From contig NZ_WUUT01000004.1 in NCBI RefSeq assembly GCF_009831575.1, positions 102,138-166,137 on the forward strand: a stretch of 64,000 bases of DNA, given 5' to 3'. The DNA comes from Halovenus carboxidivorans (GTDB lineage Archaea; Halobacteriota; Halobacteria; Halobacteriales; Haloarculaceae). Below, piece after piece: positions 1-64,000 of this stretch (positions are counted from its first letter, which is position 1; each line of letters begins with the position of its first letter). The position numbers were made by a program, and so were the translations under genes. Under the pieces are notes generated by a model. The model did not search any database. It was not told where the DNA came from and saw only the letters and a program-made list of their open reading frames with translations.

Positions 1-591
1 GCCATGGGCGAGGACCCGCCCGACGTGTGGTACGAGATGCCGGTCTACTACAAGTCAAACGCCGACAGCGTGGTCGGGCCGGGCGTCGAGGTCGAGTGGC
101 CGGCGTACTCCGATCTGATGGACTACGAACTGGAGATTGCGGCGGTCATCGGCAAGGAGGGGAGAGATATTCCCGCGGAGGAGGCAGAGGAGTACGTCGC
201 CGGCTACACCATCTTCAACGACTTCAGCGCCCGAGACATCCAGGGCGAGGAGATGGAGGCCCGTCTCGGGCCGGCGAAGGGGAAAGACTTCGCCAACGCC
301 TTCGGCCCGTATCTGGTGACGGCGGACGCCTTCGATCCGGAAGCGGCGACGATGCGTGCGAAAGTCGACGGCGAGACGTGGTCCGAGGGGACCCCCGGCG
401 AGATGTACCACTCCTTTGCCGACATCATCGAACACGTCTCCCAGAGCGAGACGCTCCATCCCGGCGACGTGCTCGGGAGCGGGACCGTGGGCGAAGGATG
501 TGGTCTCGAACTCGGCAAGTTCCTCGAATCGGGGAACACTGTCACGCTTGAAGTCGACGGCATCGGGGCCCTCGAAAACACCGTCAGGTGA
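1..591 (+). CDS. Fumarylacetoacetate hydrolase family protein, C-terminal part (5' end outside window)
   Basis: The reading frame is already open at base 1, so this is the 3' part of a gene. About 196 residues are visible and carry the FAH fold core: an acidic metal-binding stretch (MDYELEIAAVIGKEGRD), the NDFSARDIQ motif, the KGKDFANAFGP loop and the GDVLGSGTVGEGCG turn that forms the active-site wall. Family members are Mg-dependent C-C hydrolases or decarboxylases acting on acylpyruvates and related 2-oxo acids. Haloarchaeal members of this length are usually general FAH-domain enzymes with unassigned substrate. The family is clear, the substrate is not. The ATG at 4 is probably an internal Met. 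Confidence 0.85.
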   Translation, partial: AMGEDPPDVWYEMPVYYKSNADSVVGPGVEVEWPAYSDLMDYELEIAAVIGKEGRDIPAEEAEEYVAGYTIFNDFSARDIQGEEMEARLGPAKGKDFANAFGPYLVTADAFDPEAATMRAKVDGETWSEGTPGEMYHSFADIIEHVSQSETLHPGDVLGSGTVGEGCGLELGKFLESGNTVTLEVDGIGALENTVR

Positions 592-672
592 CCGCCACGG
601 CACTCCTTACCCCGTTCTCACAAACGATACTCGGGGGGTATTGCTTAAACCGATTGACTGCCCAGTTCGGGT

Positions 673-828
673 ATGGGTCAGGGAAGACTTGGGGACGTCT
701 CTTCGGAGACCACCGACTCCGAAGCGGGGGCGACAGCGACGGATACGTACATTTCACCGCTCGCTGACTTCCTGCTGTTCTTTACGCTGACAGTCGTCGC
801 TGCGGCCGCGATGGTCGTGTTGCTGTAG
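673..828 (+). CDS. Small membrane protein, 51 aa
   Basis: A 51-residue protein with a polar, Thr/Glu-rich N-terminal half (about residues 1-27) and one C-terminal hydrophobic segment (residues about 28-51: SPLADFLLFFTLTVV then an Ala run), so it looks like a tail-anchored single-pass protein. A TATA-like element (CTTAAACC, 645-652) lies about 24 bases before the ATG, as in leaderless haloarchaeal genes, which supports a real gene rather than chance. It lies between the FAH gene and another small membrane protein on the same strand. I do not recognise the family. Confidence 0.6.
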   Translation: MGQGRLGDVSSETTDSEAGATATDTYISPLADFLLFFTLTVVAAAAMVVLL

Positions 829-864
829 CGAACACTTTAGTTGGACTGCGAACAACGTCCTGCC

Positions 865-1194
865 GTGTCGGGGAACACGGGAGTCGTCGCCGCTGCTATC
901 GATAACCAGCCCGCACTCTGGGTTCTCGCGGTCGTCCTGTACGGGATCGGTGATACCGTGACGACGTTGCTCGGTCTCCACAGCGAGGGGGTGACAGAAG
1001 GCGGGCCGGTCGCCCTGTTCGTCTTCGGACAGGGCGGAGTCCCTGGGTTCCTGCTGTTGAAGATCGGGTTCGTCGGCACCTGCTTTCTGGTCTGGTATCT
1101 CGTTCGGACGCCGGGACGCGTGGCGATTCCGCTCGCGCTCGCCGTCGTCGGGGCGGTCGTGACCTGCTGGAACCTGTTCGTGATTCTCTCCTGA
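865..1194 (+). CDS. Small multi-pass membrane protein, 109 aa
   Basis: Predicted integral membrane protein with three or four hydrophobic segments (for example ALWVLAVVLYGIGDTVTTL, a second around residues 50-70 and a third at the C terminus). I place the start at GTG 865: a TATA-like CTTTAGTT around 834-841 sits about 27 bases upstream, which fits a leaderless transcript; an in-frame TTG at 841 lies inside that element. The GDTVTT segment faintly recalls the small DUF5658 membrane family, but I cannot confirm this. The next gene begins within 45 bases, so the two may be cotranscribed. Confidence 0.6.
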   Translation: MSGNTGVVAAAIDNQPALWVLAVVLYGIGDTVTTLLGLHSEGVTEGGPVALFVFGQGGVPGFLLLKIGFVGTCFLVWYLVRTPGRVAIPLALAVVGAVVTCWNLFVILS

Positions 1195-1238
1195 CCGTGA
1201 CCCTCCCGTTCATGAGGGTGGCGGCCAACAGTATCGGT

Positions 1239-1994
1239 ATGCCACGAGACACGGCGTTCACGATCGACTGTCCGGAGATTGCTCCCGGACAGACGTTGCT
1301 CGTCGGGCTCGCTTCGCCGGGCATGGCGAGTCTGACGGCGGCCACGCATATCGTCGAGGAACACGAGGCGACAGAGATCGGTCACGTCGCGCCGGCGGAA
1401 CTCCCCGCTATCACCCCCTTCGAGGACGGCACTCCCCGCCATCACACCCGACTGTACGACATCGACGGCGAGAGTATCGTCGTCCTGTTGAGCGAGTTGT
1501 TCGTCCCGCCGTGGGCCGCCCGGCCGTTCGTCGAGGAGGTGCTCGACTGGGCGACGGACAGTCAGATCGCCGAGATTGCGATGCTCCACCCCGTCGCGTA
1601 CGAGCACGCCCCCGACGATCACCAGGTCTTCTACGTCGCCACCGAGGAGTACGAAACCGAGCGCCTCGACGGCGACGTCCCGCCGATGTCCGGCGGCGTG
1701 CTCGACGGGGTTCCAAGCGAGTTCCTGAGCCACAGTCTCCGCGGCGAAGGGCCGCCGACCGGGATCTACGTGACTCCCGCTCATCCCCCTGGGCCCGATA
1801 TCGACGGTGCGTTGCTGTTTCTCGATGCCGTCGAATCGACCTACGACCTCGATATCGACCGGTCGGAACTCGAGGACTTCTCGCGGGAGATCAAACAGCA
1901 CTACGAGACGCTGGCCGAGCGGATGGCCACGCTCGACGAGGCCGAGCAGTCCCGCGACGACCGCGAGTTCTACGCGGATCGGATGTACATGTAA
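1239..1994 (+). CDS. PAC2 family (proteasome assembly chaperone-like) protein
   Basis: About 251 residues with the PAC2 layout: an N-terminal beta strand and glycine loop (LLVGLASPGMASLTAATHI), a central VVLLSELFVPPWAARPF strand-helix and a late TGIYVTPAHPPGPDIDGA segment, followed by a charged C-terminal helix (residues about 205-245). Archaeal PAC2 proteins are thought to act as proteasome assembly chaperones or ATP-grasp-linked factors, but few are tested. I prefer ATG 1239, where the family-like sequence begins, although a GTG at 1197 just after the preceding stop would add 14 residues. The family call is good, the role inferred. Confidence 0.7.
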   Translation: MPRDTAFTIDCPEIAPGQTLLVGLASPGMASLTAATHIVEEHEATEIGHVAPAELPAITPFEDGTPRHHTRLYDIDGESIVVLLSELFVPPWAARPFVEEVLDWATDSQIAEIAMLHPVAYEHAPDDHQVFYVATEEYETERLDGDVPPMSGGVLDGVPSEFLSHSLRGEGPPTGIYVTPAHPPGPDIDGALLFLDAVESTYDLDIDRSELEDFSREIKQHYETLAERMATLDEAEQSRDDREFYADRMYM

Positions 1995-2021
1995 CGACGG
2001 CGGGACGACAGCGTCACAACT

Positions 2022-3149
2022 ATGAGCCACCTGGACGCAGTGGCTGGTAATGGATCGGTCTGTCGACGACGCCGTCGTCCGAGGGGAAAGCAGATGCTCC
2101 TGACTGTCGGTACGGCGATTGTGCTGCTCGCCGGACTGCTCGGCGGCGCACTCGGCGCGGCAGTCGGGGCGGCATCGGCGCTCGGACTCGCCGGCGTCGT
2201 CATCGTCGTCGGCGAACTCGCGACCCTGTTCGTCCTCGACGGGAACGCGGTCGGACTGCTCGCGACGCTCGGCGTCGACGGCGCACCGACGGCCGCCGGC
2301 CCGGTGTCGGCACTCGGCGTCGGCCCGCTGTTCGGCCCGCACGTCGCGTTCGCGGGCGGGGTCGGAGCGGCGGCCTACGCCGCCCGGAAGGGACCGATCG
2401 ACACCGGATTCCGGTATCACCAGGCGAAACAGATCCGACGACCGCTGTTCGGACGGCCGCGGGCGGTTCTCGTCGGCGGGTGTTTCGGCGTCGCCGGCGT
2501 CGCCCTCGGAGCACTCGGGAGCTATCTCCCGGTCGATCCGGTCGCGTTCGCCGTCGTCGGGTCGGCACTGCTCGTCCGTCTCACCGTCGGCTACCCGCTG
2601 GTCGGCCGCTTCGACGGCAAGCGACTGCTCGACATGTCTCCGTTCGAGGAGGGGGCGTACTGGGGCGGTGACGGCTACGACACGGCCGACGGCATCGCCG
2701 GCCGACACGCCGTCGAGCCGTGGCAACCCCGGTACTACGAGTGGTGGATCGTCGCCATCATCGGGGTCGTCGGCGGAGCAGTCGGCGCCGTGCTCGCGCT
2801 GGCCACCGACAGCGTCTACCTCCCGTTTGGCCTCTCGCTCGTGAGTCTGTTCGCGCTCGTGTTCGGCCTTCGCGTCGGACGCTACCCGATCCCGGTTACG
2901 TTTCACGTCGTCCTCCCGGCCGCTATCGCCGCACTCGCGGTCGGTAACGGATTTCCGCTCGGGCTCGCTTCCGGGACGGCGATGGGCGTGGTCGGTGCGG
3001 GACTCGGTGAACTCGGCCAGCGCGTTTTCTACGCCCACGGCGACACGCACGTCGATCCCGCGTTCGTTTCGCTCCTCCTGAGTAGCCTGCTGATATCGGT
3101 GCTCGTCCTCGCGGGCGTGTTCGACGGCGGACCGGTGCCGTACCTCTGA
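2022..3149 (+). CDS. Polytopic membrane protein of unknown function, possible N-terminal frameshift
   Basis: A Gly/Ala-rich integral membrane protein with about eight hydrophobic segments and a polar loop in the middle (DMSPFEEGAYWGGDGYD). It matches no family that I know. The N terminus is odd: as read from ATG 2022, residues 13-24 contain CRRRRRPRGKQ, the Arg-rich signature of an out-of-frame read in this GC-rich genome. A second ATG at 2050 gives an acidic start (MDRSVDDAVVRG) that would join the main frame if the G run at 2083-2086 had one more G. The safest start in the sequence as given is ATG 2094 (MLLTVGTAIVLL). Confidence 0.65.
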   Translation: MSHLDAVAGNGSVCRRRRRPRGKQMLLTVGTAIVLLAGLLGGALGAAVGAASALGLAGVVIVVGELATLFVLDGNAVGLLATLGVDGAPTAAGPVSALGVGPLFGPHVAFAGGVGAAAYAARKGPIDTGFRYHQAKQIRRPLFGRPRAVLVGGCFGVAGVALGALGSYLPVDPVAFAVVGSALLVRLTVGYPLVGRFDGKRLLDMSPFEEGAYWGGDGYDTADGIAGRHAVEPWQPRYYEWWIVAIIGVVGGAVGAVLALATDSVYLPFGLSLVSLFALVFGLRVGRYPIPVTFHVVLPAAIAALAVGNGFPLGLASGTAMGVVGAGLGELGQRVFYAHGDTHVDPAFVSLLLSSLLISVLVLAGVFDGGPVPYL

Positions 3150-3208
3150 GCGGCCGACTGTGTCCGCGCACCGTAATCGGTACGTTCTGTGAGCGTGTAT
3201 GTACGCAC

Positions 3209-3394
3209 ATGAGCGAGAGCGAGGACGACAGCGGTCCGCTCGTCGCACTCAGCGGCGGCCTCGGTGCCACGGTGGGGTCGGCCCTCGCCGGCCTCACGTC
3301 CGTCTCACTCGGGGCGCTGGCACTCGCCGCCGGTGTCGGTGCGGCAGTCGGTTACGGAAGCTACCGCGTTCTCGACGGGGTTCGTGCCGAGTAA
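3209..3394 (+). CDS. Small Gly/Ala-rich membrane protein, 61 aa
   Basis: A 61-residue protein with an acidic start (MSESEDDSG) and two short hydrophobic stretches rich in Gly, Ala, Ser and Val (GATVGSALAGLTSVS and GALALAAGVGAAVGYGSY), consistent with a small membrane hairpin. Its stop codon ends at 3394 and abuts the stop of convergent cutA at 3395. Codon use and acidity match the neighbours, so I consider it real. There is no recognisable family. Confidence 0.5.
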   Translation: MSESEDDSGPLVALSGGLGATVGSALAGLTSVSLGALALAAGVGAAVGYGSYRVLDGVRAE

Positions 3395-3694
3395 TCAGGT
3401 GTTCTCCGCTCGCCACTCCGCGAAGGCCCCGAGCACGTCCGACTCCTCGAAGCGCTCGATACACGGCACGTCGTAGGGGTGGAGCTCGCGGAGTCGCGCT
3501 TTCAGCGCCGGATACCGGTCGTCGGTGGTCTTCACTAGCAGAATGAGTTCGTCGTCTTCGTGCACGTCGCCCTCCCAGCGGTAGACCGACGAGCACTCGA
3601 CGGTGTTCACGCAGGCGGCGAGTTCCTCCTCGACGACGGTTCGTGCAATCTCCGCGCCCGCCCCCGGCGGTGCCGTGACGTAAACGGTGGGCAT
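3395..3694 (-). CDS. cutA: CutA1-type divalent cation tolerance protein
   Basis: A 99-residue CutA: MPTVYVTAPPGAGAEIART at the N terminus, the conserved AACVNTVECSSVYRWEG segment (residues about 27-43) and the LHPYDVPCI motif near the C terminus (residues about 70-78). CutA proteins are small ferredoxin-like trimers linked to divalent metal tolerance and signalling, though the mechanism is uncertain. Length and motifs are complete. The gene follows a HEWD-type small gene by a single base on the same strand, so both are probably made from one transcript starting upstream of 3869. Confidence 0.9.
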   Translation of the reverse strand: MPTVYVTAPPGAGAEIARTVVEEELAACVNTVECSSVYRWEGDVHEDDELILLVKTTDDRYPALKARLRELHPYDVPCIERFEESDVLGAFAEWRAENT

Positions 3695-3695
3695 C

Positions 3696-3869
3696 TCAGG
3701 ACTCGGATTCCTGCAGTGGGTTGTACTGCCCGTTGATGTCCCACTCGTGCAGACAGTGCGGCGTGCCCTTCTCGTCGTCGGCGACGAACGTCTGGCTGTC
3801 CTCGTCCCACCGTTCGACGCGACCGCAGCGCTCGCAGGTTCGTTCGGTCGGCGGATCGATAGTTACCAT
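3696..3869 (-). CDS. HEWD-type small zinc-finger-like protein, 57 aa
   Basis: A 57-residue protein with a CERCGR motif near the N terminus (Cys12 and Cys15) and a distal CLHEWDINGQYNPL segment. The His-Glu-Trp-Asp run is the hallmark of a small haloarchaeal family that I recall being named HEWD. With Cys39 and His41 the CxxC pair could hold a zinc ion. Function is unknown. The gene sits one base upstream of cutA on the same strand, implying cotranscription with a metal-related protein. Confidence 0.7.
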   Translation of the reverse strand: MVTIDPPTERTCERCGRVERWDEDSQTFVADDEKGTPHCLHEWDINGQYNPLQESES

Positions 3870-3914
3870 ATCTGACGGAACGACGCGGAGCGTAATGAAT
3901 CGTGCTATCGCGGG

Positions 3915-4694
3915 TCAGTACCACGTCCCGCCGGAGTCGATGTTGATGTCCTGGGCGGTGATCTGCCGCCCGGCGTCGCTCGCGAGATACGCGATCATCT
4001 CCGCGATGTTCTCGGCGTCGATGAACTCCGCCAGCGCGAGGTCGTCGAAGTACTCCTCCTCGCGGACGGTGTCGGGAGAGACGCCGCGCTCCTCTGCCTG
4101 TGCCTCGATCACGCGCTCGATCCGCGGCCCCTCGACGGGACCGGGACAGATCGTGTTCACCGTGATATCGTCGCCGCCGAGTTCGTGCGCCCAGGTCCGA
4201 CTCATTCCGATCATCGCCATGTTCGCTGCCGCGTACGGCGTTCGGTTGGGGTAGGGTCGCTTGCCGCCGATCGAGGAGATGTTGACGACCGTTCCGCGCT
4301 CGCTCTCCCTGAGGGCGTCGACACCGTGTTTCAGACAGAGAAACGGCCCCGTCACCTTGACATCGGTCATCTGCGTGAACTCGTCGGTCGCGATCTCACC
4401 GACCGGCGCGGTCGGCCCCTCGATGCCCGCGTTGTTCACGAGAATATCCAGCCCGCCGAACGTCTCGACTGTCTCGGCAATCGACGCCTCGACGTTGGCT
4501 TCGTCGGTGACATCCGTCTCGACGGCCAGCGTCTGCTCCGGTGTATCGATCCGCTCGGCGGTCTCGTAGATCCCGTCCGAGCGGGCGGCCAGCGCCACGT
4601 TGACGCCGTAGTCCGCCAACGTGACCGCGATTTCCTCGCCGATACCCTGGCTCGCGCCCGTAACGAACGCAGTCGCGCCTTCGAGTTCGTCCAT
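3915..4694 (-). CDS. SDR family oxidoreductase with non-canonical active site
   Basis: A 259-residue short-chain dehydrogenase/reductase. It shows the TGASQGIG dinucleotide-binding loop (residues 12-19), NNAG (87-90), catalytic Ser140/Ser141 and Tyr154, and the CPGPVEGPRI loop after the last core strand. Classical SDRs have YxxxK; here the sequence is YAAAN, so the expected Lys158 is Asn. The GKRPYPNRTPYAAAN segment resembles a subgroup of sugar or hydroxy-acid dehydrogenases. Activity may be changed or lost, or another residue may take over. The closest neighbours are on the same strand but about 45 and 65 bases away. Confidence 0.85.
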   Translation of the reverse strand: MDELEGATAFVTGASQGIGEEIAVTLADYGVNVALAARSDGIYETAERIDTPEQTLAVETDVTDEANVEASIAETVETFGGLDILVNNAGIEGPTAPVGEIATDEFTQMTDVKVTGPFLCLKHGVDALRESERGTVVNISSIGGKRPYPNRTPYAAANMAMIGMSRTWAHELGGDDITVNTICPGPVEGPRIERVIEAQAEERGVSPDTVREEEYFDDLALAEFIDAENIAEMIAYLASDAGRQITAQDINIDSGGTWY

Positions 4695-4760
4695 ACAGGC
4701 CGATTCACGGCCGACCGCCTTCAGCGTGTGTGCTGGCGAACCGACAGGACGGCTGTCGGC

Positions 4761-5444
4761 TCACCGCTCGGTCCCGACCAGGCCGGTGTCAGTGATGCGG
4801 AACTGCGCCGTCTCGCCGGCCTCCCTGCTGTGGTGTTTCTCCAGCGTCGCCCGGCGGTTGCCGCCACGAAAGCGGTCCAGGCGGAGAATCAGCGCCGACC
4901 AGTGATCCAGCGTATGTCCGCCGAGTCCGCTGGTCGCGTCGCTGTCCGGATCGGTGTAGACCTGGTTGGTAAAGGCGACGGCGAGATCGTACTTCCGGGC
5001 GAGCGAGAGGAGATGCGTGATCTGTCGCCCGACCGCCCGGAGCGCGTCGCCCTCGTCCTGTTCGGTTCGTTCGAGCCGGTAGAACCCGGTCGCGCTGTCG
5101 AGCGCGACGAAATCGACCTGGTCGGCGAACTCGGCGGCGTCCTGGACGGCCTCGCGCTGCTCCTCGAAGTCGTACGCCTCCGTGATGATGATTCGGGAGG
5201 CGATGGTATCGAGGTCGGTGTCGTAGGGCTGGGCGAGTTGTTCGAGGCGTTCGACCGGCATTCCCTCGGTGTCGATATACAGGGCGGATCCGCCGGAAGC
5301 GGCCACCTCGACGGCCGCCGAGAGGACGAGATTGCTCTTGCCGGCGGCCGGCGCGCCGTAGATCTGCGTCGCGGCCCCCCGCTCGAAGCCGCCGCCGAGC
5401 AGCCTGTCGATCGGCTCGCAACCGGTCGGAATCGGGTCTGTCAC
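4761..5444 (-). CDS. radB: DNA repair and recombination protein RadB
   Basis: A 227-residue RecA-fold ATPase without the N-terminal helix-hairpin-helix domain of RadA, which is the RadB pattern. It has the Walker A GAPAAGKS (residues 30-37), ALYIDTEGM after the second strand, a Walker B-like VDFVALDS and the GLGGHTLDHWSALILRL segment. RadB is a euryarchaeal RadA paralogue acting as a recombination mediator. The start is GTG 5444; a TATA-like element on the minus strand (ACATATAACC on the plus strand, 5470-5479) is about 30 bases upstream. Confidence 0.93.
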   Translation of the reverse strand: MTDPIPTGCEPIDRLLGGGFERGAATQIYGAPAAGKSNLVLSAAVEVAASGGSALYIDTEGMPVERLEQLAQPYDTDLDTIASRIIITEAYDFEEQREAVQDAAEFADQVDFVALDSATGFYRLERTEQDEGDALRAVGRQITHLLSLARKYDLAVAFTNQVYTDPDSDATSGLGGHTLDHWSALILRLDRFRGGNRRATLEKHHSREAGETAQFRITDTGLVGTER

Positions 5445-5575
5445 TGCCTGCTCGTTGGGTCGCTCTCACATATAACCCTTAGTTTCCCCCGGTCGCCCTC
5501 ACCTCTCCGGACGGTTGTGCGCCGGCCGCGTGACCGTCCCCAAACATTATCGAACCGTCCTCCGTAGTTGGAGTA

Positions 5576-7168
5576 ATGAACTGGCGGTCACTGTCACCGT
5601 GGGGGCTCGTCATCGCACTTCTCGGATTCGTTCTCACGCGGATGACCGTGACGTTAGCGGCCCAGGAGTCAACCCGGCAGTTTCTGTTCGCGGGGATCGT
5701 TCCGCTGGTTCTCGGTCTCTCGCTGACGGCCTTCGGCGTCATCCTCACCGTCGGGGCCTACGACCAGACGCTGTTGCGCAGGACCGCGCTGTGGTCGATC
5801 GCCGGCACCGGCGGCATGGCGGTTCTGGTCGTGTTGACGGCGCTCGGCACCCAGTCGGATGTCTCGACGATGGCGGAGTTCCGCCAGCAGACGTATCTCT
5901 CGAATTTCCTCATCGGCGGCGCGGTCGGCGGAACGCTGACCGGCCTCTACGCCGCCCGCAACCGCAGACACCGCCGTGATCTGAAACGGCAGGCGAACCG
6001 GCTCATCCTCCTGAACCGACTGCTGCGGGACAAGGTGATCAACTCCGCGACCGCGATCAAGGGTCACGCCTCCGTCCTCGCCGACGGCGACCGAACCGAA
6101 TCCATCGACGTGATCGACGGACAGACCGACGATATCATCGAGACGGTCGAGAACGTCAAGTACCTCTCCGAGACTGCCGACCGCTCCGACCGCTCGCTCG
6201 GCGCGGTCGACGTGATCGACTGCCTCGACAGCGAGATCGACGCCGTCCGTGATCTCGCGCCGGAGGCGGAGATCACCGTCGAGACGCCCGCAGAGGACGT
6301 CCTGGTCCGCGCGAACGCCCAACTCGCGGAGGTCTTCCGCCAGTTGCTCCTGAACGCGGTCGAGTACGCCGACGAGAACGCCCCCCGGGTCGATGCGAGC
6401 GTCGACCTCGCGCCGAATCACGTCACCGTCCACATCTCGGACACCGGTCCCGGGCTGCCGGCGGATCAGCGGGCGCTGCTCGAACGCGGCGAAATTGCGG
6501 AGTTCGACGACCCGACGACGGGATTCGGGCTGAACATCGTTCGTCTCCTCGTCGAGAGCTTCGACGGGCAGATCACGACCACAGTCGACAGCTCCGGGAC
6601 GACCGTCTCGCTTCGACTCCCCCGGGAAGGGGCGACACTCGGGACCAGTTCTCCCGGGGCGACCGCGACCACCGCCGGGGTCGCCCCCTCGCGCGTCGCC
6701 CTCGCGGTCGGTGCCTCGCTGGTCGCCGGCGCCGTCATGGCTCTCGCGATGCTCGTCGTGGGCGGTGACGTTCCGGTCATCGGCGCACTCTACGGCGTCG
6801 ACAACCTCATCGTCGCAACCATCTCCCACGAGTTCCACAGCGTCGTCTTCGGGCTCGTCTACGCCGGTCTGCTGTCGGCGCTGCCCGCCGAATCGAGCCG
6901 TCGGCTCCGGCACCAGATGGGAATCGCGGTCGGGTTCTCGCTCGCGCTGTGGCTCGTCGCCGCGGGAGTGGTAATGCCGCTCTGGCTCCGTGCGCTCGGA
7001 CTCGACGCGACCGTGCCGATGCTCTCGGCTCCCTCGCTACTCGGTCACCTCCTCTGGGGGCTCAGCCTCAGTGCGCTCTACTTCTACGGGGACCGCTGGC
7101 TCGCGGACTCGGATCCCTCCGCGTCGGCCTCGCTTTTCGAGCGCCTCTCACGGGTTCCGGAGAACTGA
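5576..7168 (+). CDS. Histidine-kinase-like membrane protein lacking the phospho-acceptor His
   Basis: A 530-residue protein of three parts. Residues 1-130 hold four likely TM helices. Residues 145-350 look like a histidine kinase core: the H-box region reads LLRDKVINSATAIKG with Asp152 where haloarchaeal kinases have His, but the ATP-binding lid is intact (LLLNAVEYA at 257-265, DTGPGLP at 289-295, TGFGLNIV at 315-322). Residues 372-505 form a second bundle of four TM segments, an uncommon place for a membrane domain. No receiver gene is adjacent. A TATA-like ACATTATC lies about 29 bases before the ATG. It may bind ATP without autophosphorylation, but this is inference. Confidence 0.75.
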   Translation: MNWRSLSPWGLVIALLGFVLTRMTVTLAAQESTRQFLFAGIVPLVLGLSLTAFGVILTVGAYDQTLLRRTALWSIAGTGGMAVLVVLTALGTQSDVSTMAEFRQQTYLSNFLIGGAVGGTLTGLYAARNRRHRRDLKRQANRLILLNRLLRDKVINSATAIKGHASVLADGDRTESIDVIDGQTDDIIETVENVKYLSETADRSDRSLGAVDVIDCLDSEIDAVRDLAPEAEITVETPAEDVLVRANAQLAEVFRQLLLNAVEYADENAPRVDASVDLAPNHVTVHISDTGPGLPADQRALLERGEIAEFDDPTTGFGLNIVRLLVESFDGQITTTVDSSGTTVSLRLPREGATLGTSSPGATATTAGVAPSRVALAVGASLVAGAVMALAMLVVGGDVPVIGALYGVDNLIVATISHEFHSVVFGLVYAGLLSALPAESSRRLRHQMGIAVGFSLALWLVAAGVVMPLWLRALGLDATVPMLSAPSLLGHLLWGLSLSALYFYGDRWLADSDPSASASLFERLSRVPEN

Positions 7169-7177
7169 TCCGGGGGC

Positions 7178-9409
7178 TCAGGCGACGACCCGCCGACAGC
7201 CCACTTCCCCCTCGACGGAACCGGTCTGCCACGTCGCTTCGAGTCGGGTCCTGTTCTGGTGGTAGCTTCCGAACGACTGCTCGGCCATCCAGCGGTAATC
7301 GTCGAACGGTGCTCTCCGGGAGAAGGTGACCGGCGTCCAGTGGTTGTAGTTCATGACGCTTTCGTAATCGCCGTCGCTGTACGCTCTGGAGTCGATTCCC
7401 TCGAACGCGGACCGACTCAGGCCGAGAGAGTGGCCGAGTTCGTGCGCGAGTGCGCTCGCCTCGTGAGTCGGCGTTACGCGCTGGCTGAGCGTGCCGTCGA
7501 TGACCATCCAGCTCTGGTCGCCCGTCGACGTGTACGTGAGTCCCGACACCTCGGTCCCCCGGAAGGTGAGCGAGCCGTCGGTCACGAGCAGGTAGTGAAA
7601 GCCAAGCCCCCTGAGAGTCCGATCCTCCGCGATCCGGTCGCCCATCTGGCTCGCCCGGCTGACATCTGGCCGATCCGAATCGCATCGGAAGAAGTGGACG
7701 TTGATCGGACCGACATCGTCCGGCTCCGAGCGGAACGTTTCGGCGACATCGCGGAGTTGGGCCTCGCTCGCCGGCTCCTGACCGCTGACGCTGTCGAGTT
7801 CGACGTACACGTCGGGTTCGCCTGGCGTGACCGACAGTCCGAGATCACGCATCGGTCCCCAGACCAGGTGGTCGAGGTAGCCGTCGCCGCTGGTGTCGGC
7901 CCGCTGCGGATCTGTCCCGAACTCGGCTTCGATCCCGTTCAACAGCCGGTCCTCGTCGTCGTTTCCGAGCGCTCCCAGTTGGCCCTCAGTGACGGTCCCG
8001 TTCGCGACCGCGTCGTCGAGCAATCCGAGCTGTCGGGCCTGCGCCCAGCGTTCGTACCCGTTTCCGCGATAGGGCCGCAGTGCTGCGACCCGTTCGAGGT
8101 AGGCCAGTTCGGTGTCGCCGTACCCGCCGACGGCCAGCGGCCCGGCCAACTCACCGAGCCGCGGATTCGCCGTCGCCGGATCGACCCCGATCTGACGTGC
8201 CATCGGGTCGAGCAGACCGTCGCCGGAGCTATCGACCAGCGCGTCGCTGTCCTCGGTCGTCACGGTCCCGTCTGTTGTCGGCTGTTCGAGTAACGAGAGC
8301 GTGCGAGCCTGTGCGTACCGAGGCGGCACCGCGGTGACGGTCGCGGCTCGTCTGAGATACGTCAGCTCGGTCTCGGTGTACCCGGCATCTGCGAGTCGCG
8401 TCGCCAGGCGCCCCACCGTGGCGTTGTCCGTCCGGTTCGTGAGCCCGATTTCGGCCGCGAATCCCGCGAGCAGTCCGGTGCCGGTCACCTCCAGCCCTGC
8501 GACCACCGCCGGATCGACCGATCCGTCGCCAGCGGCCCCGTCGCGCAGCCCCACGGCGGCGGCCTGCGCCCACAAAGACCGGTTTTTCGAGGCGTTGCTG
8601 ATTCGGGAGAGATACGACAGTTCCGTCTCGGAGTAGCCGTTCGTCGCGAGCGATTCCGCGAGCCCTGAGACGACGGGATGCGAGCCGTTGGGAGCGAGTC
8701 CGAGTTCCCTCGCCGTTCCGTCGAGCAGCCCGTCGCCGGAGCGATCAGCCAGCGCCCGCCGGTCACCGGCGGTGACTGAGCCGTTCGCGACGGACCGGCT
8801 CACGAGGCCGAAGCCGCGAATCTGTGCGCGCTGAAACTCCGAATCGATGCGGGCCGAGAGTCGGTCGAGGTAGGCGAGTGACTCGTTCTCGTACCCGCCG
8901 GCGGACAGTTCCCGAGCGGCGGCCGAAACCGTCGGATACCGTTCCGTCCGGTCGAGGCCGAGCAGTCGGGCCTCCCCGTCGAGCAGGCCGTCGCCGGAGG
9001 TGTCTCGCAACCCGTCTCGAAGTATCGTCTGCCGGGCGGCAGGCGGCGCGGCCAGCACCGCATCGAGCCGAGTGAGTCGTCCCTCCCCGAGGCCGCCGGT
9101 CGCGAGAGAGCGCGCGACTGCATCCCGCTGTGTCGTCCCGACGCTCTCGACGGCTTCGAGTCGATCGACCCAGGCGCGGGCTACTGGTGTCAGTTCGCCG
9201 GAGTCGTCGGTCATCGCGGCGAGAAACGCCGATGCGTTCTCCTCGGACAACGAGGCGGTCGTCCGGTCGACGACACCCGGATAGGTCTGGCCCTCGGCCC
9301 CTCCCGAACCGGAGTTAGCGCCGCCGGGGAGGCCACAGCCAGCCAGCGCGACGACCGAGACGGCGAGTACGACCAGCAGAGTTCGCCTACGGGACTCCGA
9401 CCGCTCCAT
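7178..9409 (-). CDS. Large lipoprotein with about 86-residue tandem repeats and a zincin-like C-terminal domain
   Basis: A 743-residue secreted protein. Residues 9-25 are a signal with lipobox LAGC (Cys25). Residues about 100-510 hold roughly five repeats of 85-90 residues. Each carries an aspartate loop (DxSGDGLLD at 136, 222 and 393, DTSGDGYLD at 505, degenerate at 308 and 483) and a GYxxxELxYLxR helix (172, 258, 343, 430); the loops resemble calcium-binding DxDGDG motifs. The C-terminal domain has HELGHSLGLS (656-665) and a Met-turn-like SVMNYNHW (about 685-692), as in metzincin proteases, but the usual third zinc ligand at 666 is Arg; Asp673 is an alternative. Likely a surface-anchored metalloprotease; substrate unknown. 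Confidence 0.75.
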   Translation of the reverse strand: MERSESRRRTLLVVLAVSVVALAGCGLPGGANSGSGGAEGQTYPGVVDRTTASLSEENASAFLAAMTDDSGELTPVARAWVDRLEAVESVGTTQRDAVARSLATGGLGEGRLTRLDAVLAAPPAARQTILRDGLRDTSGDGLLDGEARLLGLDRTERYPTVSAAARELSAGGYENESLAYLDRLSARIDSEFQRAQIRGFGLVSRSVANGSVTAGDRRALADRSGDGLLDGTARELGLAPNGSHPVVSGLAESLATNGYSETELSYLSRISNASKNRSLWAQAAAVGLRDGAAGDGSVDPAVVAGLEVTGTGLLAGFAAEIGLTNRTDNATVGRLATRLADAGYTETELTYLRRAATVTAVPPRYAQARTLSLLEQPTTDGTVTTEDSDALVDSSGDGLLDPMARQIGVDPATANPRLGELAGPLAVGGYGDTELAYLERVAALRPYRGNGYERWAQARQLGLLDDAVANGTVTEGQLGALGNDDEDRLLNGIEAEFGTDPQRADTSGDGYLDHLVWGPMRDLGLSVTPGEPDVYVELDSVSGQEPASEAQLRDVAETFRSEPDDVGPINVHFFRCDSDRPDVSRASQMGDRIAEDRTLRGLGFHYLLVTDGSLTFRGTEVSGLTYTSTGDQSWMVIDGTLSQRVTPTHEASALAHELGHSLGLSRSAFEGIDSRAYSDGDYESVMNYNHWTPVTFSRRAPFDDYRWMAEQSFGSYHQNRTRLEATWQTGSVEGEVGCRRVVA

Positions 9410-9454
9410 TGCCCCGGGGTTCGGTGAGCAGGAAAAAAGAACTGTCGGCCTCGC

Positions 9455-10336
9455 TCAGGCGTGGCTTTCGATGAGCGCCGCCACGTCGTCCCAGAAGCCG
9501 TCTTCGTACTTCGTCGCGGTATCGATTGTCGGTCGTGCGTTCGTCTCGTTGACCACGGCCCTGTCGTCGGTGACGAGCAGATCGACCCCCAGCCACGGGA
9601 TGTCGAGCGCCTCGGCCGCCCGTTCGGCCAGCGCCCGCAGTGCCGGATCGAGGCTCACGCCGGTCGCCTCGGCTCCGCGGTGGACGTTGTGTTTCCACTG
9701 ACCCGATTCGAGGGCCTCTTCCGGGAGTCGGCGCTCGACCGCACCCACCACCTCGCCGTCGATCAGCATGACGCGGTAGTCGCGGGCGCCGGGGAGATAC
9801 TCCTGGACCAGAAAGGACTGATCGCCGGTCGCCCGGTAGTCGTGCACCAGGTCGAGATAGTCACAGATGCCCAGGAAGGAATCGAGGTCGTGGGCTTTCG
9901 CGACGCCGACGCCCCGGGTCGTGGAGTTCGGCTTGATCACGACCGGCGGATCGAACTGCTCGAAGGCATCCCGCAGGGCCGACTCGTCGGTCGGATCCGA
10001 GACGACGACCGACTCGGGGACCGGAACTCCGGCGGTCGAGAGGTGAGCGAGCGTTTCGCCCTTGAACCGCGAGCGGAGAATCTCCTCGCGGCCGTTCACC
10101 CAGGGGATGTCGAGTAGACCGTTCGCGACGCCGCCCTCGGCCAGTCGGGGCGGGAAGACGAACCCGACATCGAAGCTCCCGGTCCGCTCGGCGGGTCGGT
10201 ACGCCCGGTCACCGGCGGCGAGCCGGACGGACCGCTCCGCTGTCTCGACGTGCTGGGGGTCGATACCGCGCTCGCGGAGCGGCGATTGCATCCGCTCGTA
10301 CGTTTCGGCGTTGGTCGCCACGGCGAGCTGGAGCAT
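9455..10336 (-). CDS. RimK-like ATP-grasp family protein
   Basis: A 293-residue ATP-grasp enzyme. Visible are the N-terminal pre-ATP domain, the PPVVIKPNSTTRGVGVAKA phosphate-binding lysine and loop (residues about 130-148), QEYLPGARDYRVMLIDGE and the metal-binding WLGVDLLVTDDRAVVNETN near the C terminus. RimK-type ligases form amide bonds, for example by adding glutamate to proteins or cofactors. The ligands are unknown here. It follows the zincin lipoprotein on the same strand with about 45 bases between, which may reflect cotranscription from 10336 downwards. The family is certain, the substrate is not. Confidence 0.85.
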   Translation of the reverse strand: MLQLAVATNAETYERMQSPLRERGIDPQHVETAERSVRLAAGDRAYRPAERTGSFDVGFVFPPRLAEGGVANGLLDIPWVNGREEILRSRFKGETLAHLSTAGVPVPESVVVSDPTDESALRDAFEQFDPPVVIKPNSTTRGVGVAKAHDLDSFLGICDYLDLVHDYRATGDQSFLVQEYLPGARDYRVMLIDGEVVGAVERRLPEEALESGQWKHNVHRGAEATGVSLDPALRALAERAAEALDIPWLGVDLLVTDDRAVVNETNARPTIDTATKYEDGFWDDVAALIESHA

Positions 10337-10436
10337 ACCTCTTGATTGGACGGAAGTACAATAGGACTGCTGGTCGCTGTCCTCGCGGTTCGTACCGAAA
10401 GCGCACTATTAAAACCGAAGAACCGCTATCACGACC

Positions 10437-11123
10437 GTGCTCGGCGGTACGGACGACGACGCTACGGTCGAGTTTGAGCGGGCGATCAGCGCCGTTCTGG
10501 GCGTGACGCTGATGGTCGCCATCGTGGTCCTTCTCGCCTCCGTCGTCGCCGGGTTCGTCCTCACCTACGACGATCAACTCCGCGAACCGGAGTTCGACAA
10601 CGCGACCGACGGCAGTATCAACCCCTGGTCGAACACCGACGCGTTGCTCGCTCCGAGAGATCCGACCGCCGGCGCCGAGAACGTTCGGTACCGCGTCCGG
10701 ATCGAGATCAAGGACGCGAACATGGAGGGGGACTCGCTCAACGAACTCGACGTGTCGGTGACGACCTCAGACGACATGTTCAGCGGCACGAGCGCGAGTG
10801 ACATCGAGTCCTTCGAGGTCGAGAAGACCGACGGGACGACACTCGACATCGAGAGCGACGTGGACGGCTGGGTCGTCAGCGACGGCGGCAGCAGCCTCCA
10901 GATCCAACTCTCCGGCAGCGAGTACACGAACCCCTCGACGGGAGACGTCATCACGGTCGTCTTCGACGGCGTCGCGAACCCGAACGATCCGGACACCTAC
11001 GACGTCACCGTCGTCCTCAACGAGGGCGAAGACGAACAGAGCGGGGAACTGGAGATTCTCGCCCGGACCGAGTCGATCCGTGCCCGTCCCGCGGAACGCG
11101 CCGGACTGGTCGCGGCTCACTGA
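10437..11123 (+). CDS. Type IV pilin-like protein
   Basis: A 228-residue protein with a class III signal: a short acidic leader, then the hydrophobic stalk RAISAVLGVTLMVAIVV (residues about 19-35), as in archaeal pilins cut by a prepilin peptidase. The remainder is a beta-rich acidic domain with Thr/Ser/Asp runs, probably exposed at the surface. Start is GTG 10437, chosen because a strong TATA-like CTATTAAAAC (10407-10416) lies about 25 bases upstream. The gene ends convergently with the histidine kinase, overlapping by 7 bases. Role: probably adhesion or a minor pilin subunit. Confidence 0.8.
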   Translation: MLGGTDDDATVEFERAISAVLGVTLMVAIVVLLASVVAGFVLTYDDQLREPEFDNATDGSINPWSNTDALLAPRDPTAGAENVRYRVRIEIKDANMEGDSLNELDVSVTTSDDMFSGTSASDIESFEVEKTDGTTLDIESDVDGWVVSDGGSSLQIQLSGSEYTNPSTGDVITVVFDGVANPNDPDTYDVTVVLNEGEDEQSGELEILARTESIRARPAERAGLVAAH

Positions 11124-12808
11124 CTGACATCCGCCGCGACTGTCGCGTTGGGAAAGGAGAGTACGATCTCTCCGTCCTCGAAAGAAATATCACCGCCGAA
11201 GCCGGTCGCCAGCCACCGGGCCGTCCACAGATCGACGCCCGATGTGTGTTCTAACGGTGTCTCCGTCCCGGTCTCGATCACTTCCCGGTCGATCTGTGGC
11301 ACGCCGGGGCCGTTGTCACGGATCGAGATCCGGAGCGGATACGTCCGCTCGGCGTCGTAGTCGGCGCGCAGTTCGACGGCTGGCTGTTCGGAGTCGTTGT
11401 TGTCGAGCGTCCGCTCGATCAGCGACCGAAAGACGAGGTCGAGTTGGTCCGGGGCAACTGGGACGCCGACAGCGACGTCGGCCCTGTACTCGAACTCGGC
11501 GTCGTACTCCGCCCGGAGATCACCGAACAGCCCGGTTATCAGCGGTTCGATCCGCGTCGTCTCGCCCGGGTCGGTGTTCGTTCCGAGCAACTGCGTCGAT
11601 TTGCGCGCTCTGTCGGAGAGTTCTGCCAACTCCTCGGCGGTGTCGGTGATCCGTGCCACTCCATCGAGCGCCGCGGGATCGTCGACACGGTCCTCGATCA
11701 CGTCGGCGTAGCCCATGATGACGGAGAGATCGTTCCGCAGGTTGTGTCGCAGCAGTCTGTCGAGCACGTCCAGCCGCTGTCGTCTCGTCCGGCGGTCGGT
11801 CACGTCCTGGAAGACGGCGGCGTGGCCGAGCGGGTGGCCGTGTCGGTCGCTGAGGTCGGACACCGTCGGCTCGAACAGCACGCGACCGGTCTCCGATTCG
11901 ATCTCGACGATTCGTCTCTCTCGGAGGTCGGCCAGCCCAGCACCGAGCGACCGCTTGAGCGTCTCCCCGACGACGCGGTCCGACCAGTCGAACTCCCGGC
12001 GGGCCGCGGGGTTCAGTTCGACGATCACTCCGTCGGGATCGGTGACGACGACGGGATCGTCGAGTTCCTCCATGATCGTCGCCGGGCCGACGTTTCCGGC
12101 CGCCGGCACCCGACTGAACAGCCCCGGCGGGCCGACCAGTGCGACCGCCGCAACCGTTTTGAACCCGTAGCCGGCGGCGAGGAGGACACCGAACCCGACG
12201 AACGAGGTGGGTTCGAGTTGCAGGGCAAAGAGAATCGCGAGCCACGGGATCGCTCCGAACGCACAGAGAGCGATCCCGGTCGTCGAATCCAGGTGGCCGT
12301 ACCGCTGGAACATCCAGAGGACGAGTCCGGCACCGACGAGGACGAGCCCGCCGGCGTACAGCAGTGCGCCCCACTGGACGAGTTGCAGCACCGTGACGAT
12401 AACCGCAAGCAGGCCGGTCAGTTCCGCCCGGGCTCCGAGACTGAGTTCGGGAATCGCCGCTCCGACGTACAGCGTCAGCGTTGCCGACAGTCCCGCGAGC
12501 ACCGGCACCGACAACAGCCCCGCGATCCACGTCGAAACCAGTGACTCCTGACCGACGTAATCGAGGGCGAACAGCACCCACGGGACCGGAAGGAGCAACG
12601 CGATGCTGATCGTCGTCCCGAGGATCAGAAAAAACCGTTGTGCGGCGAATCCAAACGCGAGATAGATGCCGCCCAGCCCGGCGAGTCCCGCGACGACGGC
12701 GAACAGGTTCGCCGCGGGGGCGTCGACCGACCGCCAGCCGGCGACTGCCGCCGCGAGCAAGAGCACGCCGACACAGAGAAAAATCACTGCGAAGCCGCCG
12801 AAGATCAC
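11117..12808 (-). CDS. Multi-TM histidine kinase with PAS domain
   Basis: Sensor kinase of 563 residues from GTG 12808. Residues 1-225 contain about seven or eight TM helices, 240-340 a PAS-like domain (PVVVTDPDGVIVELNPAAR), 350-400 the dimerisation helix with phospho-acceptor His355 (LLRHNLRND) and 440-556 the ATPase with DNGPGVP (498-504). The N-box is loose (SLIERTLDNND) and the G2 box reads HTSGVDLWTARWL, both commonly variable in haloarchaeal kinases. The longer frame to 12961 is rejected: a TATA-like element (minus strand, 12831-12840) sits about 27 bases before GTG 12808. It diverges from the KaiC-like gene across a region holding a 23-bp direct repeat. Confidence 0.85.
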   Translation of the reverse strand: MIFGGFAVIFLCVGVLLLAAAVAGWRSVDAPAANLFAVVAGLAGLGGIYLAFGFAAQRFFLILGTTISIALLLPVPWVLFALDYVGQESLVSTWIAGLLSVPVLAGLSATLTLYVGAAIPELSLGARAELTGLLAVIVTVLQLVQWGALLYAGGLVLVGAGLVLWMFQRYGHLDSTTGIALCAFGAIPWLAILFALQLEPTSFVGFGVLLAAGYGFKTVAAVALVGPPGLFSRVPAAGNVGPATIMEELDDPVVVTDPDGVIVELNPAARREFDWSDRVVGETLKRSLGAGLADLRERRIVEIESETGRVLFEPTVSDLSDRHGHPLGHAAVFQDVTDRRTRRQRLDVLDRLLRHNLRNDLSVIMGYADVIEDRVDDPAALDGVARITDTAEELAELSDRARKSTQLLGTNTDPGETTRIEPLITGLFGDLRAEYDAEFEYRADVAVGVPVAPDQLDLVFRSLIERTLDNNDSEQPAVELRADYDAERTYPLRISIRDNGPGVPQIDREVIETGTETPLEHTSGVDLWTARWLATGFGGDISFEDGEIVLSFPNATVAADVSQ

Positions 12809-12856
12809 GTTCGAATCTCGGAAGCACCCGTAGTAAATATTGCGTCCGTGACGGTC

Positions 12857-12911
12857 CCCGCGACTCACTCTCGTGACTGCCGGGTACGCCCGCGACTCAC
12901 TCCCGCGACCG
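12857..12911. promoter_or_regulatory. 23-bp imperfect direct repeat between divergent kinase and KaiC-like genes
   Basis: Two copies of a 23-bp element at 12857-12879 and 12889-12911 share CCCGCGACTCACTC exactly and differ at only three later positions, all T/C transitions. The copies start 32 bases apart, about three helical turns, so both face the same side of DNA. They lie upstream of the minus-strand kinase promoter (TATA near 12835) and within 100 bases of the KaiC-like start. I infer an operator or activator site for one or both genes; the binding protein is unknown. Confidence 0.45.
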
Positions 12912-12954
12912 CTCGGGAAGATACACAACGCATTTGCCTTTTCCTCACCCGTAT

Positions 12955-14406
12955 ATGACAATGACAGCGCAGGCGCTCCCCCGGATCTCGAGCGGTATCC
13001 CGGGCCTCGATACGATCCTTCGCGGCGGGATCGTCGAGGGGCGGATGTACCTCATCTCGGGAGAACCGGGGACGGGAAAGACACTGCTTGGGATGTCGTT
13101 TCTCGAAGCGGGGCTGGAGGAGGGCGAGACCGCCCTGTTCATCCACGGCGAGGAGTCCCGCCAGGACATCCTGGACAACGGCCGACAGGTCGGAATCGAT
13201 CTGTCGGACGCGGCCTATCTCGATCTCGGTCCGGATTCGGAGTTCTTTCGCGGCGAGCAGTCCTACGAACTGGTCGACCCCCGCGACATCGAGAGTGAGC
13301 GTACGATCGAGCGGATCAGAACCGCCATCGAGGAACGTGATCCGGACCGAATCCTGTTCGATCCGATCACGCAGTTACAGGCCATCGAACCCGACGAGTA
13401 CCAGTACCGCAAGCGACTCGTCTCGTTCATGCGGTTTCTCCAGGGTCAGGGCGTGACCGTCCTCTCGACACAGACGCCGGGGACGAGCACGGACGCGACA
13501 GTTCGCTCGCTCAGCGACGGTGTCATCCGGTTGGAACGGGAGGCGACCGGTCGACGGATCGCCGTCGAGAAACACCGCGGTGTCGGCCAGCGAGACGGTA
13601 CACACGGCCTCGAAATCCGCGAGGCGGGGCTGGAGGTCTATCCGGCGCTGGACCCTGCCGGCACGCAGTCGGTCGATCCAGAACAGCTCTCGACCGGTCT
13701 CGAGGAGTTCGACGCGCTGCTCGGCGGCGGTATCGAGCGCGGCACCGTCACCGTCCTCGCCGGGCCGACCGGCGTCGGCAAGACGACGCTGGCGACGAAA
13801 CTCCTCGAAGCGGCCGCGGCCGACGGCCGGCCGGCCAGCATGTACCAGTTCGAGGAGGCGGTCGAAACCCTCCGGCACCGCTCGGCCGCGCTTGGAATCG
13901 ATCTCCCGACCGACGACGAGCTACGACTCGCCGAAATCGAACCGCTCGCCCTCTCGCCCGAGGAGTTCGCACGTCGGGTCAAGCAGGACGTCGACGACCG
14001 CGGGACGGAGTTGATCGTCATCGACGGCACCGAGGGGTATCAGCTCTCCCTGCACGGCGAGGGGAGAGATGTCGTCCGCTCGCTGCACTCGCTGTGCCGG
14101 TATCTCACCGGGCGAACCGTCTCGGTCGTCCTGATCGATCAGAGCGCACACTCGAGCGCCGCAACCGGACCGACGAGCGAGAACTTCAGCTATCTCGCGG
14201 ACAACCTGGTCGTTCTGAACTACATCGAACGGGAGGGGCGAAAGGAGCGGGTCGCGGGCGTCATGAAGAAGCGACTTGGCGACCACGAGGAGACCGTTCG
14301 ACCGTACACGCTCGACTCCGACGGCATCGTCATGCGGGGACCGGAGACCGACGTCGAGGGGTTCCTGACCGGGACGCCGACCTACAGGCGGAGCGGCGAG
14401 GAATGA
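12955..14406 (+). CDS. KaiC-like double-domain RecA-type ATPase
   Basis: About 483 residues with two KaiC domains. The first has Walker A GEPGTGKT (36-43) and catalytic Glu66-Glu67 (HGEES); the second has GPTGVGKT (270-277) and Glu300-Glu301 (QFEEA). The intact Walker and Glu pairs suggest hydrolysis in both domains. Archaeal KaiC homologues are not proven clocks; several act as signal-transduction ATPases. The start is ATG 12955 or 12961; upstream codons lack family sequence. The stop overlaps the start of the next kinase gene (ATGA at 14403-14406), so the two products are almost certainly made together and may form a complex. Confidence 0.88.
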   Translation: MTMTAQALPRISSGIPGLDTILRGGIVEGRMYLISGEPGTGKTLLGMSFLEAGLEEGETALFIHGEESRQDILDNGRQVGIDLSDAAYLDLGPDSEFFRGEQSYELVDPRDIESERTIERIRTAIEERDPDRILFDPITQLQAIEPDEYQYRKRLVSFMRFLQGQGVTVLSTQTPGTSTDATVRSLSDGVIRLEREATGRRIAVEKHRGVGQRDGTHGLEIREAGLEVYPALDPAGTQSVDPEQLSTGLEEFDALLGGGIERGTVTVLAGPTGVGKTTLATKLLEAAAADGRPASMYQFEEAVETLRHRSAALGIDLPTDDELRLAEIEPLALSPEEFARRVKQDVDDRGTELIVIDGTEGYQLSLHGEGRDVVRSLHSLCRYLTGRTVSVVLIDQSAHSSAATGPTSENFSYLADNLVVLNYIEREGRKERVAGVMKKRLGDHEETVRPYTLDSDGIVMRGPETDVEGFLTGTPTYRRSGEE

Positions 14407-16559
14407 GTCGGACACAGGTACTGATCGACAGCGAGGGTGAGCGGGCGGCTGTCGTGTCCCTTCTCGAAGACCGCTACGAGGTCGTCACCGGCGACGGGGT
14501 CCGACAGGCCGACCTGTACCTGGTCGACGATCACTCCCTCCCCACCTACCGGGAGCAACTCCGCGAACGCAAACGTGCGGACGGGCAGGTCTTCTGTCCG
14601 GTCGTGCTCGTTCGCCGCCGGCGCACGCAGATCGACAGGCAAGCCTTCCACGATCCGACTGCCGGAACGGGCGTGATCGACGAGGTGTTGACCGCCCCGC
14701 TGGACCGGGAGACGGTGATCTGGCGGCTGGACAATCTCCTCACGCGGCGGGATACGACCCGAAACCTCGTGGACAGAAACGCCCAACTCGAACGCCGAGA
14801 ACAGGAACTCGAACGGTACAAGACCTTCGTCGAACAGTCGAGCGACGTGGTCTCGGTGCTGGACGAGGCGGGACACATCGAGTATCAGAGCCCCGCTGTC
14901 GGGCGGGCGCTCGGATACGAGCAGTCGGAACTGATCGGCCAGAACGCCTTCGATTTCGTCCACCCCGACGACCGCGAAGCCCTCTGGGAGACGTACGAAC
15001 AACTGCTCGAGGATCCGGATCGGACGGTGGCGGACGAGGCGCGGTTCCGGACCGCCGACGGCGACTGGCGATGGCTCTCGATCAGGGCCACGAACCAGCT
15101 CGACGGCGAGGTCATCGACGGCATCATCGTCAACAGCCGCGACGTGACCGAGCGCAAGCGCGAGGAGCAGAAACGCCAGCGGACCGTCCGACGGATGACC
15201 GACGCCATCTTGGGGCTCGATTCGGACTGGCAGTTCATCGAGATCAACGAACAGGCGGAGTCGATCCTGGACATCGACGCCGAGACGGTCCTCGGGGAGA
15301 GGATCTGGGACGTTTTCCCCGAGGCGACCGGGACGACATTCTACGACGTGTATCACACCGTCATGGACGAGCGAGAGCCGCGTTCGTTCGAGGAACGGCT
15401 TCGGGAGATGGACATGTGGTTCGAGGTGAACGTCTACCCCGAGCCACACGGCGGCATCTCGATCTACTTCCGGGATATCACCGACCGCAAGGCCCGCGAA
15501 AACCGGATCGAACGGCTGAACCGCGAGTTCGAGACCGTCTTCGAGAACGTTCGTGACGGCCTGTTCCTGCTGGCTGTCGAACCGGACGGTGCGATCATGC
15601 TCCGGCGCTCGAACGACGCCGCCGGTCCCGTACTAGCGGGCGAGCGGCCGGTCGCTCCCGGTGAACCGCTCGACGGCCGCGCCGACCCGGAGCTACTGGA
15701 TAGCTGTCGCACCTGTTTACAGCGCAGAGGGAGCGGCGTGCTCGAACTGGAGACGACGGTCGAGGGGGAGGACTCGACGTTCGACGTGCGACTCTCGCCG
15801 GTCGTCGTCGACGGGACCGTCGAGATGATCGTCGGCTCCGCCCGGGACATCACGGAGCGAAAACGCTACGAGCGGCGGATCGAAGCCCAGCGCGACGATC
15901 TGAAACTGCTCAACCAGATGGTCCGCCACGACATCCGCAACGATCTGCAGGTGATCAAGACCCACGGTGAGCTACTCGCCCAGGAGATCGACCCCGAACT
16001 CGGCTCCTCGGCGGACAGTATCGTCTCGGCGGCGGAGAACGCGATCGTGCTCACCGAGGAGGCTCGGAACCTCTCGGAGGTGATGCTCCGCTCGGGTGAG
16101 ACCCAGCAGCCGACGCCGCTGGCGACGACGCTCAGGACCCAGATCGAACAGGTCCGCTCCGCACACGAGGCTGCGACAATCGAAATCGACGGGACGCTCC
16201 CGGAGGTGGACGTACAGGCCGACGAGATGCTCGACTCTGTCTTCGACAACCTCCTGAAAAACAGCGTCGTCCACAACGACAGCCCCGACCCCCGAACGGT
16301 CGTCTCGGCGGGTGTCGACGGCGAGTACGCGACGGTGCGGATCGCGGACAACGGCCCGGGTATCCCCGACGAACGGAAGGCACGGATCTTCGAGAAGGGG
16401 AGCAAAGGCGGCCACAGCGACGGATCGGGAATCGGGCTCTATCTCGTCGACACGCTCGTCGACCAGTACGGCGGCACCGTCGACATCGAGGACCGGGGCC
16501 CGTCGGCGGAGTCGGACGGCGGTGCGGTCTTCGTCGTTCGGTTGCCGCTGGCCTCGTGA
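14403..16559 (+). CDS. Cytoplasmic histidine kinase with degenerate receiver and three PAS domains
   Basis: A 718-residue soluble kinase. Residues 1-115 look like a receiver: LYLVDDHSLP places an Asp (42) at the phosphorylation position, but the conserved Lys-Pro near the end is Ala98-Pro99 (VLTAPLDRE), so it may be a pseudo-receiver. A charged helix (115-142) leads to PAS1 (about 142-250, VNSRDVTERK), PAS2 (262-362, YFRDITDRK) and a third PAS-like domain (378-486, SARDITERK). The H-box is MVRHDIRNDLQVI (His509), followed by an ATPase domain with DNGPGIP and GSGIGLYLV. It overlaps the KaiC-like gene by four bases. Its output partner is not in the window. Confidence 0.9.
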   Translation: MSRTQVLIDSEGERAAVVSLLEDRYEVVTGDGVRQADLYLVDDHSLPTYREQLRERKRADGQVFCPVVLVRRRRTQIDRQAFHDPTAGTGVIDEVLTAPLDRETVIWRLDNLLTRRDTTRNLVDRNAQLERREQELERYKTFVEQSSDVVSVLDEAGHIEYQSPAVGRALGYEQSELIGQNAFDFVHPDDREALWETYEQLLEDPDRTVADEARFRTADGDWRWLSIRATNQLDGEVIDGIIVNSRDVTERKREEQKRQRTVRRMTDAILGLDSDWQFIEINEQAESILDIDAETVLGERIWDVFPEATGTTFYDVYHTVMDEREPRSFEERLREMDMWFEVNVYPEPHGGISIYFRDITDRKARENRIERLNREFETVFENVRDGLFLLAVEPDGAIMLRRSNDAAGPVLAGERPVAPGEPLDGRADPELLDSCRTCLQRRGSGVLELETTVEGEDSTFDVRLSPVVVDGTVEMIVGSARDITERKRYERRIEAQRDDLKLLNQMVRHDIRNDLQVIKTHGELLAQEIDPELGSSADSIVSAAENAIVLTEEARNLSEVMLRSGETQQPTPLATTLRTQIEQVRSAHEAATIEIDGTLPEVDVQADEMLDSVFDNLLKNSVVHNDSPDPRTVVSAGVDGEYATVRIADNGPGIPDERKARIFEKGSKGGHSDGSGIGLYLVDTLVDQYGGTVDIEDRGPSAESDGGAVFVVRLPLAS

Positions 16560-16577
16560 GTACAGGCCGTCCCGTGC

Positions 16578-17444
16578 TTACTCCGATACGTCGGCGGTGA
16601 CGAGGTAGTAGCCGAGCACGCCGGCGTCGATCAGTCGGTCGATCTCCGCTGATGCGCGGAAACTGTCCAGTTGCGTCTCGGAGACGACGCCTACCACGCT
16701 GAGCAGGCGGCCGACGGGGTGGGCGATCCGCGCGAAACTGCGGCGACGCTCCGTACAGGGCTTGATCCCGTCAGTGAGGTCGTCAATCCGGATTCCCTCG
16801 AACCCGGCCGCCGAAAGCGTCCGCTCGAACTCGTCGATAGCGCCGATCCGGAGTCCGAGCGCGTCGTTGATCGTCTCGACTCGCTCGCGCTCCGCCGCCG
16901 AGAGGCCCTCGCCCGCGCCGGTCAAAAACAGATCGGTAAACGCGACACGGCCGTCGGACCGAAGCACCCGGTTCGCGGCGGCGAGCGCCCGTGCGCGGTC
17001 CGAAGAGTGCGAGAGCGCCTCCAGTCCCCAGACGACATCCACGGAGTCGTCCTCGATGGTGTCGAGGTCGTGGAAGTCGTCGTAGTTGAACCTCGTTCGC
17101 TCCGTGACCCCGTGTTCGGCGGCGTTCTCCCGGGCGAGTCCGAGTTGCGTCTCGCTGATGTTGACGCCGGTCACCTCCGCGCCGTACGCCCGGGCGTTCC
17201 AGACGGAGTCCTCGCCCGCGCCACAGCCGATGTTGAGGATGTGCTCGGAGCCGTCGATTCCGGCCGCCTCGGAGAGCACTCGCATCGTGTTCATCGCCGC
17301 CTCCGCCGGTTCGTCGTGCTCGTCGTCGTAGTACGAGAGGTGTAGACTCCGGTGGCCGCGGTACTCCCACTCCGTCCGGTAGGTCTTCAGGAGTTCGTCG
17401 TAGATGGCCGCGACCTCGTCGGTGTCGAGGTCCGAGTTACTCAT
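16578..17444 (-). CDS. Class I SAM-dependent methyltransferase
   Basis: A 288-residue methyltransferase. Motif I is ILNIGCGAGEDSVW, the acidic strand end lies in AEVTGVNISETQ, and DDSVDVVWGLEALSHSSD is the post-I/motif II area. The layout resembles small-molecule methyltransferases of the sarcosine/dimethylglycine or tocopherol type, with an N-terminal YDELLKTYRTEW helix and a C-terminal helical cap. ATG 17444 is chosen because upstream residues are Arg-rich, out-of-frame-like sequence. A long dyad (17457-17490) starts 12 bases before the ATG and probably covers the promoter. Substrate unknown. Confidence 0.85.
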   Translation of the reverse strand: MSNSDLDTDEVAAIYDELLKTYRTEWEYRGHRSLHLSYYDDEHDEPAEAAMNTMRVLSEAAGIDGSEHILNIGCGAGEDSVWNARAYGAEVTGVNISETQLGLARENAAEHGVTERTRFNYDDFHDLDTIEDDSVDVVWGLEALSHSSDRARALAAANRVLRSDGRVAFTDLFLTGAGEGLSAAERERVETINDALGLRIGAIDEFERTLSAAGFEGIRIDDLTDGIKPCTERRRSFARIAHPVGRLLSVVGVVSETQLDSFRASAEIDRLIDAGVLGYYLVTADVSE

Positions 17445-17456
17445 TATCAGTCGATA

Positions 17457-17490
17457 GGGGAGACACAGCCCTAAGGGTTGGTGTCTCCCC
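17457..17490. promoter_or_regulatory. 34-base dyad over the methyltransferase promoter region
   Basis: Outer arms GGGGAGACAC (17457-17466) and GTGTCTCCCC (17481-17490) are perfect 10-base inverted repeats, and the centre (AGCCCTAAGGGTT) pairs further with one bulge. On the minus strand the central CTTAGG lies about 28 bases before the methyltransferase ATG, where a TATA box is expected, so a protein bound here would block or control transcription. It could alternatively act as a hairpin. No similar copy was seen elsewhere in the window. Confidence 0.5.
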
Positions 17491-17581
17491 GGGACTCCTG
17501 ATCGCCCGTCTCGTGGTGTCCGCTCCCCGTCGAGGGATATCCCGGAACGTACAAGTTCGCGTATCACTGACCGACAACAGA

Positions 17582-18019
17582 ATGAGTCCCTCCCGGCGTG
17601 ACGTACTCGCGCTCTCGGCGAGCGGCGTTGCCGTCTCTCTGTCCGGATGTCTCGACGCCGTCGCGGATTACCTCGGTGCCGATGCGGAAGGGGAGTTCGT
17701 CGTTGCGCTCGCGAACATCCGCCGGCCGTCCGGGGTCGACGACGGACCCGGGACCCCCGAGGACATCGTGGTCCGGATCGATCTCGAAAACCGCCGTCCG
17801 GAGCGTCTCGCCGGACGGATCGAGATGGAGTTGCGGTACGCCCCCGACGGCGAGAGCGCACAGACCTGGACGAAGACCGACTCTATCGAAGCCCGCGGCG
17901 GCACGTCACCCCGAGCACAGTACGTCTTCGAGTCGGCCTACCAGCCCGGCAGCGCCGTCCCCGGCGATTACGAGTTCGACGCCGAGATTGTCGACGTGCG
18001 GCCGGTCGACGCTCGGTGA
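17582..18019 (+). CDS. Tat-exported lipoprotein, 145 aa
   Basis: A short lipoprotein. The signal has a twin-arginine motif (SRRDVLAL, residues 4-11) and a lipobox LSGC ending at Cys23, typical of haloarchaeal Tat lipoproteins. The mature part is a small predicted beta domain (FVVALANIRRPSG, IVVRIDLENRRPE, EMELRYAPDGE, YEFDAEIVDVRP), similar in build to an Ig-like or FxLD-type fold. There is no enzymatic motif. It diverges from the methyltransferase gene and shares the dyad-bearing intergenic region with it. Confidence 0.75.
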   Translation: MSPSRRDVLALSASGVAVSLSGCLDAVADYLGADAEGEFVVALANIRRPSGVDDGPGTPEDIVVRIDLENRRPERLAGRIEMELRYAPDGESAQTWTKTDSIEARGGTSPRAQYVFESAYQPGSAVPGDYEFDAEIVDVRPVDAR

Positions 18020-18029
18020 CGGCCCCGTT

Positions 18030-18037
18030 TTTATATA
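18030..18037 (+). promoter_or_regulatory. TATA box of the 18059 membrane gene
   Basis: TTTATATA is centred about 25 bases before ATG 18059, the standard spacing for a leaderless haloarchaeal transcript. A small dyad, CTCGC-CCC-GCGAG (18038-18050), lies between the box and the start codon. Confidence 0.65.
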
Positions 18038-18058
18038 CTCGCCCCGCGAGCGTTTGGT

Positions 18059-18436
18059 ATGACAACGCACGGAATCGGAACGTCGCTGCTGGTCCTCGCA
18101 GTGAGCCTCCTCATCGGCGGGCTCGCAATCCACGTCGGCGCGAAACTGGCGTTCGCAGCGAAAGACTACGCAGACGCCGTTCTCACGGCGTTGCTCGGTG
18201 CCGTCGCGTGGACGGTCGTCGACATCGCCTTCGCAGCGGTCGGGATCGGCGGGCTGTTCGCGTCGATTGCCGGCCTGCTGGTGTGGATCTCGGTCGTCAG
18301 ATGGCAGTACAGCGTCGGCTGGATTCGCGCGGCAATCGTCGGGGTCGGTGCCTGGCTGTCCGCGCTCGTCGTCCTCGGGATCCTCGGCATCGTCGGTGTC
18401 GGCGGACTGGACGCCTTCGGCGTCCCGGGGGCCTGA
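18059..18436 (+). CDS. Four-TM membrane protein, 125 aa
   Basis: An integral membrane protein with four hydrophobic helices (about residues 8-30, 40-62, 63-84 and 88-115) and few charged residues. It matches no family that I can name. The start is set by the strong TATA box at 18030-18037. The following nnr gene begins 37 bases after the stop on the same strand, but the two have no obvious functional link. Confidence 0.65.
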   Translation: MTTHGIGTSLLVLAVSLLIGGLAIHVGAKLAFAAKDYADAVLTALLGAVAWTVVDIAFAAVGIGGLFASIAGLLVWISVVRWQYSVGWIRAAIVGVGAWLSALVVLGILGIVGVGGLDAFGVPGA

Positions 18437-18473
18437 CCACACAGTTTTTGTCACGCCAGCCATAGGCCGGCGT

Positions 18474-19907
18474 ATGATTGCCGGCTCGGAGATGGCGGTC
18501 GTCGACGCGAACGCGGCCGCACTGGGTGTACCACGCAAACAGCTCATGGAGTCGAGCGGCAACGCGACCGCTCGCGTCGCCCGCACCCTCGTCGACGAGG
18601 GCGACTCGATCACTATCGTCGCCGGCCGTGGCAACAACGGCGGTGACGCCTTCGTCGCCGCCCGGTTTCTGGAGGGGTTCGACGTCGACGTCCTGCTGCT
18701 CGGTCGTGCGGAGACCATCGGGACCGAAATCGCACGGGAGAACTGGGCGGCGCTCGAACCCGCTGACTGTCGCCGCGAGGAGATCAGAGACTCCTCGGGG
18801 GTCGACCTCGGAGACCCGGATCTGATCGTCGACGCGATGCTCGGGACCGGCGTCACCGGATCGCTCCGGGAACCGGAGGCGACCGCTGCCGCGGCGATCA
18901 ACGACAGCGACGCGACCGTGCTGTCCGTCGACGTGCCGTCGGGGTTCAACGCGGAATCCGGGACGTACCCCGACGACGCCGTTCAGGCCGATCACGTCGT
19001 CACGTTCCACGAGACCAAACCCGGCCTGCCGGATCTCGACGTGCCGGTGACTGTCGCGGATATCGGGATTCCCGAGGCGGCGAGCGAGTTCGTCGAACGA
19101 GGCGACTTGCTCCGACTCTCTCGGGATCCCGACAGCCACAAGGGCGACCACGGCGAGGTGCTGGTGATCGGCGGCGGCCCCTACGTCGGTGCGCCGGCGC
19201 TCGCCGGGCAGGCCGCGTTGCGTGCCGGAGCCGACCTAGTCCGGGTCGCCTGCCCGACGGCGGTCGCCCACGAGGTCCAGGGGTACAGCGAGGATCTGAT
19301 CGTCCGCCCGGTCGAAGGCCGGGAGTTCGAGCCGGGTCACGTGGGACAGGTCATGGAGTTCGCCGCCGAACACGACACGCTCGTCATCGGTCCCGGCCTC
19401 GGTGACTCCGAGTCGACGCTCGAAGCCGCCGAGGCGATTCTCACCGCCTTCACCGGCACCGCCGTCGTCGATGCCGACGCGCTGGAACTGGTCCCCGACA
19501 TCGAGACCGAAGCGACGCTGATCTGTACGCCACACCAGGGCGAACTGGCGAAGATGGGCGGCCCGAGCGCCGAAGACTGGCGCGAGCGTCGCGACGCCGT
19601 CGAGGAGTTCGCCGCCGAACTCGGTCACACGCTGCTCGTGAAGGGCAACCGGGATATCGTCTCCGACGGCGACCGAACGCGGGTCAACCGCACGGGCAAC
19701 CCCGGCATGACCGTCGGCGGGACCGGCGACATCCTCGCCGGCACGACCGGCGCGCTCGCTGCCAGACAGGAGCCGATTCACGCCGCGGGCCTGGCCGCGT
19801 ACGTCGCCGGACGGGCTGGCGATATCGTCGCCGAACAGCACGGCGACGGGCTGATTGCGAGCGATCTGCTGGAGGCGACTCCAGCGGCGATGCAGTACGA
19901 CGAGTGA
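18474..19907 (+). CDS. nnr: Bifunctional NAD(P)HX epimerase / NAD(P)HX dehydratase
   Basis: A 477-residue two-domain repair enzyme. The N-terminal YjeF-type epimerase (about 1-210) shows GRGNNGGDAFVAARFL and LSVDVPSGFNAESG. The C-terminal carbohydrate-kinase-like dehydratase (about 220-477) shows HKGDHGEVLVIGGGPYVGAP, VIGPGLGDSE, TPHQGELAK and the NPGMTVGGTGDILAGTTGA nucleotide-binding loop. Together they restore hydrated NADH and NADPH: one domain epimerises NAD(P)HX, the other dehydrates it with ADP or ATP. Length is normal for the fused prokaryotic form. It is one of several NAD-related genes in the window. Confidence 0.93.
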   Translation: MIAGSEMAVVDANAAALGVPRKQLMESSGNATARVARTLVDEGDSITIVAGRGNNGGDAFVAARFLEGFDVDVLLLGRAETIGTEIARENWAALEPADCRREEIRDSSGVDLGDPDLIVDAMLGTGVTGSLREPEATAAAAINDSDATVLSVDVPSGFNAESGTYPDDAVQADHVVTFHETKPGLPDLDVPVTVADIGIPEAASEFVERGDLLRLSRDPDSHKGDHGEVLVIGGGPYVGAPALAGQAALRAGADLVRVACPTAVAHEVQGYSEDLIVRPVEGREFEPGHVGQVMEFAAEHDTLVIGPGLGDSESTLEAAEAILTAFTGTAVVDADALELVPDIETEATLICTPHQGELAKMGGPSAEDWRERRDAVEEFAAELGHTLLVKGNRDIVSDGDRTRVNRTGNPGMTVGGTGDILAGTTGALAARQEPIHAAGLAAYVAGRAGDIVAEQHGDGLIASDLLEATPAAMQYDE

Positions 19908-19910
19908 AAA

Positions 19911-19924
19911 GGCCGTCAGCGGCC
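19911..19924 (+). terminator. GC hairpin after nnr
   Basis: GGCCG-TCAG-CGGCC forms a perfect 5-bp stem with a 4-base loop just after the nnr stop codon and before the convergent transducer stop at 19945. There is no T run, so termination is only suggested. Confidence 0.3.
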
Positions 19925-19944
19925 GCGTTCGAACCCGCCGGCGC

Positions 19945-21831
19945 TCACACTTCCGTCTGGGGGCCCGCCCGCTGTGTGTCGGTCCGGAACTTGGCGGTTT
20001 CCGACGCCAGTTCCGAGGCGTAGGCCGAGACGTCTTCTGCCGCCGACGCCGCCTCTCCGATAGCGGCGGTCTGCTGTTCGGTCGCCGCCGACATCGCCTG
20101 GGTCTCCTCGGCCGTCTCATCGCTGTACGTGGAGACTTCGTCCGCCATCGCGACCATCTGCTCGATCGATTTGGACTGGTCGTCGGTGGCGTCGCTGATC
20201 TCCGCGACGCCCTGTTCGACCTCCTCGATCGCCGTGCTGATCTCACCGAAGACCGTGATGGCCTCCTGTATCGTCTCCGCTCCCCGTTCGACTCGGCTCT
20301 TGACCTCCTCGGCCTCCTCGGTCGCCGCGCTAGTGCGCTCCTGGACCGTCGTCACGCGCTGTTCGATGTCGTCGGTCGCCTCGGACACGTCCTCGGCCAG
20401 CCCTTTGATCTCGTCGGCGACGACCGCGAACCCGCTTCCCGCCTCGCCAGCGCGTGCGGCCTCGATAGAGGCGTTCAGCGCGAGCATGTTCGTCTGCTCT
20501 GCGATGTCGTCGATGAGGTCGACGATCTCGATGATCTCGGACATCTCCGAGTCGAGTGACTCGACCTGCGTCGTCAGTTCCTCGGTCTGCTTCTCGATCA
20601 TCTCGATCTCTTCGGTCGCCTCCGTCGCCGCCCGCTCGCCCTCCGCGCCCTGTTCGGCCGCGCGGTTCGCCGTCTCCGCGGTCTCCTCGGCGCTCGCGGC
20701 GACCTCCTCGACGCTCGCGGACACCTCGGTCATCTCCGTCGCCAGTTCGTCGAGCGTCTCGCTCTGTGACTCCGCGCTCGCGGCCACCTGCTGGGCCGAC
20801 TCCGCGAGTTCGCCGCTGGCGCGCTCGACTTCGTCCGTGTTGGCCTTGGTGTCCTCGCTCAGTGTGTCGACCTCCTCGGCGACAGACTGGACCCGCGTGA
20901 TCGTCGCCTCCCACTCGTCGAGCATCCGGTTGAACTCGCGTGCAATCTCGCTCATGGCCTCGCTGTCCACGTCCTCGTCGAGCCGCTGGGTCAGGTCGCC
21001 GTCGGCACACTGGCGGATGGTCTCGCCGTACTTCTCGGAGAGGGTCTCGTTCAGTTCCGCCATCTGCTGTTGCTGGCGTTCCAGTTCCTCCTGCCGGCGC
21101 TCGGCTTCCTCTCTCGCGCGTTCGGCCTCGGCACGTTGCTCCTCTGCCGCTTCGCGCTGTTCCTCGATGTCTGCTTTCGCCGCCTCGACCTCCGCCATTC
21201 GGGCCTCGACCTCGTCACGGGCCTGGCTGAGCGACTGCCAACTCGTCAGGATTGCGCCGACCAACATCAGCACGAACATGGCGTGAATCAGCCCCCAGAT
21301 CTCGGGGTTCGCCATCGCGGCCGGGTGGTTGTAGACCTGGATCCGGCCGATCAGGCCGAACACGCTGTGCTGGAAGGCGACGTAGCCGACGGCGACCACG
21401 AAGGGGAGCCAGTCCTCGTAGACCGCGACGACGCCGACGCCGACGAAATACAGGAAGTGCGCTTCGATGAACCCCCCGGAGAAATGCGCCAGAAGCGCCG
21501 CCGTCGTCATGAACGCGAACGAACCGAGCGCCGACCGTACCCGCCGCGGCAAGACGGGCACGGCTGCCACGCCAACGATTGCGAGCAACAGCCCGATGCC
21601 GACGACACTCTCGACGAGTGGGATCGTCGGGAGCGTCGCCCCTGTGATCTGTTCCGTTCCGGTGAACCGGCTGATCGCAAACAGAATCGGTGCCTGAATC
21701 GCGATGACCAGAAGGATACCCCGGTGCCGTCTTCGGTACGTTCCCCCGTCGATCCGCGTCCCGTTGGGGAGATTCTCGACGAATCTCCGTACCATATCGC
21801 TTGCGTCCGCAACCCCTTCGGCTCGTGCCAT
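19945..21831 (-). CDS. Methyl-accepting transducer with six-TM N-terminal sensor domain
   Basis: A 628-residue halobacterial transducer (Htr). Residues about 35-205 contain six hydrophobic segments without a large extracellular domain, so the sensor lies in the membrane or a partner protein supplies it. A long Glu/Ala/Arg coiled-coil (210-270) leads to a HAMP-like [18 protein letters not shown] segment, then the signalling domain with the hairpin tip [15 protein letters not shown] and [15 protein letters not shown]. It signals to CheA/CheW. No receptor gene lies beside it. Upstream, an inverted repeat (21837-21881) overlaps the likely promoter. Confidence 0.9.
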
Positions 21832-21836
21832 AACTT

Positions 21837-21881
21837 ACCAAAAATAGCCAACCCGTATGAATACTCCGGCCGTATTTTGGT
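21837..21881. promoter_or_regulatory. Inverted repeat upstream of the transducer gene
   Basis: ACCAAAAATA (21837-21846) and TATTTTGGT (21873-21881) are inverted copies, with one A difference in run length and a 26-base spacer, immediately upstream of the transducer ATG at 21831. The AT-rich arms stand out in this GC-rich sequence and bracket the zone where its TATA and BRE elements should lie. Confidence 0.4.
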
Positions 21882-22022
21882 TATTGAAAACGGCACTGGG
21901 CCGTCTGCGGCCGTCTACCTCACATGTTCGGCCCGCTCCGGGTTTCGGCGGTGGTGCCCTCCCGACGGCTGGCCGGCACCGACTCCGACGGTCTTAATCC
22001 CGTCAGGCCCAATTCGAATACG

Positions 22023-24878
22023 ATGACAAACGGCGCGCAGAGCGGCCGGATCGACGACGCGGCCGCGGCGTTCAGCCTGCTCGGCACCGAACTCCGGTCG
22101 GCGCTGTCCGAACGGGGCTTCGAGACGCCGACGGAGCCACAGCGCCGCGCCCTTCCGCCCCTGGTCGACGGCGAGAACGTCGTCGTCGTCGCGCCCACCG
22201 GCAGCGGCAAGACCGAGACGGCGATGTTACCGGTCTTCGACGCCATCGTCGGGGAGGATACCTTCGGTATCAGCGCGCTGTATATCACCCCGCTGCGGGC
22301 GCTCAACCGCGACATGGAGCAGCGCCTGGAGTGGTGGGGCCGGACGCTTGACATCGATATCGACATCCGTCACGGCGACACCTCAGACTACCAGCGCCAG
22401 CAACAGGCCGAGAACCCGCCGGACGTGCTCGTGACGACCCCAGAGACACTGCAGGCGATGTTCACCGGCGAGAAGCTCCGCCGGGCGCTCGAAGACGTCG
22501 AGCACGTCGTGATCGACGAGATTCACGAACTCGCGGTCTCGAAGCGGGGGGCACAGCTCTCGGTCGGTCTGGAGCACCTGCGCGAACTCGCCGGTCCGTC
22601 GCAGCGGATCGGCCTCTCCGCGACGGTCGACGACCCCGACGAGATCGGGAAACTGCTCACCGGCGACCGCGAGTACACCGTCGCGGGCGTCGATATCGGC
22701 AGCGAACTCGACATCGACGTGCGCTGTCCGACGCCGACCGAGGAAGACGAACGGATCGCCAGCGAACTCGTCACCGACCCCGAAATCGCGAGCCACGTCC
22801 GCGCTATCGACGAGATCATCTCGGAGAACGAGGCGACGCTGGTCTTCGTCAACACGCGACAGACCGCCGAGGCGATCGGCTCGCGGCTCAAGGAGTACGG
22901 CACCGACATCGGCATCCACCACGGCTCGCTCGCCAAGGAGACCCGCATCGAGATCGAATCCCGGTTCAAAGACGGCGACATCGCCGGACTGATGTGTACC
23001 TCCTCGATGGAGCTAGGGATCGACGTGGGCCACGTCGACCACGTCGTCCAGTACAACAGCCCCCGGCAGGTGACTCGGTTGCTCCAGCGGATCGGTCGCG
23101 CCGGCCACCGCGAAGACGCGATATCGAGCGGTACGATCATCGCAAGCCACCCCGACGACGTGCTCGAATCGCTCGTCATCGGCCACAGCGCACAGGACGG
23201 CCACGTCGAACCCGCCGCGATCCACCACGGTAGCCTCGACACCGTCGCCAACCAGATCGCCGGCCTCGTGATGGGCTTCGGCGAGATTCAGGCGATGCGG
23301 GCCTACGAGATCATCACCCGCGCCTACCCGTTTCAGGATCTCTCCGAGGAGCAGTTCAAACAGATCGTCCGCGAGATTGCCGACAACCGGATCGTCTGGC
23401 TGGAAGCGGACGACGACCGTCTGGAGAAGCGCCGGGGAACCTGGCAGTACTTCTATCAGAATCTCTCGATGATCCCCGACGAGGCGACCTACGACGTCGA
23501 GGACGTCGTCAGCGGCCGACAGGTCGGCACCCTCGACGAGCGGTTCGTCGTCAACTTCGCCGAACCCGGCGAGATCTTCATCCAGGGCGGGGAGATGTGG
23601 CGGATCACCGAGGTCGACGAAGAGGAGGAGGTGGTGACCGTCTCTCCAATCGAGGACCCTGCGGGCGAGGTCCCCTCCTGGACCGGCCAGGAGATCCCCG
23701 TCACCAGGCAGGTCGCCGAAGGCGTCGGGGAGTTGCGGGCCGTGGCGAGCGACCAACTCGCCGCCGGGGGATCGGATACGTCGGTCGCACGGGATCTCAC
23801 CCGTCGATACGAGTTCGGCCCGGAGACGATCACCGCCGGACTGGAGCAGTTGAGCGACCAGGCGGAGGCCGGTTACCCCGTCGCAACTGACGATCGAATC
23901 GTCGTCGAAGGCGGGGCCGGGTCGCTCGTCGTCAACGCCTGTTTCGGCCACAAGATCAACGAGACGCTCGGCAGACTACTCTCGGCACTGTTAGGCCAGC
24001 GAACCGGGTCGAGCGTCGGCATGGAGATCGACCCCTACCGTATCGAACTCGACGTGCCCCACGGCATCTCGCTGGCCGACGCCGAGGAAGTCCTCCGCGA
24101 TACCGACCCCGAGCACGTCCGGGGGCTCATCGAACTGAGCCTGAAAAACGCCGACGCGCTGAAGTTCAAACTCGCACAGGTCGCGGCGACGTTCGGCGCG
24201 CTCAAGCGCTGGCGGGGCACTGGCTCGACTAGCTTCGGGAAAACCCGCCTGCTCGACGCGCTCGAAGACACGCCGGTCTACGACGAGGCGCTCCGTGAAC
24301 TCATCCACGAGGAACTCTCCATCGAGGGCGCACAGGACGTGCTTCGCGGCGTGCAGTCCGGCGAGATTGCCGTCGAGACGGTCGGGGAACACACGCCGGT
24401 CGGAACCGGCGGTCGCGGCTCCGGAACGGAGCTTCTGACTCCGGAAAACGCCGACGCCAGCGTCATCGAGACGGTCAAAGAGCGCCTGCAGAACGACCGC
24501 GTGATCCTGTTCTGTCTGCACTGCCAGGAGTACGAGCGGACCAAGCCGGTCAAGCGCGTCCGCGACCAGCCCAGTTGTCCCAACTGCGAGTCGACACAGA
24601 TCGCCGCGCTCAACCCCTGGGACGACGAGACGGTCGCGGCGGTGCGGGCCGACGAGAAAGGCGACGACCAGGAGAAACAGACCGAACGAGCCTACAAGGC
24701 CGCGAGTCTGGTCCAGAGCCACGGCAAACGGGCGGTCATCGCGCTCGCGGCGCGTGGCGTCGGGCCACGCAACGCCGCGCGGATCATCAACAAACTCCGC
24801 GAGGACGAGGACGATTTCTACCGGGATATTCTCTCGCGAGAACGGGAGTACGCCCGGACGCGCTCCTTCTGGGAGTAG
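22023..24878 (+). CDS. lhr: Lhr-type DEAD/DEAH-box ATP-dependent helicase
   Basis: A 951-residue superfamily 2 helicase. Residues 1-240 hold the first RecA domain with the Q-motif region (TPTEPQRRALPPL), Walker A APTGSGKT (57-64), TPLRALNRDM and the Walker B DEIHEL. The second RecA domain contains TSSMELGIDVG and RIGRAGHR, the Lhr hallmark. A winged-helix and Lhr-core region follow, and residues about 829-860 contain CLHC and CPNC, a probable zinc ribbon. Lhr proteins unwind DNA or DNA-RNA hybrids in repair. I choose ATG 22023; the frame upstream is not family-like. Confidence 0.9.
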   Translation: MTNGAQSGRIDDAAAAFSLLGTELRSALSERGFETPTEPQRRALPPLVDGENVVVVAPTGSGKTETAMLPVFDAIVGEDTFGISALYITPLRALNRDMEQRLEWWGRTLDIDIDIRHGDTSDYQRQQQAENPPDVLVTTPETLQAMFTGEKLRRALEDVEHVVIDEIHELAVSKRGAQLSVGLEHLRELAGPSQRIGLSATVDDPDEIGKLLTGDREYTVAGVDIGSELDIDVRCPTPTEEDERIASELVTDPEIASHVRAIDEIISENEATLVFVNTRQTAEAIGSRLKEYGTDIGIHHGSLAKETRIEIESRFKDGDIAGLMCTSSMELGIDVGHVDHVVQYNSPRQVTRLLQRIGRAGHREDAISSGTIIASHPDDVLESLVIGHSAQDGHVEPAAIHHGSLDTVANQIAGLVMGFGEIQAMRAYEIITRAYPFQDLSEEQFKQIVREIADNRIVWLEADDDRLEKRRGTWQYFYQNLSMIPDEATYDVEDVVSGRQVGTLDERFVVNFAEPGEIFIQGGEMWRITEVDEEEEVVTVSPIEDPAGEVPSWTGQEIPVTRQVAEGVGELRAVASDQLAAGGSDTSVARDLTRRYEFGPETITAGLEQLSDQAEAGYPVATDDRIVVEGGAGSLVVNACFGHKINETLGRLLSALLGQRTGSSVGMEIDPYRIELDVPHGISLADAEEVLRDTDPEHVRGLIELSLKNADALKFKLAQVAATFGALKRWRGTGSTSFGKTRLLDALEDTPVYDEALRELIHEELSIEGAQDVLRGVQSGEIAVETVGEHTPVGTGGRGSGTELLTPENADASVIETVKERLQNDRVILFCLHCQEYERTKPVKRVRDQPSCPNCESTQIAALNPWDDETVAAVRADEKGDDQEKQTERAYKAASLVQSHGKRAVIALAARGVGPRNAARIINKLREDEDDFYRDILSREREYARTRSFWE

Positions 24879-24879
24879 C

Positions 24880-25440
24880 TCACTCCCGCACGTCCCGGCG
24901 CATCGCAATCTCGAACCACGGACAGAGCCGGAGTTGGCGGTACCACTGCGGGTTCTCGTGGAGTCGCTCGTACGGCACCCACATGACGCCGCCGACCTCC
25001 TCCGGGTCGGGATCGATTTCCGTGTCCGCGAGCGTCGCCTGCAGGACCGCACAGACCTCGTGTTCGACGCCGGCGTTCTCGTAGTAGCGTTTGTACTCGA
25101 AGCGGTCGGTCACTCGCAGGTCGTCGTACTGGTCGGGTTCGATCCCGAGTTCCTCCTCGAGACGGACCGTTGCGGCCTCGACCTGTGACTGTCCCTCGAC
25201 GGGGTGGGAGGCGACGGTCCCGTCCCAGAACGTGTCCCAGAGGCGTTTGTCGGGGCTGCGCTGTGCGAGGAGAATGCGGCCCTGCTCGTCGAACAGAAGC
25301 GTCGTAAACGCCCGGTGTCGGATCCCGTCGCCAGTGTGTGCGTCCAGTCGGTTGACCATTCCCTGTTTGTTGTCGTCCGCGTCGACAGCGATCACGTCCT
25401 GCATCGCGTTCTCGTGATCGGCGTCTCCCTGGCCAGTCAT
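24880..25440 (-). CDS. idi: Isopentenyl-diphosphate isomerase type 1-like Nudix protein lacking the catalytic Cys
   Basis: A 186-residue Nudix protein with IDI-1 features: HRAFTTLLFDEQG (metal-binding His42), the Nudix-like VEAATVRLEEELGI (87-100) and EHEVCAVL with Glu126/Glu128, matching the catalytic Glu of the E. coli enzyme. In that enzyme a catalytic Cys precedes the GHP motif; here the motif is TVASHP and the residue is Ala77. The enzyme would interconvert IPP and DMAPP for archaeal lipids if active. A type 2 IDI could exist elsewhere. It ends one base from the convergent lhr stop. Family fit is strong, activity is uncertain. Confidence 0.8.
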   Translation of the reverse strand: MTGQGDADHENAMQDVIAVDADDNKQGMVNRLDAHTGDGIRHRAFTTLLFDEQGRILLAQRSPDKRLWDTFWDGTVASHPVEGQSQVEAATVRLEEELGIEPDQYDDLRVTDRFEYKRYYENAGVEHEVCAVLQATLADTEIDPDPEEVGGVMWVPYERLHENPQWYRQLRLCPWFEIAMRRDVRE

Positions 25441-25578
25441 TATACGTCCAATACAGGAGGGGCTTCATACCGTCTTCGCTTTTGACGCTCTCGGAGGCCG
25501 TCCACGAAGGTGGCCGGCGGACGGACGACAGCCACCCGTCTGACGCATCTCTATTAGTCCGCGGTCACGAGTGCCCGT

Positions 25579-26010
25579 ATGAGCAGCGAGTCACGACCGA
25601 ACGTCGATCACGACCCCCACGCCGACTGTACCGCCTGCGGGGCGGCGCTGGCCGAGCAACGGCTTGCACTCCAGACATACCCCGAGGCCGGGGAGAACTC
25701 GATTGCGGGGCTGTCCGCCGGTGGACTGCTGTACTGTCCCGACTGCGCGAGCGAACCGGTCGAACTGCTCGCCGCCTGGGACGATCACGCGCACCCACCG
25801 ATCGACGCCGACCGTTCCATCGGCGGCGGCTATCGGGAGATCCGGGACCGCTGCAGTTTCTGTGCTGAGGAGCTCGGCTCCGCTCCCGTCGTCGGCGTCG
25901 AACTCTACCGCCGACCCAGCGATACGCTGCCGGCGTACGCCAACTACACGCTCTGTTCGGACTGTAAGGAGGTCTTCGAGGAGTTTCTGGCGAACGTCCG
26001 CGGCCGGTAG
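25579..26010 (+). CDS. Zinc-finger-like protein with three CxxC motifs, 143 aa
   Basis: A 143-residue soluble protein with CTACGA (residues 17-20), CPDCAS (about 53-56), CSFCAE and CSDCKE pairs. Four CxxC pairs arranged in two halves suggest two treble-clef or zinc-ribbon modules. The sequence between them is hydrophilic, with no catalytic signature. Its end abuts the convergent MinD-like gene (stops at 26010 and 26011). I do not recognise the family; a nucleic-acid or protein-binding role is the simplest guess. Confidence 0.65.
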   Translation: MSSESRPNVDHDPHADCTACGAALAEQRLALQTYPEAGENSIAGLSAGGLLYCPDCASEPVELLAAWDDHAHPPIDADRSIGGGYREIRDRCSFCAEELGSAPVVGVELYRRPSDTLPAYANYTLCSDCKEVFEEFLANVRGR

Positions 26011-26751
26011 CTACCCCGTCCACTCCGACGGGACCAGCGTCGTTTCTCCCACGGTTTTCGCTCCGAAGAAGACGGGCTCTAGCTCCCCGGCGAGTTCCCG
26101 GTAGGCCGTTGCCGCCGGGCTCTCCCCGGATTCGGTCACGAGCGGTTCGGTGCCGGCGGCGCCCACGTCGTCCGGAATCCCGCCCAGCACCGGAAAGTCG
26201 AACTCCTCGTCGATGCCGGAGAGCGGCGTCTCCGGCGTTGCTCGGACCACCAGCGCTCCGAGAATCGGGCTGTCGACCATCTCCGCGAGCGTGCCAGTTT
26301 TGCCGGTATCTGTCAGTGAGACGTGATCTGGTGTCGTCACGAGGGCAACCCCGTCGGCGTGTTCGAGCGGGACGGTCGTCTCCGCACCCAACCCGGCCGC
26401 AGTGTCGATCACGACCACGTCGTGGGTCCGGCTGAGCGTGTTGACGACCGTCGGGAGTTTGTTCGGGTCCGCCTCGGCGTAGGCGTCTAAGCTCGACTCG
26501 CCGGGGATGATCGCCAGGCCGCCGGCGTCGGTGAGCGCCTCGCTGATCGTCGTCGAGCCAGAGAGCACGTCGTGTAGAGAGGCGTCGGAGTCGACGCCGA
26601 GCAGTTCGGCGACGTTCGGCATCGCCAGGTCGGCGTCGATAATTACCGTCTCGCGGCCGCGCTCCGCGAAGGCGGCTCCGAGATTGATCGCTGTCGTCGT
26701 CTTTCCGACGCCGCCGTTGCCCCCGGCGACCGTACACACGTAACCACCCAT
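26011..26751 (-). CDS. MinD/ParA-like ATPase with altered deviant Walker A motif
   Basis: A 246-residue ATPase of the MinD/ParA group. The P-loop reads GGNGGVGKTTT (residues 10-20): Lys17 of GKT is kept, but the upstream signature Lys is Asn12. DVVVIDTAAGLGAE matches the Walker B region and the LVTTPDHVSLTDT strand is MinD-like. The signature Lys reaches across the dimer to the phosphates and is needed for ATP hydrolysis or partner activation in MinD/ParA. Archaea carry several MinD paralogues used for positioning chemotaxis and motility complexes. A TATA-like ATATTTAT lies about 30 bases upstream. Confidence 0.85.
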   Translation of the reverse strand: MGGYVCTVAGGNGGVGKTTTAINLGAAFAERGRETVIIDADLAMPNVAELLGVDSDASLHDVLSGSTTISEALTDAGGLAIIPGESSLDAYAEADPNKLPTVVNTLSRTHDVVVIDTAAGLGAETTVPLEHADGVALVTTPDHVSLTDTGKTGTLAEMVDSPILGALVVRATPETPLSGIDEEFDFPVLGGIPDDVGAAGTEPLVTESGESPAATAYRELAGELEPVFFGAKTVGETTLVPSEWTG

Positions 26752-26850
26752 TGGAGGGAGGGATGCGGTGCGCGAATAAATATCTGACCGCCCGCCGAAC
26801 CGCTAGCGGGCGAACTCTCGGACCGACGCGAAATCAAAAGCCGGCCGTTC

Positions 26851-27300
26851 TCAGCCGTCGTAGTAGTCGAAGCCGTCCCGTTCGTACGCCGGCGAGGAAC
26901 TCCGAATCGCCGTCGCGACGTGCTGTAGCTCCATGCCCAGCAGCACCACCACGTCGCTGATCGAGATGATCCCGGCGAGCTCGCCGTCCTTGACGACCGG
27001 GAGCCGACGAATCCCACGCTCGGACATCACTTCGACGGTATCGTACATCCCCTCGTCGGCCTCGACGGTCGGGATGTCCCCGTCGATGAACTCCTCGACA
27101 GGCGTGTTCTCGGCGTCGAACTCGTCGTCGAGCACGGCCCGCAGCAGGTCTCTGGCCGTCACCAGGTCCAGCGGCTTCCCGTCGTCGACGATAACGAGTC
27201 CCGCGACCTCTTCCTCGTGAATCTTCCGTACGACGTCCGCGACGGAGGTGTCTGGGCTTGCGGTAGCAACGTTGGTGCGTGCGATGTCGATTACAGCCAT
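26851..27300 (-). CDS. CBS-domain-pair protein, 149 aa
   Basis: A stand-alone pair of CBS domains: the first runs through DIARTNVATASPDTSVADVV and AGLVIVDDGKPLDLVTARDLL, the second through DGDIPTVEADEGMYDTVEVM and RRLPVVKDGELAGIISISDVV. Such pairs bind adenosyl ligands (AMP, ATP, NAD or SAM) and often regulate partners. ATG 27300 is preferred to the farther 27366 because a TATA-like CTATTG is about 30 bases upstream of it. Partner unknown. Confidence 0.85.
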   Translation of the reverse strand: MAVIDIARTNVATASPDTSVADVVRKIHEEEVAGLVIVDDGKPLDLVTARDLLRAVLDDEFDAENTPVEEFIDGDIPTVEADEGMYDTVEVMSERGIRRLPVVKDGELAGIISISDVVVLLGMELQHVATAIRSSSPAYERDGFDYYDG

Positions 27301-27624
27301 ATCTCCGTGTTCTCGGGGCGAACCTACAATAGTTTCGTTTCTCGGTTGATATGTCATAATACGCATCTCCTATCCCGGGGATTCGGATCTGGTGCCCGTC
27401 TACAGCGAGACAACCAGTGGTTCGGAGCGGTCCGAAGGACGGACAACTTACTGACTGATTATTTCTTCGCGCCTGATCGGTTCCTTGTGGTTACGGTGAA
27501 TATTGTGTCGTACCTCCGGGCAAAACCGCACCAGTACGCGGCGATGGGTCGACTGCTCGGAGACTGATACATAAAATACCCGGCAAAGTAACTATTAAAC
27601 AAGCCTCACACGTTCGTTATACCC
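27301..27624. other. Intergenic region between divergent CBS and NAD kinase genes
   Basis: This 324-base stretch is less GC-rich than the surroundings. It holds the CBS promoter (minus strand, near 27330) and, at 27591-27600, CTATTAAAC, a clear TATA box about 29 bases before ATG 27625. An open frame on the plus strand ending at 27567 has mixed amino-acid use unlike the acidic neighbours, and I do not call it a gene; its late part could be decayed coding sequence. I see no RNA gene in it. Confidence 0.5.
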
Positions 27625-29316
27625 ATGCACGGACGCAGACTCGCGACCACAGACAAAATCATCGTTCTCACGAGCCCCGACAGCGGGGAGCCGTTGGAGC
27701 GGTTGCAGGACTGGGCGGCGGAGAAGGGGATCGACGTCGCAGTCGTCGAACTCGGCGAGGAGATCGGCGACGCCTACGAGCCCGGCCGAGCGACCCTCGG
27801 CGTGACCCTGGGCGGGGACGGAACCTTCCTCGAAGGGATCAAACTGTTCACGCCGCTCGGGATTCCGCAGTTAGGAGTCAACGCGGGTTCGCTCGCGTTT
27901 CTCGCCCGCGTCGAACTGGAGGAACTGGAAGCGGCGCTCGACGAGGTCGTTCGGGGGCGGGCGACCGTCGACAGCCGTCAGAAACTCCACGTCGACGCCC
28001 CCGGTGTCGACGCGACCGGAATCAACGACGTGATGCTCCAGCACGTCCCGCCGGAGAACCCCTTCGACCGGAAGATCACCCGACTCGACGTCTTCGTCGA
28101 CGGAGAGTACGTCGGTCAGTACGAGGGGACCGGGCTGGCAATCTCGACGCCGACGGGTTCGACTGGTGTCGCGCTGTCGGCGGGGGGACCCGTACACATG
28201 CCGGGAGACAACCACACGCTCCAGATCACCCCGTTGCAGACCCACAGCATGGGGGTCCGGCCGATGGTCGTCTCCGCGGATGCGGACATCAAGGTCGTGA
28301 GCCGCGAACAGGCCAGCCTGCTCGTCGACGGTGGCCGCGCACACAAGATCCTCAGCGGCGGCGACGTGATCGATATCACAGGCTCGGAGGAGCGCGCGCA
28401 CGTGGTCCGGACGAGCTACGACGACCAGTTCATGACCGCCATTACCGAGAAGTTGAGTTGGGGTATCCGCGACGACCCGGACGGTCCCCGCGACCTGCTG
28501 GACGACGAGTTCCCCGAGGAGGAGCTGAGTACGGTCGAACGCGCCCGTGACGTGGCGACGGAGGCCGCACAGAGCGCGGGCGAACCGCTCCGTGAACTCC
28601 ACGGCCGCGTCGAAGACGTGACTGTCAAGACCGACAAATCCGATATCGTCACCGAGGCCGACCACCAGGCCAACAAGATCATCACGACCATCATCGAAAA
28701 CGAGTTCCCGGATCACACCATCTTCTCGGAGGAAGCCGAAACCGTCGAGGGCGACAGCGAGTACAAGTGGGTTATCGATCCGGTCGACGGGACGGGCAAC
28801 TTCGCGCACGGCAACCCCCAGTACTCGATTTCAATCGGCCTGCTCGAAGGCGGCGAACCCGTGATGGGCGTCGTCTACGTCCCCGAGACCGACGAGATGT
28901 TCCACGCGGTCAAGGGCGGAGACGCGTACAAAGGCGAGAAGAAGATCCAGACCAGCGACCGATCCGCGCTCGACGAGAGCATGCTCCTCTCGGGGTGGGA
29001 CCCCGACGGCGAGTTCCTCACCCACTTCTATCAGGAAACTCGCGGCGTCCGCGCGCTCGGTTCGGCGGCGCTCAGCCTCTGTTATCTCGCAAACGGCAGT
29101 GCCGAGGGTATCTGGGAGTACGGAACCTACCCGTGGGATGTCGCCGCGGGCGTCGTCATCGCCCGTGCCGCCGGAGCGACGATCACGGACAGACACGGCG
29201 AGGAGTACTCCGTCGAGTTCGATTCCGACGAACGGAAGGAACTGCTCGGCTCGAACGGCGAGGCCCACGCGAACATCCTCGAACATCTCCAGAAAAACGA
29301 GGAACTGATGCGGTAA
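27625..29316 (+). CDS. Bifunctional NAD kinase / inositol monophosphatase-like phosphatase fusion
   Basis: A 563-residue fusion. Residues about 1-275 are an NAD kinase: TLGGDGTFLEGIKLF (GGDGT motif), INDVMLQHVP and the AISTPTGSTGVALSAGG loop. Residues 290-563 are an IMPase-family phosphatase: IVTEADHQANK, FSEEAE, DPVDGTGNFAHG and WDVAAGVVIARAAG, giving the Asp/Glu metal sites. In Methanocaldococcus the fused MJ0917 product makes NADP and also removes its 2'-phosphate, so the same two-way control of NAD and NADP is likely here. It is transcribed from the TATA box at 27591-27600. Confidence 0.9.
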   Translation: MHGRRLATTDKIIVLTSPDSGEPLERLQDWAAEKGIDVAVVELGEEIGDAYEPGRATLGVTLGGDGTFLEGIKLFTPLGIPQLGVNAGSLAFLARVELEELEAALDEVVRGRATVDSRQKLHVDAPGVDATGINDVMLQHVPPENPFDRKITRLDVFVDGEYVGQYEGTGLAISTPTGSTGVALSAGGPVHMPGDNHTLQITPLQTHSMGVRPMVVSADADIKVVSREQASLLVDGGRAHKILSGGDVIDITGSEERAHVVRTSYDDQFMTAITEKLSWGIRDDPDGPRDLLDDEFPEEELSTVERARDVATEAAQSAGEPLRELHGRVEDVTVKTDKSDIVTEADHQANKIITTIIENEFPDHTIFSEEAETVEGDSEYKWVIDPVDGTGNFAHGNPQYSISIGLLEGGEPVMGVVYVPETDEMFHAVKGGDAYKGEKKIQTSDRSALDESMLLSGWDPDGEFLTHFYQETRGVRALGSAALSLCYLANGSAEGIWEYGTYPWDVAAGVVIARAAGATITDRHGEEYSVEFDSDERKELLGSNGEAHANILEHLQKNEELMR

Positions 29317-29440
29317 CCTCCCGCCAGCGTCCGTGCCCCACTCTGTCTGCGAACGCCGCCGACAGCGCAACGAGGCTCGTGCGGACATAGCGGGAACGAC
29401 CTTCCGGGGGAACTGATCGACCGCATCCGACCCGACGACT

Positions 29441-29457
29441 GGGCTACCGGGTAGCCC
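29441..29457. promoter_or_regulatory. Perfect 7-bp hairpin upstream of the Bat-like gene
   Basis: GGGCTAC-CGG-GTAGCCC is a perfect inverted repeat with a 3-base loop, about 65-80 bases before the Bat-like ATG at 29522 and about 125 bases after the NAD kinase fusion stop. It could be an operator upstream of the promoter elements near 29475-29510 or a terminator of the preceding gene; no T run follows. Confidence 0.35.
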
Positions 29458-29521
29458 CGCAGTCCGTGGACAGCCAAGTGTTTATAGCGGCCTATACCTA
29501 ATGTGTTAGTATTACCGAGTC

Positions 29522-32401
29522 ATGAGTGAGGAGATCAAGGTGTGTGTCGTCGGCGAGCGGTCGGCGTCTCGGGAGGCAGTCGCGGAGACACTTTCGGCGG
29601 CGGTCACCACGGTGACGAGCGCAGCGTCTCTCGGTGAGGACCGACCGGACTGCGTCGTCGGCGTTCCGGCAGCCCGTCCGGAGGCTCTCGCGGCCGATCT
29701 CGGCGCGCTCGCGGCACCGACGGTCATGTACGTTCCGACGGATGTCGACGCGAGTGGTCTGTACGAGGCCGGCGTCACCCGGATCGTTCGGTCCGACGGC
29801 ACAGGCAGCGACCGGGCGCTCCGGCGCGCGGTTCGGCAGTGTGCCGCCCAACAGCAGACAGTCGCGGCCGACGGCGGTCAGCAGACGGATTCGGTCGTGA
29901 GCGAGTTTCCGCTGAAACGACTCCACGAGATCGCCACGGATCGAGAACTCTCGCGGATGGCGAAAATCGACGCGCTGTTGACCGCCGGGGCCGACCAACT
30001 CGGCACATCGAGCGCGTTTCTCTCGCGGATCGACGGCGAGACCCAGGAGATCGTCACGAGCGTCGGGGACCATCCGGAGCTGACTCCCGGCGGCCGAACG
30101 CCGCTCTCGGAGACGTACTGCCAGTACACCATCTCGGAATCAGAGCCGCTGACGGTGACCGACGCCGCCCGTGACGAGACCATCCCCGACGAGCGGTACG
30201 AACAGTGGGATCTGCAGTGTTATCTCGGAGCGACGATCACCGTCAACGGCGAGCAGTTCGGCACGGTCTGTTTCGTCGACAGCGAGCCGCGGAAATCGCC
30301 GTTCGACGAGCAGGACCGACACTTCGCCGAGGTACTGACCGACTGGATCGGCTACCTGCTCGAACAGCGCGCCTACGAGCGGGAACTCGACGAGCAGCGG
30401 GCCTTCACCGAGAGCCTGATGAACAGTCTGCCGGACCCGCTGTTCGCGACCGACGACCTCGGACAGCTCATCCGGTGGAACGACCGCTTCGAGGAACTCG
30501 TCTCCGAGGCGGACATCGAAGGGAAGGAACCGGCACAGTTCGTCGTCAACGAGGACCGCGACCGGCTCACTGAGGCCATCGGAACGGCCCTCGGTGGCGA
30601 GGCGAGCGCCGTCGAAGCGACGGTGCAAGTCGACGGCGACCGGGAGCATCCCTACGAGTTCTCGAACGCACCGCTCCGGGACGAAACCGGCTCGATCAGC
30701 GGTGTCGCCACCGTCGGTCGGGACGTCACGGAGCGGCAGGCCACCCAGGAGCAACTCGCGGGCATTCTCGACACGACTCGGTCGCTGATGCAGGCCCGGG
30801 ACCGCGATCACGTCGCCGAGATTGCGGTCAACGCCGCGAAGGATCTGCTCGGATTCGACCTGAGCGTCTTCCGGCTGTACGACAGCGACGCGGGCACGCT
30901 CGTCCCGGCGGCGATGACCGACGAGACGACCGAGCTACTCGGTGAACGGCCGATCTACGACGTCGGTGAAGGCTATCCGGGGGAAGTGTTCGCGTCCGGC
31001 GAACCACAGATCATCAACGACCTCGACGAGGCCGACGCTCTCGGGCCGACGCGGTCGGTCATGTACTATCCCGTCGGCGTCCACGGCACCATCAGCGTCT
31101 CCGCCACCGAGGCCGACGCCTTCGACGAACGGGATCAGCAGATGCTCGCGCTGCTCGCGACGAGCGCCGCCGCGGCCTGTATGCGCGCCAAACGCGAACA
31201 GGACGTCCGCGAAGCCCAGGCGCACACCGAGCGCGTCCTCGACCGGGTGAACGGCCTCGTCCAGAACACCGTCGAGGTGCTCGTCCAGGCACAGACCCGC
31301 GAGGAACTCGAAGCCGGCGTCGTCGAGGAACTCGCACACGCCGAGCCGTACTCCTTCGCGTGGATCGGTCAGCCGGACGTGGCCTCGGAGACTCTAAGCC
31401 CCTCGGAGTGGGCCGGCGACGCCTCGCTTCCGATCCAGGGGCGGTCGTTCCCGCTGGCCGCGACCGACGAGCCGGTGAGCCGAGCCTACCGCGACGAGCA
31501 GCCACAGATCCTGACGAACCTCTCCGACGCGAGTTCGGGGCCGTGGGCATCCATCGTCGGAGACAGCGGCGTGAACTCCTTGCTCGCGATCCCGCTCGTC
31601 TACAAGGACGCAAACTACGGCGTCTTGACCGTCCTCGCCGAGGACGAGGACGCGCTGGACGAGCGCGAGCGAATCGTCCTCGAATCGCTCGGCCGGGTGA
31701 TCGCCAACGCGATCAACGCGATCGAACGCGGCCGGATTCTCGACGCGACCGAGATCATCGAACTCGAATTCTCGATCTCGGACCAGGAGCTCCTATTCAG
31801 TCGGCTCTCCGCGGCGACGGACTGCGTGCTCGAATCGGCCGGGACGGACTACAGCCCCGACGGCTCGATCCGGCTGTATCTCACCGCTCGCGGCGTCGAC
31901 GCCGACGAACTCGTCTCCATCGCGGAGGACGATGTCGCCGTCCAGACGGTGACCTGCATCGTCGACAACGAGGAGGAGTGTCTGCTCGAACTGACCGTCG
32001 AGGACTCCCTGCTCGCGACGCTGACCGAGTACGGAGCGGCCCCCCGGGAGGTGACCGCAGAGCACGGCACGGCCCGATTTATCGTCGAACTCCCCTACGA
32101 GGCGGAGGCGCGGGACCTGTTCGAACTCGTCGAAGACCAGTACCCGAGCACGGAACTGCTCGGCTACCACGAGCGCGAACGCCCCGTCGAGACCCGCCAG
32201 GAGTTCCGCGCCTCCCTCTCAGAGCGGTTCACCGACCGCCAGGAGACCGCTCTCCGGACCGCCTACCTCGGCGGCTTCTTCGACTGGCCCCGAGAGGTCG
32301 ACGGCAACGAACTCGCAGAGGCGATGGACATCTCCCGCCCGACCTACCACCAGCATCTGCGCTCCGCCCAGAAGAAGGTCTTCGAGGAACTGTTCGATTA
32401 G
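29522..32401 (+). CDS. Bat-like transcriptional regulator with PAS/GAF domains and C-terminal HTH
   Basis: A 959-residue regulator. Order: receiver-like N terminus (1-120) without clear phosphorylation signature; a GAF domain (about 130-290, ETYCQYTI); PAS (300-415, GVATVGRDVTERQ); two further GAF-like domains (420-740); a bacterioopsin-activator core (750-890); and the C-terminal bat-type HTH (895-955, FTDRQETALRTAYLGGFFDWPR, quoted by its first and last parts FTDRQET and GGFFDWPR). The family includes Bat, which drives bacterioopsin and carotenoid genes in response to light and oxygen. The targets here are unproven; sensory rhodopsin genes lie 2 to 25 kb downstream. Confidence 0.88.
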   Translation: MSEEIKVCVVGERSASREAVAETLSAAVTTVTSAASLGEDRPDCVVGVPAARPEALAADLGALAAPTVMYVPTDVDASGLYEAGVTRIVRSDGTGSDRALRRAVRQCAAQQQTVAADGGQQTDSVVSEFPLKRLHEIATDRELSRMAKIDALLTAGADQLGTSSAFLSRIDGETQEIVTSVGDHPELTPGGRTPLSETYCQYTISESEPLTVTDAARDETIPDERYEQWDLQCYLGATITVNGEQFGTVCFVDSEPRKSPFDEQDRHFAEVLTDWIGYLLEQRAYERELDEQRAFTESLMNSLPDPLFATDDLGQLIRWNDRFEELVSEADIEGKEPAQFVVNEDRDRLTEAIGTALGGEASAVEATVQVDGDREHPYEFSNAPLRDETGSISGVATVGRDVTERQATQEQLAGILDTTRSLMQARDRDHVAEIAVNAAKDLLGFDLSVFRLYDSDAGTLVPAAMTDETTELLGERPIYDVGEGYPGEVFASGEPQIINDLDEADALGPTRSVMYYPVGVHGTISVSATEADAFDERDQQMLALLATSAAAACMRAKREQDVREAQAHTERVLDRVNGLVQNTVEVLVQAQTREELEAGVVEELAHAEPYSFAWIGQPDVASETLSPSEWAGDASLPIQGRSFPLAATDEPVSRAYRDEQPQILTNLSDASSGPWASIVGDSGVNSLLAIPLVYKDANYGVLTVLAEDEDALDERERIVLESLGRVIANAINAIERGRILDATEIIELEFSISDQELLFSRLSAATDCVLESAGTDYSPDGSIRLYLTARGVDADELVSIAEDDVAVQTVTCIVDNEEECLLELTVEDSLLATLTEYGAAPREVTAEHGTARFIVELPYEAEARDLFELVEDQYPSTELLGYHERERPVETRQEFRASLSERFTDRQETALRTAYLGGFFDWPREVDGNELAEAMDISRPTYHQHLRSAQKKVFEELFD

Positions 32402-33132
32402 GTGCCGGTCAGTTCGATCTCGATCTCGAACCAGTTCGTTCCGGGTTCCTCTGCGGGAATCCCGAGAAAGTCGTCGACGAAGATGTTGCCCGTATCCTCC
32501 TCGATGACGAACTCGTTGTCGACGAGCACCGCCGTCGGCGGCTCTTCTCCGAAGTTCGCCGCCCCGCTCAGACTGCCGCTCTCTCCGGTCGTCGCCTCGA
32601 TCTCGAAGCCGAACTGATCGCCGGTCTCTTCGATGACGACGCGAACCCGCCCCGCCACGGTCATCTGCTGGTCGGAGAGCGTCCCGCTCAGCCCGTTCGG
32701 GAGTTCGAGGGACACGTCGGTGGTGATGGGCTCGTCGACCCGAACCGTCGGAAACTCCGCCTGCGTCGACTCCCAAGTCCCGTTCTCGGTCACCTCCGCT
32801 TCCAGGGTGAGTTCCTCCTCGCCATCGGGGAGCACGAAGCCCGCTTCCCGCGCTTCAGAACGCGTCTCGACGGCCTCGTTGACCGCGAGAAAGCCGCCCT
32901 GGCTTGTCGCTGAAAAGGAGTCCTCGAACAGCGGTTCGCCCTCGACCGTCGTCTGGCCGTCCCCGCCCTCGGTGCCGTCGCCCTCGCGGCTCTGGCCGTC
33001 CGTCTCGTTTGCCGGCGGTTCCGTCTCGTTGGCGGACGGGCCGCCATCGCTGGGGCTGTCGTCCCCGAGACAGCCCGCGATCAGCGGGGTCGTCGCCGCA
33101 CCGGCGGCCGCGAGGAGGGTTCGGCGCTTCAT
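32398..33132 (-). CDS. Tat-type lipoprotein, 244 aa
   Basis: Signal MKRRTLLAAAGA with a twin Arg and a lipobox IAGC near residue 21, then a Ser/Asn/Glu/Thr-rich linker (SANETEPPANETDG) usual in haloarchaeal lipoproteins. The rest is a beta-rich domain of alternating acidic strands (LTLEAEVTENGTWES, GRVRVVIEETGDQFGF) with no enzyme motif. The last codons overlap the stop of the Bat-like gene on the opposite strand. I read it as a cell-surface protein of unknown role. Start is ATG 33132, since the upstream frame shows Arg-rich out-of-frame character. Confidence 0.75.
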   Translation of the reverse strand: MKRRTLLAAAGAATTPLIAGCLGDDSPSDGGPSANETEPPANETDGQSREGDGTEGGDGQTTVEGEPLFEDSFSATSQGGFLAVNEAVETRSEAREAGFVLPDGEEELTLEAEVTENGTWESTQAEFPTVRVDEPITTDVSLELPNGLSGTLSDQQMTVAGRVRVVIEETGDQFGFEIEATTGESGSLSGAANFGEEPPTAVLVDNEFVIEEDTGNIFVDDFLGIPAEEPGTNWFEIEIELTGT

Positions 33133-33229
33133 TGCTCCAGATGACAGCCCCGGTCGGTATGAACCTGACGGTCGGCTTACTCGTCTGCAGAGAGAAGCTT
33201 TCAAGCGCGTGGTTGCCGAACGGAGGGAC

Positions 33230-34534
33230 ATGTACGACCGCATCAAGGGGTTCCGTGACTTCTATCCCGAGGAAATGCAGTCCCGCCGGCAGGTGATGGA
33301 CACCGTCGAGTCCGCCGCCCGCCGACACGGCTTTCGTGAGATCGGGACGCCCGCGCTCGAATCGGCCGAGATGTACGCCGACAAGAGCGGCGAGGAGATT
33401 CTCGAAGAACTCTACGCCTTCGAGGACAAGGGCGGCCGGCAGGTCGCGCTGACGCCGGAACTGACCCCGACCGTCGCGCGGATGGTCGTCGCCCGCCAGC
33501 AGGAACTCTCCAAGCCGATCAAGTGGATGTCGACCCGCCCGTTCTGGCGGTACGAACAGGTCCAGCAGGGCCGGTTCCGGGAGTTCTACCAGACCAACAT
33601 CGACATCTTCGGCTCCTCGGAGCCGACCGCCGACGCCGAGATTCTCGCCGTCGCCGCGACTGCGCTCACCGATCTCGGCCTCACCGGCGAGGATTTCGAT
33701 TTTCGGGTGTCCCACCGCGACATTCTGGGCGGCTTGCTCGCCTCCTTCGAGGGCGACATCGACACCGAGGCGGCGATCCGGGCCGTCGACAAGCGAGCCA
33801 AAATCGACGCCGACGAGTACGCCGACCTGCTCACCGACGCCGGACTCACGACGGCACAGATCGACGACTTCGACGCGCTGCTGGAGACCGGCGAGGACGG
33901 TCTGGACGAACTGATCGAGTTCGCGGGCACCGACCGCGTCGAATCCGCCGTCGAGAACCTCCAGGCGGTGCTGGACGCGACGGTCGATCTCGGCGTCCGC
34001 GAGTACTGCACGCTCTCGCTGACCACCGCGCGAGGGTTGGACTACTACACGGGCGTCGTCTTCGAGTGCTTCGACTCGACGGGGGAGATCTCCCGGTCGG
34101 TGTTCGGCGGCGGCCGGTACGACGACCTGATCGAGGGGTTCGGCGGCCAGCCGACGCCCGCAGTCGGGTTCGCGCCCGGCTACGCGACGCTGTCGCTGCT
34201 CTGTCAGCGCGCCGGCGTCTGGCCGGAGGAATCGCTGTCGACGGATTACTACGTCCTTCAGGTCGGGGACACCCGGGACGTGGCCGCTCGGATCGCCGGA
34301 CAGCTCAGAGACCGGGGTCACGTCGTCGAGTCGGACGTTTCCGGTCGCTCGTTCGGCGCGCAACTGGACTACGCAGACAGTATCAACGCCGAGACGGTCG
34401 TTATCGTCGGAGAACAGGACCTCGCGGACGGGAACGTCACGCTGAAAGACATGGAGAGCGGCGACCAGATCGCCGTCCCGGTCGACTCGTTCCCCGGCGG
34501 GGACGACCGCCCGACCTACGACGATTTCGCCTGA
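33230..34534 (+). CDS. hisS: Histidyl-tRNA synthetase
   Basis: A 434-residue class II synthetase. It begins MYDRIKGFRDFYPEEM, motif 1, followed by TPELTPTVARM, motif 2 with RPFWRYEQVQQGRFREFYQ and the HisA motif RGLDYYTGVVFE. A C-terminal anticodon-binding domain (about 340-434) contains VLQVGDTRD and NAETVVIVGEQDLADG. It attaches histidine to tRNA(His). Length and order are standard for archaea. The gene faces sopI and the two stops are three bases apart. Confidence 0.95.
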   Translation: MYDRIKGFRDFYPEEMQSRRQVMDTVESAARRHGFREIGTPALESAEMYADKSGEEILEELYAFEDKGGRQVALTPELTPTVARMVVARQQELSKPIKWMSTRPFWRYEQVQQGRFREFYQTNIDIFGSSEPTADAEILAVAATALTDLGLTGEDFDFRVSHRDILGGLLASFEGDIDTEAAIRAVDKRAKIDADEYADLLTDAGLTTAQIDDFDALLETGEDGLDELIEFAGTDRVESAVENLQAVLDATVDLGVREYCTLSLTTARGLDYYTGVVFECFDSTGEISRSVFGGGRYDDLIEGFGGQPTPAVGFAPGYATLSLLCQRAGVWPEESLSTDYYVLQVGDTRDVAARIAGQLRDRGHVVESDVSGRSFGAQLDYADSINAETVVIVGEQDLADGNVTLKDMESGDQIAVPVDSFPGGDDRPTYDDFA

Positions 34535-34537
34535 CGC

Positions 34538-35278
34538 TCAGTCGGCGGCCGCCGCGACATCGTCCGCGTCGATCGTCTCCTCGGTTCCGGCGTCGTCAGC
34601 GTCGACCGGATCGACCGCGAAGGACGCACGTTCTGTCCAGACGAAGTAGACGTACGGGGTCTTCGCGACCAGATCCAGGTACGCGATAATCATCGCCGTC
34701 CCGACAGCCGAGACGTAGCCCAGGCCGGCGGGGCTCGTGATCCAGATAACCGGGTACGCGATCCAGAGCAGGCCGACGTGGTTCTGGAGGATCTTGAACA
34801 GCCGATACCGCTCGCGGTGTTCCCTCGCGAACATCGGGAAGACGAGATAGAGAATCGCGAGGAGGACGAGATGGACCCCGGCGGAGACGCCGAATCCGAC
34901 CCAGGTCGCGATTCCCGTCGACAGGGTCGCGCCGAGGCCGATGATGATCATCATCGCGTCCGCGGCGGCGACCCCGAGCACCCACTTCCGCGGCGCGCCC
35001 GCCACGTAGCCGGCGTACCCGACCAGAAGCGGTGTCGTGACGACCCAGTCGATGTATCGGAACAGATAGACCTCGTTGCCGTTGACGGTGATGACACCGA
35101 TCTCGGCCGCCATCAGGATGTACGACAGCGCGGCGAACCCGGGGATGATGAACAGCCACGCGAACTTCCCTCGCTCCGCGTCGACCCGGTCGCTTCGCAT
35201 CAGCGCGAAGACGATTCCGACACCGACGAGCAGTCCCACCGCGCTGATCGAGTACGAGACGGTGATCGCGGTCGACAT
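34538..35278 (-). CDS. sopI: Sensory rhodopsin I
   Basis: A 246-residue seven-helix retinal protein. The helix C motif FRYIDWVVTTP gives Arg74 and the counter-ion Asp77. Helix F has QNHVGLLWIAYPVIW, with His167 matching His166 of Halobacterium SRI, which is important for signalling. Helix G has YLDLVAKTPYVYF with Schiff-base Lys206. Together these identify SRI rather than bacteriorhodopsin, which has extra acids for proton pumping. SRI gives orange-light attraction and near-UV repulsion through HtrI. The start codon overlaps the htrI stop (TAATG at 35276-35280), so receptor and transducer are coupled. Confidence 0.93.
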   Translation of the reverse strand: MSTAITVSYSISAVGLLVGVGIVFALMRSDRVDAERGKFAWLFIIPGFAALSYILMAAEIGVITVNGNEVYLFRYIDWVVTTPLLVGYAGYVAGAPRKWVLGVAAADAMMIIIGLGATLSTGIATWVGFGVSAGVHLVLLAILYLVFPMFAREHRERYRLFKILQNHVGLLWIAYPVIWITSPAGLGYVSAVGTAMIIAYLDLVAKTPYVYFVWTERASFAVDPVDADDAGTEETIDADDVAAAAD

Positions 35279-36846
35279 TATCGCTCACCTCCGTCGGAGA
35301 GGGCCGTCGAATTGGCCGTCCGCCCGTGGTTCTCGATCCGGAACCGGGACAGCTCTGCCACGAGATCCTCGGCGTTGCGCTCGAACTCGTCGAGCGTGCT
35401 GGCGATCGCCTCGAACCGGTCGCGCTGGCTCTCGATCGAGTCGGCGACGGTCCCGGCGGTCGCCTCGGCCTCGCGGCTGATCTCCGAAACCTCGTCGATC
35501 GCTGCCGCGGTCGTCTGGACGGTGTCGGCCTGATCGGCGGTCGCTCCGCTGATCTCCGCGATTCCCTCGTCGATCTCCTCGGTCGCGTCCGCGATTGCGT
35601 CGATCTCACGCAGTGCGGACTCGACCGTGTCGGTCCCGCGTTCGACCCGGGTTCGGGTCGAGCGGACCGACTCGGCGGCGTCGGCGGTCTCCTCGCGCAC
35701 CTCGGCGACCATCCGCGAGATCTCCTCGGCCCGTTCGCGGGTCTCCTCGGCCAGTGACTTCACCTCGTCGGCGACGACCGCGAAGCCGTCACCGGCGTCG
35801 GAGCCGCCGCCTCCGCCCGCTCTGGCGGCCTCGATGGACGCGTTCAGCGCGAGCATGTTCGTCTGATCCGCGATCTCGTTGATCACCTCGACAATCTCGG
35901 TGATCTCCTCGGTGCTGTCGGTCAGTGACTCGATCTGTTCGACGGCCTCTGCCGTCTCTCGTTCGATGGCCTCCATCTCGTCGATCGCCTCGTTCGCGGC
36001 GTCTCGGGCCTCCCGGCTGGCGGCCGTTGCGCTGTCACTCGTCGAGGAGAGATCGTCCGTCGTCGCCGCGATCTGCTGGGCAGCGGCGGACATGTCGTCG
36101 ATATCCTGTGCGACCGCCTCGAGTCGCTCGCGCTGTTCCTTCGAGTCCGCCGCGATGTCGCCGGTCGTCTCGACGGCCTGGTCGACCGTCGACTCCGCTT
36201 CGTCCGTCAACCGAACCAACTCGTCGGCGTCGCGCTGGATATCTCCCGCGAACGCGTTCACCGCCGACAGCGCCTCTTCGAGGTCGTCCATCGTGTTGTT
36301 GAACTCCCGACCGATCGTCTCCATCGCGTCGTGTTCGGTATCGACGTCGATCCGCGTCGAGAGATCGCCGTCGGCGGCCTGCTGCATCGCCTGTGCGTAC
36401 CGCTGTGCTGTCTGCCGGTAAGCCTCTGCCAGTTCCGTCGCCTCCTGTTCGGCCCGCTCGGCCTCGCGCCGGGCCTGTTCGGCCCGTTCCTGTTCCTCCT
36501 GTGCTTCGGCTCTGGCCTGCTCGACGGACTCGATCTGCTCCGACAGCGAGTTTCGCATCACGTCGATCGTCTCGTAGAGTCGGCCGAACTCGTCCTTTCG
36601 CCCCGATCTGAGGTCCGTATCTAGGTCGCCGTCGGCGATAGATTTCGCCCGCCGCTCCAACTCGACGATCGACGCGATCGTGTTCGTTCCCGTAACCGAT
36701 CCGAGCGCCAACAACCCGGCCCACGTCATCACGATCGTCGCCGCCGCATCGCCTGTCACAATCCCAACAGCTGTTACTGCGCTCCCGGTGATCGCATAGC
36801 CCAAAATGAGCTTGATACCGTATGATCGGCGTATCGGGTTTGACAT
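35278..36846 (-). CDS. htrI: Transducer protein for sensory rhodopsin I
   Basis: A 522-residue two-TM transducer (TM1 about 10-30, TM2 about 34-52, short loop) with HAMP units (about 52-110, and ADGDLSTRIDVDTEHDAM near 160), then the signalling hairpin with [15 protein letters not shown]. It passes the SRI signal to CheA. In the conserved stretch after ARAG there is a glycine-rich insert (GGGGSDAGDGF; DNA about 35788-35826) where relatives have GEAGDGF or similar. ATG 36846 has a TATA-like ATAAAC (plus-strand letters, 36871-36876) 27 bases upstream. The adjacent receptor gene is sopI. Confidence 0.92.
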   Translation of the reverse strand: MSNPIRRSYGIKLILGYAITGSAVTAVGIVTGDAAATIVMTWAGLLALGSVTGTNTIASIVELERRAKSIADGDLDTDLRSGRKDEFGRLYETIDVMRNSLSEQIESVEQARAEAQEEQERAEQARREAERAEQEATELAEAYRQTAQRYAQAMQQAADGDLSTRIDVDTEHDAMETIGREFNNTMDDLEEALSAVNAFAGDIQRDADELVRLTDEAESTVDQAVETTGDIAADSKEQRERLEAVAQDIDDMSAAAQQIAATTDDLSSTSDSATAASREARDAANEAIDEMEAIERETAEAVEQIESLTDSTEEITEIVEVINEIADQTNMLALNASIEAARAGGGGGSDAGDGFAVVADEVKSLAEETRERAEEISRMVAEVREETADAAESVRSTRTRVERGTDTVESALREIDAIADATEEIDEGIAEISGATADQADTVQTTAAAIDEVSEISREAEATAGTVADSIESQRDRFEAIASTLDEFERNAEDLVAELSRFRIENHGRTANSTALSDGGER

Positions 36847-36870
36847 GATAGTACGTATGACGACACGGCC

Positions 36871-36904
36871 ATAAACGTTATCAAGCGGTTATTATATCTG
36901 ATAA
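36871..36904 (-). promoter_or_regulatory. htrI-sopI promoter with AT-rich repeat
   Basis: ATAAAC at 36871-36876 reads as GTTTAT on the coding strand, 27 bases before the htrI start, fitting the TATA box. Just upstream, TTATC (36878-36882) and GATAA (36900-36904) form an inverted pair, and TTATTATATCTGATAA (36889-36904) is an imperfect palindrome. This AT-rich area is a likely activator site for the light-sensing operon; bop-type promoters in Halobacterium carry an upstream activating sequence, but no identity is claimed. Confidence 0.45.
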
Positions 36905-36978
36905 TCGACTGCAACGAGTGGCTTTGCCATGTGTCCGCGTTCTGGTAAGATGTCGAGAAATTGGGCCAGCGGGACTCG

Positions 36979-37803
36979 CTACCGTCCGGTTCTAAACGAG
37001 TAATCGAGCGTGTTCGCGGAGTGTGTCAGCGACCCCATCGAGATGATGTCGACTCCGGTCTGTGCGTAGGCCGGGAGATCATCACGAGTGATACCGCCGC
37101 TCGCTTCCGCGAGGGTTCCCTCCGGAAGCAACTCGACGCCGCGGGCAGTCTCCTCCGGAGAGAGGTTGTCGAGCAACACGATATCGGCCCCGGCCTCGGC
37201 CGCACGCGGGCCGTCCTCGGGGTCTTCGACCTCCACTTCGATCTTCGTGGCGAAGGAGACACGCTCGTCGAAGCGCGCAACCGCCGCTTCCATCCCCATC
37301 TCGGCGATGTGGTTGTCCTTGACCATCACCATGTGCGAGAGGTCGAGTCTGTGGGTGTCACCGCCGCCGGCGGCGACGGCCCGCTTTTCGATACCCCGGA
37401 GGCCGGGCGTCGTCTTCCGGGTTCCGGCGATTCGGGGCGGTTCGAGACCGGCGACATCTGCGGCTTCCTCGGCGGCGTCGACGGCCGCCCGGGTCTCCGT
37501 CGCGACGCCGGAGGCGTGGCCGACGATGTTGACCGCGACGCGCTCACCCCTGAGCACGGCTCGTGCGGGTCCGGACACGCGAAGCACAGCCTCGCCGGCT
37601 TCGATCCGGTCGCCGGCCTCGACGACGGCCTCCGCGTCGACATCCAGATACGAGAAGACGGCTTCCGCGGCGTCGAGTCCGGCGGCAATCCCGGACTCTT
37701 TGGCGACGAGCCGTCCCTCCGTCTCGCCGGGAACGTCGTTGGTCACGTCGTGGTGGCCGAGGTCCTCTTCGAGCCAGCGCTCGATCTGACTCTGCGGAAT
37801 CAT
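36979..37803 (-). CDS. nadC: Nicotinate-nucleotide pyrophosphorylase (quinolinate phosphoribosyltransferase)
   Basis: A 274-residue NadC. The start IPQSQIERWLEEDLGHHDVTND and the motifs GTRKTTPGLRGIEKRAV, DLSHMVMVKDNHIAE, VEVEDPEDGPRAAEAGADI, LLDNLSPEE and EASGGI match the family; the Lys and Arg that bind PRPP and quinolinate are present. It turns quinolinate and PRPP into nicotinate mononucleotide with release of CO2. The start overlaps the nadB stop (ATGA), giving an operon nadA-nadB-nadC. Confidence 0.95.
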   Translation of the reverse strand: MIPQSQIERWLEEDLGHHDVTNDVPGETEGRLVAKESGIAAGLDAAEAVFSYLDVDAEAVVEAGDRIEAGEAVLRVSGPARAVLRGERVAVNIVGHASGVATETRAAVDAAEEAADVAGLEPPRIAGTRKTTPGLRGIEKRAVAAGGGDTHRLDLSHMVMVKDNHIAEMGMEAAVARFDERVSFATKIEVEVEDPEDGPRAAEAGADIVLLDNLSPEETARGVELLPEGTLAEASGGITRDDLPAYAQTGVDIISMGSLTHSANTLDYSFRTGR

Positions 37804-39299
37804 TGCTCGGCCGGCGACTCGACTGTCTCCTCGTCGACGAGGTAGTGACAGCCGACGGACTGCTCGTTCTCGGCGGCCGCCCGCGAGATCAGCAGCGAGA
37901 CGACCGACGCAGAGCGCAGTTCGTACAGCGACCGGGACGTTCGCGTGCGGACGTACGCGTCGACCTCGCCTTTGAGTCGCCGGAGCACGGACTGTGAACG
38001 TTTGAGTCCGCTCGGAGTGCGCTCGATGCCGACCATCTCGTCCATCACGCGGCGCAGTCGGCGGAACTTGTCCCGCGCGAAGTTACCGGGCAGGTCGGGG
38101 TCCCGTTCGAGCAACTCCGGCGGTTCGATCCGCTCGATCTCGTTGCCGACGGCGTCCTCGCCGGCACGCTGGCCCCAGACCAGCCCTTCGAGCAGCGAGG
38201 TCGAGGCCAGTCTGTTCGCACCGTGGACGCCGGTCCGGGAACACTCTCCGACGGCGTACAGGTTGTCCAGCGTGGTCCGGCCGCGGTCGTCGACGCTGAT
38301 CCCGCCACAGAGGAAATGCTGTGCCGGTGCGATGGGGATGCCTGTCTCCCAGTCGACGCCGTGTTCGGCACACTTCTCGGCGAGGTCCGGAAACTCCGCC
38401 TCGAAATCGATGTCGGAGACGTCGAGGGTCACCTCGCCCGTCTGCTCGCGTTCGGTCTTGACCGCCCGAGCGACGACATCCCGCGGGGCGAGCTCCGCGT
38501 CCTCGTGGTACTCGGGCATGAACCGCTCGCCGTCGCCGTTGCGAAGCAGTCCGCCCTCGCCGCGGACGGCCTCGCTGACGAGGAACGTCCCCGAGTCGGT
38601 GTGGCAGGCGGTCGGGTGGAACTGGACGTACTCCATGTCGTCCACCTCCGCGCCGGCCAGCGCGGCCATCGCGATTCCGTCGCCGGTCGCCGTGTCGGGG
38701 TTCGTCGAGCGGGGGTACAGCGCGCCGATTCCGCCGGTCGCGAGGATCGTCGACCCGGCGAAGGTCGGTGCCCACTCGCCGTCGCGTTCGAGAATCGCAC
38801 CGTACACCCGACCTTCGTGTCGGATCAGTTCCAACGCCGCAGTCCCTTCGAGGACGGTCACGTCCGTCTCGTCGGCGACGTAGTTGAGAAACGGCACGTG
38901 GATGTGCTTGCCCGTCTCGGCGTTGATGTGGAGGATCCGTGGCTCGTCGTGGGCGGCCTCCCGGCCGAAGTCGTACCCCTCGCCGTTGGTGTCGAACTCG
39001 ATGCCGACCGTCTCGACCAGCACGTCGCTGACGGTGTCGGTCGCGTTCTCGACCAGCACCTCGACGGCCTCGGGGTCGGCGGTCCCGGCCGAGGCGTCGA
39101 GAATGTCCTGTTTGAACTGCTCGGGGTCGTCCCGCGTGACGGCGATACCGCCCTGTGCCCACCACGTCGAGGCCTGCTCCGGCCGTTCGGCCTTGGTGGC
39201 GAGTGTCACGTCCGCACCCGCCTGATCCGCGGCGAGCGCGGCCGAGAGGCCGGCGATACCTGTCCCGACGACCAGTACGTCTGTCTCGCGTTCGTTCAT
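37800..39299 (-). CDS. nadB: L-aspartate oxidase
   Basis: A 499-residue flavoprotein. The FAD-binding start VLVVGTGIAGLSAAL and the later GGISVDDRGRTTL, AVGECSRTGVHGANRLAS and succinate-dehydrogenase-like HPTACHTDSGTF active-site loop define L-aspartate oxidase. It makes iminoaspartate, which NadA condenses with dihydroxyacetone phosphate. The last 80 residues are the helical cap seen in the family. Overlaps (ATGA) at both ends, with nadA before and nadC after, show tight coupling. Confidence 0.95.
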   Translation of the reverse strand: MNERETDVLVVGTGIAGLSAALAADQAGADVTLATKAERPEQASTWWAQGGIAVTRDDPEQFKQDILDASAGTADPEAVEVLVENATDTVSDVLVETVGIEFDTNGEGYDFGREAAHDEPRILHINAETGKHIHVPFLNYVADETDVTVLEGTAALELIRHEGRVYGAILERDGEWAPTFAGSTILATGGIGALYPRSTNPDTATGDGIAMAALAGAEVDDMEYVQFHPTACHTDSGTFLVSEAVRGEGGLLRNGDGERFMPEYHEDAELAPRDVVARAVKTEREQTGEVTLDVSDIDFEAEFPDLAEKCAEHGVDWETGIPIAPAQHFLCGGISVDDRGRTTLDNLYAVGECSRTGVHGANRLASTSLLEGLVWGQRAGEDAVGNEIERIEPPELLERDPDLPGNFARDKFRRLRRVMDEMVGIERTPSGLKRSQSVLRRLKGEVDAYVRTRTSRSLYELRSASVVSLLISRAAAENEQSVGCHYLVDEETVESPAEQ

Positions 39300-40417
39300 A
39301 TTTCGAGCATTCGGTCGAGTGCGACCTGTGCGAGTTCCTTCTCCTCGGGGGCCACCTCGATGACGTTGCGCTCGCGGCCCTCGGTGAGTTCCTCGAGCAC
39401 CCAGACCAGATAGTTCGGGTCGATCTGGCGCATCGCGTTGCAGTCCATACAGGCCTCACCGCAGAGCGGCACGACGTTCACCTCGGGGTGCCAGCGGTCG
39501 AGGTGGTTCGTCAGGTGGATTTCGGTGCCGATTGCCCACGTCTCGCCGGGGTCGGCCTCCTCGACGGTCTGGCAGATCGTCGACGTAGATCCGACGACAT
39601 CGGCCGCCTCGACGACCTCGCGGCGGCACTCGGGGTGGACGACGACGTTCGCGTCGGGGTAGTCCTCGCGGACCTGCTCGATGTGGTCCGGTCGGAACCG
39701 CTCGTGGACCTGACAGTAGCCCTCCCAGAGGATGATGTCGTTGTCGACGACCTTGCTCGTGTCCTTGCTCTCGGGATCCCACGGGTCCCACTCGACGGTC
39801 TCCTCGGCCATCCCGAGGCGGTGGGCAGTGTTCTCCCCGAGGTGTTTGTCGGGCAGGAACAGCACCTTGTCGCCCTTCTCGAAGGCGTACTCGAAGGCCT
39901 TGTGAGCGTTCGAGGAGGTGCAGACCAGCCCACCCTGCTCGGCGCAAAAGGCCTTCAGGTCGGCGTAGGAGTTCATGTACGTGATCGGAATGATGTTCTC
40001 GTCGGTCTCGGCGGTGATCTCCGCCCAGGCGTCGTCGACCTGCAGGGCCTCGGCCATGCCCGCCATCGGACACGAGGCCTCCATGCTCGGCAGGATCACC
40101 GTCTGGTCGTCGTCGGTGATGATGTCGGCCGATTCGGCCATGAACGTCACTCCGCCGAAGATCACGTACTCCGCGTCTGCGTTTGCGGCTTCTTTGCTCA
40201 GTTGGTAGGAGTCACCGACGAAATCCGCGTGTTCGACGATCTCTCGGCGCTGGTAGTTGTGGCCGAGAATCACCACGTCGTCACCCAACTCCTCGAGTGC
40301 GGCTTCGATGCGTTCCGAGCGCTCTTCCTCTTCGAGTTCCCGGTACTGGGGCGGCAACTGCTCCAGGTTGTCGTACTTGAAGAGGCTCAGGTCAGTCTCG
40401 AAGGCCGCGGTTTCCAT
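39296..40417 (-). CDS. nadA: Quinolinate synthase A
   Basis: A 373-residue 4Fe-4S enzyme that condenses iminoaspartate and dihydroxyacetone phosphate to quinolinate. HNYQRREIVEHADFVGDS and the three expected Cys regions (ASCPMAGM, HPECRRE and ACMDCNAM) are present. A GTG at 40426 is in frame, but ATG 40417 is closer to the TATA-like TTTAG/TATAG cluster (minus strand, near 40446) at about 29 bases. First gene of the nadABC operon; the long upstream region carries dyads that may bind a NAD-sensing repressor. Confidence 0.93.
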   Translation of the reverse strand: METAAFETDLSLFKYDNLEQLPPQYRELEEEERSERIEAALEELGDDVVILGHNYQRREIVEHADFVGDSYQLSKEAANADAEYVIFGGVTFMAESADIITDDDQTVILPSMEASCPMAGMAEALQVDDAWAEITAETDENIIPITYMNSYADLKAFCAEQGGLVCTSSNAHKAFEYAFEKGDKVLFLPDKHLGENTAHRLGMAEETVEWDPWDPESKDTSKVVDNDIILWEGYCQVHERFRPDHIEQVREDYPDANVVVHPECRREVVEAADVVGSTSTICQTVEEADPGETWAIGTEIHLTNHLDRWHPEVNVVPLCGEACMDCNAMRQIDPNYLVWVLEELTEGRERNVIEVAPEEKELAQVALDRMLEI

Positions 40418-40720
40418 CTCTGGCACACTGTGTCACCTTGTATCTAAACTATACGATCCAGGCCTTTGAAAAGATTTTGTATTCAATACTGCGGACTGTC
40501 TGAATATCGTCTGCAAAGTCGGGGCATAGCACGAAAAGATATTCGACAGCCGCCTACATCGACGCAGTATTCTCTTATTTCTCTAATTGTGTTACCGTTT
40601 CCTGTTAAAAGTTTTTAATCGACTGTCGTTCGATTCGCCGTCGCCGTCCAGTCCGTAGATCCTCTTCGACCGGCCGAACGTCCACCCGTGTTTCGTTCGG
40701 TTTCTCCCTTCGAGGTCCGA
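40418..40720. promoter_or_regulatory. nadA upstream region with two inverted repeats
   Basis: This 303-base AT-rich gap holds no gene that I can support. GTATTCAATAC (40479-40489) is a perfect 11-base palindrome about 62 bases before the nadA start. Farther upstream, GAATATC (40502-40508) and GATATTC (40538-40544) are exact inverted copies with a 29-base spacer. The likely minus-strand TATA is near 40446. The region also contains AT-rich runs at 40560-40620. A NAD-responsive operator is the simplest reading; no repressor gene is adjacent. Confidence 0.5.
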
Positions 40721-42022
40721 CTACTGGTCCAGTGTCGCCCGGATCTGCTGGCTCCACCGGAGTAGTCGCTCGTCGTCTCCGAACCGCGTTGCACACTGCA
40801 ATCCGAGCGGAAGGCCGTCGTCGGTCGTCGAGGCGGGGACAGTGACCGTCGGCACGCCGGCGTGGGTCCACGGGAGATTCATGATCGGATCTCCGGTCGA
40901 ATCGAGTGTCTCTGGCGCTGGCCCCGGCGCCGCGGGACTGACGACCACATCCAGCCCGTGTTCGTCCATTCGGTCGTGGATCGCCCGGCGGAGTTCGCCC
41001 CGACCCGCTCGGTCCTCGGACAGACGCCCGACCGAGACGGACTGTCCTTCCTCGATCAACGCCGCCGTCTGCTCGGCGTACTGGTCGCCGTACTCTGGGT
41101 ACAGTTCCCCGTGTGACAGCGCCATCTCGGCGGCGACGAGTCGCTCGTGTCGCTCGTTTACCGTCTCGATGTCCGGAAACAGTTCGATTCGGTACACGTC
41201 GAACCCGGCGGCGTCGAGTTCTCCGACGTGTGAGCGGAACTGCGCGCGCCCCTCGTCGCTCGCGCTGTCGAGGTATGGGCCGTCGACGACGCCGATCGTC
41301 TCTAGCGCCTCCGGATCGGTCCCGTCGCGCCAGTGCTCACAGAGCACGCTTCCTGCGAGGCGAGCGCCGTCGAGGTCCTGCGTGAAGTAGCCGACGGTGT
41401 CGACCGACGGAGCGGCCGGGAACACGCCGTCAGTCGGAATCCGTCCGTAGCTGGGCTTGACCCCGACGATCCCGCAGAACGCGGCGGGGCGGGTGACGGA
41501 GCCAATCGTCTGTGTCCCGAGCGCCAGCGGACACAGCCCCGCCGCCACCGCCGCCGCCGACCCGCTGCTGGAGCCACCTGGTGTGTGCTCCGGCGCGTGT
41601 GGGTTCCGCGTCGGTCCGGGCTCGAAGTGCGCGAACTCCGCGGTGACCGTCTTTCCGAGGACGATTGCACCCGCCGCTTCGAGGGCGTCGACTGCCGATC
41701 CCTGCGGCCCTGCAATCGTCTCCTCCGGCACGCTCGCACCGGCCCGTGTCGGGTGGCCGTCGACGTGAAAGATGTCTTTGATACCGACCGGGACGCCGTA
41801 CAGCGGGGGGCGACCCCCGGGACTGCCGTGCCGCGTCCCCAGATCGTCGAGTTCGGCAGCGAGACGGCCCCAGTTCGGTTCGTCGACGAACGCTTGTACC
41901 GTCGGCTCGACCGCCTCGAACCGTTCCCGTACCGAGTCGAGTGCGGCCGTCGGCTCGCGCTGGCCCGTCCGGAGAGCGCGTGCGAACTCGCCCAGTGCCG
42001 CCGCCGCGAGTAGCTCAGTCAT
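40721..42022 (-). CDS. Amidase signature family protein
   Basis: A 433-residue amidase. The catalytic Lys is in GIKDIF, the cis-Ser region is PGGSSSGSAAAVAAGLCPLA and the nucleophile loop is LGTQTIGSVTRPAAFCG, in the order of the Ser-cisSer-Lys triad. The usual TDTGGS sequence is TQTIGS here, with a bulky Ile beside the oxyanion hole. This matches amidases of broad type (for example those of urea, indole acetamide or aryl amides), not GatA, which is longer and sits with gatB/C. Substrate unknown. It lies upstream of nadA on the same strand, but with a 303-base gap. Confidence 0.88.
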   Translation of the reverse strand: MTELLAAAALGEFARALRTGQREPTAALDSVRERFEAVEPTVQAFVDEPNWGRLAAELDDLGTRHGSPGGRPPLYGVPVGIKDIFHVDGHPTRAGASVPEETIAGPQGSAVDALEAAGAIVLGKTVTAEFAHFEPGPTRNPHAPEHTPGGSSSGSAAAVAAGLCPLALGTQTIGSVTRPAAFCGIVGVKPSYGRIPTDGVFPAAPSVDTVGYFTQDLDGARLAGSVLCEHWRDGTDPEALETIGVVDGPYLDSASDEGRAQFRSHVGELDAAGFDVYRIELFPDIETVNERHERLVAAEMALSHGELYPEYGDQYAEQTAALIEEGQSVSVGRLSEDRAGRGELRRAIHDRMDEHGLDVVVSPAAPGPAPETLDSTGDPIMNLPWTHAGVPTVTVPASTTDDGLPLGLQCATRFGDDERLLRWSQQIRATLDQ

Positions 42023-42079
42023 CGTCGGCGGTGTTCGTCACGACGGGATAAGAATGGTCGGCTCCGGCCCCGAACGTAG

Positions 42080-42094
42080 CTGAGGGTTCCTCAG
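42080..42094 (-). terminator. Hairpin at the end of the radical SAM gene
   Basis: CTGAGG-GTT-CCTCAG (42080-42094) forms a perfect 6-bp stem that includes the radical SAM stop codon at 42091-42093. It could slow or end transcription, but there is no T run. Confidence 0.3.
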
Positions 42095-43806
42095 TCGGCA
42101 CCTTCCGCCGACTCCGCGGTCGCGAACCGTTCCAGGCCGTCGATGTCGGGCACGCGCTCGTACGGTCGGTCGACGACCAGATCGCCCGCCGTCTGGCTCC
42201 CGACGCCCGGGATGGCCCGTAGCTCGTCCATCGAGGCGCTGTTCACGTCGAGCGGGTACGGGACGCCGCTGATCGAGCGGTAGCCGTGATCGGTCACCGC
42301 AACGTCGATGATGTCACCGAGCGGGTGCTCGCCCGGAATCGCCACCAGCAGCGGGTACGTCCCTAACTGTCGGCCGAAGGTCTTTCCGTCCTGGTGGTAC
42401 TCCAGGTGGACGTCTTCGAGTACCGTCCCCGGCGGCGCGACGCGCTGGAGCATCGGGTTGTCGATCTCCTCCCGGATCTCCTGTTTGTACTGTTTGAACA
42501 GTTTCTTGTGGTCGTGCGCGATTTCCGCGCCGGTATCGGACATCTCGGTCCCGTCGAAGGCCATCACCTGCCGGATGTTGATGCGCCGGAGCATCAGCCC
42601 CTCGTCGTAGACGCGCTGGAGGAACTCGCGGTTGTGCTCGAAGCTCTCCTTTCGCTCGCCCATCAGACCGTGGACGAGGTTGATCCCCGGGAGGAGTTTC
42701 GGGAGCCGCTGGGCGGCGTCCGAACCGAAGTTCGGGGCCGTCTCGGGGTCGCCGCCGGGTCGCCACCCTCCCTCTTCGTTGACAATCTTCACCGCCCGGA
42801 AACACTCCTCGGCGGAGACGTTCAGATTGTTCTTCTCCTGCACTACGGGGTCGGCCGACTCCAGCCCGAACGCCGCGGTGTCGCCGGGCGTGTTGTGTTC
42901 GGCGATGATTCGGATCCCCTCCCGGGACTTCTCCGGCCACCGGACGATAGTGATTGGGTTCATGTTGTCCAGATGGAACGTCCGGAGGTCCGGGACCGCG
43001 TCCCGGATCCCCCCGTACAGCTCCCGGAGCGCCTCCGGATTGGGCGCTTCGCCGTCGCCGCCGTAGGCGAGAATGTCGGCCTGTCGGCCGAGGCGGAAAT
43101 CGCGGACACCGTGTTCGGCGAGCGCCGCGACCTCACCGACGACCGATTCCGGGGTCCGAAAGCTCGGATCCGCCCCGTACAGCGGCTCGGTACAGAACGA
43201 ACACCGGTACGGACAGCCCCGGGAGGTCTCCATCTCACAGATCAGATACTCGGGGTGGTTCGGGTGTTGTTCGACGACGAACGCGCCCCGTCTGGCCCAC
43301 CGGGTGATCTCCTCGTTGTCCCGCATTCGGTTGCCGAACCCTTCCATCCCGCCGTGGACCAGATCGTACGCCGCCGCCTCGATGTCGCCTTTCGCGACGA
43401 AGTCGTAGTTCAGGTCGTCCCGCTCCATGTCCTGTGCACCGGCGTTCTCCTCGCCGACGCCGAACCGAACCGGGCCGCCCATCAGGGTCGTCCCCTCGGC
43501 GGTCCAGGCCAGGCGTTTGACCTCCTCCGGTTCCGCTGGCGTCCCGCCGACGTACTTTCCGGGGACGGTCATCCCCCCGACGTAGATCATGAGATCCGCC
43601 TCCTCGACCTGCTGCCAGCGCGACCGCTCCTCGCGCAAGGCGTCGATTGTGAGATACGTGATCGCGTCCTGTTCGACCCCGGCGTCGACCAGCGCCCCGG
43701 CGGTGTACCGCGGATACGTCGAGATGTACGGTGGCACGCCGAAGTGTGCCGGCTCGTCGACGTAGCCGTCGACGATGGTCACGTCGAGATCTGCCGGGTC
43801 TTGCAT
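42091..43806 (-). CDS. B12-binding-like / radical SAM protein with C-terminal helix-hairpin-helix
   Basis: A 571-residue protein. The N-terminal part (about 1-190) resembles a cobalamin-binding Rossmann domain (ADLMIYVGGMTVPGKY); the middle has the radical SAM cysteines CPYRCSFC, preceded by YLICEMETSRG, and a TIM-barrel with DFRLGRQADILAYGGDG. The tail (about 515-560) contains SMDELRAIPGVGSQTAGDLV, a helix-hairpin-helix. Archaeal proteins of this build are of unknown function; the HhH suggests nucleic acid as substrate or guide. ATG 43806 is used because residues before it are out-of-frame-like. Upstream it diverges from a lipoprotein gene. Confidence 0.85.
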   Translation of the reverse strand: MQDPADLDVTIVDGYVDEPAHFGVPPYISTYPRYTAGALVDAGVEQDAITYLTIDALREERSRWQQVEEADLMIYVGGMTVPGKYVGGTPAEPEEVKRLAWTAEGTTLMGGPVRFGVGEENAGAQDMERDDLNYDFVAKGDIEAAAYDLVHGGMEGFGNRMRDNEEITRWARRGAFVVEQHPNHPEYLICEMETSRGCPYRCSFCTEPLYGADPSFRTPESVVGEVAALAEHGVRDFRLGRQADILAYGGDGEAPNPEALRELYGGIRDAVPDLRTFHLDNMNPITIVRWPEKSREGIRIIAEHNTPGDTAAFGLESADPVVQEKNNLNVSAEECFRAVKIVNEEGGWRPGGDPETAPNFGSDAAQRLPKLLPGINLVHGLMGERKESFEHNREFLQRVYDEGLMLRRINIRQVMAFDGTEMSDTGAEIAHDHKKLFKQYKQEIREEIDNPMLQRVAPPGTVLEDVHLEYHQDGKTFGRQLGTYPLLVAIPGEHPLGDIIDVAVTDHGYRSISGVPYPLDVNSASMDELRAIPGVGSQTAGDLVVDRPYERVPDIDGLERFATAESAEGAD

Positions 43807-43910
43807 GCGCAGTCGTACCCGTTCGATCCCCAAAACCTCCTCGGTCACCGGTCCCCGCACGACGAGTGCCACCACAACACAGAAGCCGAACACGGACCAA
43901 CGTGTCGGCA

Positions 43911-45122
43911 ATGTCCCTCCCCGACCTGGACGAGTATCCCCGCCGGGACTACCTCCGTGGCTTGGTCGCCGCGACCGCGGCGCTGGCCGGCTGTTCTGGG
44001 TCTGACGACGAGACCGAACCCGAACCTGACGGCGAGGAGCCCGCCGGCAACGAATCGGACGACCGACCCGTCGGCGTCGACGAGCGCGACGGCCCGGCAT
44101 CCGGGGTGATCGCGGACCCGCCCGACCGGGTCTATCTCCCGTCACATCGCGACGGAACGTTGACTCTCTCACCCCAGCGGGCCGGCGATTACGGAGTCAT
44201 GCCCCACTGGACGTACCCACACACCTTCTGGCTGACCCGGGGCGAGCAGGCAGTCCGCGAGGATCCCGACGCCCTCTCGCTGCATTTCATGTTCTCCGTC
44301 TGGGATCGCCAGACGCGACGGTCGCTCCCGGTCAACGTTGCTGGGCCGATGCGGGTGTTCAAAGACGGTGAGACCGTCGGCCGACCGGGTGCGCCCCGGC
44401 CGATGATCTCCCAGTCGATGGGGTTTCACCTCGGGGATAACCGGGAGTTCGCCACGCCGGGATACGAGGGCGCGCTCCCCGAAGAAGGGGTCTACGAGGT
44501 CGAACTCCAGCTCCGGCCGATCGGCGCCCGCAAGACCGGGGAGTTCGCGGGCCGGTTCGAGGAGCCGAGGACCGTCCGCTTCGAGTTCGAGTTCAGCGAG
44601 GAGCTGTTCAGCGAACTCGACAGGCGGTCGATCACCTTCGACGAACAACGCTGGGGAGAGCCGGACGCGGCCGAGTTGATGACCCGACAGACCGGCATAG
44701 AGACGCCAGCCCAGCCCCCCGCGACGACGCTTCCGCCCGCCGACGAGTATCCGGGCGAACTGCTCGGGCGGTCGGGCGAGGGGGGGCTACCGAGCAGCCA
44801 CGACGCGCAGTTCGTCCTCAGCTATCTCGATCAGTCGCGGCTGTCGGCCGACGACGGCGGCTACCTGCTCGTCTCGCCGCGAACGCCGTACAACCGGATC
44901 CCGCTCCCGGAGATGAGCCTCTCCGTCGAGGGAGCCATCGAGGGGGAGCTAATCGAGACAGTCGACGATACGGTCGGCCATCACTACGGGCTCTCGGCCG
45001 CGCTCGAACCGGGCGAGTCGTTCGATCTGGTCATCGACTCGCCGCCGCAGGTCGCGCGCCACCGCGGCTATCAGACCGCGTTTCTGGATATGCCGCCGAT
45101 CTCACTGCAGCGACGAGGGTGA
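43911..45122 (+). CDS. Tat lipoprotein, His/Trp-rich, 403 aa, possible metal-binding
   Basis: Signal with twin Arg in YPRRDYLRGL (residues about 9-18) and lipobox LAGC near residue 28. A charged Glu/Asp/Pro linker follows (about 30-60), then a beta domain with HWTYPHTFWL, HFMFSVWDRQ, MISQSMGFHLGDN and HHYGLSAAL. Repeated His and aromatic pairs at strand ends suggest a metal site, somewhat like periplasmic iron-binding P19/Tp34 proteins, but I cannot confirm that fold. A second small His-rich lipoprotein gene follows 88 bases downstream. Confidence 0.65.
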   Translation: MSLPDLDEYPRRDYLRGLVAATAALAGCSGSDDETEPEPDGEEPAGNESDDRPVGVDERDGPASGVIADPPDRVYLPSHRDGTLTLSPQRAGDYGVMPHWTYPHTFWLTRGEQAVREDPDALSLHFMFSVWDRQTRRSLPVNVAGPMRVFKDGETVGRPGAPRPMISQSMGFHLGDNREFATPGYEGALPEEGVYEVELQLRPIGARKTGEFAGRFEEPRTVRFEFEFSEELFSELDRRSITFDEQRWGEPDAAELMTRQTGIETPAQPPATTLPPADEYPGELLGRSGEGGLPSSHDAQFVLSYLDQSRLSADDGGYLLVSPRTPYNRIPLPEMSLSVEGAIEGELIETVDDTVGHHYGLSAALEPGESFDLVIDSPPQVARHRGYQTAFLDMPPISLQRRG

Positions 45123-45210
45123 ACGGTGGGCGGCGCCGCCACGGCGGTTGTGTGCGGAGCGTATCCAGCCACCAAACACCATTGGCCGTCGAGTTCGTAG
45201 CTGTTCAACG

Positions 45211-45735
45211 ATGGAGTCCCGCCGAACGGTAGTCCACAGTTGTCTCGCCGCCGTCACGCTCGGCATCGCCGGGTGTACCGGCGGCCCCAGCGAGACGGAC
45301 GACGAGCCCGAGCAGTCGGCGGAGGAGTTGGAGCGGCTTCGAGCCGGGGACCGCGTTCTCAACTCCTCGTTCCCGATGGAGATCTACGAGCCGGACACCG
45401 ACACCCGACTCGTCCAGATCCACTGGCACGGGAAGCTCTCGAACAGCCACTGGCACCAGCAGCCCCTCGACGTGCCGCTGGACCGCTGGAAGACCTACGA
45501 GATGCGCGCTCTGGACCGCGACGGGCAGGTGATCCAGCTCGGAGCGTCTCAGCCCCTCCAGCTCAGCATGCGCAAATCCCCGGAGACGGCGGCGGACCTG
45601 CTCGATTCGAGTATCGACGGGAACCTGATCGATCTCCGCGGGCGAGATCGGGGCCGCGGCGCGTACGCCTTCCAGCTAGTCAGCGGCGAGCAGGTCGAAT
45701 GGGAGTCGCCGCTGTTACAGCTCAGCGTCGAGTGA
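45211..45735 (+). CDS. Small His-rich lipoprotein, 174 aa
   Basis: Signal with twin-Arg-like MESRRTVV, lipobox IAGC at about residue 22 and a short acidic linker. The mature part opens with SFPMEIYEPDTDTRLVQIHW and continues HGKLSNSHWHQQPLDVPL, so three His in close register, likely a ligand cluster. It ends in a beta domain. The gene is tandem with the larger His/Trp-rich lipoprotein and converges with ribL. Presumably both act at the cell surface in metal or cofactor binding. Confidence 0.65.
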   Translation: MESRRTVVHSCLAAVTLGIAGCTGGPSETDDEPEQSAEELERLRAGDRVLNSSFPMEIYEPDTDTRLVQIHWHGKLSNSHWHQQPLDVPLDRWKTYEMRALDRDGQVIQLGASQPLQLSMRKSPETAADLLDSSIDGNLIDLRGRDRGRGAYAFQLVSGEQVEWESPLLQLSVE

Positions 45736-45754
45736 GAACGCCGGCGACGGGCTC

Positions 45755-46180
45755 TCACCCGCGTTCCTGTAGAATTCGGTCGATGATCCGGCCGCTGGAG
45801 AGGAGTTCGTCCTCGTCCGGCTCTCGCCCGGAGACCCGCTCGACGGTGCAGTCGATGCCGCGCTCGGCCAGTCGTGCTTCGAGTTTCTCGATGTCGTGGT
45901 GCTGGTCGTGGCCCAGCGCGATCACCGCGGGGTCGATCTCCTCGATAGGGACGAAGATGTCGTCGGGGTCACCCAGTCGGGCGTGATCGACGGGATCGAG
46001 CGCCTCGACCATCTCGACGCGCTGGGGCTCGGAGACGATGGGATCGGGCTTGTGGGTCACGTTCGCCGCTCTGGCGACGATCACGTGTAACTGATCGCCC
46101 ATTGCCTTCGCCTCGCGGAGGTAGTGGACGTGCCCGGGGTGGAGAATGTCGAACGTCCCCTGTGCGACGACTCTGCTCAT
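45755..46180 (-). CDS. ribL: FAD synthase, archaeal type
   Basis: A 141-residue nucleotidyltransferase with [17 protein letters not shown] (the HxGH motif), [17 protein letters not shown] and a late [10 protein letters not shown] that matches the family's SSxRIR-type loop. RibL (MJ1179 type) adenylates FMN to FAD and is distinct from bacterial RibF. Its size suits archaeal RibL. Start is ATG 46180. The gene is flanked by a convergent lipoprotein and a divergent DHH phosphoesterase. Confidence 0.92.
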
Positions 46181-46382
46181 CGCCGGCCACCGGGTGTTTC
46201 CCGAGTCTCGACGCGTCTGCGGCCGTTTGCACAGCTCCCAGCAACTCCGTGTGTACCGTCGGGACAGTGTCCCCGAAGGTATCGCATGGACAGCAGTCGG
46301 GACTGCCGCCTTCTAAGCGTTCCGGATAGCCCCCGGAGACAGATCGAAGCTTAAAAACCTGACAGTGACGTACGGGTGGTAT

Positions 46383-48290
46383 ATGTCTACACCCAATGGT
46401 ACCGGGGATGACGGTACCGACCTCGAGCGGTCGACTGTCGTCTACGATCTCGATCCGGAGTGCGGAGTAGAGGACGTCGAGGAGGGGAAAAAGTATCACG
46501 CCACGGTCAACGGCGTCGTCGAGTACGGCGTTTTCGTCGACATTTCCGAACACGTTTCGGGGCTCGTTCACAGCTCGAATCTGATCGGATCCTACGACGT
46601 GGGCGAGGACCTGATCGTCGAACTGGACGCGATCCGCGAGGACGGCGACATCAGTTTCGTCGAGGTGCAGGTCGCGGAGTACGAGACCGAACCTGTCGGG
46701 CCGGGAACGCGTGCGACGACGACCGATCTCGAAACCGTCGCCGGCGAGGACGTTCACCTCGACGGCCAGGTCGTCCAGATCAAGCAGACGGGGGGGCCGA
46801 CCATCTTCCAGGTTCGCACGCCGAACCGCGTCGTTCCGTGCGCCGCCTTCGAGGAGGCCGGTGTCCGCGCCTACCCCGAGATCGAACTCGACGACTTCGT
46901 TCGCGTCACGGGGACCGTCGAGCGTCGAAACGGCGCCTGCCAGGTGGAAGCCGACGAACTGACTGTCCTCACCGGCGACGAACGCCTGCGGGTCGAGTCG
47001 GAGATCACCGACAGCGACGTGATCGACGCGGCCGATGTCGATCCCTTCGTCGACTGGCCGGCCTTCGAGAAACTCCGCGGCGACCTGCAGGCGGTCGCGA
47101 CGCGACTGCGCGAGACGGTGCTGTCGGGGCGGCCGATCCGGATCCGTCACCACGCTGACGGCGATGGCCTCTGCGCGAGCGTCCCGCTGCAGTACGCGCT
47201 CGAACAGTTCATCGAACAGACCTGGGAGGACCCCGACGCCCCGCAACACCTGCTCAAGCGGCTTCCGAGCAAGGCCCCGTTCTACGAACTCGAGGACGTG
47301 ACCCGGGATCTCAACTTCGCGCTGGAGAACAAGACCCGACACGGGCAGAAACTCCCGCTGTTCCTTATGCTCGACAACGGGAGCACAGAAGAGGACACGC
47401 CGGCCTATCGGAACCTCGCACACTACGAGGTGCCGATTCTCGTCGTCGACCACCACCACCCCGACCCGGACGCAGTCAGCGAGTTCACCGACCACCACGT
47501 CAACCCCTACCTCTACGACGAGGATTACCGGATCACGACCGGGATGATGTGTGTCGAACTCGCCCGGATGATCGCCCCGGAGATCACCGACGAACTCCGC
47601 CACGTGCCCGCGGTGGCCGGCATCGCCGACCGCTCGGAGGGCGAGGCCATGGACGACTACCTCGACCTGGCCGCCGACGTCGGATACGACACCGCCGACC
47701 TCCGGGACATCGGCGAGGCCCTGGATTACGCGACCTACTGGCTGCGGTACAACGACGGCCGGGAGTTCGTCAACGACCTGCTGAACGTGAACTGTGACGA
47801 CCGTGACCGCCACGAGCGCGTCGTCGACCTGCTCAGCGAGCGCGCCGCCCGAGACGTCGACCAGCAACTCGACGCGGCCATGGAACACGTCACGGAGGAA
47901 CAGCTCGACAACGGCGCGCGCCTGTACCGGATCGACGTCGAACAGCACGCCCGACGGTTTACTTACCCCGCGCCCGGAAAGACGACGGGAAAGATCCACG
48001 ACAGAAAAGTCGCCGAGACCGGCGACCCCGTCATCACCATCGGCTTCGGGCCGGACTTCGCCGTGCTCCGATCTGACGGCGTCCGACTGGACATCCCCGA
48101 GATGGTCGCCGAACTGAAATCCGAGGTGCCCGGCGGCGGCGTCAGCGGCGGCGGTCACCTCGTCGTCGGCTCGATCAAGTTCGTCAGCGGGATGCGCGAA
48201 CAGGTCATCGAGGCGCTCGTCGAGAAGATGTCCGACGCCGAAATCGACGAGGAACTCGGCAGTTCGGCCGTCATGCCGGAAGAAGTCTGA
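46383..48290 (+). CDS. DHH-family phosphoesterase with S1 and OB-fold domains
   Basis: A 635-residue nuclease-like protein. An S1 RNA-binding domain (about 33-100, GVVEYGVFVDISEHVSGLVH) is followed by an OB-fold region (about 115-210) and the DHH core: RIRHHADGDGLCASVP, LMLDNGSTEED and VVDHHHPDP. The DHHA1 domain near the C terminus ends with GGGVSGGGH. Archaeal proteins of this type (RecJ-like, or GAN-like) are 5' to 3' or 3' to 5' exonucleases acting on single strands. A TATA-like CTTAAAAA (about 46350) supports ATG 46383. Confidence 0.88.
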   Translation: MSTPNGTGDDGTDLERSTVVYDLDPECGVEDVEEGKKYHATVNGVVEYGVFVDISEHVSGLVHSSNLIGSYDVGEDLIVELDAIREDGDISFVEVQVAEYETEPVGPGTRATTTDLETVAGEDVHLDGQVVQIKQTGGPTIFQVRTPNRVVPCAAFEEAGVRAYPEIELDDFVRVTGTVERRNGACQVEADELTVLTGDERLRVESEITDSDVIDAADVDPFVDWPAFEKLRGDLQAVATRLRETVLSGRPIRIRHHADGDGLCASVPLQYALEQFIEQTWEDPDAPQHLLKRLPSKAPFYELEDVTRDLNFALENKTRHGQKLPLFLMLDNGSTEEDTPAYRNLAHYEVPILVVDHHHPDPDAVSEFTDHHVNPYLYDEDYRITTGMMCVELARMIAPEITDELRHVPAVAGIADRSEGEAMDDYLDLAADVGYDTADLRDIGEALDYATYWLRYNDGREFVNDLLNVNCDDRDRHERVVDLLSERAARDVDQQLDAAMEHVTEEQLDNGARLYRIDVEQHARRFTYPAPGKTTGKIHDRKVAETGDPVITIGFGPDFAVLRSDGVRLDIPEMVAELKSEVPGGGVSGGGHLVVGSIKFVSGMREQVIEALVEKMSDAEIDEELGSSAVMPEEV

Positions 48291-48331
48291 TCGCTACCCG
48301 CTACGCTTCGTGAAAAATACGCGGCGTTCGA

Positions 48332-49009
48332 CTACTCGCCGCCGCTGCCTGTCCCGCTGCTTTCGGTCTCGTTGCCGTCGCTTTCGGCTTCGATTTCCTC
48401 GTACTCGACCGTCACGCCGCTTGCGACCGGCTGGAGATTGTAACTGCCGGACTGACCGCGCTTGACCGGCGTGAAATCGGCCGTGAACACGGTCCGGGTG
48501 TTCGCTCTGATCTCGAAGGGCTCGTTGAACTTCAGCGGCGCGTTACCGGGTACCTCGACGGTCGCGGATTCCCCGCTGTCCAGGGTCGCCTCGACGCCGT
48601 CGGTGTCCAGCTGGAGGTAGCTGTGTTCGCCGGTCGGAAGCTCTCGCTCGTCGACGAGTTGGGTGTTCTCACCCTGTAGGTCGACGAGGTCGGCCTCCTG
48701 CGGCTCGTCGAATTCGAGATACTCGCGTTCGCCGTCCTCTCCTCCGTCCCCGTCGTCTGTACCGCCGCTGTCGGTCTCGTTTGCCGTGCCGTCGCTGTTC
48801 GTCTCGCTCGGCGGCCCGAGCCAGACGCCGACGATAGTGACGACACAGGACTCGAAGTCTGCGATGTCGCCCGGCTGATCGGTTACTCTCGTCGCAAGTG
48901 TCCCCGTCTGCGCGGCGACCCCGCCACGGCTACAGCCGGCGAGTCCGGCTATCCCGGCCGCGCCGAGTCCCGCGAGATAGGTCCGTCTGTCTATGTGTTC
49001 GTCTGTCAT
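48332..49009 (-). CDS. DUF4382-type Tat lipoprotein
   Basis: A 225-residue secreted protein with a Tat signal (DRRTYLAGLG) and lipobox LAGC near residue 26. Immediately after comes TGTLATRVTDQPGDIADFES, typical of DUF4382 proteins: a beta-strand with an acidic turn. An Asp/Gly/Glu-rich insert (residues about 67-95) and a C-terminal acidic tail (ESDGNETESSGTGSGG) frame a second beta region. Function is unknown; these are taken as surface proteins. Its relative position beside a secreted acidic protein suggests a surface-protein cluster. Confidence 0.8.
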   Translation of the reverse strand: MTDEHIDRRTYLAGLGAAGIAGLAGCSRGGVAAQTGTLATRVTDQPGDIADFESCVVTIVGVWLGPPSETNSDGTANETDSGGTDDGDGGEDGEREYLEFDEPQEADLVDLQGENTQLVDERELPTGEHSYLQLDTDGVEATLDSGESATVEVPGNAPLKFNEPFEIRANTRTVFTADFTPVKRGQSGSYNLQPVASGVTVEYEEIEAESDGNETESSGTGSGGE

Positions 49010-49047
49010 TGGTACGTTGAATAATTGCGTGGCGCGTAAACAGTTGT

Positions 49048-49539
49048 CTACGCCGGAACGCCGTCCGGAGCGTTGCCGGCCGCCGTCCCGTCGTCGCTCG
49101 CTTCACTGTCGTCACCACTCCCTGCGGCGTCGTCGGTCTCCTCGCCGTCCGTCGAGGAGTCACCCTCGCCCGCGTCGTCCGGGCCGAGGATGCCCTGGAG
49201 GACATCACCGAGGTCGGAGACCGTGTCGTTGAGGAACGACTCGATGGCGTTGTGGATCTCCGTCACGTGGTCCGGCGCCTGCTCCGGCAGTCCGCCGGCC
49301 GGTCCGACGGAACTGTTCCCCGCGCGGTCCGCGCGTTCGTCAGGGGCCTCGGAGTCGTTCACGTCGTCGTCCGATTCGTTCGCGGCGCTCGGATCCTCTG
49401 CCGGAGCCTGTTCTGCGCTGTCGTTCACCTGTGCGTTGTCCGCGGCCATCTCGCCCGGGCCGGTCGCGCTGACGGCGGCCGCTCCGCCGATCAGCAGTGC
49501 CGATCCGACCACGATTGCGAGCAGTTTTCCTGCGCTCAT
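49048..49539 (-). CDS. Secreted acidic low-complexity protein, 163 aa
   Basis: A signal-like N terminus (GKLLAIVVGSALLIGGAAAV) without a lipobox. The rest is Asp/Glu/Ser/Ala-rich, disordered, with one predicted amphipathic helix in the middle (HVTEIHNAIESFLNDTVSDL, about residues 91-110). It has the character of a haloarchaeal exported linker protein. No known domain. Start is the ATG at 49539; TATA-like TTATCC lies about 29 bases upstream on the minus strand. Confidence 0.6.
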   Translation of the reverse strand: MSAGKLLAIVVGSALLIGGAAAVSATGPGEMAADNAQVNDSAEQAPAEDPSAANESDDDVNDSEAPDERADRAGNSSVGPAGGLPEQAPDHVTEIHNAIESFLNDTVSDLGDVLQGILGPDDAGEGDSSTDGEETDDAAGSGDDSEASDDGTAAGNAPDGVPA

Positions 49540-49735
49540 TGCATCCGATACTGTGTGATCGACCGGGATAAGGGGGACAGACGGTTCTCGAAACTGAACC
49601 GTTCAGGGCCTGATAACACGATATAAACGGATTTGAACGGATTTTTGGAACGTCGGTAAACGGTCGCGAACCGCCCGCGGCTGATGACCCCCTGTTCGTC
49701 GGTACGCGTTCGCCCCCGAGCGGCTGGCGCGACGT

Positions 49736-51382
49736 TCAATCACGCTCGAACTCGATCCGTCTGACGGCCAGTGCCGCGAGCACGACTGCCCCGACCACTG
49801 CCGCGGCGAGGCCGACCGGAACAGACCGTTCCCGTTCGACCGGCGCGGCCGCCTCCCAGTCGGCGTCGAACACCCGGCCGAAGTAGCCCGCGACCCCGTC
49901 GCTTTCGATCAGTAGTGCGACCTCGCGGTTGCGCCGGAGCGAGTTGTTGTTCCAGTTGATGCTCCCGACGACGGCCGTCTCGTTGTCGACGATCAACCCC
50001 TTCGCGTGGATCTTCTCGTACCGGTCGCCGGGGTCAGCGACTCGTACCCGTAGCGGGAGGTCCTCCGCCGCCGCCCGCTCCGTGAGTCGTCGCCGGAGCC
50101 GTTCGTTTTCCTTCTCGACGTACCAGGCCCCGCTCAGTAGAATCTCGACCTCGACGCCGCGGCGGGCGGCATCGATGACCCCCCGCAGCAGCGGGAACCG
50201 CTCGGAACCGATGCTGACCTGCTTGAGTCGAATTCGTCGGTCAGCGCTATCGATAAGCTTCCGGATTCGCCCGCCGGCGTTGTCCGGGGTGACCAACAGT
50301 TCCGTGCGCTCGACCTCGAACGAACGTGCCTCGAACGACGAGGGATACGGGCTCTCGTGAGACGTAGCTTCGCCGTCGTCGGCTCCCGTGCCCGACCAGC
50401 GGACGGCGTCGACCCAGCCACGGTCGGCCCGGAAGGTCTCCGTGAGTCCGTCGACAATCGCTCGCTGGTCGGTAATCACTGCCCACCCGCGGCTGGAACG
50501 ACCGCCCAGTCCGCTCGGTTTCCAGTTCTCGGTCGTGACGAGCGCGCGCTCGTCGACGACGGCGTATTTCGCGTGGTGGAACCGGTACCTGGCGCGCGCG
50601 CCGTCGACGACCCGTACGTCGACGCCGGATCGGCGTAACTCCGTGAGTGCGGCCGCGGCGGCGTCGCTCGTGCCGCCGGCCGGCGATCCGTCGAGTAACA
50701 CCGCGACCGAGACGCCGCGGCTCTCGGCGGCGACGAGGGCGTCGACGACCGCCTGTGACGAGAGGGTGTAGCCGCCCAACAGGATCCGTTCGCTGGCCGA
50801 CCGGAGAAACTCGACCGCGCGCGTCGGCTCGTCCGGCAGCACGAACGTCTCGACCGAACCGCCGGTCGCCGTCGCTATCGGCAGGTCGGTGCCGCCGAGA
50901 GGCTGCCAGTCTGACTCCCTGACCCCGTAGACCTCGGCCTCGGTGGCGTTGTCGTAGCTGAGCCGCTGGATCGGCGTTCCGTTCCGCAGGAGGCGAATTT
51001 CGTCTCCGCCGTTCGCAAGTTGCACCCGGTCCGGGAGTCGGCGGACAGTTCGGTTCGTGAGTCGCCGGGTCGGTTCCGGGTCGGTCGAGAGGGTCACCCG
51101 CGTCCGGTCGTGAAACCGACTCCCGTTCAGCCATCTCCCGAGCGGAACTGGTCTGTCTTCGTCCACCAGCGCGATTCTGTCAGGCTCCGTCCCCGCCGGG
51201 AACGTGATGGTGAGGAACTCCCCGGCGTCTTGATCCGTCGCGGGATCCGGGTAGAGTTCGACAATCTCCGGGGCTGACGCGTTTCCCTGCGGAGTCTGCT
51301 GTGTCGCTGCCGCTGGCGTCGCGGCCACCACGAGCGAGGCCGTCACGGCGACAAGACAGCAGACGAGACCGAGCCAGCGCAC
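49736..51382 (-). CDS. Surface phospholipase D-like protein with lamin-tail domain
   Basis: A 548-residue membrane-anchored protein from GTG 51382. A signal sequence (about 1-27) is followed by a lamin-tail-like beta domain (36-160, EIVELYPDPATD), then two phospholipase D domains. The first HKD reads HHAKYAVVD (His270, Lys272, Asp277), the second IHAKGLIVD (His459, Lys461, Asp466) with GSINW; both are complete. A C-terminal TM helix ends RRIEFERD, so the catalytic part is outside. Members cut phosphodiesters in lipids or DNA. The TTG frame to 51424 is rejected: TATATAAAC-like sequence (51407-51414) fits GTG 51382. Confidence 0.8.
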   Translation of the reverse strand: MRWLGLVCCLVAVTASLVVAATPAAATQQTPQGNASAPEIVELYPDPATDQDAGEFLTITFPAGTEPDRIALVDEDRPVPLGRWLNGSRFHDRTRVTLSTDPEPTRRLTNRTVRRLPDRVQLANGGDEIRLLRNGTPIQRLSYDNATEAEVYGVRESDWQPLGGTDLPIATATGGSVETFVLPDEPTRAVEFLRSASERILLGGYTLSSQAVVDALVAAESRGVSVAVLLDGSPAGGTSDAAAAALTELRRSGVDVRVVDGARARYRFHHAKYAVVDERALVTTENWKPSGLGGRSSRGWAVITDQRAIVDGLTETFRADRGWVDAVRWSGTGADDGEATSHESPYPSSFEARSFEVERTELLVTPDNAGGRIRKLIDSADRRIRLKQVSIGSERFPLLRGVIDAARRGVEVEILLSGAWYVEKENERLRRRLTERAAAEDLPLRVRVADPGDRYEKIHAKGLIVDNETAVVGSINWNNNSLRRNREVALLIESDGVAGYFGRVFDADWEAAAPVERERSVPVGLAAAVVGAVVLAALAVRRIEFERD

Positions 51383-51439
51383 GGCCGGCGTTGCTCCCGT
51401 CTCGGGATATAAACCTCCGGACAATCGCCGCTCGCGCTG

Positions 51440-52261
51440 TCAGACGACATCAGCGGGGTCGGTGACGGTCCCTTCGACCGGATCGACGCCGACCTGGTCG
51501 CAGAGGTCGGCCAGCGGGCAGGCCTCGGGGTCGTCGAGACAGGCAGGCCCACGGGCAGCGCAGTACTCCCGCCCGAACTGGATCATCGCCGTGTGCCCGA
51601 AGCCGCACTTCTCCGCTGGAACAGCGTCTTCCAACGCCTCGCGGACGGCCCCGTGGTCGGCATCCGGTTCGGCCAGTCCGATCCGCCGGGCGATCCGGTG
51701 GACGTGTGTATCGACCGGGAAGACGCCCCCGCGACCGCCCGCGAACAGCAGCACACAGTCTGCGGTTTTCGGCCCGACACCGTCGAGAGTCAGCAGGGTC
51801 TCCCGGACTGTCTCGGCGCCGTTGTCGAGGACGAACTCGTCGAACGCCGCGGCCGAGCCGTAGGTGTCGAGGATCCACTCGGCGGCCGCGATGATCCGTT
51901 CGGCTTTCTGGTTGTACAGCCCGGCGGACGCAATCGTCTCGGCCAGCGTCCCGTGGTCCGCCGCCGCCAGCGACTCCGCGAGATCGCCGCCATCGTCGTA
52001 CCGCTCCAGCAGGTCCTCGTGTGCTGGCTGGCTCGCACTGTCGCTCGTGTTCTGGCTGAGAATCGTCCGCACCAGGCACTCGAAGGCCGGGCGACCGCCG
52101 AAAGTCTCGCTCCAGTCGCTCACCTCGCCGTCGGCCTCGATTGTCGTCCCGCCGTCTTCGGGAAAGAGCATGAACTCGTCGGGGTCGAGACCGTCGTGGT
52201 AGACGAGTCCCAGGGCGTCGACGACGGCCTCCGCTCGGGTTTCTGCGGTGCCATCTCCCAT
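51440..52261 (-). CDS. nth: Endonuclease III-like DNA glycosylase
   Basis: A 273-residue HhH-GPD protein. TLDGVGPKTADCVLLF supplies the catalytic Lys and HhH loop; VFPVDTHVHRIARRIGL supplies the conserved Asp. The C-terminal cysteines are C-x6-C-x6-C-x5-C (YCAARGPAC, EACPLADLC), whereas the usual 4Fe-4S spacing has x2 in the middle. A long acidic N-terminal extension (about 1-55) precedes the fold. The enzyme removes oxidised pyrimidines, or in some archaea U/T mismatches. No clear operon partner. Confidence 0.88.
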   Translation of the reverse strand: MGDGTAETRAEAVVDALGLVYHDGLDPDEFMLFPEDGGTTIEADGEVSDWSETFGGRPAFECLVRTILSQNTSDSASQPAHEDLLERYDDGGDLAESLAAADHGTLAETIASAGLYNQKAERIIAAAEWILDTYGSAAAFDEFVLDNGAETVRETLLTLDGVGPKTADCVLLFAGGRGGVFPVDTHVHRIARRIGLAEPDADHGAVREALEDAVPAEKCGFGHTAMIQFGREYCAARGPACLDDPEACPLADLCDQVGVDPVEGTVTDPADVV

Positions 52262-52413
52262 CGTTACCGTGTTGTAGTCTCAGCCTCTTCAACCGCGCGT
52301 CGATCCCCAATCCGCGGGAATCCAATCCGCACGCCTGTGGCCGTCTTGCGTCCGTCAGACGCCCGTCGTACGGGGCCTCAGTCTTTAATACGGTCGAAAA
52401 CGCTTGTATAGCT

Positions 52414-53340
52414 GTGTCGACGTTTCGCTCAGACCCGCTCGACGAACTGGTGATCCCCGACGGGATTCACGTCGAGGAACACGACCTCGTGACCGACGGG
52501 GACGTGATCATCGGGAGTCAAACCTCCGTCGGATTCGGAGTCCGGGCGGCCAACGTCATCGCCGGCGAGCGTGTCGCCTTCGGCGGTCACATCGAGGCCG
52601 AAGGCGACTGCCGACTGGACATGTGGTGTGAGGTGGCCGACAACGTGCTCGTCGGGGAGGACGCGTATCTCGGCGAGCGGGTCCAGATCGGCGGCGGTCT
52701 CCGGGTGGCCGGCGACCTCGATATCGGCGACGACGTCGAAATCGAGGAGGGGTTCGACGCCAACGGCCGGATCATCATCCGGGACCCGATGCCGACTATC
52801 GTCTTCCTCTTTATGTATCTCTCCCAGTTGCTCCGCATCGGTGAGGAAGAGGCGGCCGAACAACTCGTCGCCTCGCTGGTCGACGACGAACACGGTCAGA
52901 AGCCGGTTTTGATCCCGAAAGGCAGTCGCGTCAGCGACGACGCCTGGCAGGTCTCGACGCCCGGACGGATCGGTGACGGCTGTCGCCTCCACGGCAATAT
53001 CCGCGCCGAGTCGCTCGTGGTCGGCCGTGACAACGAGATTTTCGGAAGCCTCCGCGCCCGCGAAGGGATCACGGTCGGTGCCCGCACGGAGATCACCGGA
53101 AACGTGACGACTCGCGAGGGAACCGTTCGGATCGGCCCCGAAGCGGTAATCCGCGGTGATGTCTCCGGCGAGTACGTCGAAGTCCACCACGACGCGACCG
53201 TCGACGGCGGGATCCGAGCGACCGAGGAGACCTCGATGGTCTCGGAGAACGTGATCGAGGATTCAGTCGTTCCCGACCCCGACACGGCGACCGAAGAAAA
53301 CGAGCCGCTCGGCCCCGAACCGGCCGAATCGAGCGACTAA
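52414..53340 (+). CDS. Bactofilin-like polymer-forming protein
   Basis: A 308-residue beta-helix-type protein. Repeated turns of the kind VIIGSQTSVGFGVRA, IAGERVAFGGHI, DAYLGERVQIGGGLRVAG, SLVVGRDNEIFGSLRA and ITGNVTTREGTVRIGP show the right-handed beta-roll of bactofilins. The middle (residues about 127-160) breaks the roll with FLFMYLSQLLRIGEE, perhaps a membrane or oligomer contact. Haloferax has a bactofilin relative (halofilin A) involved in cell shape. GTG 52414 has TATA-like TTTAAT about 28 bases upstream. It ends convergently with the HxlR gene. Confidence 0.75.
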   Translation: MSTFRSDPLDELVIPDGIHVEEHDLVTDGDVIIGSQTSVGFGVRAANVIAGERVAFGGHIEAEGDCRLDMWCEVADNVLVGEDAYLGERVQIGGGLRVAGDLDIGDDVEIEEGFDANGRIIIRDPMPTIVFLFMYLSQLLRIGEEEAAEQLVASLVDDEHGQKPVLIPKGSRVSDDAWQVSTPGRIGDGCRLHGNIRAESLVVGRDNEIFGSLRAREGITVGARTEITGNVTTREGTVRIGPEAVIRGDVSGEYVEVHHDATVDGGIRATEETSMVSENVIEDSVVPDPDTATEENEPLGPEPAESSD

Positions 53341-53666
53341 CTCTCCCGCTCGCGGACCCACGCCAACACCGGTTCGAGGCGCTCGCACAGCTCCTCGCCG
53401 TCGTCCGAGAGTCGGTACTCGACTCGGGGCGGAATCTCGTCGTACTGCTCGCGTTCGAGCAGGCCCGCACCGGTCAGATCTTCGAGTCGCGCAGAGAGTG
53501 TCGAACTGCTCACGTCCCCGAACGCCGTTTCGAGTTCGCCGTATCGGACGGGTTCCAGCGCACCGACGGCACACAGCGTCTGCATCGCGTACTTCCGGCT
53601 GAGCAGGTCGATGATCCCGCTGGTCGGACAGTAACACTGTGGGTCCAGGTCGGTCGATTCTGACAT
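53337..53666 (-). CDS. HxlR-family winged-helix regulator
   Basis: A 109-residue MarR-like regulator of the HxlR type: CYCPTSGIIDLLSRKYAMQTL, then RYGELETAFGDVSSSTLSARL (recognition helix) and GLLEREQYDEIPPRVEYRLSD (wing). Cys residues at 11 and 13 near the N terminus could sense redox or metal. The gene starts 77 bases from a divergent RCCGF protein gene; a dyad (53687-53704) lies over its own TATA region, suggesting autoregulation. Confidence 0.9.
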   Translation of the reverse strand: MSESTDLDPQCYCPTSGIIDLLSRKYAMQTLCAVGALEPVRYGELETAFGDVSSSTLSARLEDLTGAGLLEREQYDEIPPRVEYRLSDDGEELCERLEPVLAWVRERES

Positions 53667-53686
53667 GGCTTTGATTTCTCGAAGCT

Positions 53687-53704
53687 ACTCCGATACTTTG
53701 GAGT
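53687..53704. promoter_or_regulatory. Small dyad in the HxlR / RCCGF promoter region
   Basis: ACTCC (53687-53691) and GGAGT (53700-53704) are inverted arms with an 8-base spacer, and the spacer GATACTTT contains the probable minus-strand TATA of the HxlR gene (ATG at 53666, 28 bases away). A divergent plus-strand TATA, TATAAAC, is at about 53711-53717, 30 bases before 53744. Confidence 0.45.
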
Positions 53705-53743
53705 TGACAGTATAAACACTTCGGGATCAAAAGTCGAGTACGG

Positions 53744-54085
53744 ATGTCCGAAAACGACCACGAGCAGACGGTAACGTGTACGATCACCCCCGAGCAGGCC
53801 GCCGAGCGGCCGGCCGCGGTGCTGGCGACGCTCGCGGACCGATACGTGTCCTCGACCGAACACGAGGACGGCTACACCCACGTTTTCCAGGGTACCCAGG
53901 AGACAGTCGAGGCCCTGGCGACGTTCGTCGCGAACGAACAGCGCTGCTGTGGGTTTGCGAGCTACGAACTCGCGATCGAACCGCCCTACGAGCAGACCGC
54001 GTTTCGCGTCTCCGGTCCCGAGGGCACCAAGGAGCTACTCGGGACCGGTTTTCTGACGGCGTTAGGTGTCGAGCCCGAGGAGTGA
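53744..54085 (+). CDS. Cys-pair (RCCGF) small protein beside an HxlR regulator
   Basis: A 113-residue soluble protein with a single conserved-looking motif, EQRCCGFASYELAIE (residues about 65-79), in the middle of a ferredoxin-like strand-helix pattern. The vicinal Cys pair suggests metal or thiol chemistry. Similar bacterial proteins with a CCPF motif are found near mercury or organic-compound stress genes, from memory. It is divergent from the HxlR gene and probably controlled by it. Function unknown. Confidence 0.6.
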   Translation: MSENDHEQTVTCTITPEQAAERPAAVLATLADRYVSSTEHEDGYTHVFQGTQETVEALATFVANEQRCCGFASYELAIEPPYEQTAFRVSGPEGTKELLGTGFLTALGVEPEE

Positions 54086-54127
54086 GCGAACCGAAAAGGC
54101 ATTTCCCCGGGGAGAGAAAGAGAAGGT

Positions 54128-55309
54128 ATGCTCTCGCTCGCGCTCGCCGGCAAACCGAACGCCGGCAAATCTACGTTCTATACCGCCGCAACGATGGCCG
54201 ATGTCGAGGTCGGCAACTACCCCTTCACGACAATCGACGCGAACCGCGGAGTCAGCTACGCCCGCACGGAGTGTCCCTGTCTGGACCGCGACCGGCGCTG
54301 TGACAGCGACAACTGCCGGGACGGCAAACGGTACGTCCCCGTCGAACTGTTCGACGTGGCGGGGCTCGTCCCCGGTGCCCACGAGGGACGGGGGCTCGGG
54401 AACCAGTTTCTGGATCAGTTGACCGACGCGGACGCCATCCTCCACGTCGTCGACGCCGCCGGCGCGACCGACGAGGAGGGCGAACCGGTGGAGGTCGGCG
54501 AGCACGACCCTGTCGAGGATCTGGACTTCGTCGAACGGGAGATGGATCGGTGGCTGGCCTCGATCATCGACCGCAACTGGGAGACGATCGAACGGGAATC
54601 CCGCTCGCCGGATTTCGACATCGACGACTCGCTGTCGGAGATGTTGACCGGTGTCGGGGCGACCGTCGCGGATATCGCGCTCGTCCTTCGGAACCTGGAG
54701 TATCCCGAGGACCCTCGGGAGTGGACCGACGAACACCGCCGGGAACTCGCCCGCGAGTTGCGCGCGCAGACGAAACCGATGATCGTCGTCGCGAACAAGG
54801 CCGACATCGCGCCGGAGGGCAACATCGAACGGCTCCGGGAGGCCGCAGACTATCTCGTTCCGGCGACCGCGGACGGCGAACTCGCGCTCCGGCGCGGCGC
54901 GGAGGCCGGCGTCGTCGAGTACGACCCCGGCGACGAGACGTTCTCGATCAGCGGGAACGTGAGCGACCAGCAACGCGAAGGACTCGAACAGATCCGGACC
55001 GTGACCGAACAGTACGGCGGTACAGGCGTCCAGCAGGCCCTCGACGCCGTCGTCTACGACGTTCTCGATCAGATCACGGCCTACCCGGTCGAAAACGAGA
55101 CCAAGTGGATCGACGGGAAGGGTCGGATGCTCCCCGACGCACACCTGCTCCCCAGCGGTTCGACGCCGCTGGATCTGGCCTACGCGGTCCACTCCGACAT
55201 CGGGGAGGGGTACCTCCACGCCGTCGACGCCCGAGAGAACCGCCGGATCGGCGAGGATCACGAACTCGAAGAGGGCGACGTGATCAAGATTGTCAGCACC
55301 GCGAACTGA
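54128..55309 (+). CDS. YchF-type GTP/ATP-binding protein, archaeal form
   Basis: A 393-residue Obg-family protein. The P-loop [10 protein letters not shown] (residues 8-17) and [12 protein letters not shown] (switch I) lead to the Cys-rich insert [20 protein letters not shown], a likely zinc site. [20 protein letters not shown] is switch [10 protein letters not shown] is G4, and the C-terminal TGS domain contains [18 protein letters not shown] and GDVIKIV. Archaeal YchF homologues are implicated in translation or stress response; nucleotide preference is unsettled. The ATG follows a short polypurine tract (GGGGAGAGAAAGAGAAGG). Confidence 0.9.
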
Positions 55310-55324
55310 ATCCGCGTCTCCGCG

Positions 55325-55426
55325 TCAGTCGATGAGCCCTGCGTACTCGACCTGTTTCGGCTCGAAACCCGCCGCCCGGTAGAACTGTCTCGTGCCCTCG
55401 TTTTCCCACTCGCAGGAGACGTCTTT
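55325..55426 (-). pseudogene. 3' remnant of a GNAT acetyltransferase gene
   Basis: Thirty-three in-frame codons ending at 55325-55327 give DVSCEWENEGTRQFYRAAGF and then EPKQVEYAGLID, the end of a GNAT acetyltransferase domain (the NxxxxxFYxxxGF motif that holds acetyl-CoA and the last strand). A TGA stop lies just upstream in the same frame, and no more GNAT sequence is present. The remnant lies between yChF and sopII, both of which are complete, so a deletion has removed the N-terminal two thirds. Confidence 0.75.
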
Positions 55427-55432
55427 TCAAGA

Positions 55433-55450
55433 GGGGCGTATATATACCCC
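55433..55450. repeat. TA-rich palindrome between the GNAT remnant and sopII
   Basis: GTATATATAC (55438-55447) is a perfect palindrome flanked by GGGGC before and CCC after. It lies directly beside the broken edge of the GNAT remnant and 10 bases past the sopII stop codon. It may mark a recombination or deletion edge or act as a termination site for the two facing transcripts. Confidence 0.35.
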
Positions 55451-55459
55451 AATGGCCGA

Positions 55460-56161
55460 TCAGCTACCGGCCGCCGCGGTGCTCCGTGACCGCTGGAGCT
55501 GTTTTCGTAGCTCCGCTCCGGCGTTGAGTGCGATCAGTCCGAACCCGACCTTCGTGATGAGGTCGAGATAGGTGACCAACAGCACGTTCGTCAGCATCGT
55601 CAGTTCACCGAGTCCCGTCGGACCGAGAATCCAGATGATCGGGTAGACCGACCAGAGGATGACGGTCAGGTTTCGCAGGCCGCGAAACAGCGACTCCGTC
55701 GCCCTCCCGCTGGCCTGTTCTGTGAGCGGTCCAACGAGCAGGTACGCGAGGCCGACGTACGCGAGTCCGCCGACCGCGAAGAGTCCGAACCGGGCAGTGC
55801 CGGACAGCAGCGACGCGCCGAATCCGGCCACGATCACGACGACGTTGACCGCGACAATCCGTGCGAGCAGTCCTCGCTCACTGCTGACTAGCATCCACAG
55901 GTACGTCAACAGAAGCGGTGTCGTCAGCAGCCAGTCGATGTACCGTGGGACGAAGACGGTCCGGCCGTCCACCGAGACCGCGCCGACGTTCAGTGCCATC
56001 AGCACGTAGGCGACGGTCGCGATCCCGCTGATCGCCGCCAGCACCGCGTAGTACTTCTGCACCTCGGAGTCGGCCCGCGCGAGGCCGTTGAGGAACACGG
56101 CAGTGCCGAGCCCCATCCCGAGCGCACCGACGGCGAACCACAGTGTCGCCTCGCCGATCAT
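55460..56161 (-). CDS. sopII: Sensory rhodopsin II (phoborhodopsin)
   Basis: A 233-residue seven-helix retinal protein. [11 protein letters not shown] gives Asp76 (Asp75 in Natronomonas pharaonis SRII), helix F contains [13 protein letters not shown] with Tyr173, and helix G has [11 protein letters not shown] with Thr203 and Schiff-base Lys204, matching the Thr and Tyr that shape SRII signalling. It absorbs blue-green light and mediates repulsion through HtrII. The start overlaps the htrII stop by the ATGA motif (56158-56161), so they are translated together. SRII lies about 21 kb from SRI in this window. Confidence 0.93.
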
Positions 56162-57783
56162 GCTGATCCCCCGAGCGTTGCGGGTTCTGCCCGTTCCTCG
56201 CGGACGGTCGTCTCCGCGAGTACCTCCTGTAGCGAACTCGCCCGCGCGGAGAGTTCGTCCGTGCGGGAGAACACCGACTCGACGGTGTCCTGTTGGCGTT
56301 CGGCCGTCTGTACGACATCGCTCGACTGCGTCGCCGTCTCCTCCGAGATATTCGCCACTTCGTCGATCATCGAGACGACCTGTTCGGCGGAGTCGGCCTG
56401 CGTATCCGTCGACCGGTCGATCTCCCCGATCCCGGTGTTGACCTCCTCGACGTTCCGGACGATCCGTTCGACCGCGTCGACGGTCTCCTCGACGGTCAGC
56501 AACCCGGAAGAGATCCGCTCACTCGTCTCCCGGATATCGTCGGCCGTCTCGTCGGTCTGGCTCTGGACCTTGGTGATCAGCCCTTCGATCTCGTCGGTCG
56601 CCTCCTTCGTCTCCTCGGCCAGGGACTTGATCTCGTCGGCGACGACACCGAAGCCTTCGCCCGCCTCACCGGCACGGGCGGCCTCGATGGAGGCGTTCAA
56701 CGCGAGCATGTTCGTCTGTTCCGCGATCTCGGCGATCAGGTCTGTCACCTCGCCGATGGCGTCCATCTCCGATTCGAGCGCCTCGATCGACTCGACGGCG
56801 TCGGCGGTCTGCTGTTCGACGGCGTTCATCTCGGAGATCGCCTGCTCTGCGGTCTCGCGGCTCTGCTGGCCGGTCTCGACCGCCGCCTGCGAGGTCGAGG
56901 CGATCTGTGCCGCACTGGCTGCGATCTGTTCCGTCGCGGCGGAGATGTCCTCGATCTCTCCGGCAATCGCCTGGATCCGCTCGGTCTGTTCGTCCGCTCC
57001 CTCGGAGATCTCCTGAATGGCCGCACTGACCTCGACGCTTCCCTCTCGCACCGCTGTCGTGCGCTCGTTGACCTCCTCGGAGGCGACGGCGACCTCCTCG
57101 GCGAAGGTGTCGATCTGGCTGACTAACCTCTCGATCTGTCCCATCATCTCGTTGAACGACTCCTCGATCGCGACCATCGCCTCGTTGTCGCTTCGAGCGT
57201 CGAGACGAGCGGTGAAATCCCCCGCCGCGCAGGCGTCCATCGTCTCGCTGAATCTGGCGGCGTCTTCCCGTAGCCGCTCGTTGATCGTTTCGAGGCGTTC
57301 GCGCTCCTCCTCGACCTCTCTGCGGGCCTGCTCCGCCCGCTCTTTCTCCTCGGTCGCCTCGGCACGCGCCTGTTCGGCCTCTTCGATGGATTCTTTGAGT
57401 GACTGCCGTGTCTCGTCGAAGGAGCCGTACAGCCGTCCGATCTCGTCCGACCGGCTGGTCGTGAGATCGACATCGAGGTCTCCCTCGCCGATCTTCTCGG
57501 CTTTCCGTTCGAGAAACCGGAGCGACGTTGCCGTGTTCCCCCCGACCGTCGCCGCGAACAACCCGAGATTGATGACCGTCAGCAGAATCAACCCCAGAAA
57601 GCCGGAGAACGCAACGTCACGGACGGCCCCCACGTCCCCGGTTTCGGCCGCAGTTGCGAGTTCCGCGGAGATCGCAGCCCCAAATATGGCTGTTACTACG
57701 AGTATCTGTACGAACCCGACACCCATCTTGAGCGTGAAACTCTGCCGGGCCTTCTGCGGGAAAAGGATCCGTGTGACCTGCAT
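56158..57783 (-). CDS. htrII: Transducer protein for sensory rhodopsin II
   Basis: A 541-residue two-TM transducer with a small extracellular loop (TM1 about 20-40, TM2 about 60-82), unlike the Halobacterium HtrII with its large serine-sensing domain and like the N. pharaonis form. [22 protein letters not shown] is the membrane-to-HAMP junction (first 11 residues [11 protein letters not shown]), followed by HAMP units, a second HAMP ([18 protein letters not shown]) and the tip [26 protein letters not shown]-like TTATATCC (plus letters) lies about 31 bases before ATG 57783. Output goes to CheA/CheW. Confidence 0.93.
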
Positions 57784-57861
57784 CAGTTACAGTTACTTCG
57801 ATACCTCTTCTTATATCCTAACTCCCCTTTCTCGTCTATGATAATTACTTATCCAAAAACT

Positions 57862-57888
57862 GTGTAACTTTGATCATGTTAGTTACAC
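57862..57888. promoter_or_regulatory. Perfect 8-bp dyad between htrII and a small zinc-ribbon gene
   Basis: GTGTAACT (57862-57869) and AGTTACAC (57881-57888) are exact inverted arms separated by 11 bases that contain TGATCA. The dyad is about 80-105 bases upstream of htrII (minus strand) and 60-87 bases upstream of ATG 57949 (plus strand), upstream of both TATA boxes. It looks like an activator or repressor site shared by the two divergent genes. Confidence 0.5.
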
Positions 57889-57948
57889 CGGCGAATTCCT
57901 GCTGACAACACACGTAGATTTATGATGATACTCGACCTACAATATCGT

Positions 57949-58233
57949 ATGAGCGAAACGACCGAACAGCACGAACTCAAGCCGGGGACGCCGGTGTACG
58001 ACGAGGAGGGGGCACAGATCGGCACGATCCGCGGGGTCGACGAACACGGCTTCTACATCAGGGCCGAAGACGACGTGACCGTTCTGCCGGGGCCGGGCGA
58101 GGCGGAGTACGGCGACGCGATCATGTGGCGGTGCTGGGAGTGCGGCGAGATGGGGCAGATCGAAGACATTCCGGCGGAGTGCCCCTCCTGTGGGGCGCCG
58201 AAAGAGGAGATTTACTACTGGCAGGAGGACTGA
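57949..58233 (+). CDS. Rubredoxin/zinc-ribbon-type small protein, 94 aa
   Basis: A 94-residue protein. The N-terminal half is a PRC-barrel-like beta unit (GTPVYDEEGAQIGTIRGVDEHG), the C-terminal half has MWRCWECGEMGQIEDI and CPSCGAPKEEIYYW, two CxxC knuckles like those of rubrerythrin's rubredoxin domain. I recall such haloarchaeal proteins as DUF7130. The site could hold zinc or iron. TATA-like TTTATG is centred about 27 bases upstream, choosing ATG 57949 over 57922. It diverges from htrII. Confidence 0.75.
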   Translation: MSETTEQHELKPGTPVYDEEGAQIGTIRGVDEHGFYIRAEDDVTVLPGPGEAEYGDAIMWRCWECGEMGQIEDIPAECPSCGAPKEEIYYWQED

Positions 58234-58288
58234 GCGTCGTCGCCGTCGCCGCAATAACGCATAAACGGCTGGCCCGCACAGTCGGTGT

Positions 58289-58786
58289 ATGAGCGAGATT
58301 CATCCGAACCAGCGCGTGGCCGTGTTGGCCGACTCACAGAATCTCTATCACACGGCCCAGAGCATGTACACCCGTAACATCGACTACGCCGCGTTGCTGG
58401 AGGAGTCTGTCTCCGACCGCGAATTGACCCGGGCCATCGCCTACGTCATCAGGGCGGACGCGCCCGAGGAGGAGTCGTTTTTCGACGCGCTCGTCGACAT
58501 CGGCTTCGAGACGCAGATCAAGGACATCAAGACGTTTCCAGACGGCTCGAAAAAGGCCGACTGGGACGTGGGGATTTGTCTCGATGCGATCACCCTCGCC
58601 AACCACGTCGACACCATCGTTCTCTGTACCGGTGACGGGGATTTCACGCGCCTGTGCCACCACCTCAAACACGAAGGCGTCCGAATCGAGGTGATCTGTT
58701 TCGCCGAGTCGACCGCGGACGAACTCGTCGAGGCGGCGGATAGCTTCGTCGACATGAGCGAAGACACCGACCGGTTCCTGCTCTGA
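58289..58786 (+). CDS. NYN-domain (LabA/DUF88-type) putative RNase
   Basis: A 165-residue PIN-like NYN protein: VLADSQNLYHTAQ (first Asp/Asn), KKADWDVGICLDAI, and CTGDGDFTRLCHHL, which together give the conserved acidic cluster of this nuclease fold. The remaining VRIEVICFAESTADEL is the last strand. Family members are RNases or metal-dependent nucleases; LabA proteins in cyanobacteria affect clock output. ATG 58289 follows TATA-like CATAAAC by 27 bases. It sits with PUA and zinc-ribbon genes, which would fit RNA-related work. Confidence 0.8.
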   Translation: MSEIHPNQRVAVLADSQNLYHTAQSMYTRNIDYAALLEESVSDRELTRAIAYVIRADAPEEESFFDALVDIGFETQIKDIKTFPDGSKKADWDVGICLDAITLANHVDTIVLCTGDGDFTRLCHHLKHEGVRIEVICFAESTADELVEAADSFVDMSEDTDRFLL

Positions 58787-58831
58787 GCGCAAACGGAGTC
58801 GTTTTTGAGGCTGACCCGAGTACGGTGGACA

Positions 58832-59299
58832 ATGGCTGATGATCTCGACGCGTTGCGGACGGTCGCGGACTACCAGTTCGGCCCCGGCGGTGGGACGGCG
58901 CTGTTCCCGCCGGAGGAAGAGCTTTCGGTGACCCGGACGAGCTCCGGCCGTCTCCGGCAGATCCACGTCGACGGCGACCGCCTGGGCACGTACGAACAGG
59001 ACGGCCGACTCCGACTGGGCATCGAGGGGGGCCGTCGACTGCAACAGCGACTCCCGAGCGAGGGCTACCGCGTCGTCGTCGGCGACGAGAGCGAACCGTT
59101 CGTCCGCGACGGAAAGAACGCCTTCGCCAAGTTCGTCACGCGCGCCGACGGCGCTATCAGGCCCCGTGACGAGGTGATCGTCGAACACGAGGACGGCAGA
59201 CTACTCGCCGTCGGTCGGGCGGAACTCTCCGGACGGGGAATGCTGGCGTTCGAGACTGGGATGGCCGTCCAGGTTCGGGATACGGTCGGGCCGGCCTGA
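58832..59299 (+). CDS. PUA-domain protein, 155 aa
   Basis: A 155-residue protein. The first half (about 1-75) looks like the TGT-type lead domain that precedes PUA (VADYQFGPGGGTALFPPEEE); the second half (80-155) is a PUA domain with GKNAFAKFVTRADGAIRPRDEVIVEHEDG (residues about 93-121, first part GKNAFAKFVTRADGA) and LLAVGRAELSGRGM. PUA domains bind structured RNA, often in tRNA modification. The enzyme part is absent, so it may assist a TgtA-type archaeosine enzyme elsewhere. It ends one base from a convergent gene. Confidence 0.75.
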   Translation: MADDLDALRTVADYQFGPGGGTALFPPEEELSVTRTSSGRLRQIHVDGDRLGTYEQDGRLRLGIEGGRRLQQRLPSEGYRVVVGDESEPFVRDGKNAFAKFVTRADGAIRPRDEVIVEHEDGRLLAVGRAELSGRGMLAFETGMAVQVRDTVGPA

Positions 59300-59908
59300 T
59301 CAGTCTGCCGTGGACTCGTCGCCGTCCTCGTCGGCGTCGATGCCGAGCACCTCCGTCGGATCGAGGTCTGTCGGCTCCTCGCTTCCACCGACCCGGACCT
59401 CGCCGTCCGGTCCCTCTACGTAGACATCGTCGGCAAATCCTCCCTCTGCGTAGGGGTGTTCCGGTTCGTCCAGTTTCTCGGGCGTCGACGGCGCGTCGGC
59501 GATTCCGTCCGCCGGCCGGAAGTTCCCCAGCGGATCCTCGATGGAGATGCCGTGTGTCTCGAAGAAGTCCTCGTATCTGTCGTAGTGCTCGCCGAGTTCC
59601 TCGACCGGGAACTCCATCATCTCGGTCCAGCCGTGGTTGTAGAAATCGAAATTGGCCTGGATGTGTGTGATCTCCCGGGCGTCGGCCTCGGGATAGCCCG
59701 CGTCCAGCGCCGCGACGTAGGTGTCCATCGTCGCGTCGAAGAAGTCGTTGAGATGCTCTCGACGCGCTTCCCGTTCGCTCTCGTCCGTGCGGTCGAGGAA
59801 GATATCGGTGTGCATCCCGACGAGTCGGTCGTTGACGATACCCCCGACGACCGGCATCGTCAGCGCCTGCTTGGCTGCCCAGTGACGGACGTTCTGGCGG
59901 ATTTTCAT
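59300..59908 (-). CDS. Haloarchaeal conserved protein (DUF6149-type), 202 aa
   Basis: A 202-residue protein starting MKIRQNVRHWAAKQALTMPV, with a helix-rich core (DFFDATMDTYVAALDAGY, ANFDFYNHGWTEMMEF) and an acidic C-terminal tail (about 150-202) that includes VRVGGSEEPTDLDPTEVLG. It matches a conserved haloarchaeal family that I remember as DUF6149. No catalytic motif is evident. It converges on the PUA gene with no gap. Confident as a gene, function unknown. Confidence 0.75.
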   Translation of the reverse strand: MKIRQNVRHWAAKQALTMPVVGGIVNDRLVGMHTDIFLDRTDESEREARREHLNDFFDATMDTYVAALDAGYPEADAREITHIQANFDFYNHGWTEMMEFPVEELGEHYDRYEDFFETHGISIEDPLGNFRPADGIADAPSTPEKLDEPEHPYAEGGFADDVYVEGPDGEVRVGGSEEPTDLDPTEVLGIDADEDGDESTAD

Positions 59909-60217
59909 CGACCGCTGATACGTGAGCGAGACTCTTCATCCCGTCGGTCCCGCCGGTATATCTCCGCGCGACGGAACGGCGACCAGTCGCCGTCCCATCC
60001 CACGATTGGGACCGATCTCTCGCGGCTGACAACGAGCGAACAAACAGAGGTTCAGCACCCGGCAAACCCAGGGCAATCTCGTCCAGATCCTTCCGGAAAA
60101 ACTCCCCAAATATGGCGTTTGAAAACTAATACGCCGAATTACAGCACGAATGGGGGGGCTGACAGTTGGAATTACACGAATAGCAACCCACATTAACCCC
60201 GGCGTTCAACTACCGAT
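59909..60217. other. Intergenic region before the FAD oxidoreductase gene
   Basis: This 309-base gap is GC-rich to about 60090 and AT-rich after that. The AT-rich part holds GGCGT...ACGCC (60112-60135), a small inverted repeat with a 12-base spacer, and a TATA-like CATTAACC (about 60190-60197) 27 bases before ATG 60218. I see no gene or RNA signature in it. Confidence 0.45.
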
Positions 60218-61462
60218 ATGAGCACGTCGCATGTCATCGTCGGCGACGGAATCGCGGGGAGTTCGGCGGCTGAAACCATCCGGGAAGAGGACCCGGACGC
60301 GGACGTGACAGTCATCACGGACGAAGGTGAAGCGCTGTACAACCGGATTCTGATCAAGGAGTTCGCCAAGGGGAAACTGCCGGAGGCACCGATCTCGATC
60401 CACGAACCGGAGTGGTACGACGAGCGGGATATCGACCTCCAGTTGAACACTCACGTCGACCGCGTCGACACGGACTCACAGACGGTGCACACGCACACGG
60501 GAGCGAGCTACGACTACGACAAGCTACTGGTCGCGACGGGGGGGACACCGGCGCAGTTGCCCGTCGAGAACTCCGACGCCGAAGGCATCCATCACTTCTG
60601 GACGTTTCAGGACGCCCGCGAAATCAAAGAACACGCAGACACCGCCGAGACGGGTGTCATCGTCGGGGCCGGACTGCTCGGGATCGATCTCGCGGCGGTC
60701 TGTGCCGCACAGGGGATGGACGCGAAATACCTGATGCGGGGCAACCGCTGGTGGCGGTACGCCCTCTCGCTCGACGGTGCGGAGATCATCCACGACGCGC
60801 TGGCGGAGAAAGGGGTCGAACCGGTCTTCGACTCCGGCGTCGATCACTTCGAGGTCGACGACGACGGCCACGTCGAGGCCGCCGTCGATCCCAACGGCGA
60901 GCGGTTCGACGCGGAGTGGGTCGGCGTCGCCATCGGCCTGGATTTCAACACCGAGTGGCTCCACGGCAGCGGCATCGAGTGCGACGACGGCGTCGTGGTC
61001 GACGAACACATGCGGACCAACGTCGACAACGTCTACGCCGCGGGTGACATCACGCAGTTCTACGACACGATTCTCGGTGAGCGGGCACAGAACGGTGCCT
61101 GGGGGTCGGCCAAGGAACAGGGGGCCGTCGCGGCGAAAAACATGGTCGCTGACGAACCCGTCGAGTCGTTCCGGTGGGTGTCCTCGTACTCGATCACGCA
61201 CTTCGATTTCCCCTTCCTCTCCTTCGGCCACCCGACCATCGGCGACGAGACGGCCGAGCGAAAGTACTCCGACACCGAGTGGCGCCGTCTCGCCTTCAAG
61301 AACGGCCAACTCGTCGGCGGCGTGTTGATCGGTGACCTCTCACAGCAGTCCGCGCTGAAGCGGATCATCCGCGAGGAACGACAGGTCGCGGACCAGAAGG
61401 AGCAACTGCTCGAACCGGAGATCGACGTCGACAACCTCGAAGCGCCGCCCCAGGCGAAGTAA
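60218..61462 (+). CDS. FAD-dependent NAD(P)-type oxidoreductase
   Basis: A 414-residue pyridine-nucleotide-disulphide-type enzyme without a redox Cys pair. FAD binding: VIVGDGIAGSSAAETIREED at the N terminus, DKLLVATGGTPAQL and DNVYAAGDITQFYD. The NADH-type Rossmann motif is GVIVGAGLLGIDLAAVCAAQ (residues about 146-165). The ordering resembles rubredoxin or nitrite-reductase-linked reductases (NirB N-terminal/NasB type). It transfers electrons from NAD(P)H to an unknown acceptor. Two hairpins after the stop (61469-61516) suggest that transcription ends there. Confidence 0.85.
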   Translation: MSTSHVIVGDGIAGSSAAETIREEDPDADVTVITDEGEALYNRILIKEFAKGKLPEAPISIHEPEWYDERDIDLQLNTHVDRVDTDSQTVHTHTGASYDYDKLLVATGGTPAQLPVENSDAEGIHHFWTFQDAREIKEHADTAETGVIVGAGLLGIDLAAVCAAQGMDAKYLMRGNRWWRYALSLDGAEIIHDALAEKGVEPVFDSGVDHFEVDDDGHVEAAVDPNGERFDAEWVGVAIGLDFNTEWLHGSGIECDDGVVVDEHMRTNVDNVYAAGDITQFYDTILGERAQNGAWGSAKEQGAVAAKNMVADEPVESFRWVSSYSITHFDFPFLSFGHPTIGDETAERKYSDTEWRRLAFKNGQLVGGVLIGDLSQQSALKRIIREERQVADQKEQLLEPEIDVDNLEAPPQAK

Positions 61463-61468
61463 GCGGAG

Positions 61469-61529
61469 CGCGGCCGAACCGGCCGCGTAGCAGGTTCCCG
61501 GTCTCTGAGAGGGACCGACGGCCTTTTTT
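61469..61529 (+). terminator. Two hairpins and T6 run after the oxidoreductase gene
   Basis: The first hairpin is CGCGGCCG-AAC-CGGCCGCG (61469-61487, 8-bp stem, loop 3). The second is GGTCTCT-GAG-AGGGACC (61500-61516, one G-T wobble), followed after seven bases by six T at 61524-61529. The T run also lies where the TATA box of the next gene (ATG 61553) is expected, so the element may serve both. Confidence 0.55.
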
Positions 61530-61552
61530 CACCAGGCGACAGAGGTAGAGGT

Positions 61553-61963
61553 ATGGATGGCGGCAATGGCGATATGACCCTCGCGTTCGAGTTGGCCGCG
61601 CTCAAAGAGCTTCGCTCACCGGACTCGGTATTTACCGACGCCCGGCAGTGGACCAACTACGTGGGTGTCATCTCGGAGAAACCGACTTACGTCGTGACGA
61701 ACTTCACGCGCAAACACCGGATCAGACAGGACTTCTTCTCCGGCCCCCGGAGCCGCGAGGAGAGCCTCGAAAACATCAAAGACCAGTTCGACAGCGAGCG
61801 GTACGTCTTCGTCGGGACGGAGCCCGAAGACGAACAACTGGCCGAACAGACCGGCTGGGAGTACGTCGACGTTGAGGCGGCCGCAGAAGCCGCCGAGTGG
61901 GAACTCGCCCCCGACACGAAGCCCCAGCAGGTCGAACAGGAGCAGCGCGAGGACTGGCCCTGA
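61553..61963 (+). CDS. Conserved haloarchaeal protein (DUF7124-type), 136 aa
   Basis: A 136-residue acidic protein. DMTLAFELAALKELRSPDSV and VVTNFTRKHRIRQDFFSGPR form the conserved core, with WEYVDVEAAAEAAEW near the C terminus. I recall this as DUF7124, found across haloarchaea. The Arg/Lys-rich KHRIRQ segment could bind nucleic acid or a partner. The start 61553 rather than 61574 fits the TTTTTT element 28 bases upstream. The next gene starts two bases after its stop, so they are likely an operon. Confidence 0.7.
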   Translation: MDGGNGDMTLAFELAALKELRSPDSVFTDARQWTNYVGVISEKPTYVVTNFTRKHRIRQDFFSGPRSREESLENIKDQFDSERYVFVGTEPEDEQLAEQTGWEYVDVEAAAEAAEWELAPDTKPQQVEQEQREDWP

Positions 61964-61965
61964 GT

Positions 61966-62496
61966 ATGGCCCAGCCACGGGTCCCGGGCGGCACCGACGA
62001 ACAACTCGATCTGCCCTGTGGCGAGACGGTAGCCACGCACGATCTCGATCTCGGGATGCGGGAACTCTCGTGTGAGTGCGGCCGCACGCACGCGGTCGTG
62101 ATGGACGTTCACCCGCTCGGCCGGTTCGTCCCCGAATTTCTCGTCGACACGTTGCGTTCGACGATCACCACCGAGGACGAGTACGACGAGTTCACGACCG
62201 CACACGCCTTAGCGATGGTCCGCGAGGAGTATCCCGACCGCATCGCCGTCGCGGACTGTTCGGGCGACGGCGAGGTGGGTTACGGTCTCGTCTGGGTCGC
62301 CGATATGGACTCCCGCGAACTCCACCGAACCGTCGTCGAACTGCTGGTCGAACTGATGGAACACGCGATCAGCCACGCCGACGACGGCCCGACGGTCGCG
62401 GAGTTCGAGGAGCAACTGGCCGAGTTCGATCTGGACGCCTTCGTCGACGCCTACCGCGACGAACGGGACTTCGAGGACGAACACGACAGCCCGTGA
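61966..62496 (+). CDS. Conserved haloarchaeal protein (DUF5815-type), 176 aa
   Basis: A 176-residue protein beginning MAQPRVPGGTDEQLDLPCGE. A CxC pair appears at LSCECGRTHAVVMDVHPLGRF (first part LSCECGRTHAVV), and DCSGDGEVGYGLVWVADMD follows. Cys residues at about 24, 35 and 37 may bind metal. It resembles a conserved family I recall as DUF5815. The gene sits two bases after the preceding stop; no function is known. Confidence 0.7.
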   Translation: MAQPRVPGGTDEQLDLPCGETVATHDLDLGMRELSCECGRTHAVVMDVHPLGRFVPEFLVDTLRSTITTEDEYDEFTTAHALAMVREEYPDRIAVADCSGDGEVGYGLVWVADMDSRELHRTVVELLVELMEHAISHADDGPTVAEFEEQLAEFDLDAFVDAYRDERDFEDEHDSP

Positions 62497-62547
62497 GTCC
62501 GTCCCCTCGACGCTATCTTCATATGCCCCGCCCCCGAACCGGCGGGT

Positions 62548-62886
62548 ATGTCCGACGACCTCGAAGATGTCTCGTCGAACGAGTTCCGGGAGTTAGTCGA
62601 CCAGAACGGACTGTGCAAACTGTTCGCGAACCGGACCCGGGCGCGGATCCTGGTTACGCTCTTTTACGCGGACCGGTTCCTGTCGGTCAAAGAGATCGCG
62701 AACGCGGCGGAGGTCAACCAGACAGCCGTCCAGCAGGCCACGGATCAACTGGAGACGTTCGACTTCCTGGAGAAACAGGACTACGAGACCGAACAGGCCG
62801 AGTACAGGATCGACCGTTCGGACTCGCTGGTTCAGGAGATCGAAACCGTCGCAGAGATGGCGACAGAACGCTTCTACGCGGAGTAA
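62548..62886 (+). CDS. ArsR-like winged-helix DNA-binding protein, 112 aa
   Basis: A 112-residue regulator. The HTH runs GLCKLFANRTRARILVTLFYA, LSVKEIANAAEVNQTAVQQA (recognition helix) and LEKQDYETEQAEYRIDRSDSL (the wing). C-terminal residues form a coiled dimer helix (ETVAEMATERFY). One Cys (residue about 23) is not enough for an ArsR metal site, so ligand unknown. A TATA-like CATATGCC lies about 26 bases upstream. It abuts the convergent gene (stop 62886, next stop 62887). Confidence 0.85.
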   Translation: MSDDLEDVSSNEFRELVDQNGLCKLFANRTRARILVTLFYADRFLSVKEIANAAEVNQTAVQQATDQLETFDFLEKQDYETEQAEYRIDRSDSLVQEIETVAEMATERFYAE

Positions 62887-63414
62887 TCACTCGATTCTGA
62901 TCGTCGTCTCCGCCGACAGCGCACGGGAGTCCGGGTTGTCGACGTTGAGCGCGGCGGAGATGGTGTACTTTCCGGGAGCGGCCGGTTCCCACTCCGAGTC
63001 GTTCACCTGGAACATCTGTGTCCAGCGCCTGCTGAACCGTTTCCGCTCGCCGCGGTCGAACTCGAACAGCGCGGTCTCCGCACCCGACGGCGGTTTCGGT
63101 GTCTGTCGCTGTCCGTCGATCGCCCAGGTCCACCGGACCGGCGAGACGGTTCTGACAGCGACCGGAAACGGCATTCGGTTGTGCATCTGAATCGAGATCG
63201 GGACTGGCTCGCCTTCCTCGTACGTCGAGTCCGGGGTCTCGATAGAAATAGAGACCGCCCGCCTGTGCACGCGCTGTGGGACCAACCACCTGCTGAGCAG
63301 TCGCTGTGGGAGCGTCCGCGCCGCCTGTGGTTTCTCGCCGTTCTCACGGCTGTTCGGGCGGAACGGATCACCGTCGCTCCGGTCGACCGCCTCGGACTCG
63401 TAAATCCGTCGCAT
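62887..63414 (-). CDS. Small beta-sandwich protein, 175 aa, function unknown
   Basis: A 175-residue protein with no signal and no recognised domain. Residues about 50-175 are beta-rich (ISIETPDSTYEEGEPVPISI, QMHNRMPFPVAVRTVSPVRW, GKYTISAALNVDNPD), like a BsuPI-type or Ig-like fold that measures or binds proteins. The first 50 residues are charged and may be disordered. A TATA-like element (minus strand, near 63440) is about 27 bases before ATG 63414. Confidence 0.6.
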   Translation of the reverse strand: MRRIYESEAVDRSDGDPFRPNSRENGEKPQAARTLPQRLLSRWLVPQRVHRRAVSISIETPDSTYEEGEPVPISIQMHNRMPFPVAVRTVSPVRWTWAIDGQRQTPKPPSGAETALFEFDRGERKRFSRRWTQMFQVNDSEWEPAAPGKYTISAALNVDNPDSRALSAETTIRIE

Positions 63415-63453
63415 ACCCGCTGTAGGTGCTAAATCGCTAAAAACGCACCGCCG

Positions 63454-64000
63454 TTAGTCGTCGCTCTCGGAGACGGCCGCGGTCGGCTGACCCGACGCGG
63501 CGGACTCGTCGACACTGCCGTCCTGATACCGGCTATCGTACAGGTGACAGGCGATCTCGGTGCCCTCGACCTGCTGTAGTTCCGGCTCGTGGACCGTACA
63601 CGGCGTCTCGAAGGCGTCTCCGATCGCGTCGTTCGCCCGCTCGAACGAACCCTGTTCCAGCGCCTGGATGGTCTCGGAGAGAATCTCTTCGGCCTCCGGA
63701 TCGCTCAGCCGTGCCGGGATATCGTGCTCCTCGCGGATCGCCTCGTCGAACTCGCTGGCATCCGACACGTCGTACTCCTCGCGAAGCGAACCCAGGGGGA
63801 GGTCGCCCGACTCGACTCGCGTCGCGAACGACCGCACCGCGCGCCACTCTTCCTGCTCGAACTCCAGGTCGGCGGGCGGGATCACCTTCGGACAGCGCGT
63901 GTGGAACTTACAGCCTGACGGCGGATCGAGCGGCGAGGGGACCGTCCCTTCGAGGATGATCCGCTCGGGATTCCAGCCGGGATCGGGCTCCGGTACCGCC
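63454..64000 (-). CDS. Oligopeptide/dipeptide ABC transporter ATP-binding protein, C-terminal part
   Basis: The frame runs off the right edge of the window, so only the last 181 residues are seen. The tail of the oligopeptide ABC ATPase family is clear: [20 protein letters not shown] then PKVIPP, the OppD/OppF C-terminal domain with its Cys cluster for 4Fe-4S or disulphide. The extra 140 residues after it ([17 protein letters not shown] and later) are a helical extension, and a late [26 protein letters not shown] segment (its first part [12 protein letters not shown]) with two Cys is also present. The remaining transporter genes should lie beyond 64000. Confidence 0.85.

Follow-up and report, generated by a model that had tools for sequence, protein, structure and literature searches.

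What kind of protein pairs the HELGH signature of a zinc protease with an arginine at the expected third-ligand position, and what are the tandem repeats that precede it? The question is raised by a single-copy gene of Halovenus carboxidivorans, located within a 64,000-nucleotide stretch of contig NZ_WUUT01000004.1 (positions 102,138 to 166,137; the whole stretch is referred to here as the window). The closest named relatives found are from Halovenus aranensis and H. rubra (genus Halovenus, family Haloarculaceae). The features assigned to this gene are given below in window coordinates, with the basis of each assignment in brackets.

7178..9409, minus strand: whole gene, encoding a predicted lipoprotein metzincin of 743 aa (translation)
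9335..9409, minus strand: signal peptide with lipobox LAGC and predicted lipidated Cys25 (sequence reading)
9020..9289, minus strand: N-terminal helical domain, residues 41-130 (full-length AF2 model, pLDDT about 80-90)
8780..9037, minus strand: repeat unit 1, residues 125-210, DTSGDGLLDG at 136 (self-comparison, DNA copies, TSP3-like profile)
8522..8779, minus strand: repeat unit 2, residues 211-296, DRSGDGLLDG at 222 (self-comparison, DNA copies, TSP3-like profile)
8264..8521, minus strand: repeat unit 3, residues 297-382, decayed loop EVTGTGLLAG at 307-308 (self-comparison, loop-position reading)
8000..8263, minus strand: repeat unit 4, residues 383-470, DSSGDGLLDP at 393 (self-comparison, homologues, tree, AF2)
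7862..7963, minus strand: TSP3-like loop pair, residues 483-516, NDDEDRLLNGIEAEFGTDP...DTSGDGYLD (alignment with TSP3 pairs of relatives)
7265..7837, minus strand: metzincin catalytic domain, residues 525-715 (profile searches, AF2, fold search)
7430..7444, minus strand: HELGH, residues 656-660, predicted to supply two zinc-binding His and the catalytic Glu (49-row alignment)
7412..7414, minus strand: Arg666, at the usual third-ligand position of HExxHxxGxxH/D, unconserved in the family (64 distinct sites)
7391..7393, minus strand: Asp673 of G-I-D, predicted third zinc ligand (49-row alignment and active-site segments)
7346..7360, minus strand: Met-turn SVMNY, residues 684-688, with a possible Tyr switch, Tyr688 (49-row alignment)

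Gene context and fold of the catalytic domain

The gene had been predicted to encode a lipoprotein, and the signal peptide and LAGC lipobox with Cys25 bear this out; a lipobox-type Cys is present in homologues too. The RRR ahead of the hydrophobic stretch suggests Tat export. The small helical domain that follows was taken from a full-length AF2 model, built from five sequences, which had a pLDDT of 43 and was used for residues 41-130 alone. At the other end of the protein (window 7178-7270), the C-terminal tail, GEVGCRRVVA, is unlike the short tails of homologues, and that of homologue L005 is long and Thr/Pro-rich.

The protease gene is preceded, 45 bp upstream and on the same strand, by a RimK-like ATP-grasp gene (window 9455-10336), and a shared transcript is possible. 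Adjoining genes (window 10437-14406) encode an archaeal type IV pilin-like protein, a PAS histidine kinase and a two-domain KaiC-type ATPase-like protein. The notion of a conserved neighbourhood as a functional link was dropped, as the genes around homologues L045 and L046 differ from the neighbours of the window gene.

The AF2 model of residues 384-731 showed a pLDDT of 68 overall and of about 80 around the active site. The alignment used was a third version (A12); its rows for L047-L049 have their TSP3 lead-ins out of place. A fold search covering the protease part of the model gave acutolysin A in VIA-align (Z 11.6, rmsd 3.9, 163 aligned residues), with adamalysins and ADAMs at Z scores of about 10-11.6 over about 165 residues and all 50 matches listed being metzincins, as were the top Foldseek matches. 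Profile searches of solved structures likewise listed only metzincins for the catalytic part, each of these matches being weak. No Pfam or NCBIfam model was above its cut-off for the window protein, including the curated Pfam cut-offs of M10, M12B, M64 and M43; Reprolysin_4 scored best in Pfam, at 18.7 bits for the full protein and 21.0 bits for the domain alone (cut-off 22). Homologue L036 passes Peptidase_M10 in Pfam (26.7 bits against a cut-off of 24). The modelled C-terminal domain thus has a metzincin fold, which, with HELGH at 656-660, upholds the original prediction of a metalloprotease-like domain. Across the clan (adamalysins/ADAMs of M12B, matrixins of M10, serralysins, snapalysins and igalysins of M64), this fold is common over about 165 residues, and the HExxHxxG active-site helix and SxMxY Met-turn are shared with the window protein.

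Repeat units and TSP3-like loops

Ungapped self-comparison of residues 111-480 gave scores of 225, 147 and 123 at offsets of 171, 86 and 85, far above the maximum of 53 obtained with 300 shuffles. Pairwise Smith-Waterman comparisons among the four units reached z values of 9 to 30 against shuffles, with identities of 31-44%, and copies at a 258-nt spacing were found at the DNA level (66-84% identity over 31-72 nt), independent of translation. The predicted tandem repeats are therefore real. Tandem Repeats Finder reported no repeat on the DNA, and the duplications are therefore old.

The four units comprise 86, 86, 86 and 88 residues (88-90 for unit 4), which agrees with the expected period of 85-90; four full units were identified, however, and not five. 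In the translation, the loop motif occurs at residues 136, 222, 307-308 (decayed), 393 and 505, and the GY..xE signature at residues 172, 258, 343 and 429. The signature positions first reported (136, 222, 308 and 393) were thus recovered, with the last GY shifting to 429-430, whereas the signature at 483-505 does not represent a further repeat. This segment is a TSP3-like pair (483-516) lacking the helical segment, and its acidic columns are invariant when aligned with the TSP3 pairs of relatives.

The loops, for which no published counterpart had been suggested, were scored as TSP3-like with a loop profile built from 16 TSP3-type motifs of wider-family members, the repeat-bearing subfamily being left out. 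Against shuffles, those at residues 136 and 222 reached 15.5 and 9.5 (p at or below about 0.001), and that at residue 393 was marginal (3.0; p 0.06). The window protein gave no TSP3_bac match in Pfam. Relatives carrying the same protease, L047 and L008, match TSP3_bac at 1e-24 and 2e-13, respectively, and the nanohaloarchaeal L047 has a long plain TSP3 array in place of the repeat units. The window loops resemble bacterial TSP3 (TSP3_bac, PF18884), and the Dx[DN]xDG calcium loops (PMC3123361), in loop sequence and, in relatives, in the place before the protease domain. They differ in that each is followed by a predicted helical segment of ~60 residues and in that position 3 is Ser instead of Asp/Asn.

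The proposal that these are calcium-type loops holds in part. Units 1, 2 and 4 have D, S, D and D at loop positions 1, 3, 5 and 9, whereas unit 3 has lost nearly all ligand positions; not all four units can therefore bind calcium. Every unit carries Ala at position 12, so that the Glu of DxDxDGxxDxxE is missing throughout, whereas H. aranensis and H. rubra keep an acidic residue there in their last units. Judged from these residues, calcium binding is plausible for three units and unlikely for unit 3, and, given the losses at position 12 and in unit 3, it may be weak or lost.

In the AF2 model of residues 384-731, the first 60 residues of unit 4 reached a pLDDT of about 90; the loop is flanked by helices on both sides, and there are three more helices. 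A Pfam search of the repeat units returned nothing except one chance match, in line with the earlier statement that the whole repeat belongs to no named family, and a PDB sequence search with the whole protein returned no match. Designed TPR proteins, to which the repeat profile gave weak PDB matches, were set aside as generic helix similarity. The new part is the helical segment between the loops, together with its copy number.

The repeat unit was detected by profile search in 6 of 391 haloarchaeal genomes, each time before the same protease domain. Its number varies: four in the window protein, three each in L003/L045 and L004/L046, and one each in L005, L036 and L037. Unit 4 is the counterpart of the single unit in distant homologues. 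When 13 units were placed on a tree, the last units clustered, with weak support, and the order of duplication was not resolved; inner units have long branches, and for every inner window unit the one nearest in identity is window unit 4. This pattern suggests expansion from the last unit, and the simplest reading is that a single ancestral unit beside the protease was copied repeatedly in the Halovenus lineage.

Such a series could also serve to bind a substrate or partner, or act as a latency (pro-) domain, instead of forming a calcium-stiffened spacer. The units are mostly helical with weak profile matches to designed TPR-like repeats, the loops of the window protein are partly degraded and the inner units sit on long branches, all of which would suit this reading. 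We nevertheless regard it as unlikely, though deserving some weight, as the loop acids at positions 1, 5 and 9 are kept in three of the four units and the plain TSP3 array of L047 occupies the same place. A spacer is the reading preferred here.

The third zinc ligand

The H, E and H of HELGHSLG (656-663) are present in 49/49 aligned relatives and G663 in 48/49; similarly, Ser and Met of the Met-turn are found in all 49 and its Tyr in 48. The third ligand of the HExxHxxGxxH/D pattern is absent in the window protein, which carries Arg three residues past the glycine. Described metzincins are represented by HExxHxxG/NxxH/D, with the third ligand three residues past the glycine, or with one extra residue before it in IgAse, and preceding the Met-turn (PMC12237041).

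The original prediction was correct in that residue 666 is Arg. Position 666 is occupied by A (14), N (11), P (11), S (8), G (8), D (4), E (4) and F, R, H and K (1 each) among 64 distinct sites; as the family shows no conservation here, finding an Arg does not indicate that a ligand has been lost. Conversely, Asp673 in G-[IV]-D is present in 48/49 aligned relatives; in this alignment, no other residue able to bind metal is nearly invariant in the stretch from HExxH to the Met-turn. GxD follows a loop of 5-9 residues in 63/64 distinct active-site segments from relatives. The remaining segment, that of L096, carries a His in this loop, a single case that would be compatible with ligation. The puzzle is most likely solved by the family alignment, which points to Asp673, seven residues past Arg666, as the ligand. 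The predicted ligand would thus lie 10 residues past the glycine, as opposed to the His/Asp three residues past it in the clan.

Leishmanolysin (M8) offers a parallel, in that an insertion of about 60 residues past the glycine displaces its third zinc ligand, a His, from the active-site helix; the loop of the window family is shorter (5-9 residues) and its predicted ligand is Asp. A sister subfamily found with the same profile (L100-L107, L110 and L112-L119; n=17, from haloarchaeal genomes) carries HELLHN-VxG followed by a variable loop, past which a His before G[WFY]L is conserved in all 17 sequences. No Met-turn was seen in these 17.

Asp673 might instead be structural in an active metzincin, with the third ligand supplied by another residue, such as Asp704 past the Met-turn, or by water. 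Asp704 is D or E in 48/49 rows as well, and the ligand role of Asp673 is read from conservation. We consider this reading rather improbable, since the third ligand of metzincins precedes the Met-turn (PMC12237041), where the GxD Asp alone is nearly invariant, and since the sister subfamily has its His at a comparable place past the variable loop in 17/17 sequences. A pseudoprotease that kept its fold as a binding or structural surface protein, having lost zinc chemistry through an Arg at 666 where described metzincins have His or Asp (PMC12237041), is very improbable, as this position is unconserved family-wide and the window copy keeps HExxH, the GxD Asp and the Met-turn, some of which would probably have been lost in an inactive enzyme. 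Asp673 is accordingly retained as the predicted ligand.

The protease family and its proposed role

A profile of the catalytic domain (A5) matched 91 of 391 haloarchaeal genomes from 26 genera; the sister subfamily and a number of partial matches contribute to this count. In the sample searched, the profile was rare beyond the haloarchaeal class, with one genome of the same phylum and the nanohaloarchaeal contig L047; no relatives were found among the viral contigs searched, and no description of this family was retrieved from the literature collection searched. Haloarchaeal TSP3-metzincins (L008, L010, L029, L047 and others) have the same catalytic domain and the same TSP3-like lead-in, and differ in lacking the 86-residue helical unit. 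L048 (263-1858) encodes a lipoprotein, from a Halobacteriales MAG, that appears to contain two copies of the lead-in and of part of the protease domain, the first copy lacking HExxH.

The window protein is most likely a lipid-anchored haloarchaeal metzincin that is active and extended by a spacer. Judged from its sequence, the protein would be exported and then lipidated at Cys25, presenting in turn the small helical domain, four units of 86 residues, each combining a TSP3-like loop with a helical segment, the TSP3-like pair and the catalytic domain. Intact loops may bind calcium and thereby stiffen a rod that would keep the catalytic domain away from the membrane, its reach being set by the number of units. 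His656, His660 and Asp673 would be the ligands of the catalytic zinc and Glu657 the putative base; Met686 sits in the Met-turn, and Tyr688 might stabilise the transition state. Of this picture, the repeats and their variable number, the metzincin fold and the conservation of the active-site residues are computed results, whereas proteolytic activity, the zinc role of Asp673, binding of calcium and the spacer role are inferred. In our estimation, it is reasonably probable that this is an extracellular zinc protease of the metzincin clan, anchored in the membrane and carried on a spacer built of repeats. More tentatively, and with confidence a little short of even, we propose that the haloarchaea have a metzincin family whose zinc motif is shifted to HExxHxxG-x(5-9)-GxD, and that one of its lineages has multiplied a calcium-loop-plus-helices unit as an adjustable membrane-protease spacer.

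If this is right, a whole family of haloarchaeal proteases escapes the pattern HExxHxxGxxH/D, and such enzymes could be mislabelled as inactive. The unit number, varying among close relatives, would then constitute a natural series for relating spacer length to the working of a surface protease on an S-layer-covered cell.

Follow-up and report, generated by a model that had tools for sequence, protein, structure and literature searches.

A 2011 paper proposed, for proteobacteria, the pairing of a KaiC with a dedicated kinase whose N-terminus resembles a receiver (PMC3164672). The pair described there from Ramlibacter, Rta_04330/Rta_04340, comprises a KaiC and a kinase termed Nt_HK, whose N-terminus is 19% identical to a receiver and is put forward there as a KaiC-binding module (PMC3164672). 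In the cyanobacterial clock, the N-terminal domain of SasA is reported to adopt a KaiB-like thioredoxin fold (PMC5520375), and the pseudo-receiver of CikA is reported to bind KaiB (PMC12632262). For archaea, a 2017 survey states that possible Kai systems need an output pathway unlike the cyanobacterial one (PMC5520375), and the authors of a 2025 review write that they are aware of no published study on archaeal pseudo-receiver function (PMC12632262). The gene pair described here offers one testable partner for both of these gaps, the archaeal output route and the role of archaeal pseudo-receivers.

The pair lies in the window, the whole 64,000-nucleotide stretch of DNA that was analysed, and its features are collected in Table 1. 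A sequence-only reading of this DNA had noted an ATGA join between the KaiC gene and the kinase gene, and the nucleotides that the two genes share bear it out. The kinase begins with a domain that we refer to as the adaptor; domain searches reveal three PAS stretches and a HATPase above cut-off, with HisKA below it (21.9 vs 26.9 bits), and GAF is not among the 12 families found. The histidine kinase motifs are complete, comprising an H-box that reads HDIRND as well as N, G1, and G2 boxes. The second kinase, said in the same reading to diverge from the pair, is real but stands outside the conserved module: it is without a pseudo-receiver, and no sign of module membership was seen. No obvious response regulator adjoins the pair in the ORF list covering positions 9000 to 22000.

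Table 1. Features of the KaiC–kinase locus, in positions of the window
Feature	Positions	Strand	Remarks
Double-domain KaiC-family ATPase	12955..14406	+	483 aa, ATG to TGA; alternative start ATG 12961
CI P-loop GEPGTGKT, KaiC residues 36-43	13060..13083	+	Lys invariant, 105/105
CI catalytic Glu pair, KaiC residues 66-67	13150..13155	+	motif reading, family alignment
CII P-loop GPTGVGKT, KaiC residues 270-277	13762..13785	+	motif reading, family alignment
CII catalytic Glu pair, KaiC residues 300-301	13852..13857	+	90 E / 14 D, then 105 E (n=105)
Ser412-Tyr413, at the S431-T432 positions of S. elongatus KaiC	14188..14193	+	Ser 103/105, Tyr 101/105
ATGA overlap, KaiC stop / kinase start	14403..14406	+	sequence
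Histidine kinase: predicted pseudo-receiver, three PAS stretches, HisKA, HATPase	14403..16559	+	718 aa
Predicted pseudo-receiver (putative adaptor) domain, about kinase residues 1-125	14403..14777	+	AlphaFold pLDDT 91, pTM 0.84
Asp42, phospho-acceptor position, end of strand 3	14526..14528	+	83 D, 11 E, 11 G (n=105)
Ala98-Pro99 replacing receiver Lys-Pro	14694..14699	+	Ala 90/105, Pro 104/105
First PAS domain, kinase residues 137-250	14811..15152	+	domain search
HisKA region, H-box from residue 509	15906..16076	+	His invariant in 98/98 aligned cores
HATPase_c, kinase residues 610-717	16230..16553	+	domain search
Divergent membrane histidine kinase, HisKA_7TM-like below cut-off	11117..12808	-	start inferred, GTG ~12808

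The window KaiC is a double KaiC with both P-loops and both Glu pairs intact, as had been read from the sequence, and it matches Pfam KaiC (PF06745) over two stretches (E = 2.6e-62; 210.7 bits vs a gathering cut-off of 26.6), such that every feature by which the superfamily is recognized (PF06745 score, P-loops, Glu pairs) is present. The equivalog cut-offs for clock KaiC are missed (TIGR02655, 130.1 vs 546.25; NF006799, 222 vs 408 bits), and the dual Ser/Thr phosphosite of clock KaiC is absent: in the family alignment (n = 105, with the numbering of S431/T432 checked against the S. elongatus sequence), the Ser is kept and the second site, T432, is replaced by Tyr. The protein is a divergent copy whose best match elsewhere is about 55% identical, and four of five genomes of the same genus match it only at E values of 1e-92 to 1e-115. 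A function as a sensor of ATP state, raised earlier, is possible. Forty-three KaiC columns are conserved in the family and differ in 20 comparison cyanobacterial KaiCs and in S. elongatus; they are scattered across both domains and indicate no single docking site. A longer KaiC loop, near what we take to be the KaiB-binding region of the cyanobacterial protein, is also found in proteobacterial KaiCs that lack this adaptor, and its presence therefore proves nothing.

Judged by predicted fold and by residue loss, the N-terminus of the kinase is a pseudo-receiver. Foldseek and VIA-align match the predicted adaptor fold to receivers, and the adaptor profile matches ordinary receivers, with PleD reached at an E value of 1e-12. 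Neither a KaiA nor a CikA chain is listed in the profile search at E ≤ 1, and both were rejected on this basis as the nearest relative. In VIA-align, other receivers head the list, an ordering that excludes nothing. By receiver biochemistry, residues needed for phosphotransfer are lost: Lys has become Ala, the Thr/Ser position reads Val-Arg, and the acidic pair reads Asp-Ser, with the acceptor Asp kept. The earlier claim that the Lys-Pro pair had been lost is correct for the Lys (Ala98) but not for the Pro, as Pro99 is retained and acceptor Asp42 likewise. The pseudo-receiver character extends across the family, with Ala in the Lys position in 90 of the 105 KaiC-partner pairs, from which L017, with its interrupted KaiC, was excluded.

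The pair is conserved across haloarchaea, and the refutation offered in the sequence-only reading, that the pair would not be conserved, fails. Of the KaiC loci retrieved from genomes of the class, 106 of 110 have the adaptor domain downstream, a count made with a profile built iteratively from those same loci. In independent whole-genome scans of 59 haloarchaeal genomes, 46 of 49 KaiC places have the adaptor domain nearby and 52 of 61 adaptor-domain places are at most 3 kb from such a KaiC (each of the two totals, 49 and 61, contains one gene that is split in two); nine of these 52 are divergent, not downstream, and nine of the 61 are away from any KaiC. The genome that contains the window holds three adaptor copies (E ≤ 1e-6), one behind each of its three double KaiCs. 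A weak-pattern search of genome contigs returned 13 loci, and a long KaiC match was present in 12 of these; no natural KaiC–adaptor fusion was found in 205 loci. In 117 cyanobacterial genomes, the adaptor adjoins all nine places of this KaiC subfamily and none of 67 other KaiC places; seven of the nine are full-length KaiCs separated by score alone (619–758 vs ~218–284 bits), and two are partial hits classed by bits per aligned column. Test values overstate the certainty of these associations because the genomes are related and hence non-independent. The pairing of KaiC and pseudo-receiver is far from accidental and constitutes a real conserved module, in which gene neighbourhood links the adaptor to a single KaiC subfamily.

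Sequence comparison further indicates that divergence of the adaptor keeps pace with that of KaiC, whereas whatever lies behind the adaptor is exchanged. Among 65 non-redundant pairs (from 98 with a kinase core of at least 150 aa, near-identical KaiCs having been removed), KaiC–adaptor co-divergence reaches ρ = 0.71, a value not equalled in any of 999 permutations, as compared with 0.36 for KaiC and kinase core and 0.22 for adaptor and core; the KaiC–adaptor value partly reflects co-inheritance. In 10 pair comparisons, the KaiCs are 62–67% and the adaptors 56–59% identical, yet the kinase cores are only 20–25% identical. Of the 98 complete kinase relatives, 47 are 311–389 aa long, a length that fits an adaptor and a kinase only. 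Alternatives found behind the adaptor are different kinases, BAT-HTH_10 regulators, GGDEF-EAL proteins, and PAS alone (adaptor plus PAS at three loci), and some loci have an optional third gene, which encodes a stand-alone receiver.

The two genes probably form a KaiC-centred module in which the pseudo-receiver acts as a putative KaiC-dedicated adaptor, coupling the state of KaiC to signalling output. Recurrence of the pair in haloarchaea and some bacteria suggests a common putative route for KaiC signal output. KaiC would form a hexamer whose ATP/ADP and Ser412-phosphorylation state follows the condition of the cell, and the pseudo-receiver would dock on it; docking would alter how the kinase phosphorylates itself, an activity that the PAS domains may tune as well, and the phosphoryl group would pass to a response regulator, in some relatives encoded next door. 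In other lineages, the adaptor would feed a BAT-HTH transcription regulator or a GGDEF-EAL protein. We put forward more tentatively the general proposal that the pseudo-receiver may be the docking adaptor of a KaiB-free KaiC system in archaea and bacteria, made up of a single KaiC subfamily, in some cases a stand-alone receiver, and outputs that can be exchanged for one another behind the adaptor. If true, KaiC would be read in a second general way besides that through KaiB/SasA, and archaeal pseudo-receivers would gain a first function.

Reverse flow, from the kinase to KaiC, is also conceivable: the PAS kinase would set the ATPase activity or phosphorylation of KaiC via the pseudo-receiver, roughly as KaiA does, and partners of KaiC would carry the output. 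KaiA is reported to have a pseudo-receiver, at which quinone binding affects KaiC stimulation (PMC12632262), and the variable outputs behind the adaptor, the three loci with adaptor and PAS only, and the two adaptor proteins per KaiC seen at some loci are consistent with such a direction. We nevertheless consider it unlikely, as the majority of partners are full kinases whose motifs are intact, the BAT-HTH and GGDEF-EAL partners are inherently outputs, and KaiA is not matched by the adaptor profile at E ≤ 1. A timing system, with the pair working without KaiB as an hourglass or as a clock anticipating day–night cycles, is improbable. Light–dark expression patterns, disturbed by cir deletions, are described for the H. 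volcanii cir genes (PMC3941300), and an hourglass has been raised for proteobacterial KaiC–kinase pairs (PMC3164672), but KaiB is over cut-off in none of 194 class genomes (three fragments fall below; none in the window's own genome; the S. elongatus control was found), and the second KaiC phosphosite is Tyr. A kinase found beside a KaiC does not in itself amount to evidence for a circadian clock. That co-regulation or shared transfer keeps the genes adjacent, with the pseudo-receiver only dimerising the kinase, is very improbable even though operons frequently persist absent binding, for the adjacency outlasts gene-order change (the nine divergent pairs), its cyanobacterial recurrence is limited to this KaiC subfamily, and KaiC divergence is followed more closely by the adaptor than by the kinase core.

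For the KaiC-dedicated adaptor that we favour, the haloarchaeal and cyanobacterial extension, the fold, the subfamily specificity, the output swapping, and the optional third gene are new. The literature searched, which did not cover Makarova et al. 2017, contained no account of this adaptor in haloarchaea, and full novelty is not claimed. Makarova et al. 2017 reportedly treat KaiC-like ATPases as archaeal signal hubs with connections to a wide range of input and output domains. Linkage of KaiC proteins to varied domains is common to that picture and the present module.

The Ramlibacter pair (PMC3164672) is alike in having a KaiC and then a dedicated kinase, no KaiB, and an SY-type phosphosite, and the window kinase likewise follows directly after KaiC, as Nt_HK does. 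The Ramlibacter-type N-terminus is at most distantly related: a profile of 11 relatives, A6, which does not include Rta_04340 itself, aligns in hhalign with the broad adaptor profile A4 (E = 9e-8, probability 94%) but with the haloarchaeal profile A2 at a probability of just 35%. The proteobacterial Nt_HK-type KaiCs form a branch separate from the window KaiC family. CirC of H. volcanii is similar as a double KaiC reported beside a signalling gene, ‘fixL’ (PMC3941300). Of 391 class genomes, two contain an exact match to the cirC forward primer as printed, in each case within a KaiC of the window family that is followed by the adaptor domain. No site for the reverse primer was found in these two genomes, and the identity of the matched KaiC with CirC is therefore likely but not proven. 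In both, GAF-BAT-HTH_10 takes the place of a kinase as the part fused to the adaptor.

CikA, to which the sequence-only reading had compared the pair, is also a kinase with a pseudo-receiver connected to a Kai system, but the comparison does not hold. CikA is ordered GAF, kinase, pseudo-receiver, with the pseudo-receiver C-terminal and directed at KaiB, whereas the window kinase is without GAF, has its pseudo-receiver at the N-terminus, and belongs to a class with KaiB over cut-off in none of 194 genomes; with no CikA chain at E ≤ 1, a CikA-like assignment was rejected. SasA, too, is a small kinase, one in which an N-terminal domain docks on KaiC, and the relatives of 311–389 aa are short as well; the window adaptor is N-terminal too, its docking putative, and it differs in having a receiver fold rather than a thioredoxin fold, according to the predicted structure, Foldseek, and VIA-align. 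Because KaiB is absent, the best reading by analogy is that the putative adaptor works in a SasA-like rather than a CikA-like manner.

The KaiC-adaptor pair is a real, widespread and subfamily-specific signalling module, in which the adaptor is the N-terminal pseudo-receiver domain (about residues 1–125) of the window kinase and its relatives. A KaiC match at E ≤ 1e-60 occurs in 244/391 of the Halobacteria genomes searched (class genomes), and the adaptor lies downstream of KaiC in 106/110 loci taken from them (30 + 80, in two batches). Since these very loci had supplied the adaptor profile, the pair was checked independently by whole-genome scans of 59 class genomes, of which 38 carry both, 3 the adaptor only, 1 KaiC only and 17 neither. 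The pair, which the sequence-only reading had exposed to refutation should it not be conserved, is conserved: 52/61 adaptor places have a KaiC within 3 kb, and 46/49 KaiC places have an adaptor nearby. In 9 of these 52 near pairs the partner is divergent rather than downstream, and closeness therefore outlives gene order. Three adaptors (E ≤ 1e-6) are encoded in the window's genome, each adjoining one of its three double KaiCs. A minority of adaptor-like domains (L190, L191 and 9 places of the 59-genome scan) sit in kinases away from any KaiC; these kinases may rely on a KaiC whose gene lies elsewhere, or may have departed from the system.

Outside the haloarchaea, the pair has relatives in Lyngbya, Hyella, Acaryochloris, an Anaerolineae bacterium, Brevinematales and Halothiobacillus. 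KaiC scores split cleanly in 117 cyanobacterial genomes, with 7 full-length places at 619–758 bits versus about 218–284 for the others. An adaptor lies within 1.2 kb of each of the 7 and of 2 partial subfamily places, but beside 0/67 places of other KaiCs in these genomes, some of them in the same genomes as subfamily places. Because the genomes are related, the Fisher values (7e-11 for the 59 class genomes, 7e-12 for the 117 cyanobacterial genomes) are only indicative.

The genes of the window pair are joined by an ATGA overlap, and a second kinase gene diverges from them, both as first read. The divergent kinase has a HisKA_7TM-like membrane part (below cut-off) and shares an intergenic stretch of about 146 bases with kaiC.

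Features of the window pair and its surroundings
Feature	Position	Strand	Length	Remark
KaiC gene	12955-14406	+	483 aa	
Kinase gene	14403-16559	+	718 aa	
ATGA overlap	14403-14406			
Divergent histidine kinase gene	11117-12808	-		
Single-domain KaiC/RecA-type match	4953-5432	-		G000:C4:107090-107569 (window's genome and contig); possibly RadB-like

The window protein is a double KaiC with two intact P-loops and two intact Glu pairs, again as described. Among 105 KaiC relatives aligned with their partners, the Lys of each P-loop never varies. In the CI pair, Glu occupies the first position in 104/105 and the second in 105/105; in the CII pair, it occupies the first in 90/105 (Asp in 14) and the second in 105/105. 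The clock phosphosites S431 and T432 correspond to Ser412 (Ser in 103/105) and Tyr413 (Tyr in 101/105), so one is retained and the second substituted; T426 corresponds to Thr407 (Thr in 101/105). This SY profile was already recorded for some KaiCs, including rrnAC0131 (PMC3164672).

The adaptor is a pseudo-receiver with its Asp mostly retained. Response_reg (Pfam) matches 0/78 adaptor relatives, and kinase residues 1–135 have no consistent Pfam family match. An AlphaFold model from 78 sequences (pLDDT 91, pTM 0.84) predicts strands at 3–7, 26–28, 38–42, 67–72 and 94–98 and a long final helix (102–134); the helices that should follow strands 2 and 4 are absent or poorly predicted. Its top Foldseek matches are receivers (HupR, E 2.3e-4, TM 0.71); VIA-align against HupR, NtrX and PleD gives Z 14.1 and 2.1–2.2 Å over 120–127 residues, and a profile built from 25 diverse members hits PleD (E 1.1e-12). 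Loss of the usual receiver Lys, noticed in the window kinase, proves family-wide: the position is Ala in 90/105 relatives, followed by Pro in 104/105. Pro66 is invariant in the 105, and the phospho-acceptor position holds Asp in 83 relatives, Glu in 11 and Gly in 11.

The adaptor stays fixed to KaiC, whereas the output behind it is free to change. Across 65 non-redundant pairs, distance correlations are 0.71 for KaiC-adaptor, 0.36 for KaiC-kinase core and 0.22 for adaptor-core; in 10 pair comparisons the kinase core is 20–25% identical, yet KaiC is 62–67% and the adaptor 56–59% identical. Behind the adaptor stand kinases, some with PAS domains and some without (311 to 987 aa where the protein is complete; H-box His in 98/98 aligned cores), GAF-BAT-HTH_10 (L131, L155 and, by sequence, L132), GAF-GGDEF-EAL (L125) or PAS alone (L093 and, by sequence, L106 and L110). 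At L131 and L132, a KaiC with an exact cirC forward primer match adjoins the GAF-BAT-HTH_10 fusion, a DNA-binding regulator and thus a putative direct route from KaiC to transcription. Two adaptor-bearing frames occur in 11/205 loci, some of which overlap each other (e.g. L039/L142, L143, L103, L113, L112), often as tandem adaptor proteins after a single KaiC.

At some loci a small stand-alone receiver that keeps Lys-Pro lies directly 3′ of KaiC, alone or ahead of the adaptor kinase (L119, L120, L121, L188, L189, L032; L096, L099, L101, L116, L146, L149, L154); that of Lyngbya is Response_reg by Pfam, and the three-gene form is present in the window's own genome (contig C2, L032). This receiver accounts for 3 of the 4 loci, among the 110, without an adaptor downstream (L096, L099, L101). 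The loci collected hold 158 different KaiC genes: 131 with adaptor only, 6 with adaptor and receiver, 7 with receiver only and 14 with neither, 11 of which are of the proteobacterial type, with their own kinase next.

The idea of a KaiC with a dedicated kinase is prior art: a 2011 proposal took proteobacterial KaiC and the next kinase, with its conserved N-terminus, as a KaiC-interacting pair (PMC3164672). Eleven such N-termini, aligned, resemble receivers (E 1.5e-5); in hhalign they match the broad adaptor profile at E 9e-8 (probability 94%) but the haloarchaeal profile alone only weakly (35%), so the two adaptors probably, though not certainly, share an origin. REC-PAS-HisKA proteins, and Bat-like ones with a highly diverged N-terminal REC, have been listed for archaea (PMC5847659). 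In H. volcanii, CirC, its only double KaiC, adjoins ‘fixL’, and cir expression is disturbed in deletions (PMC3941300).

A timing role of the module is unsupported so far. The CikA-like link between KaiC and kinase that had been suggested is rejected: CikA works through KaiB, which is over the cut-off in 0/194 class genomes and hence unavailable, so that route cannot operate as known. We propose instead that the adaptor, as first domain of the kinase, would dock on KaiC and so bring the kinase there; the steps from docking onward are those we infer. The likeness is probably to SasA, by analogy a kinase recruited to KaiC through its first domain.
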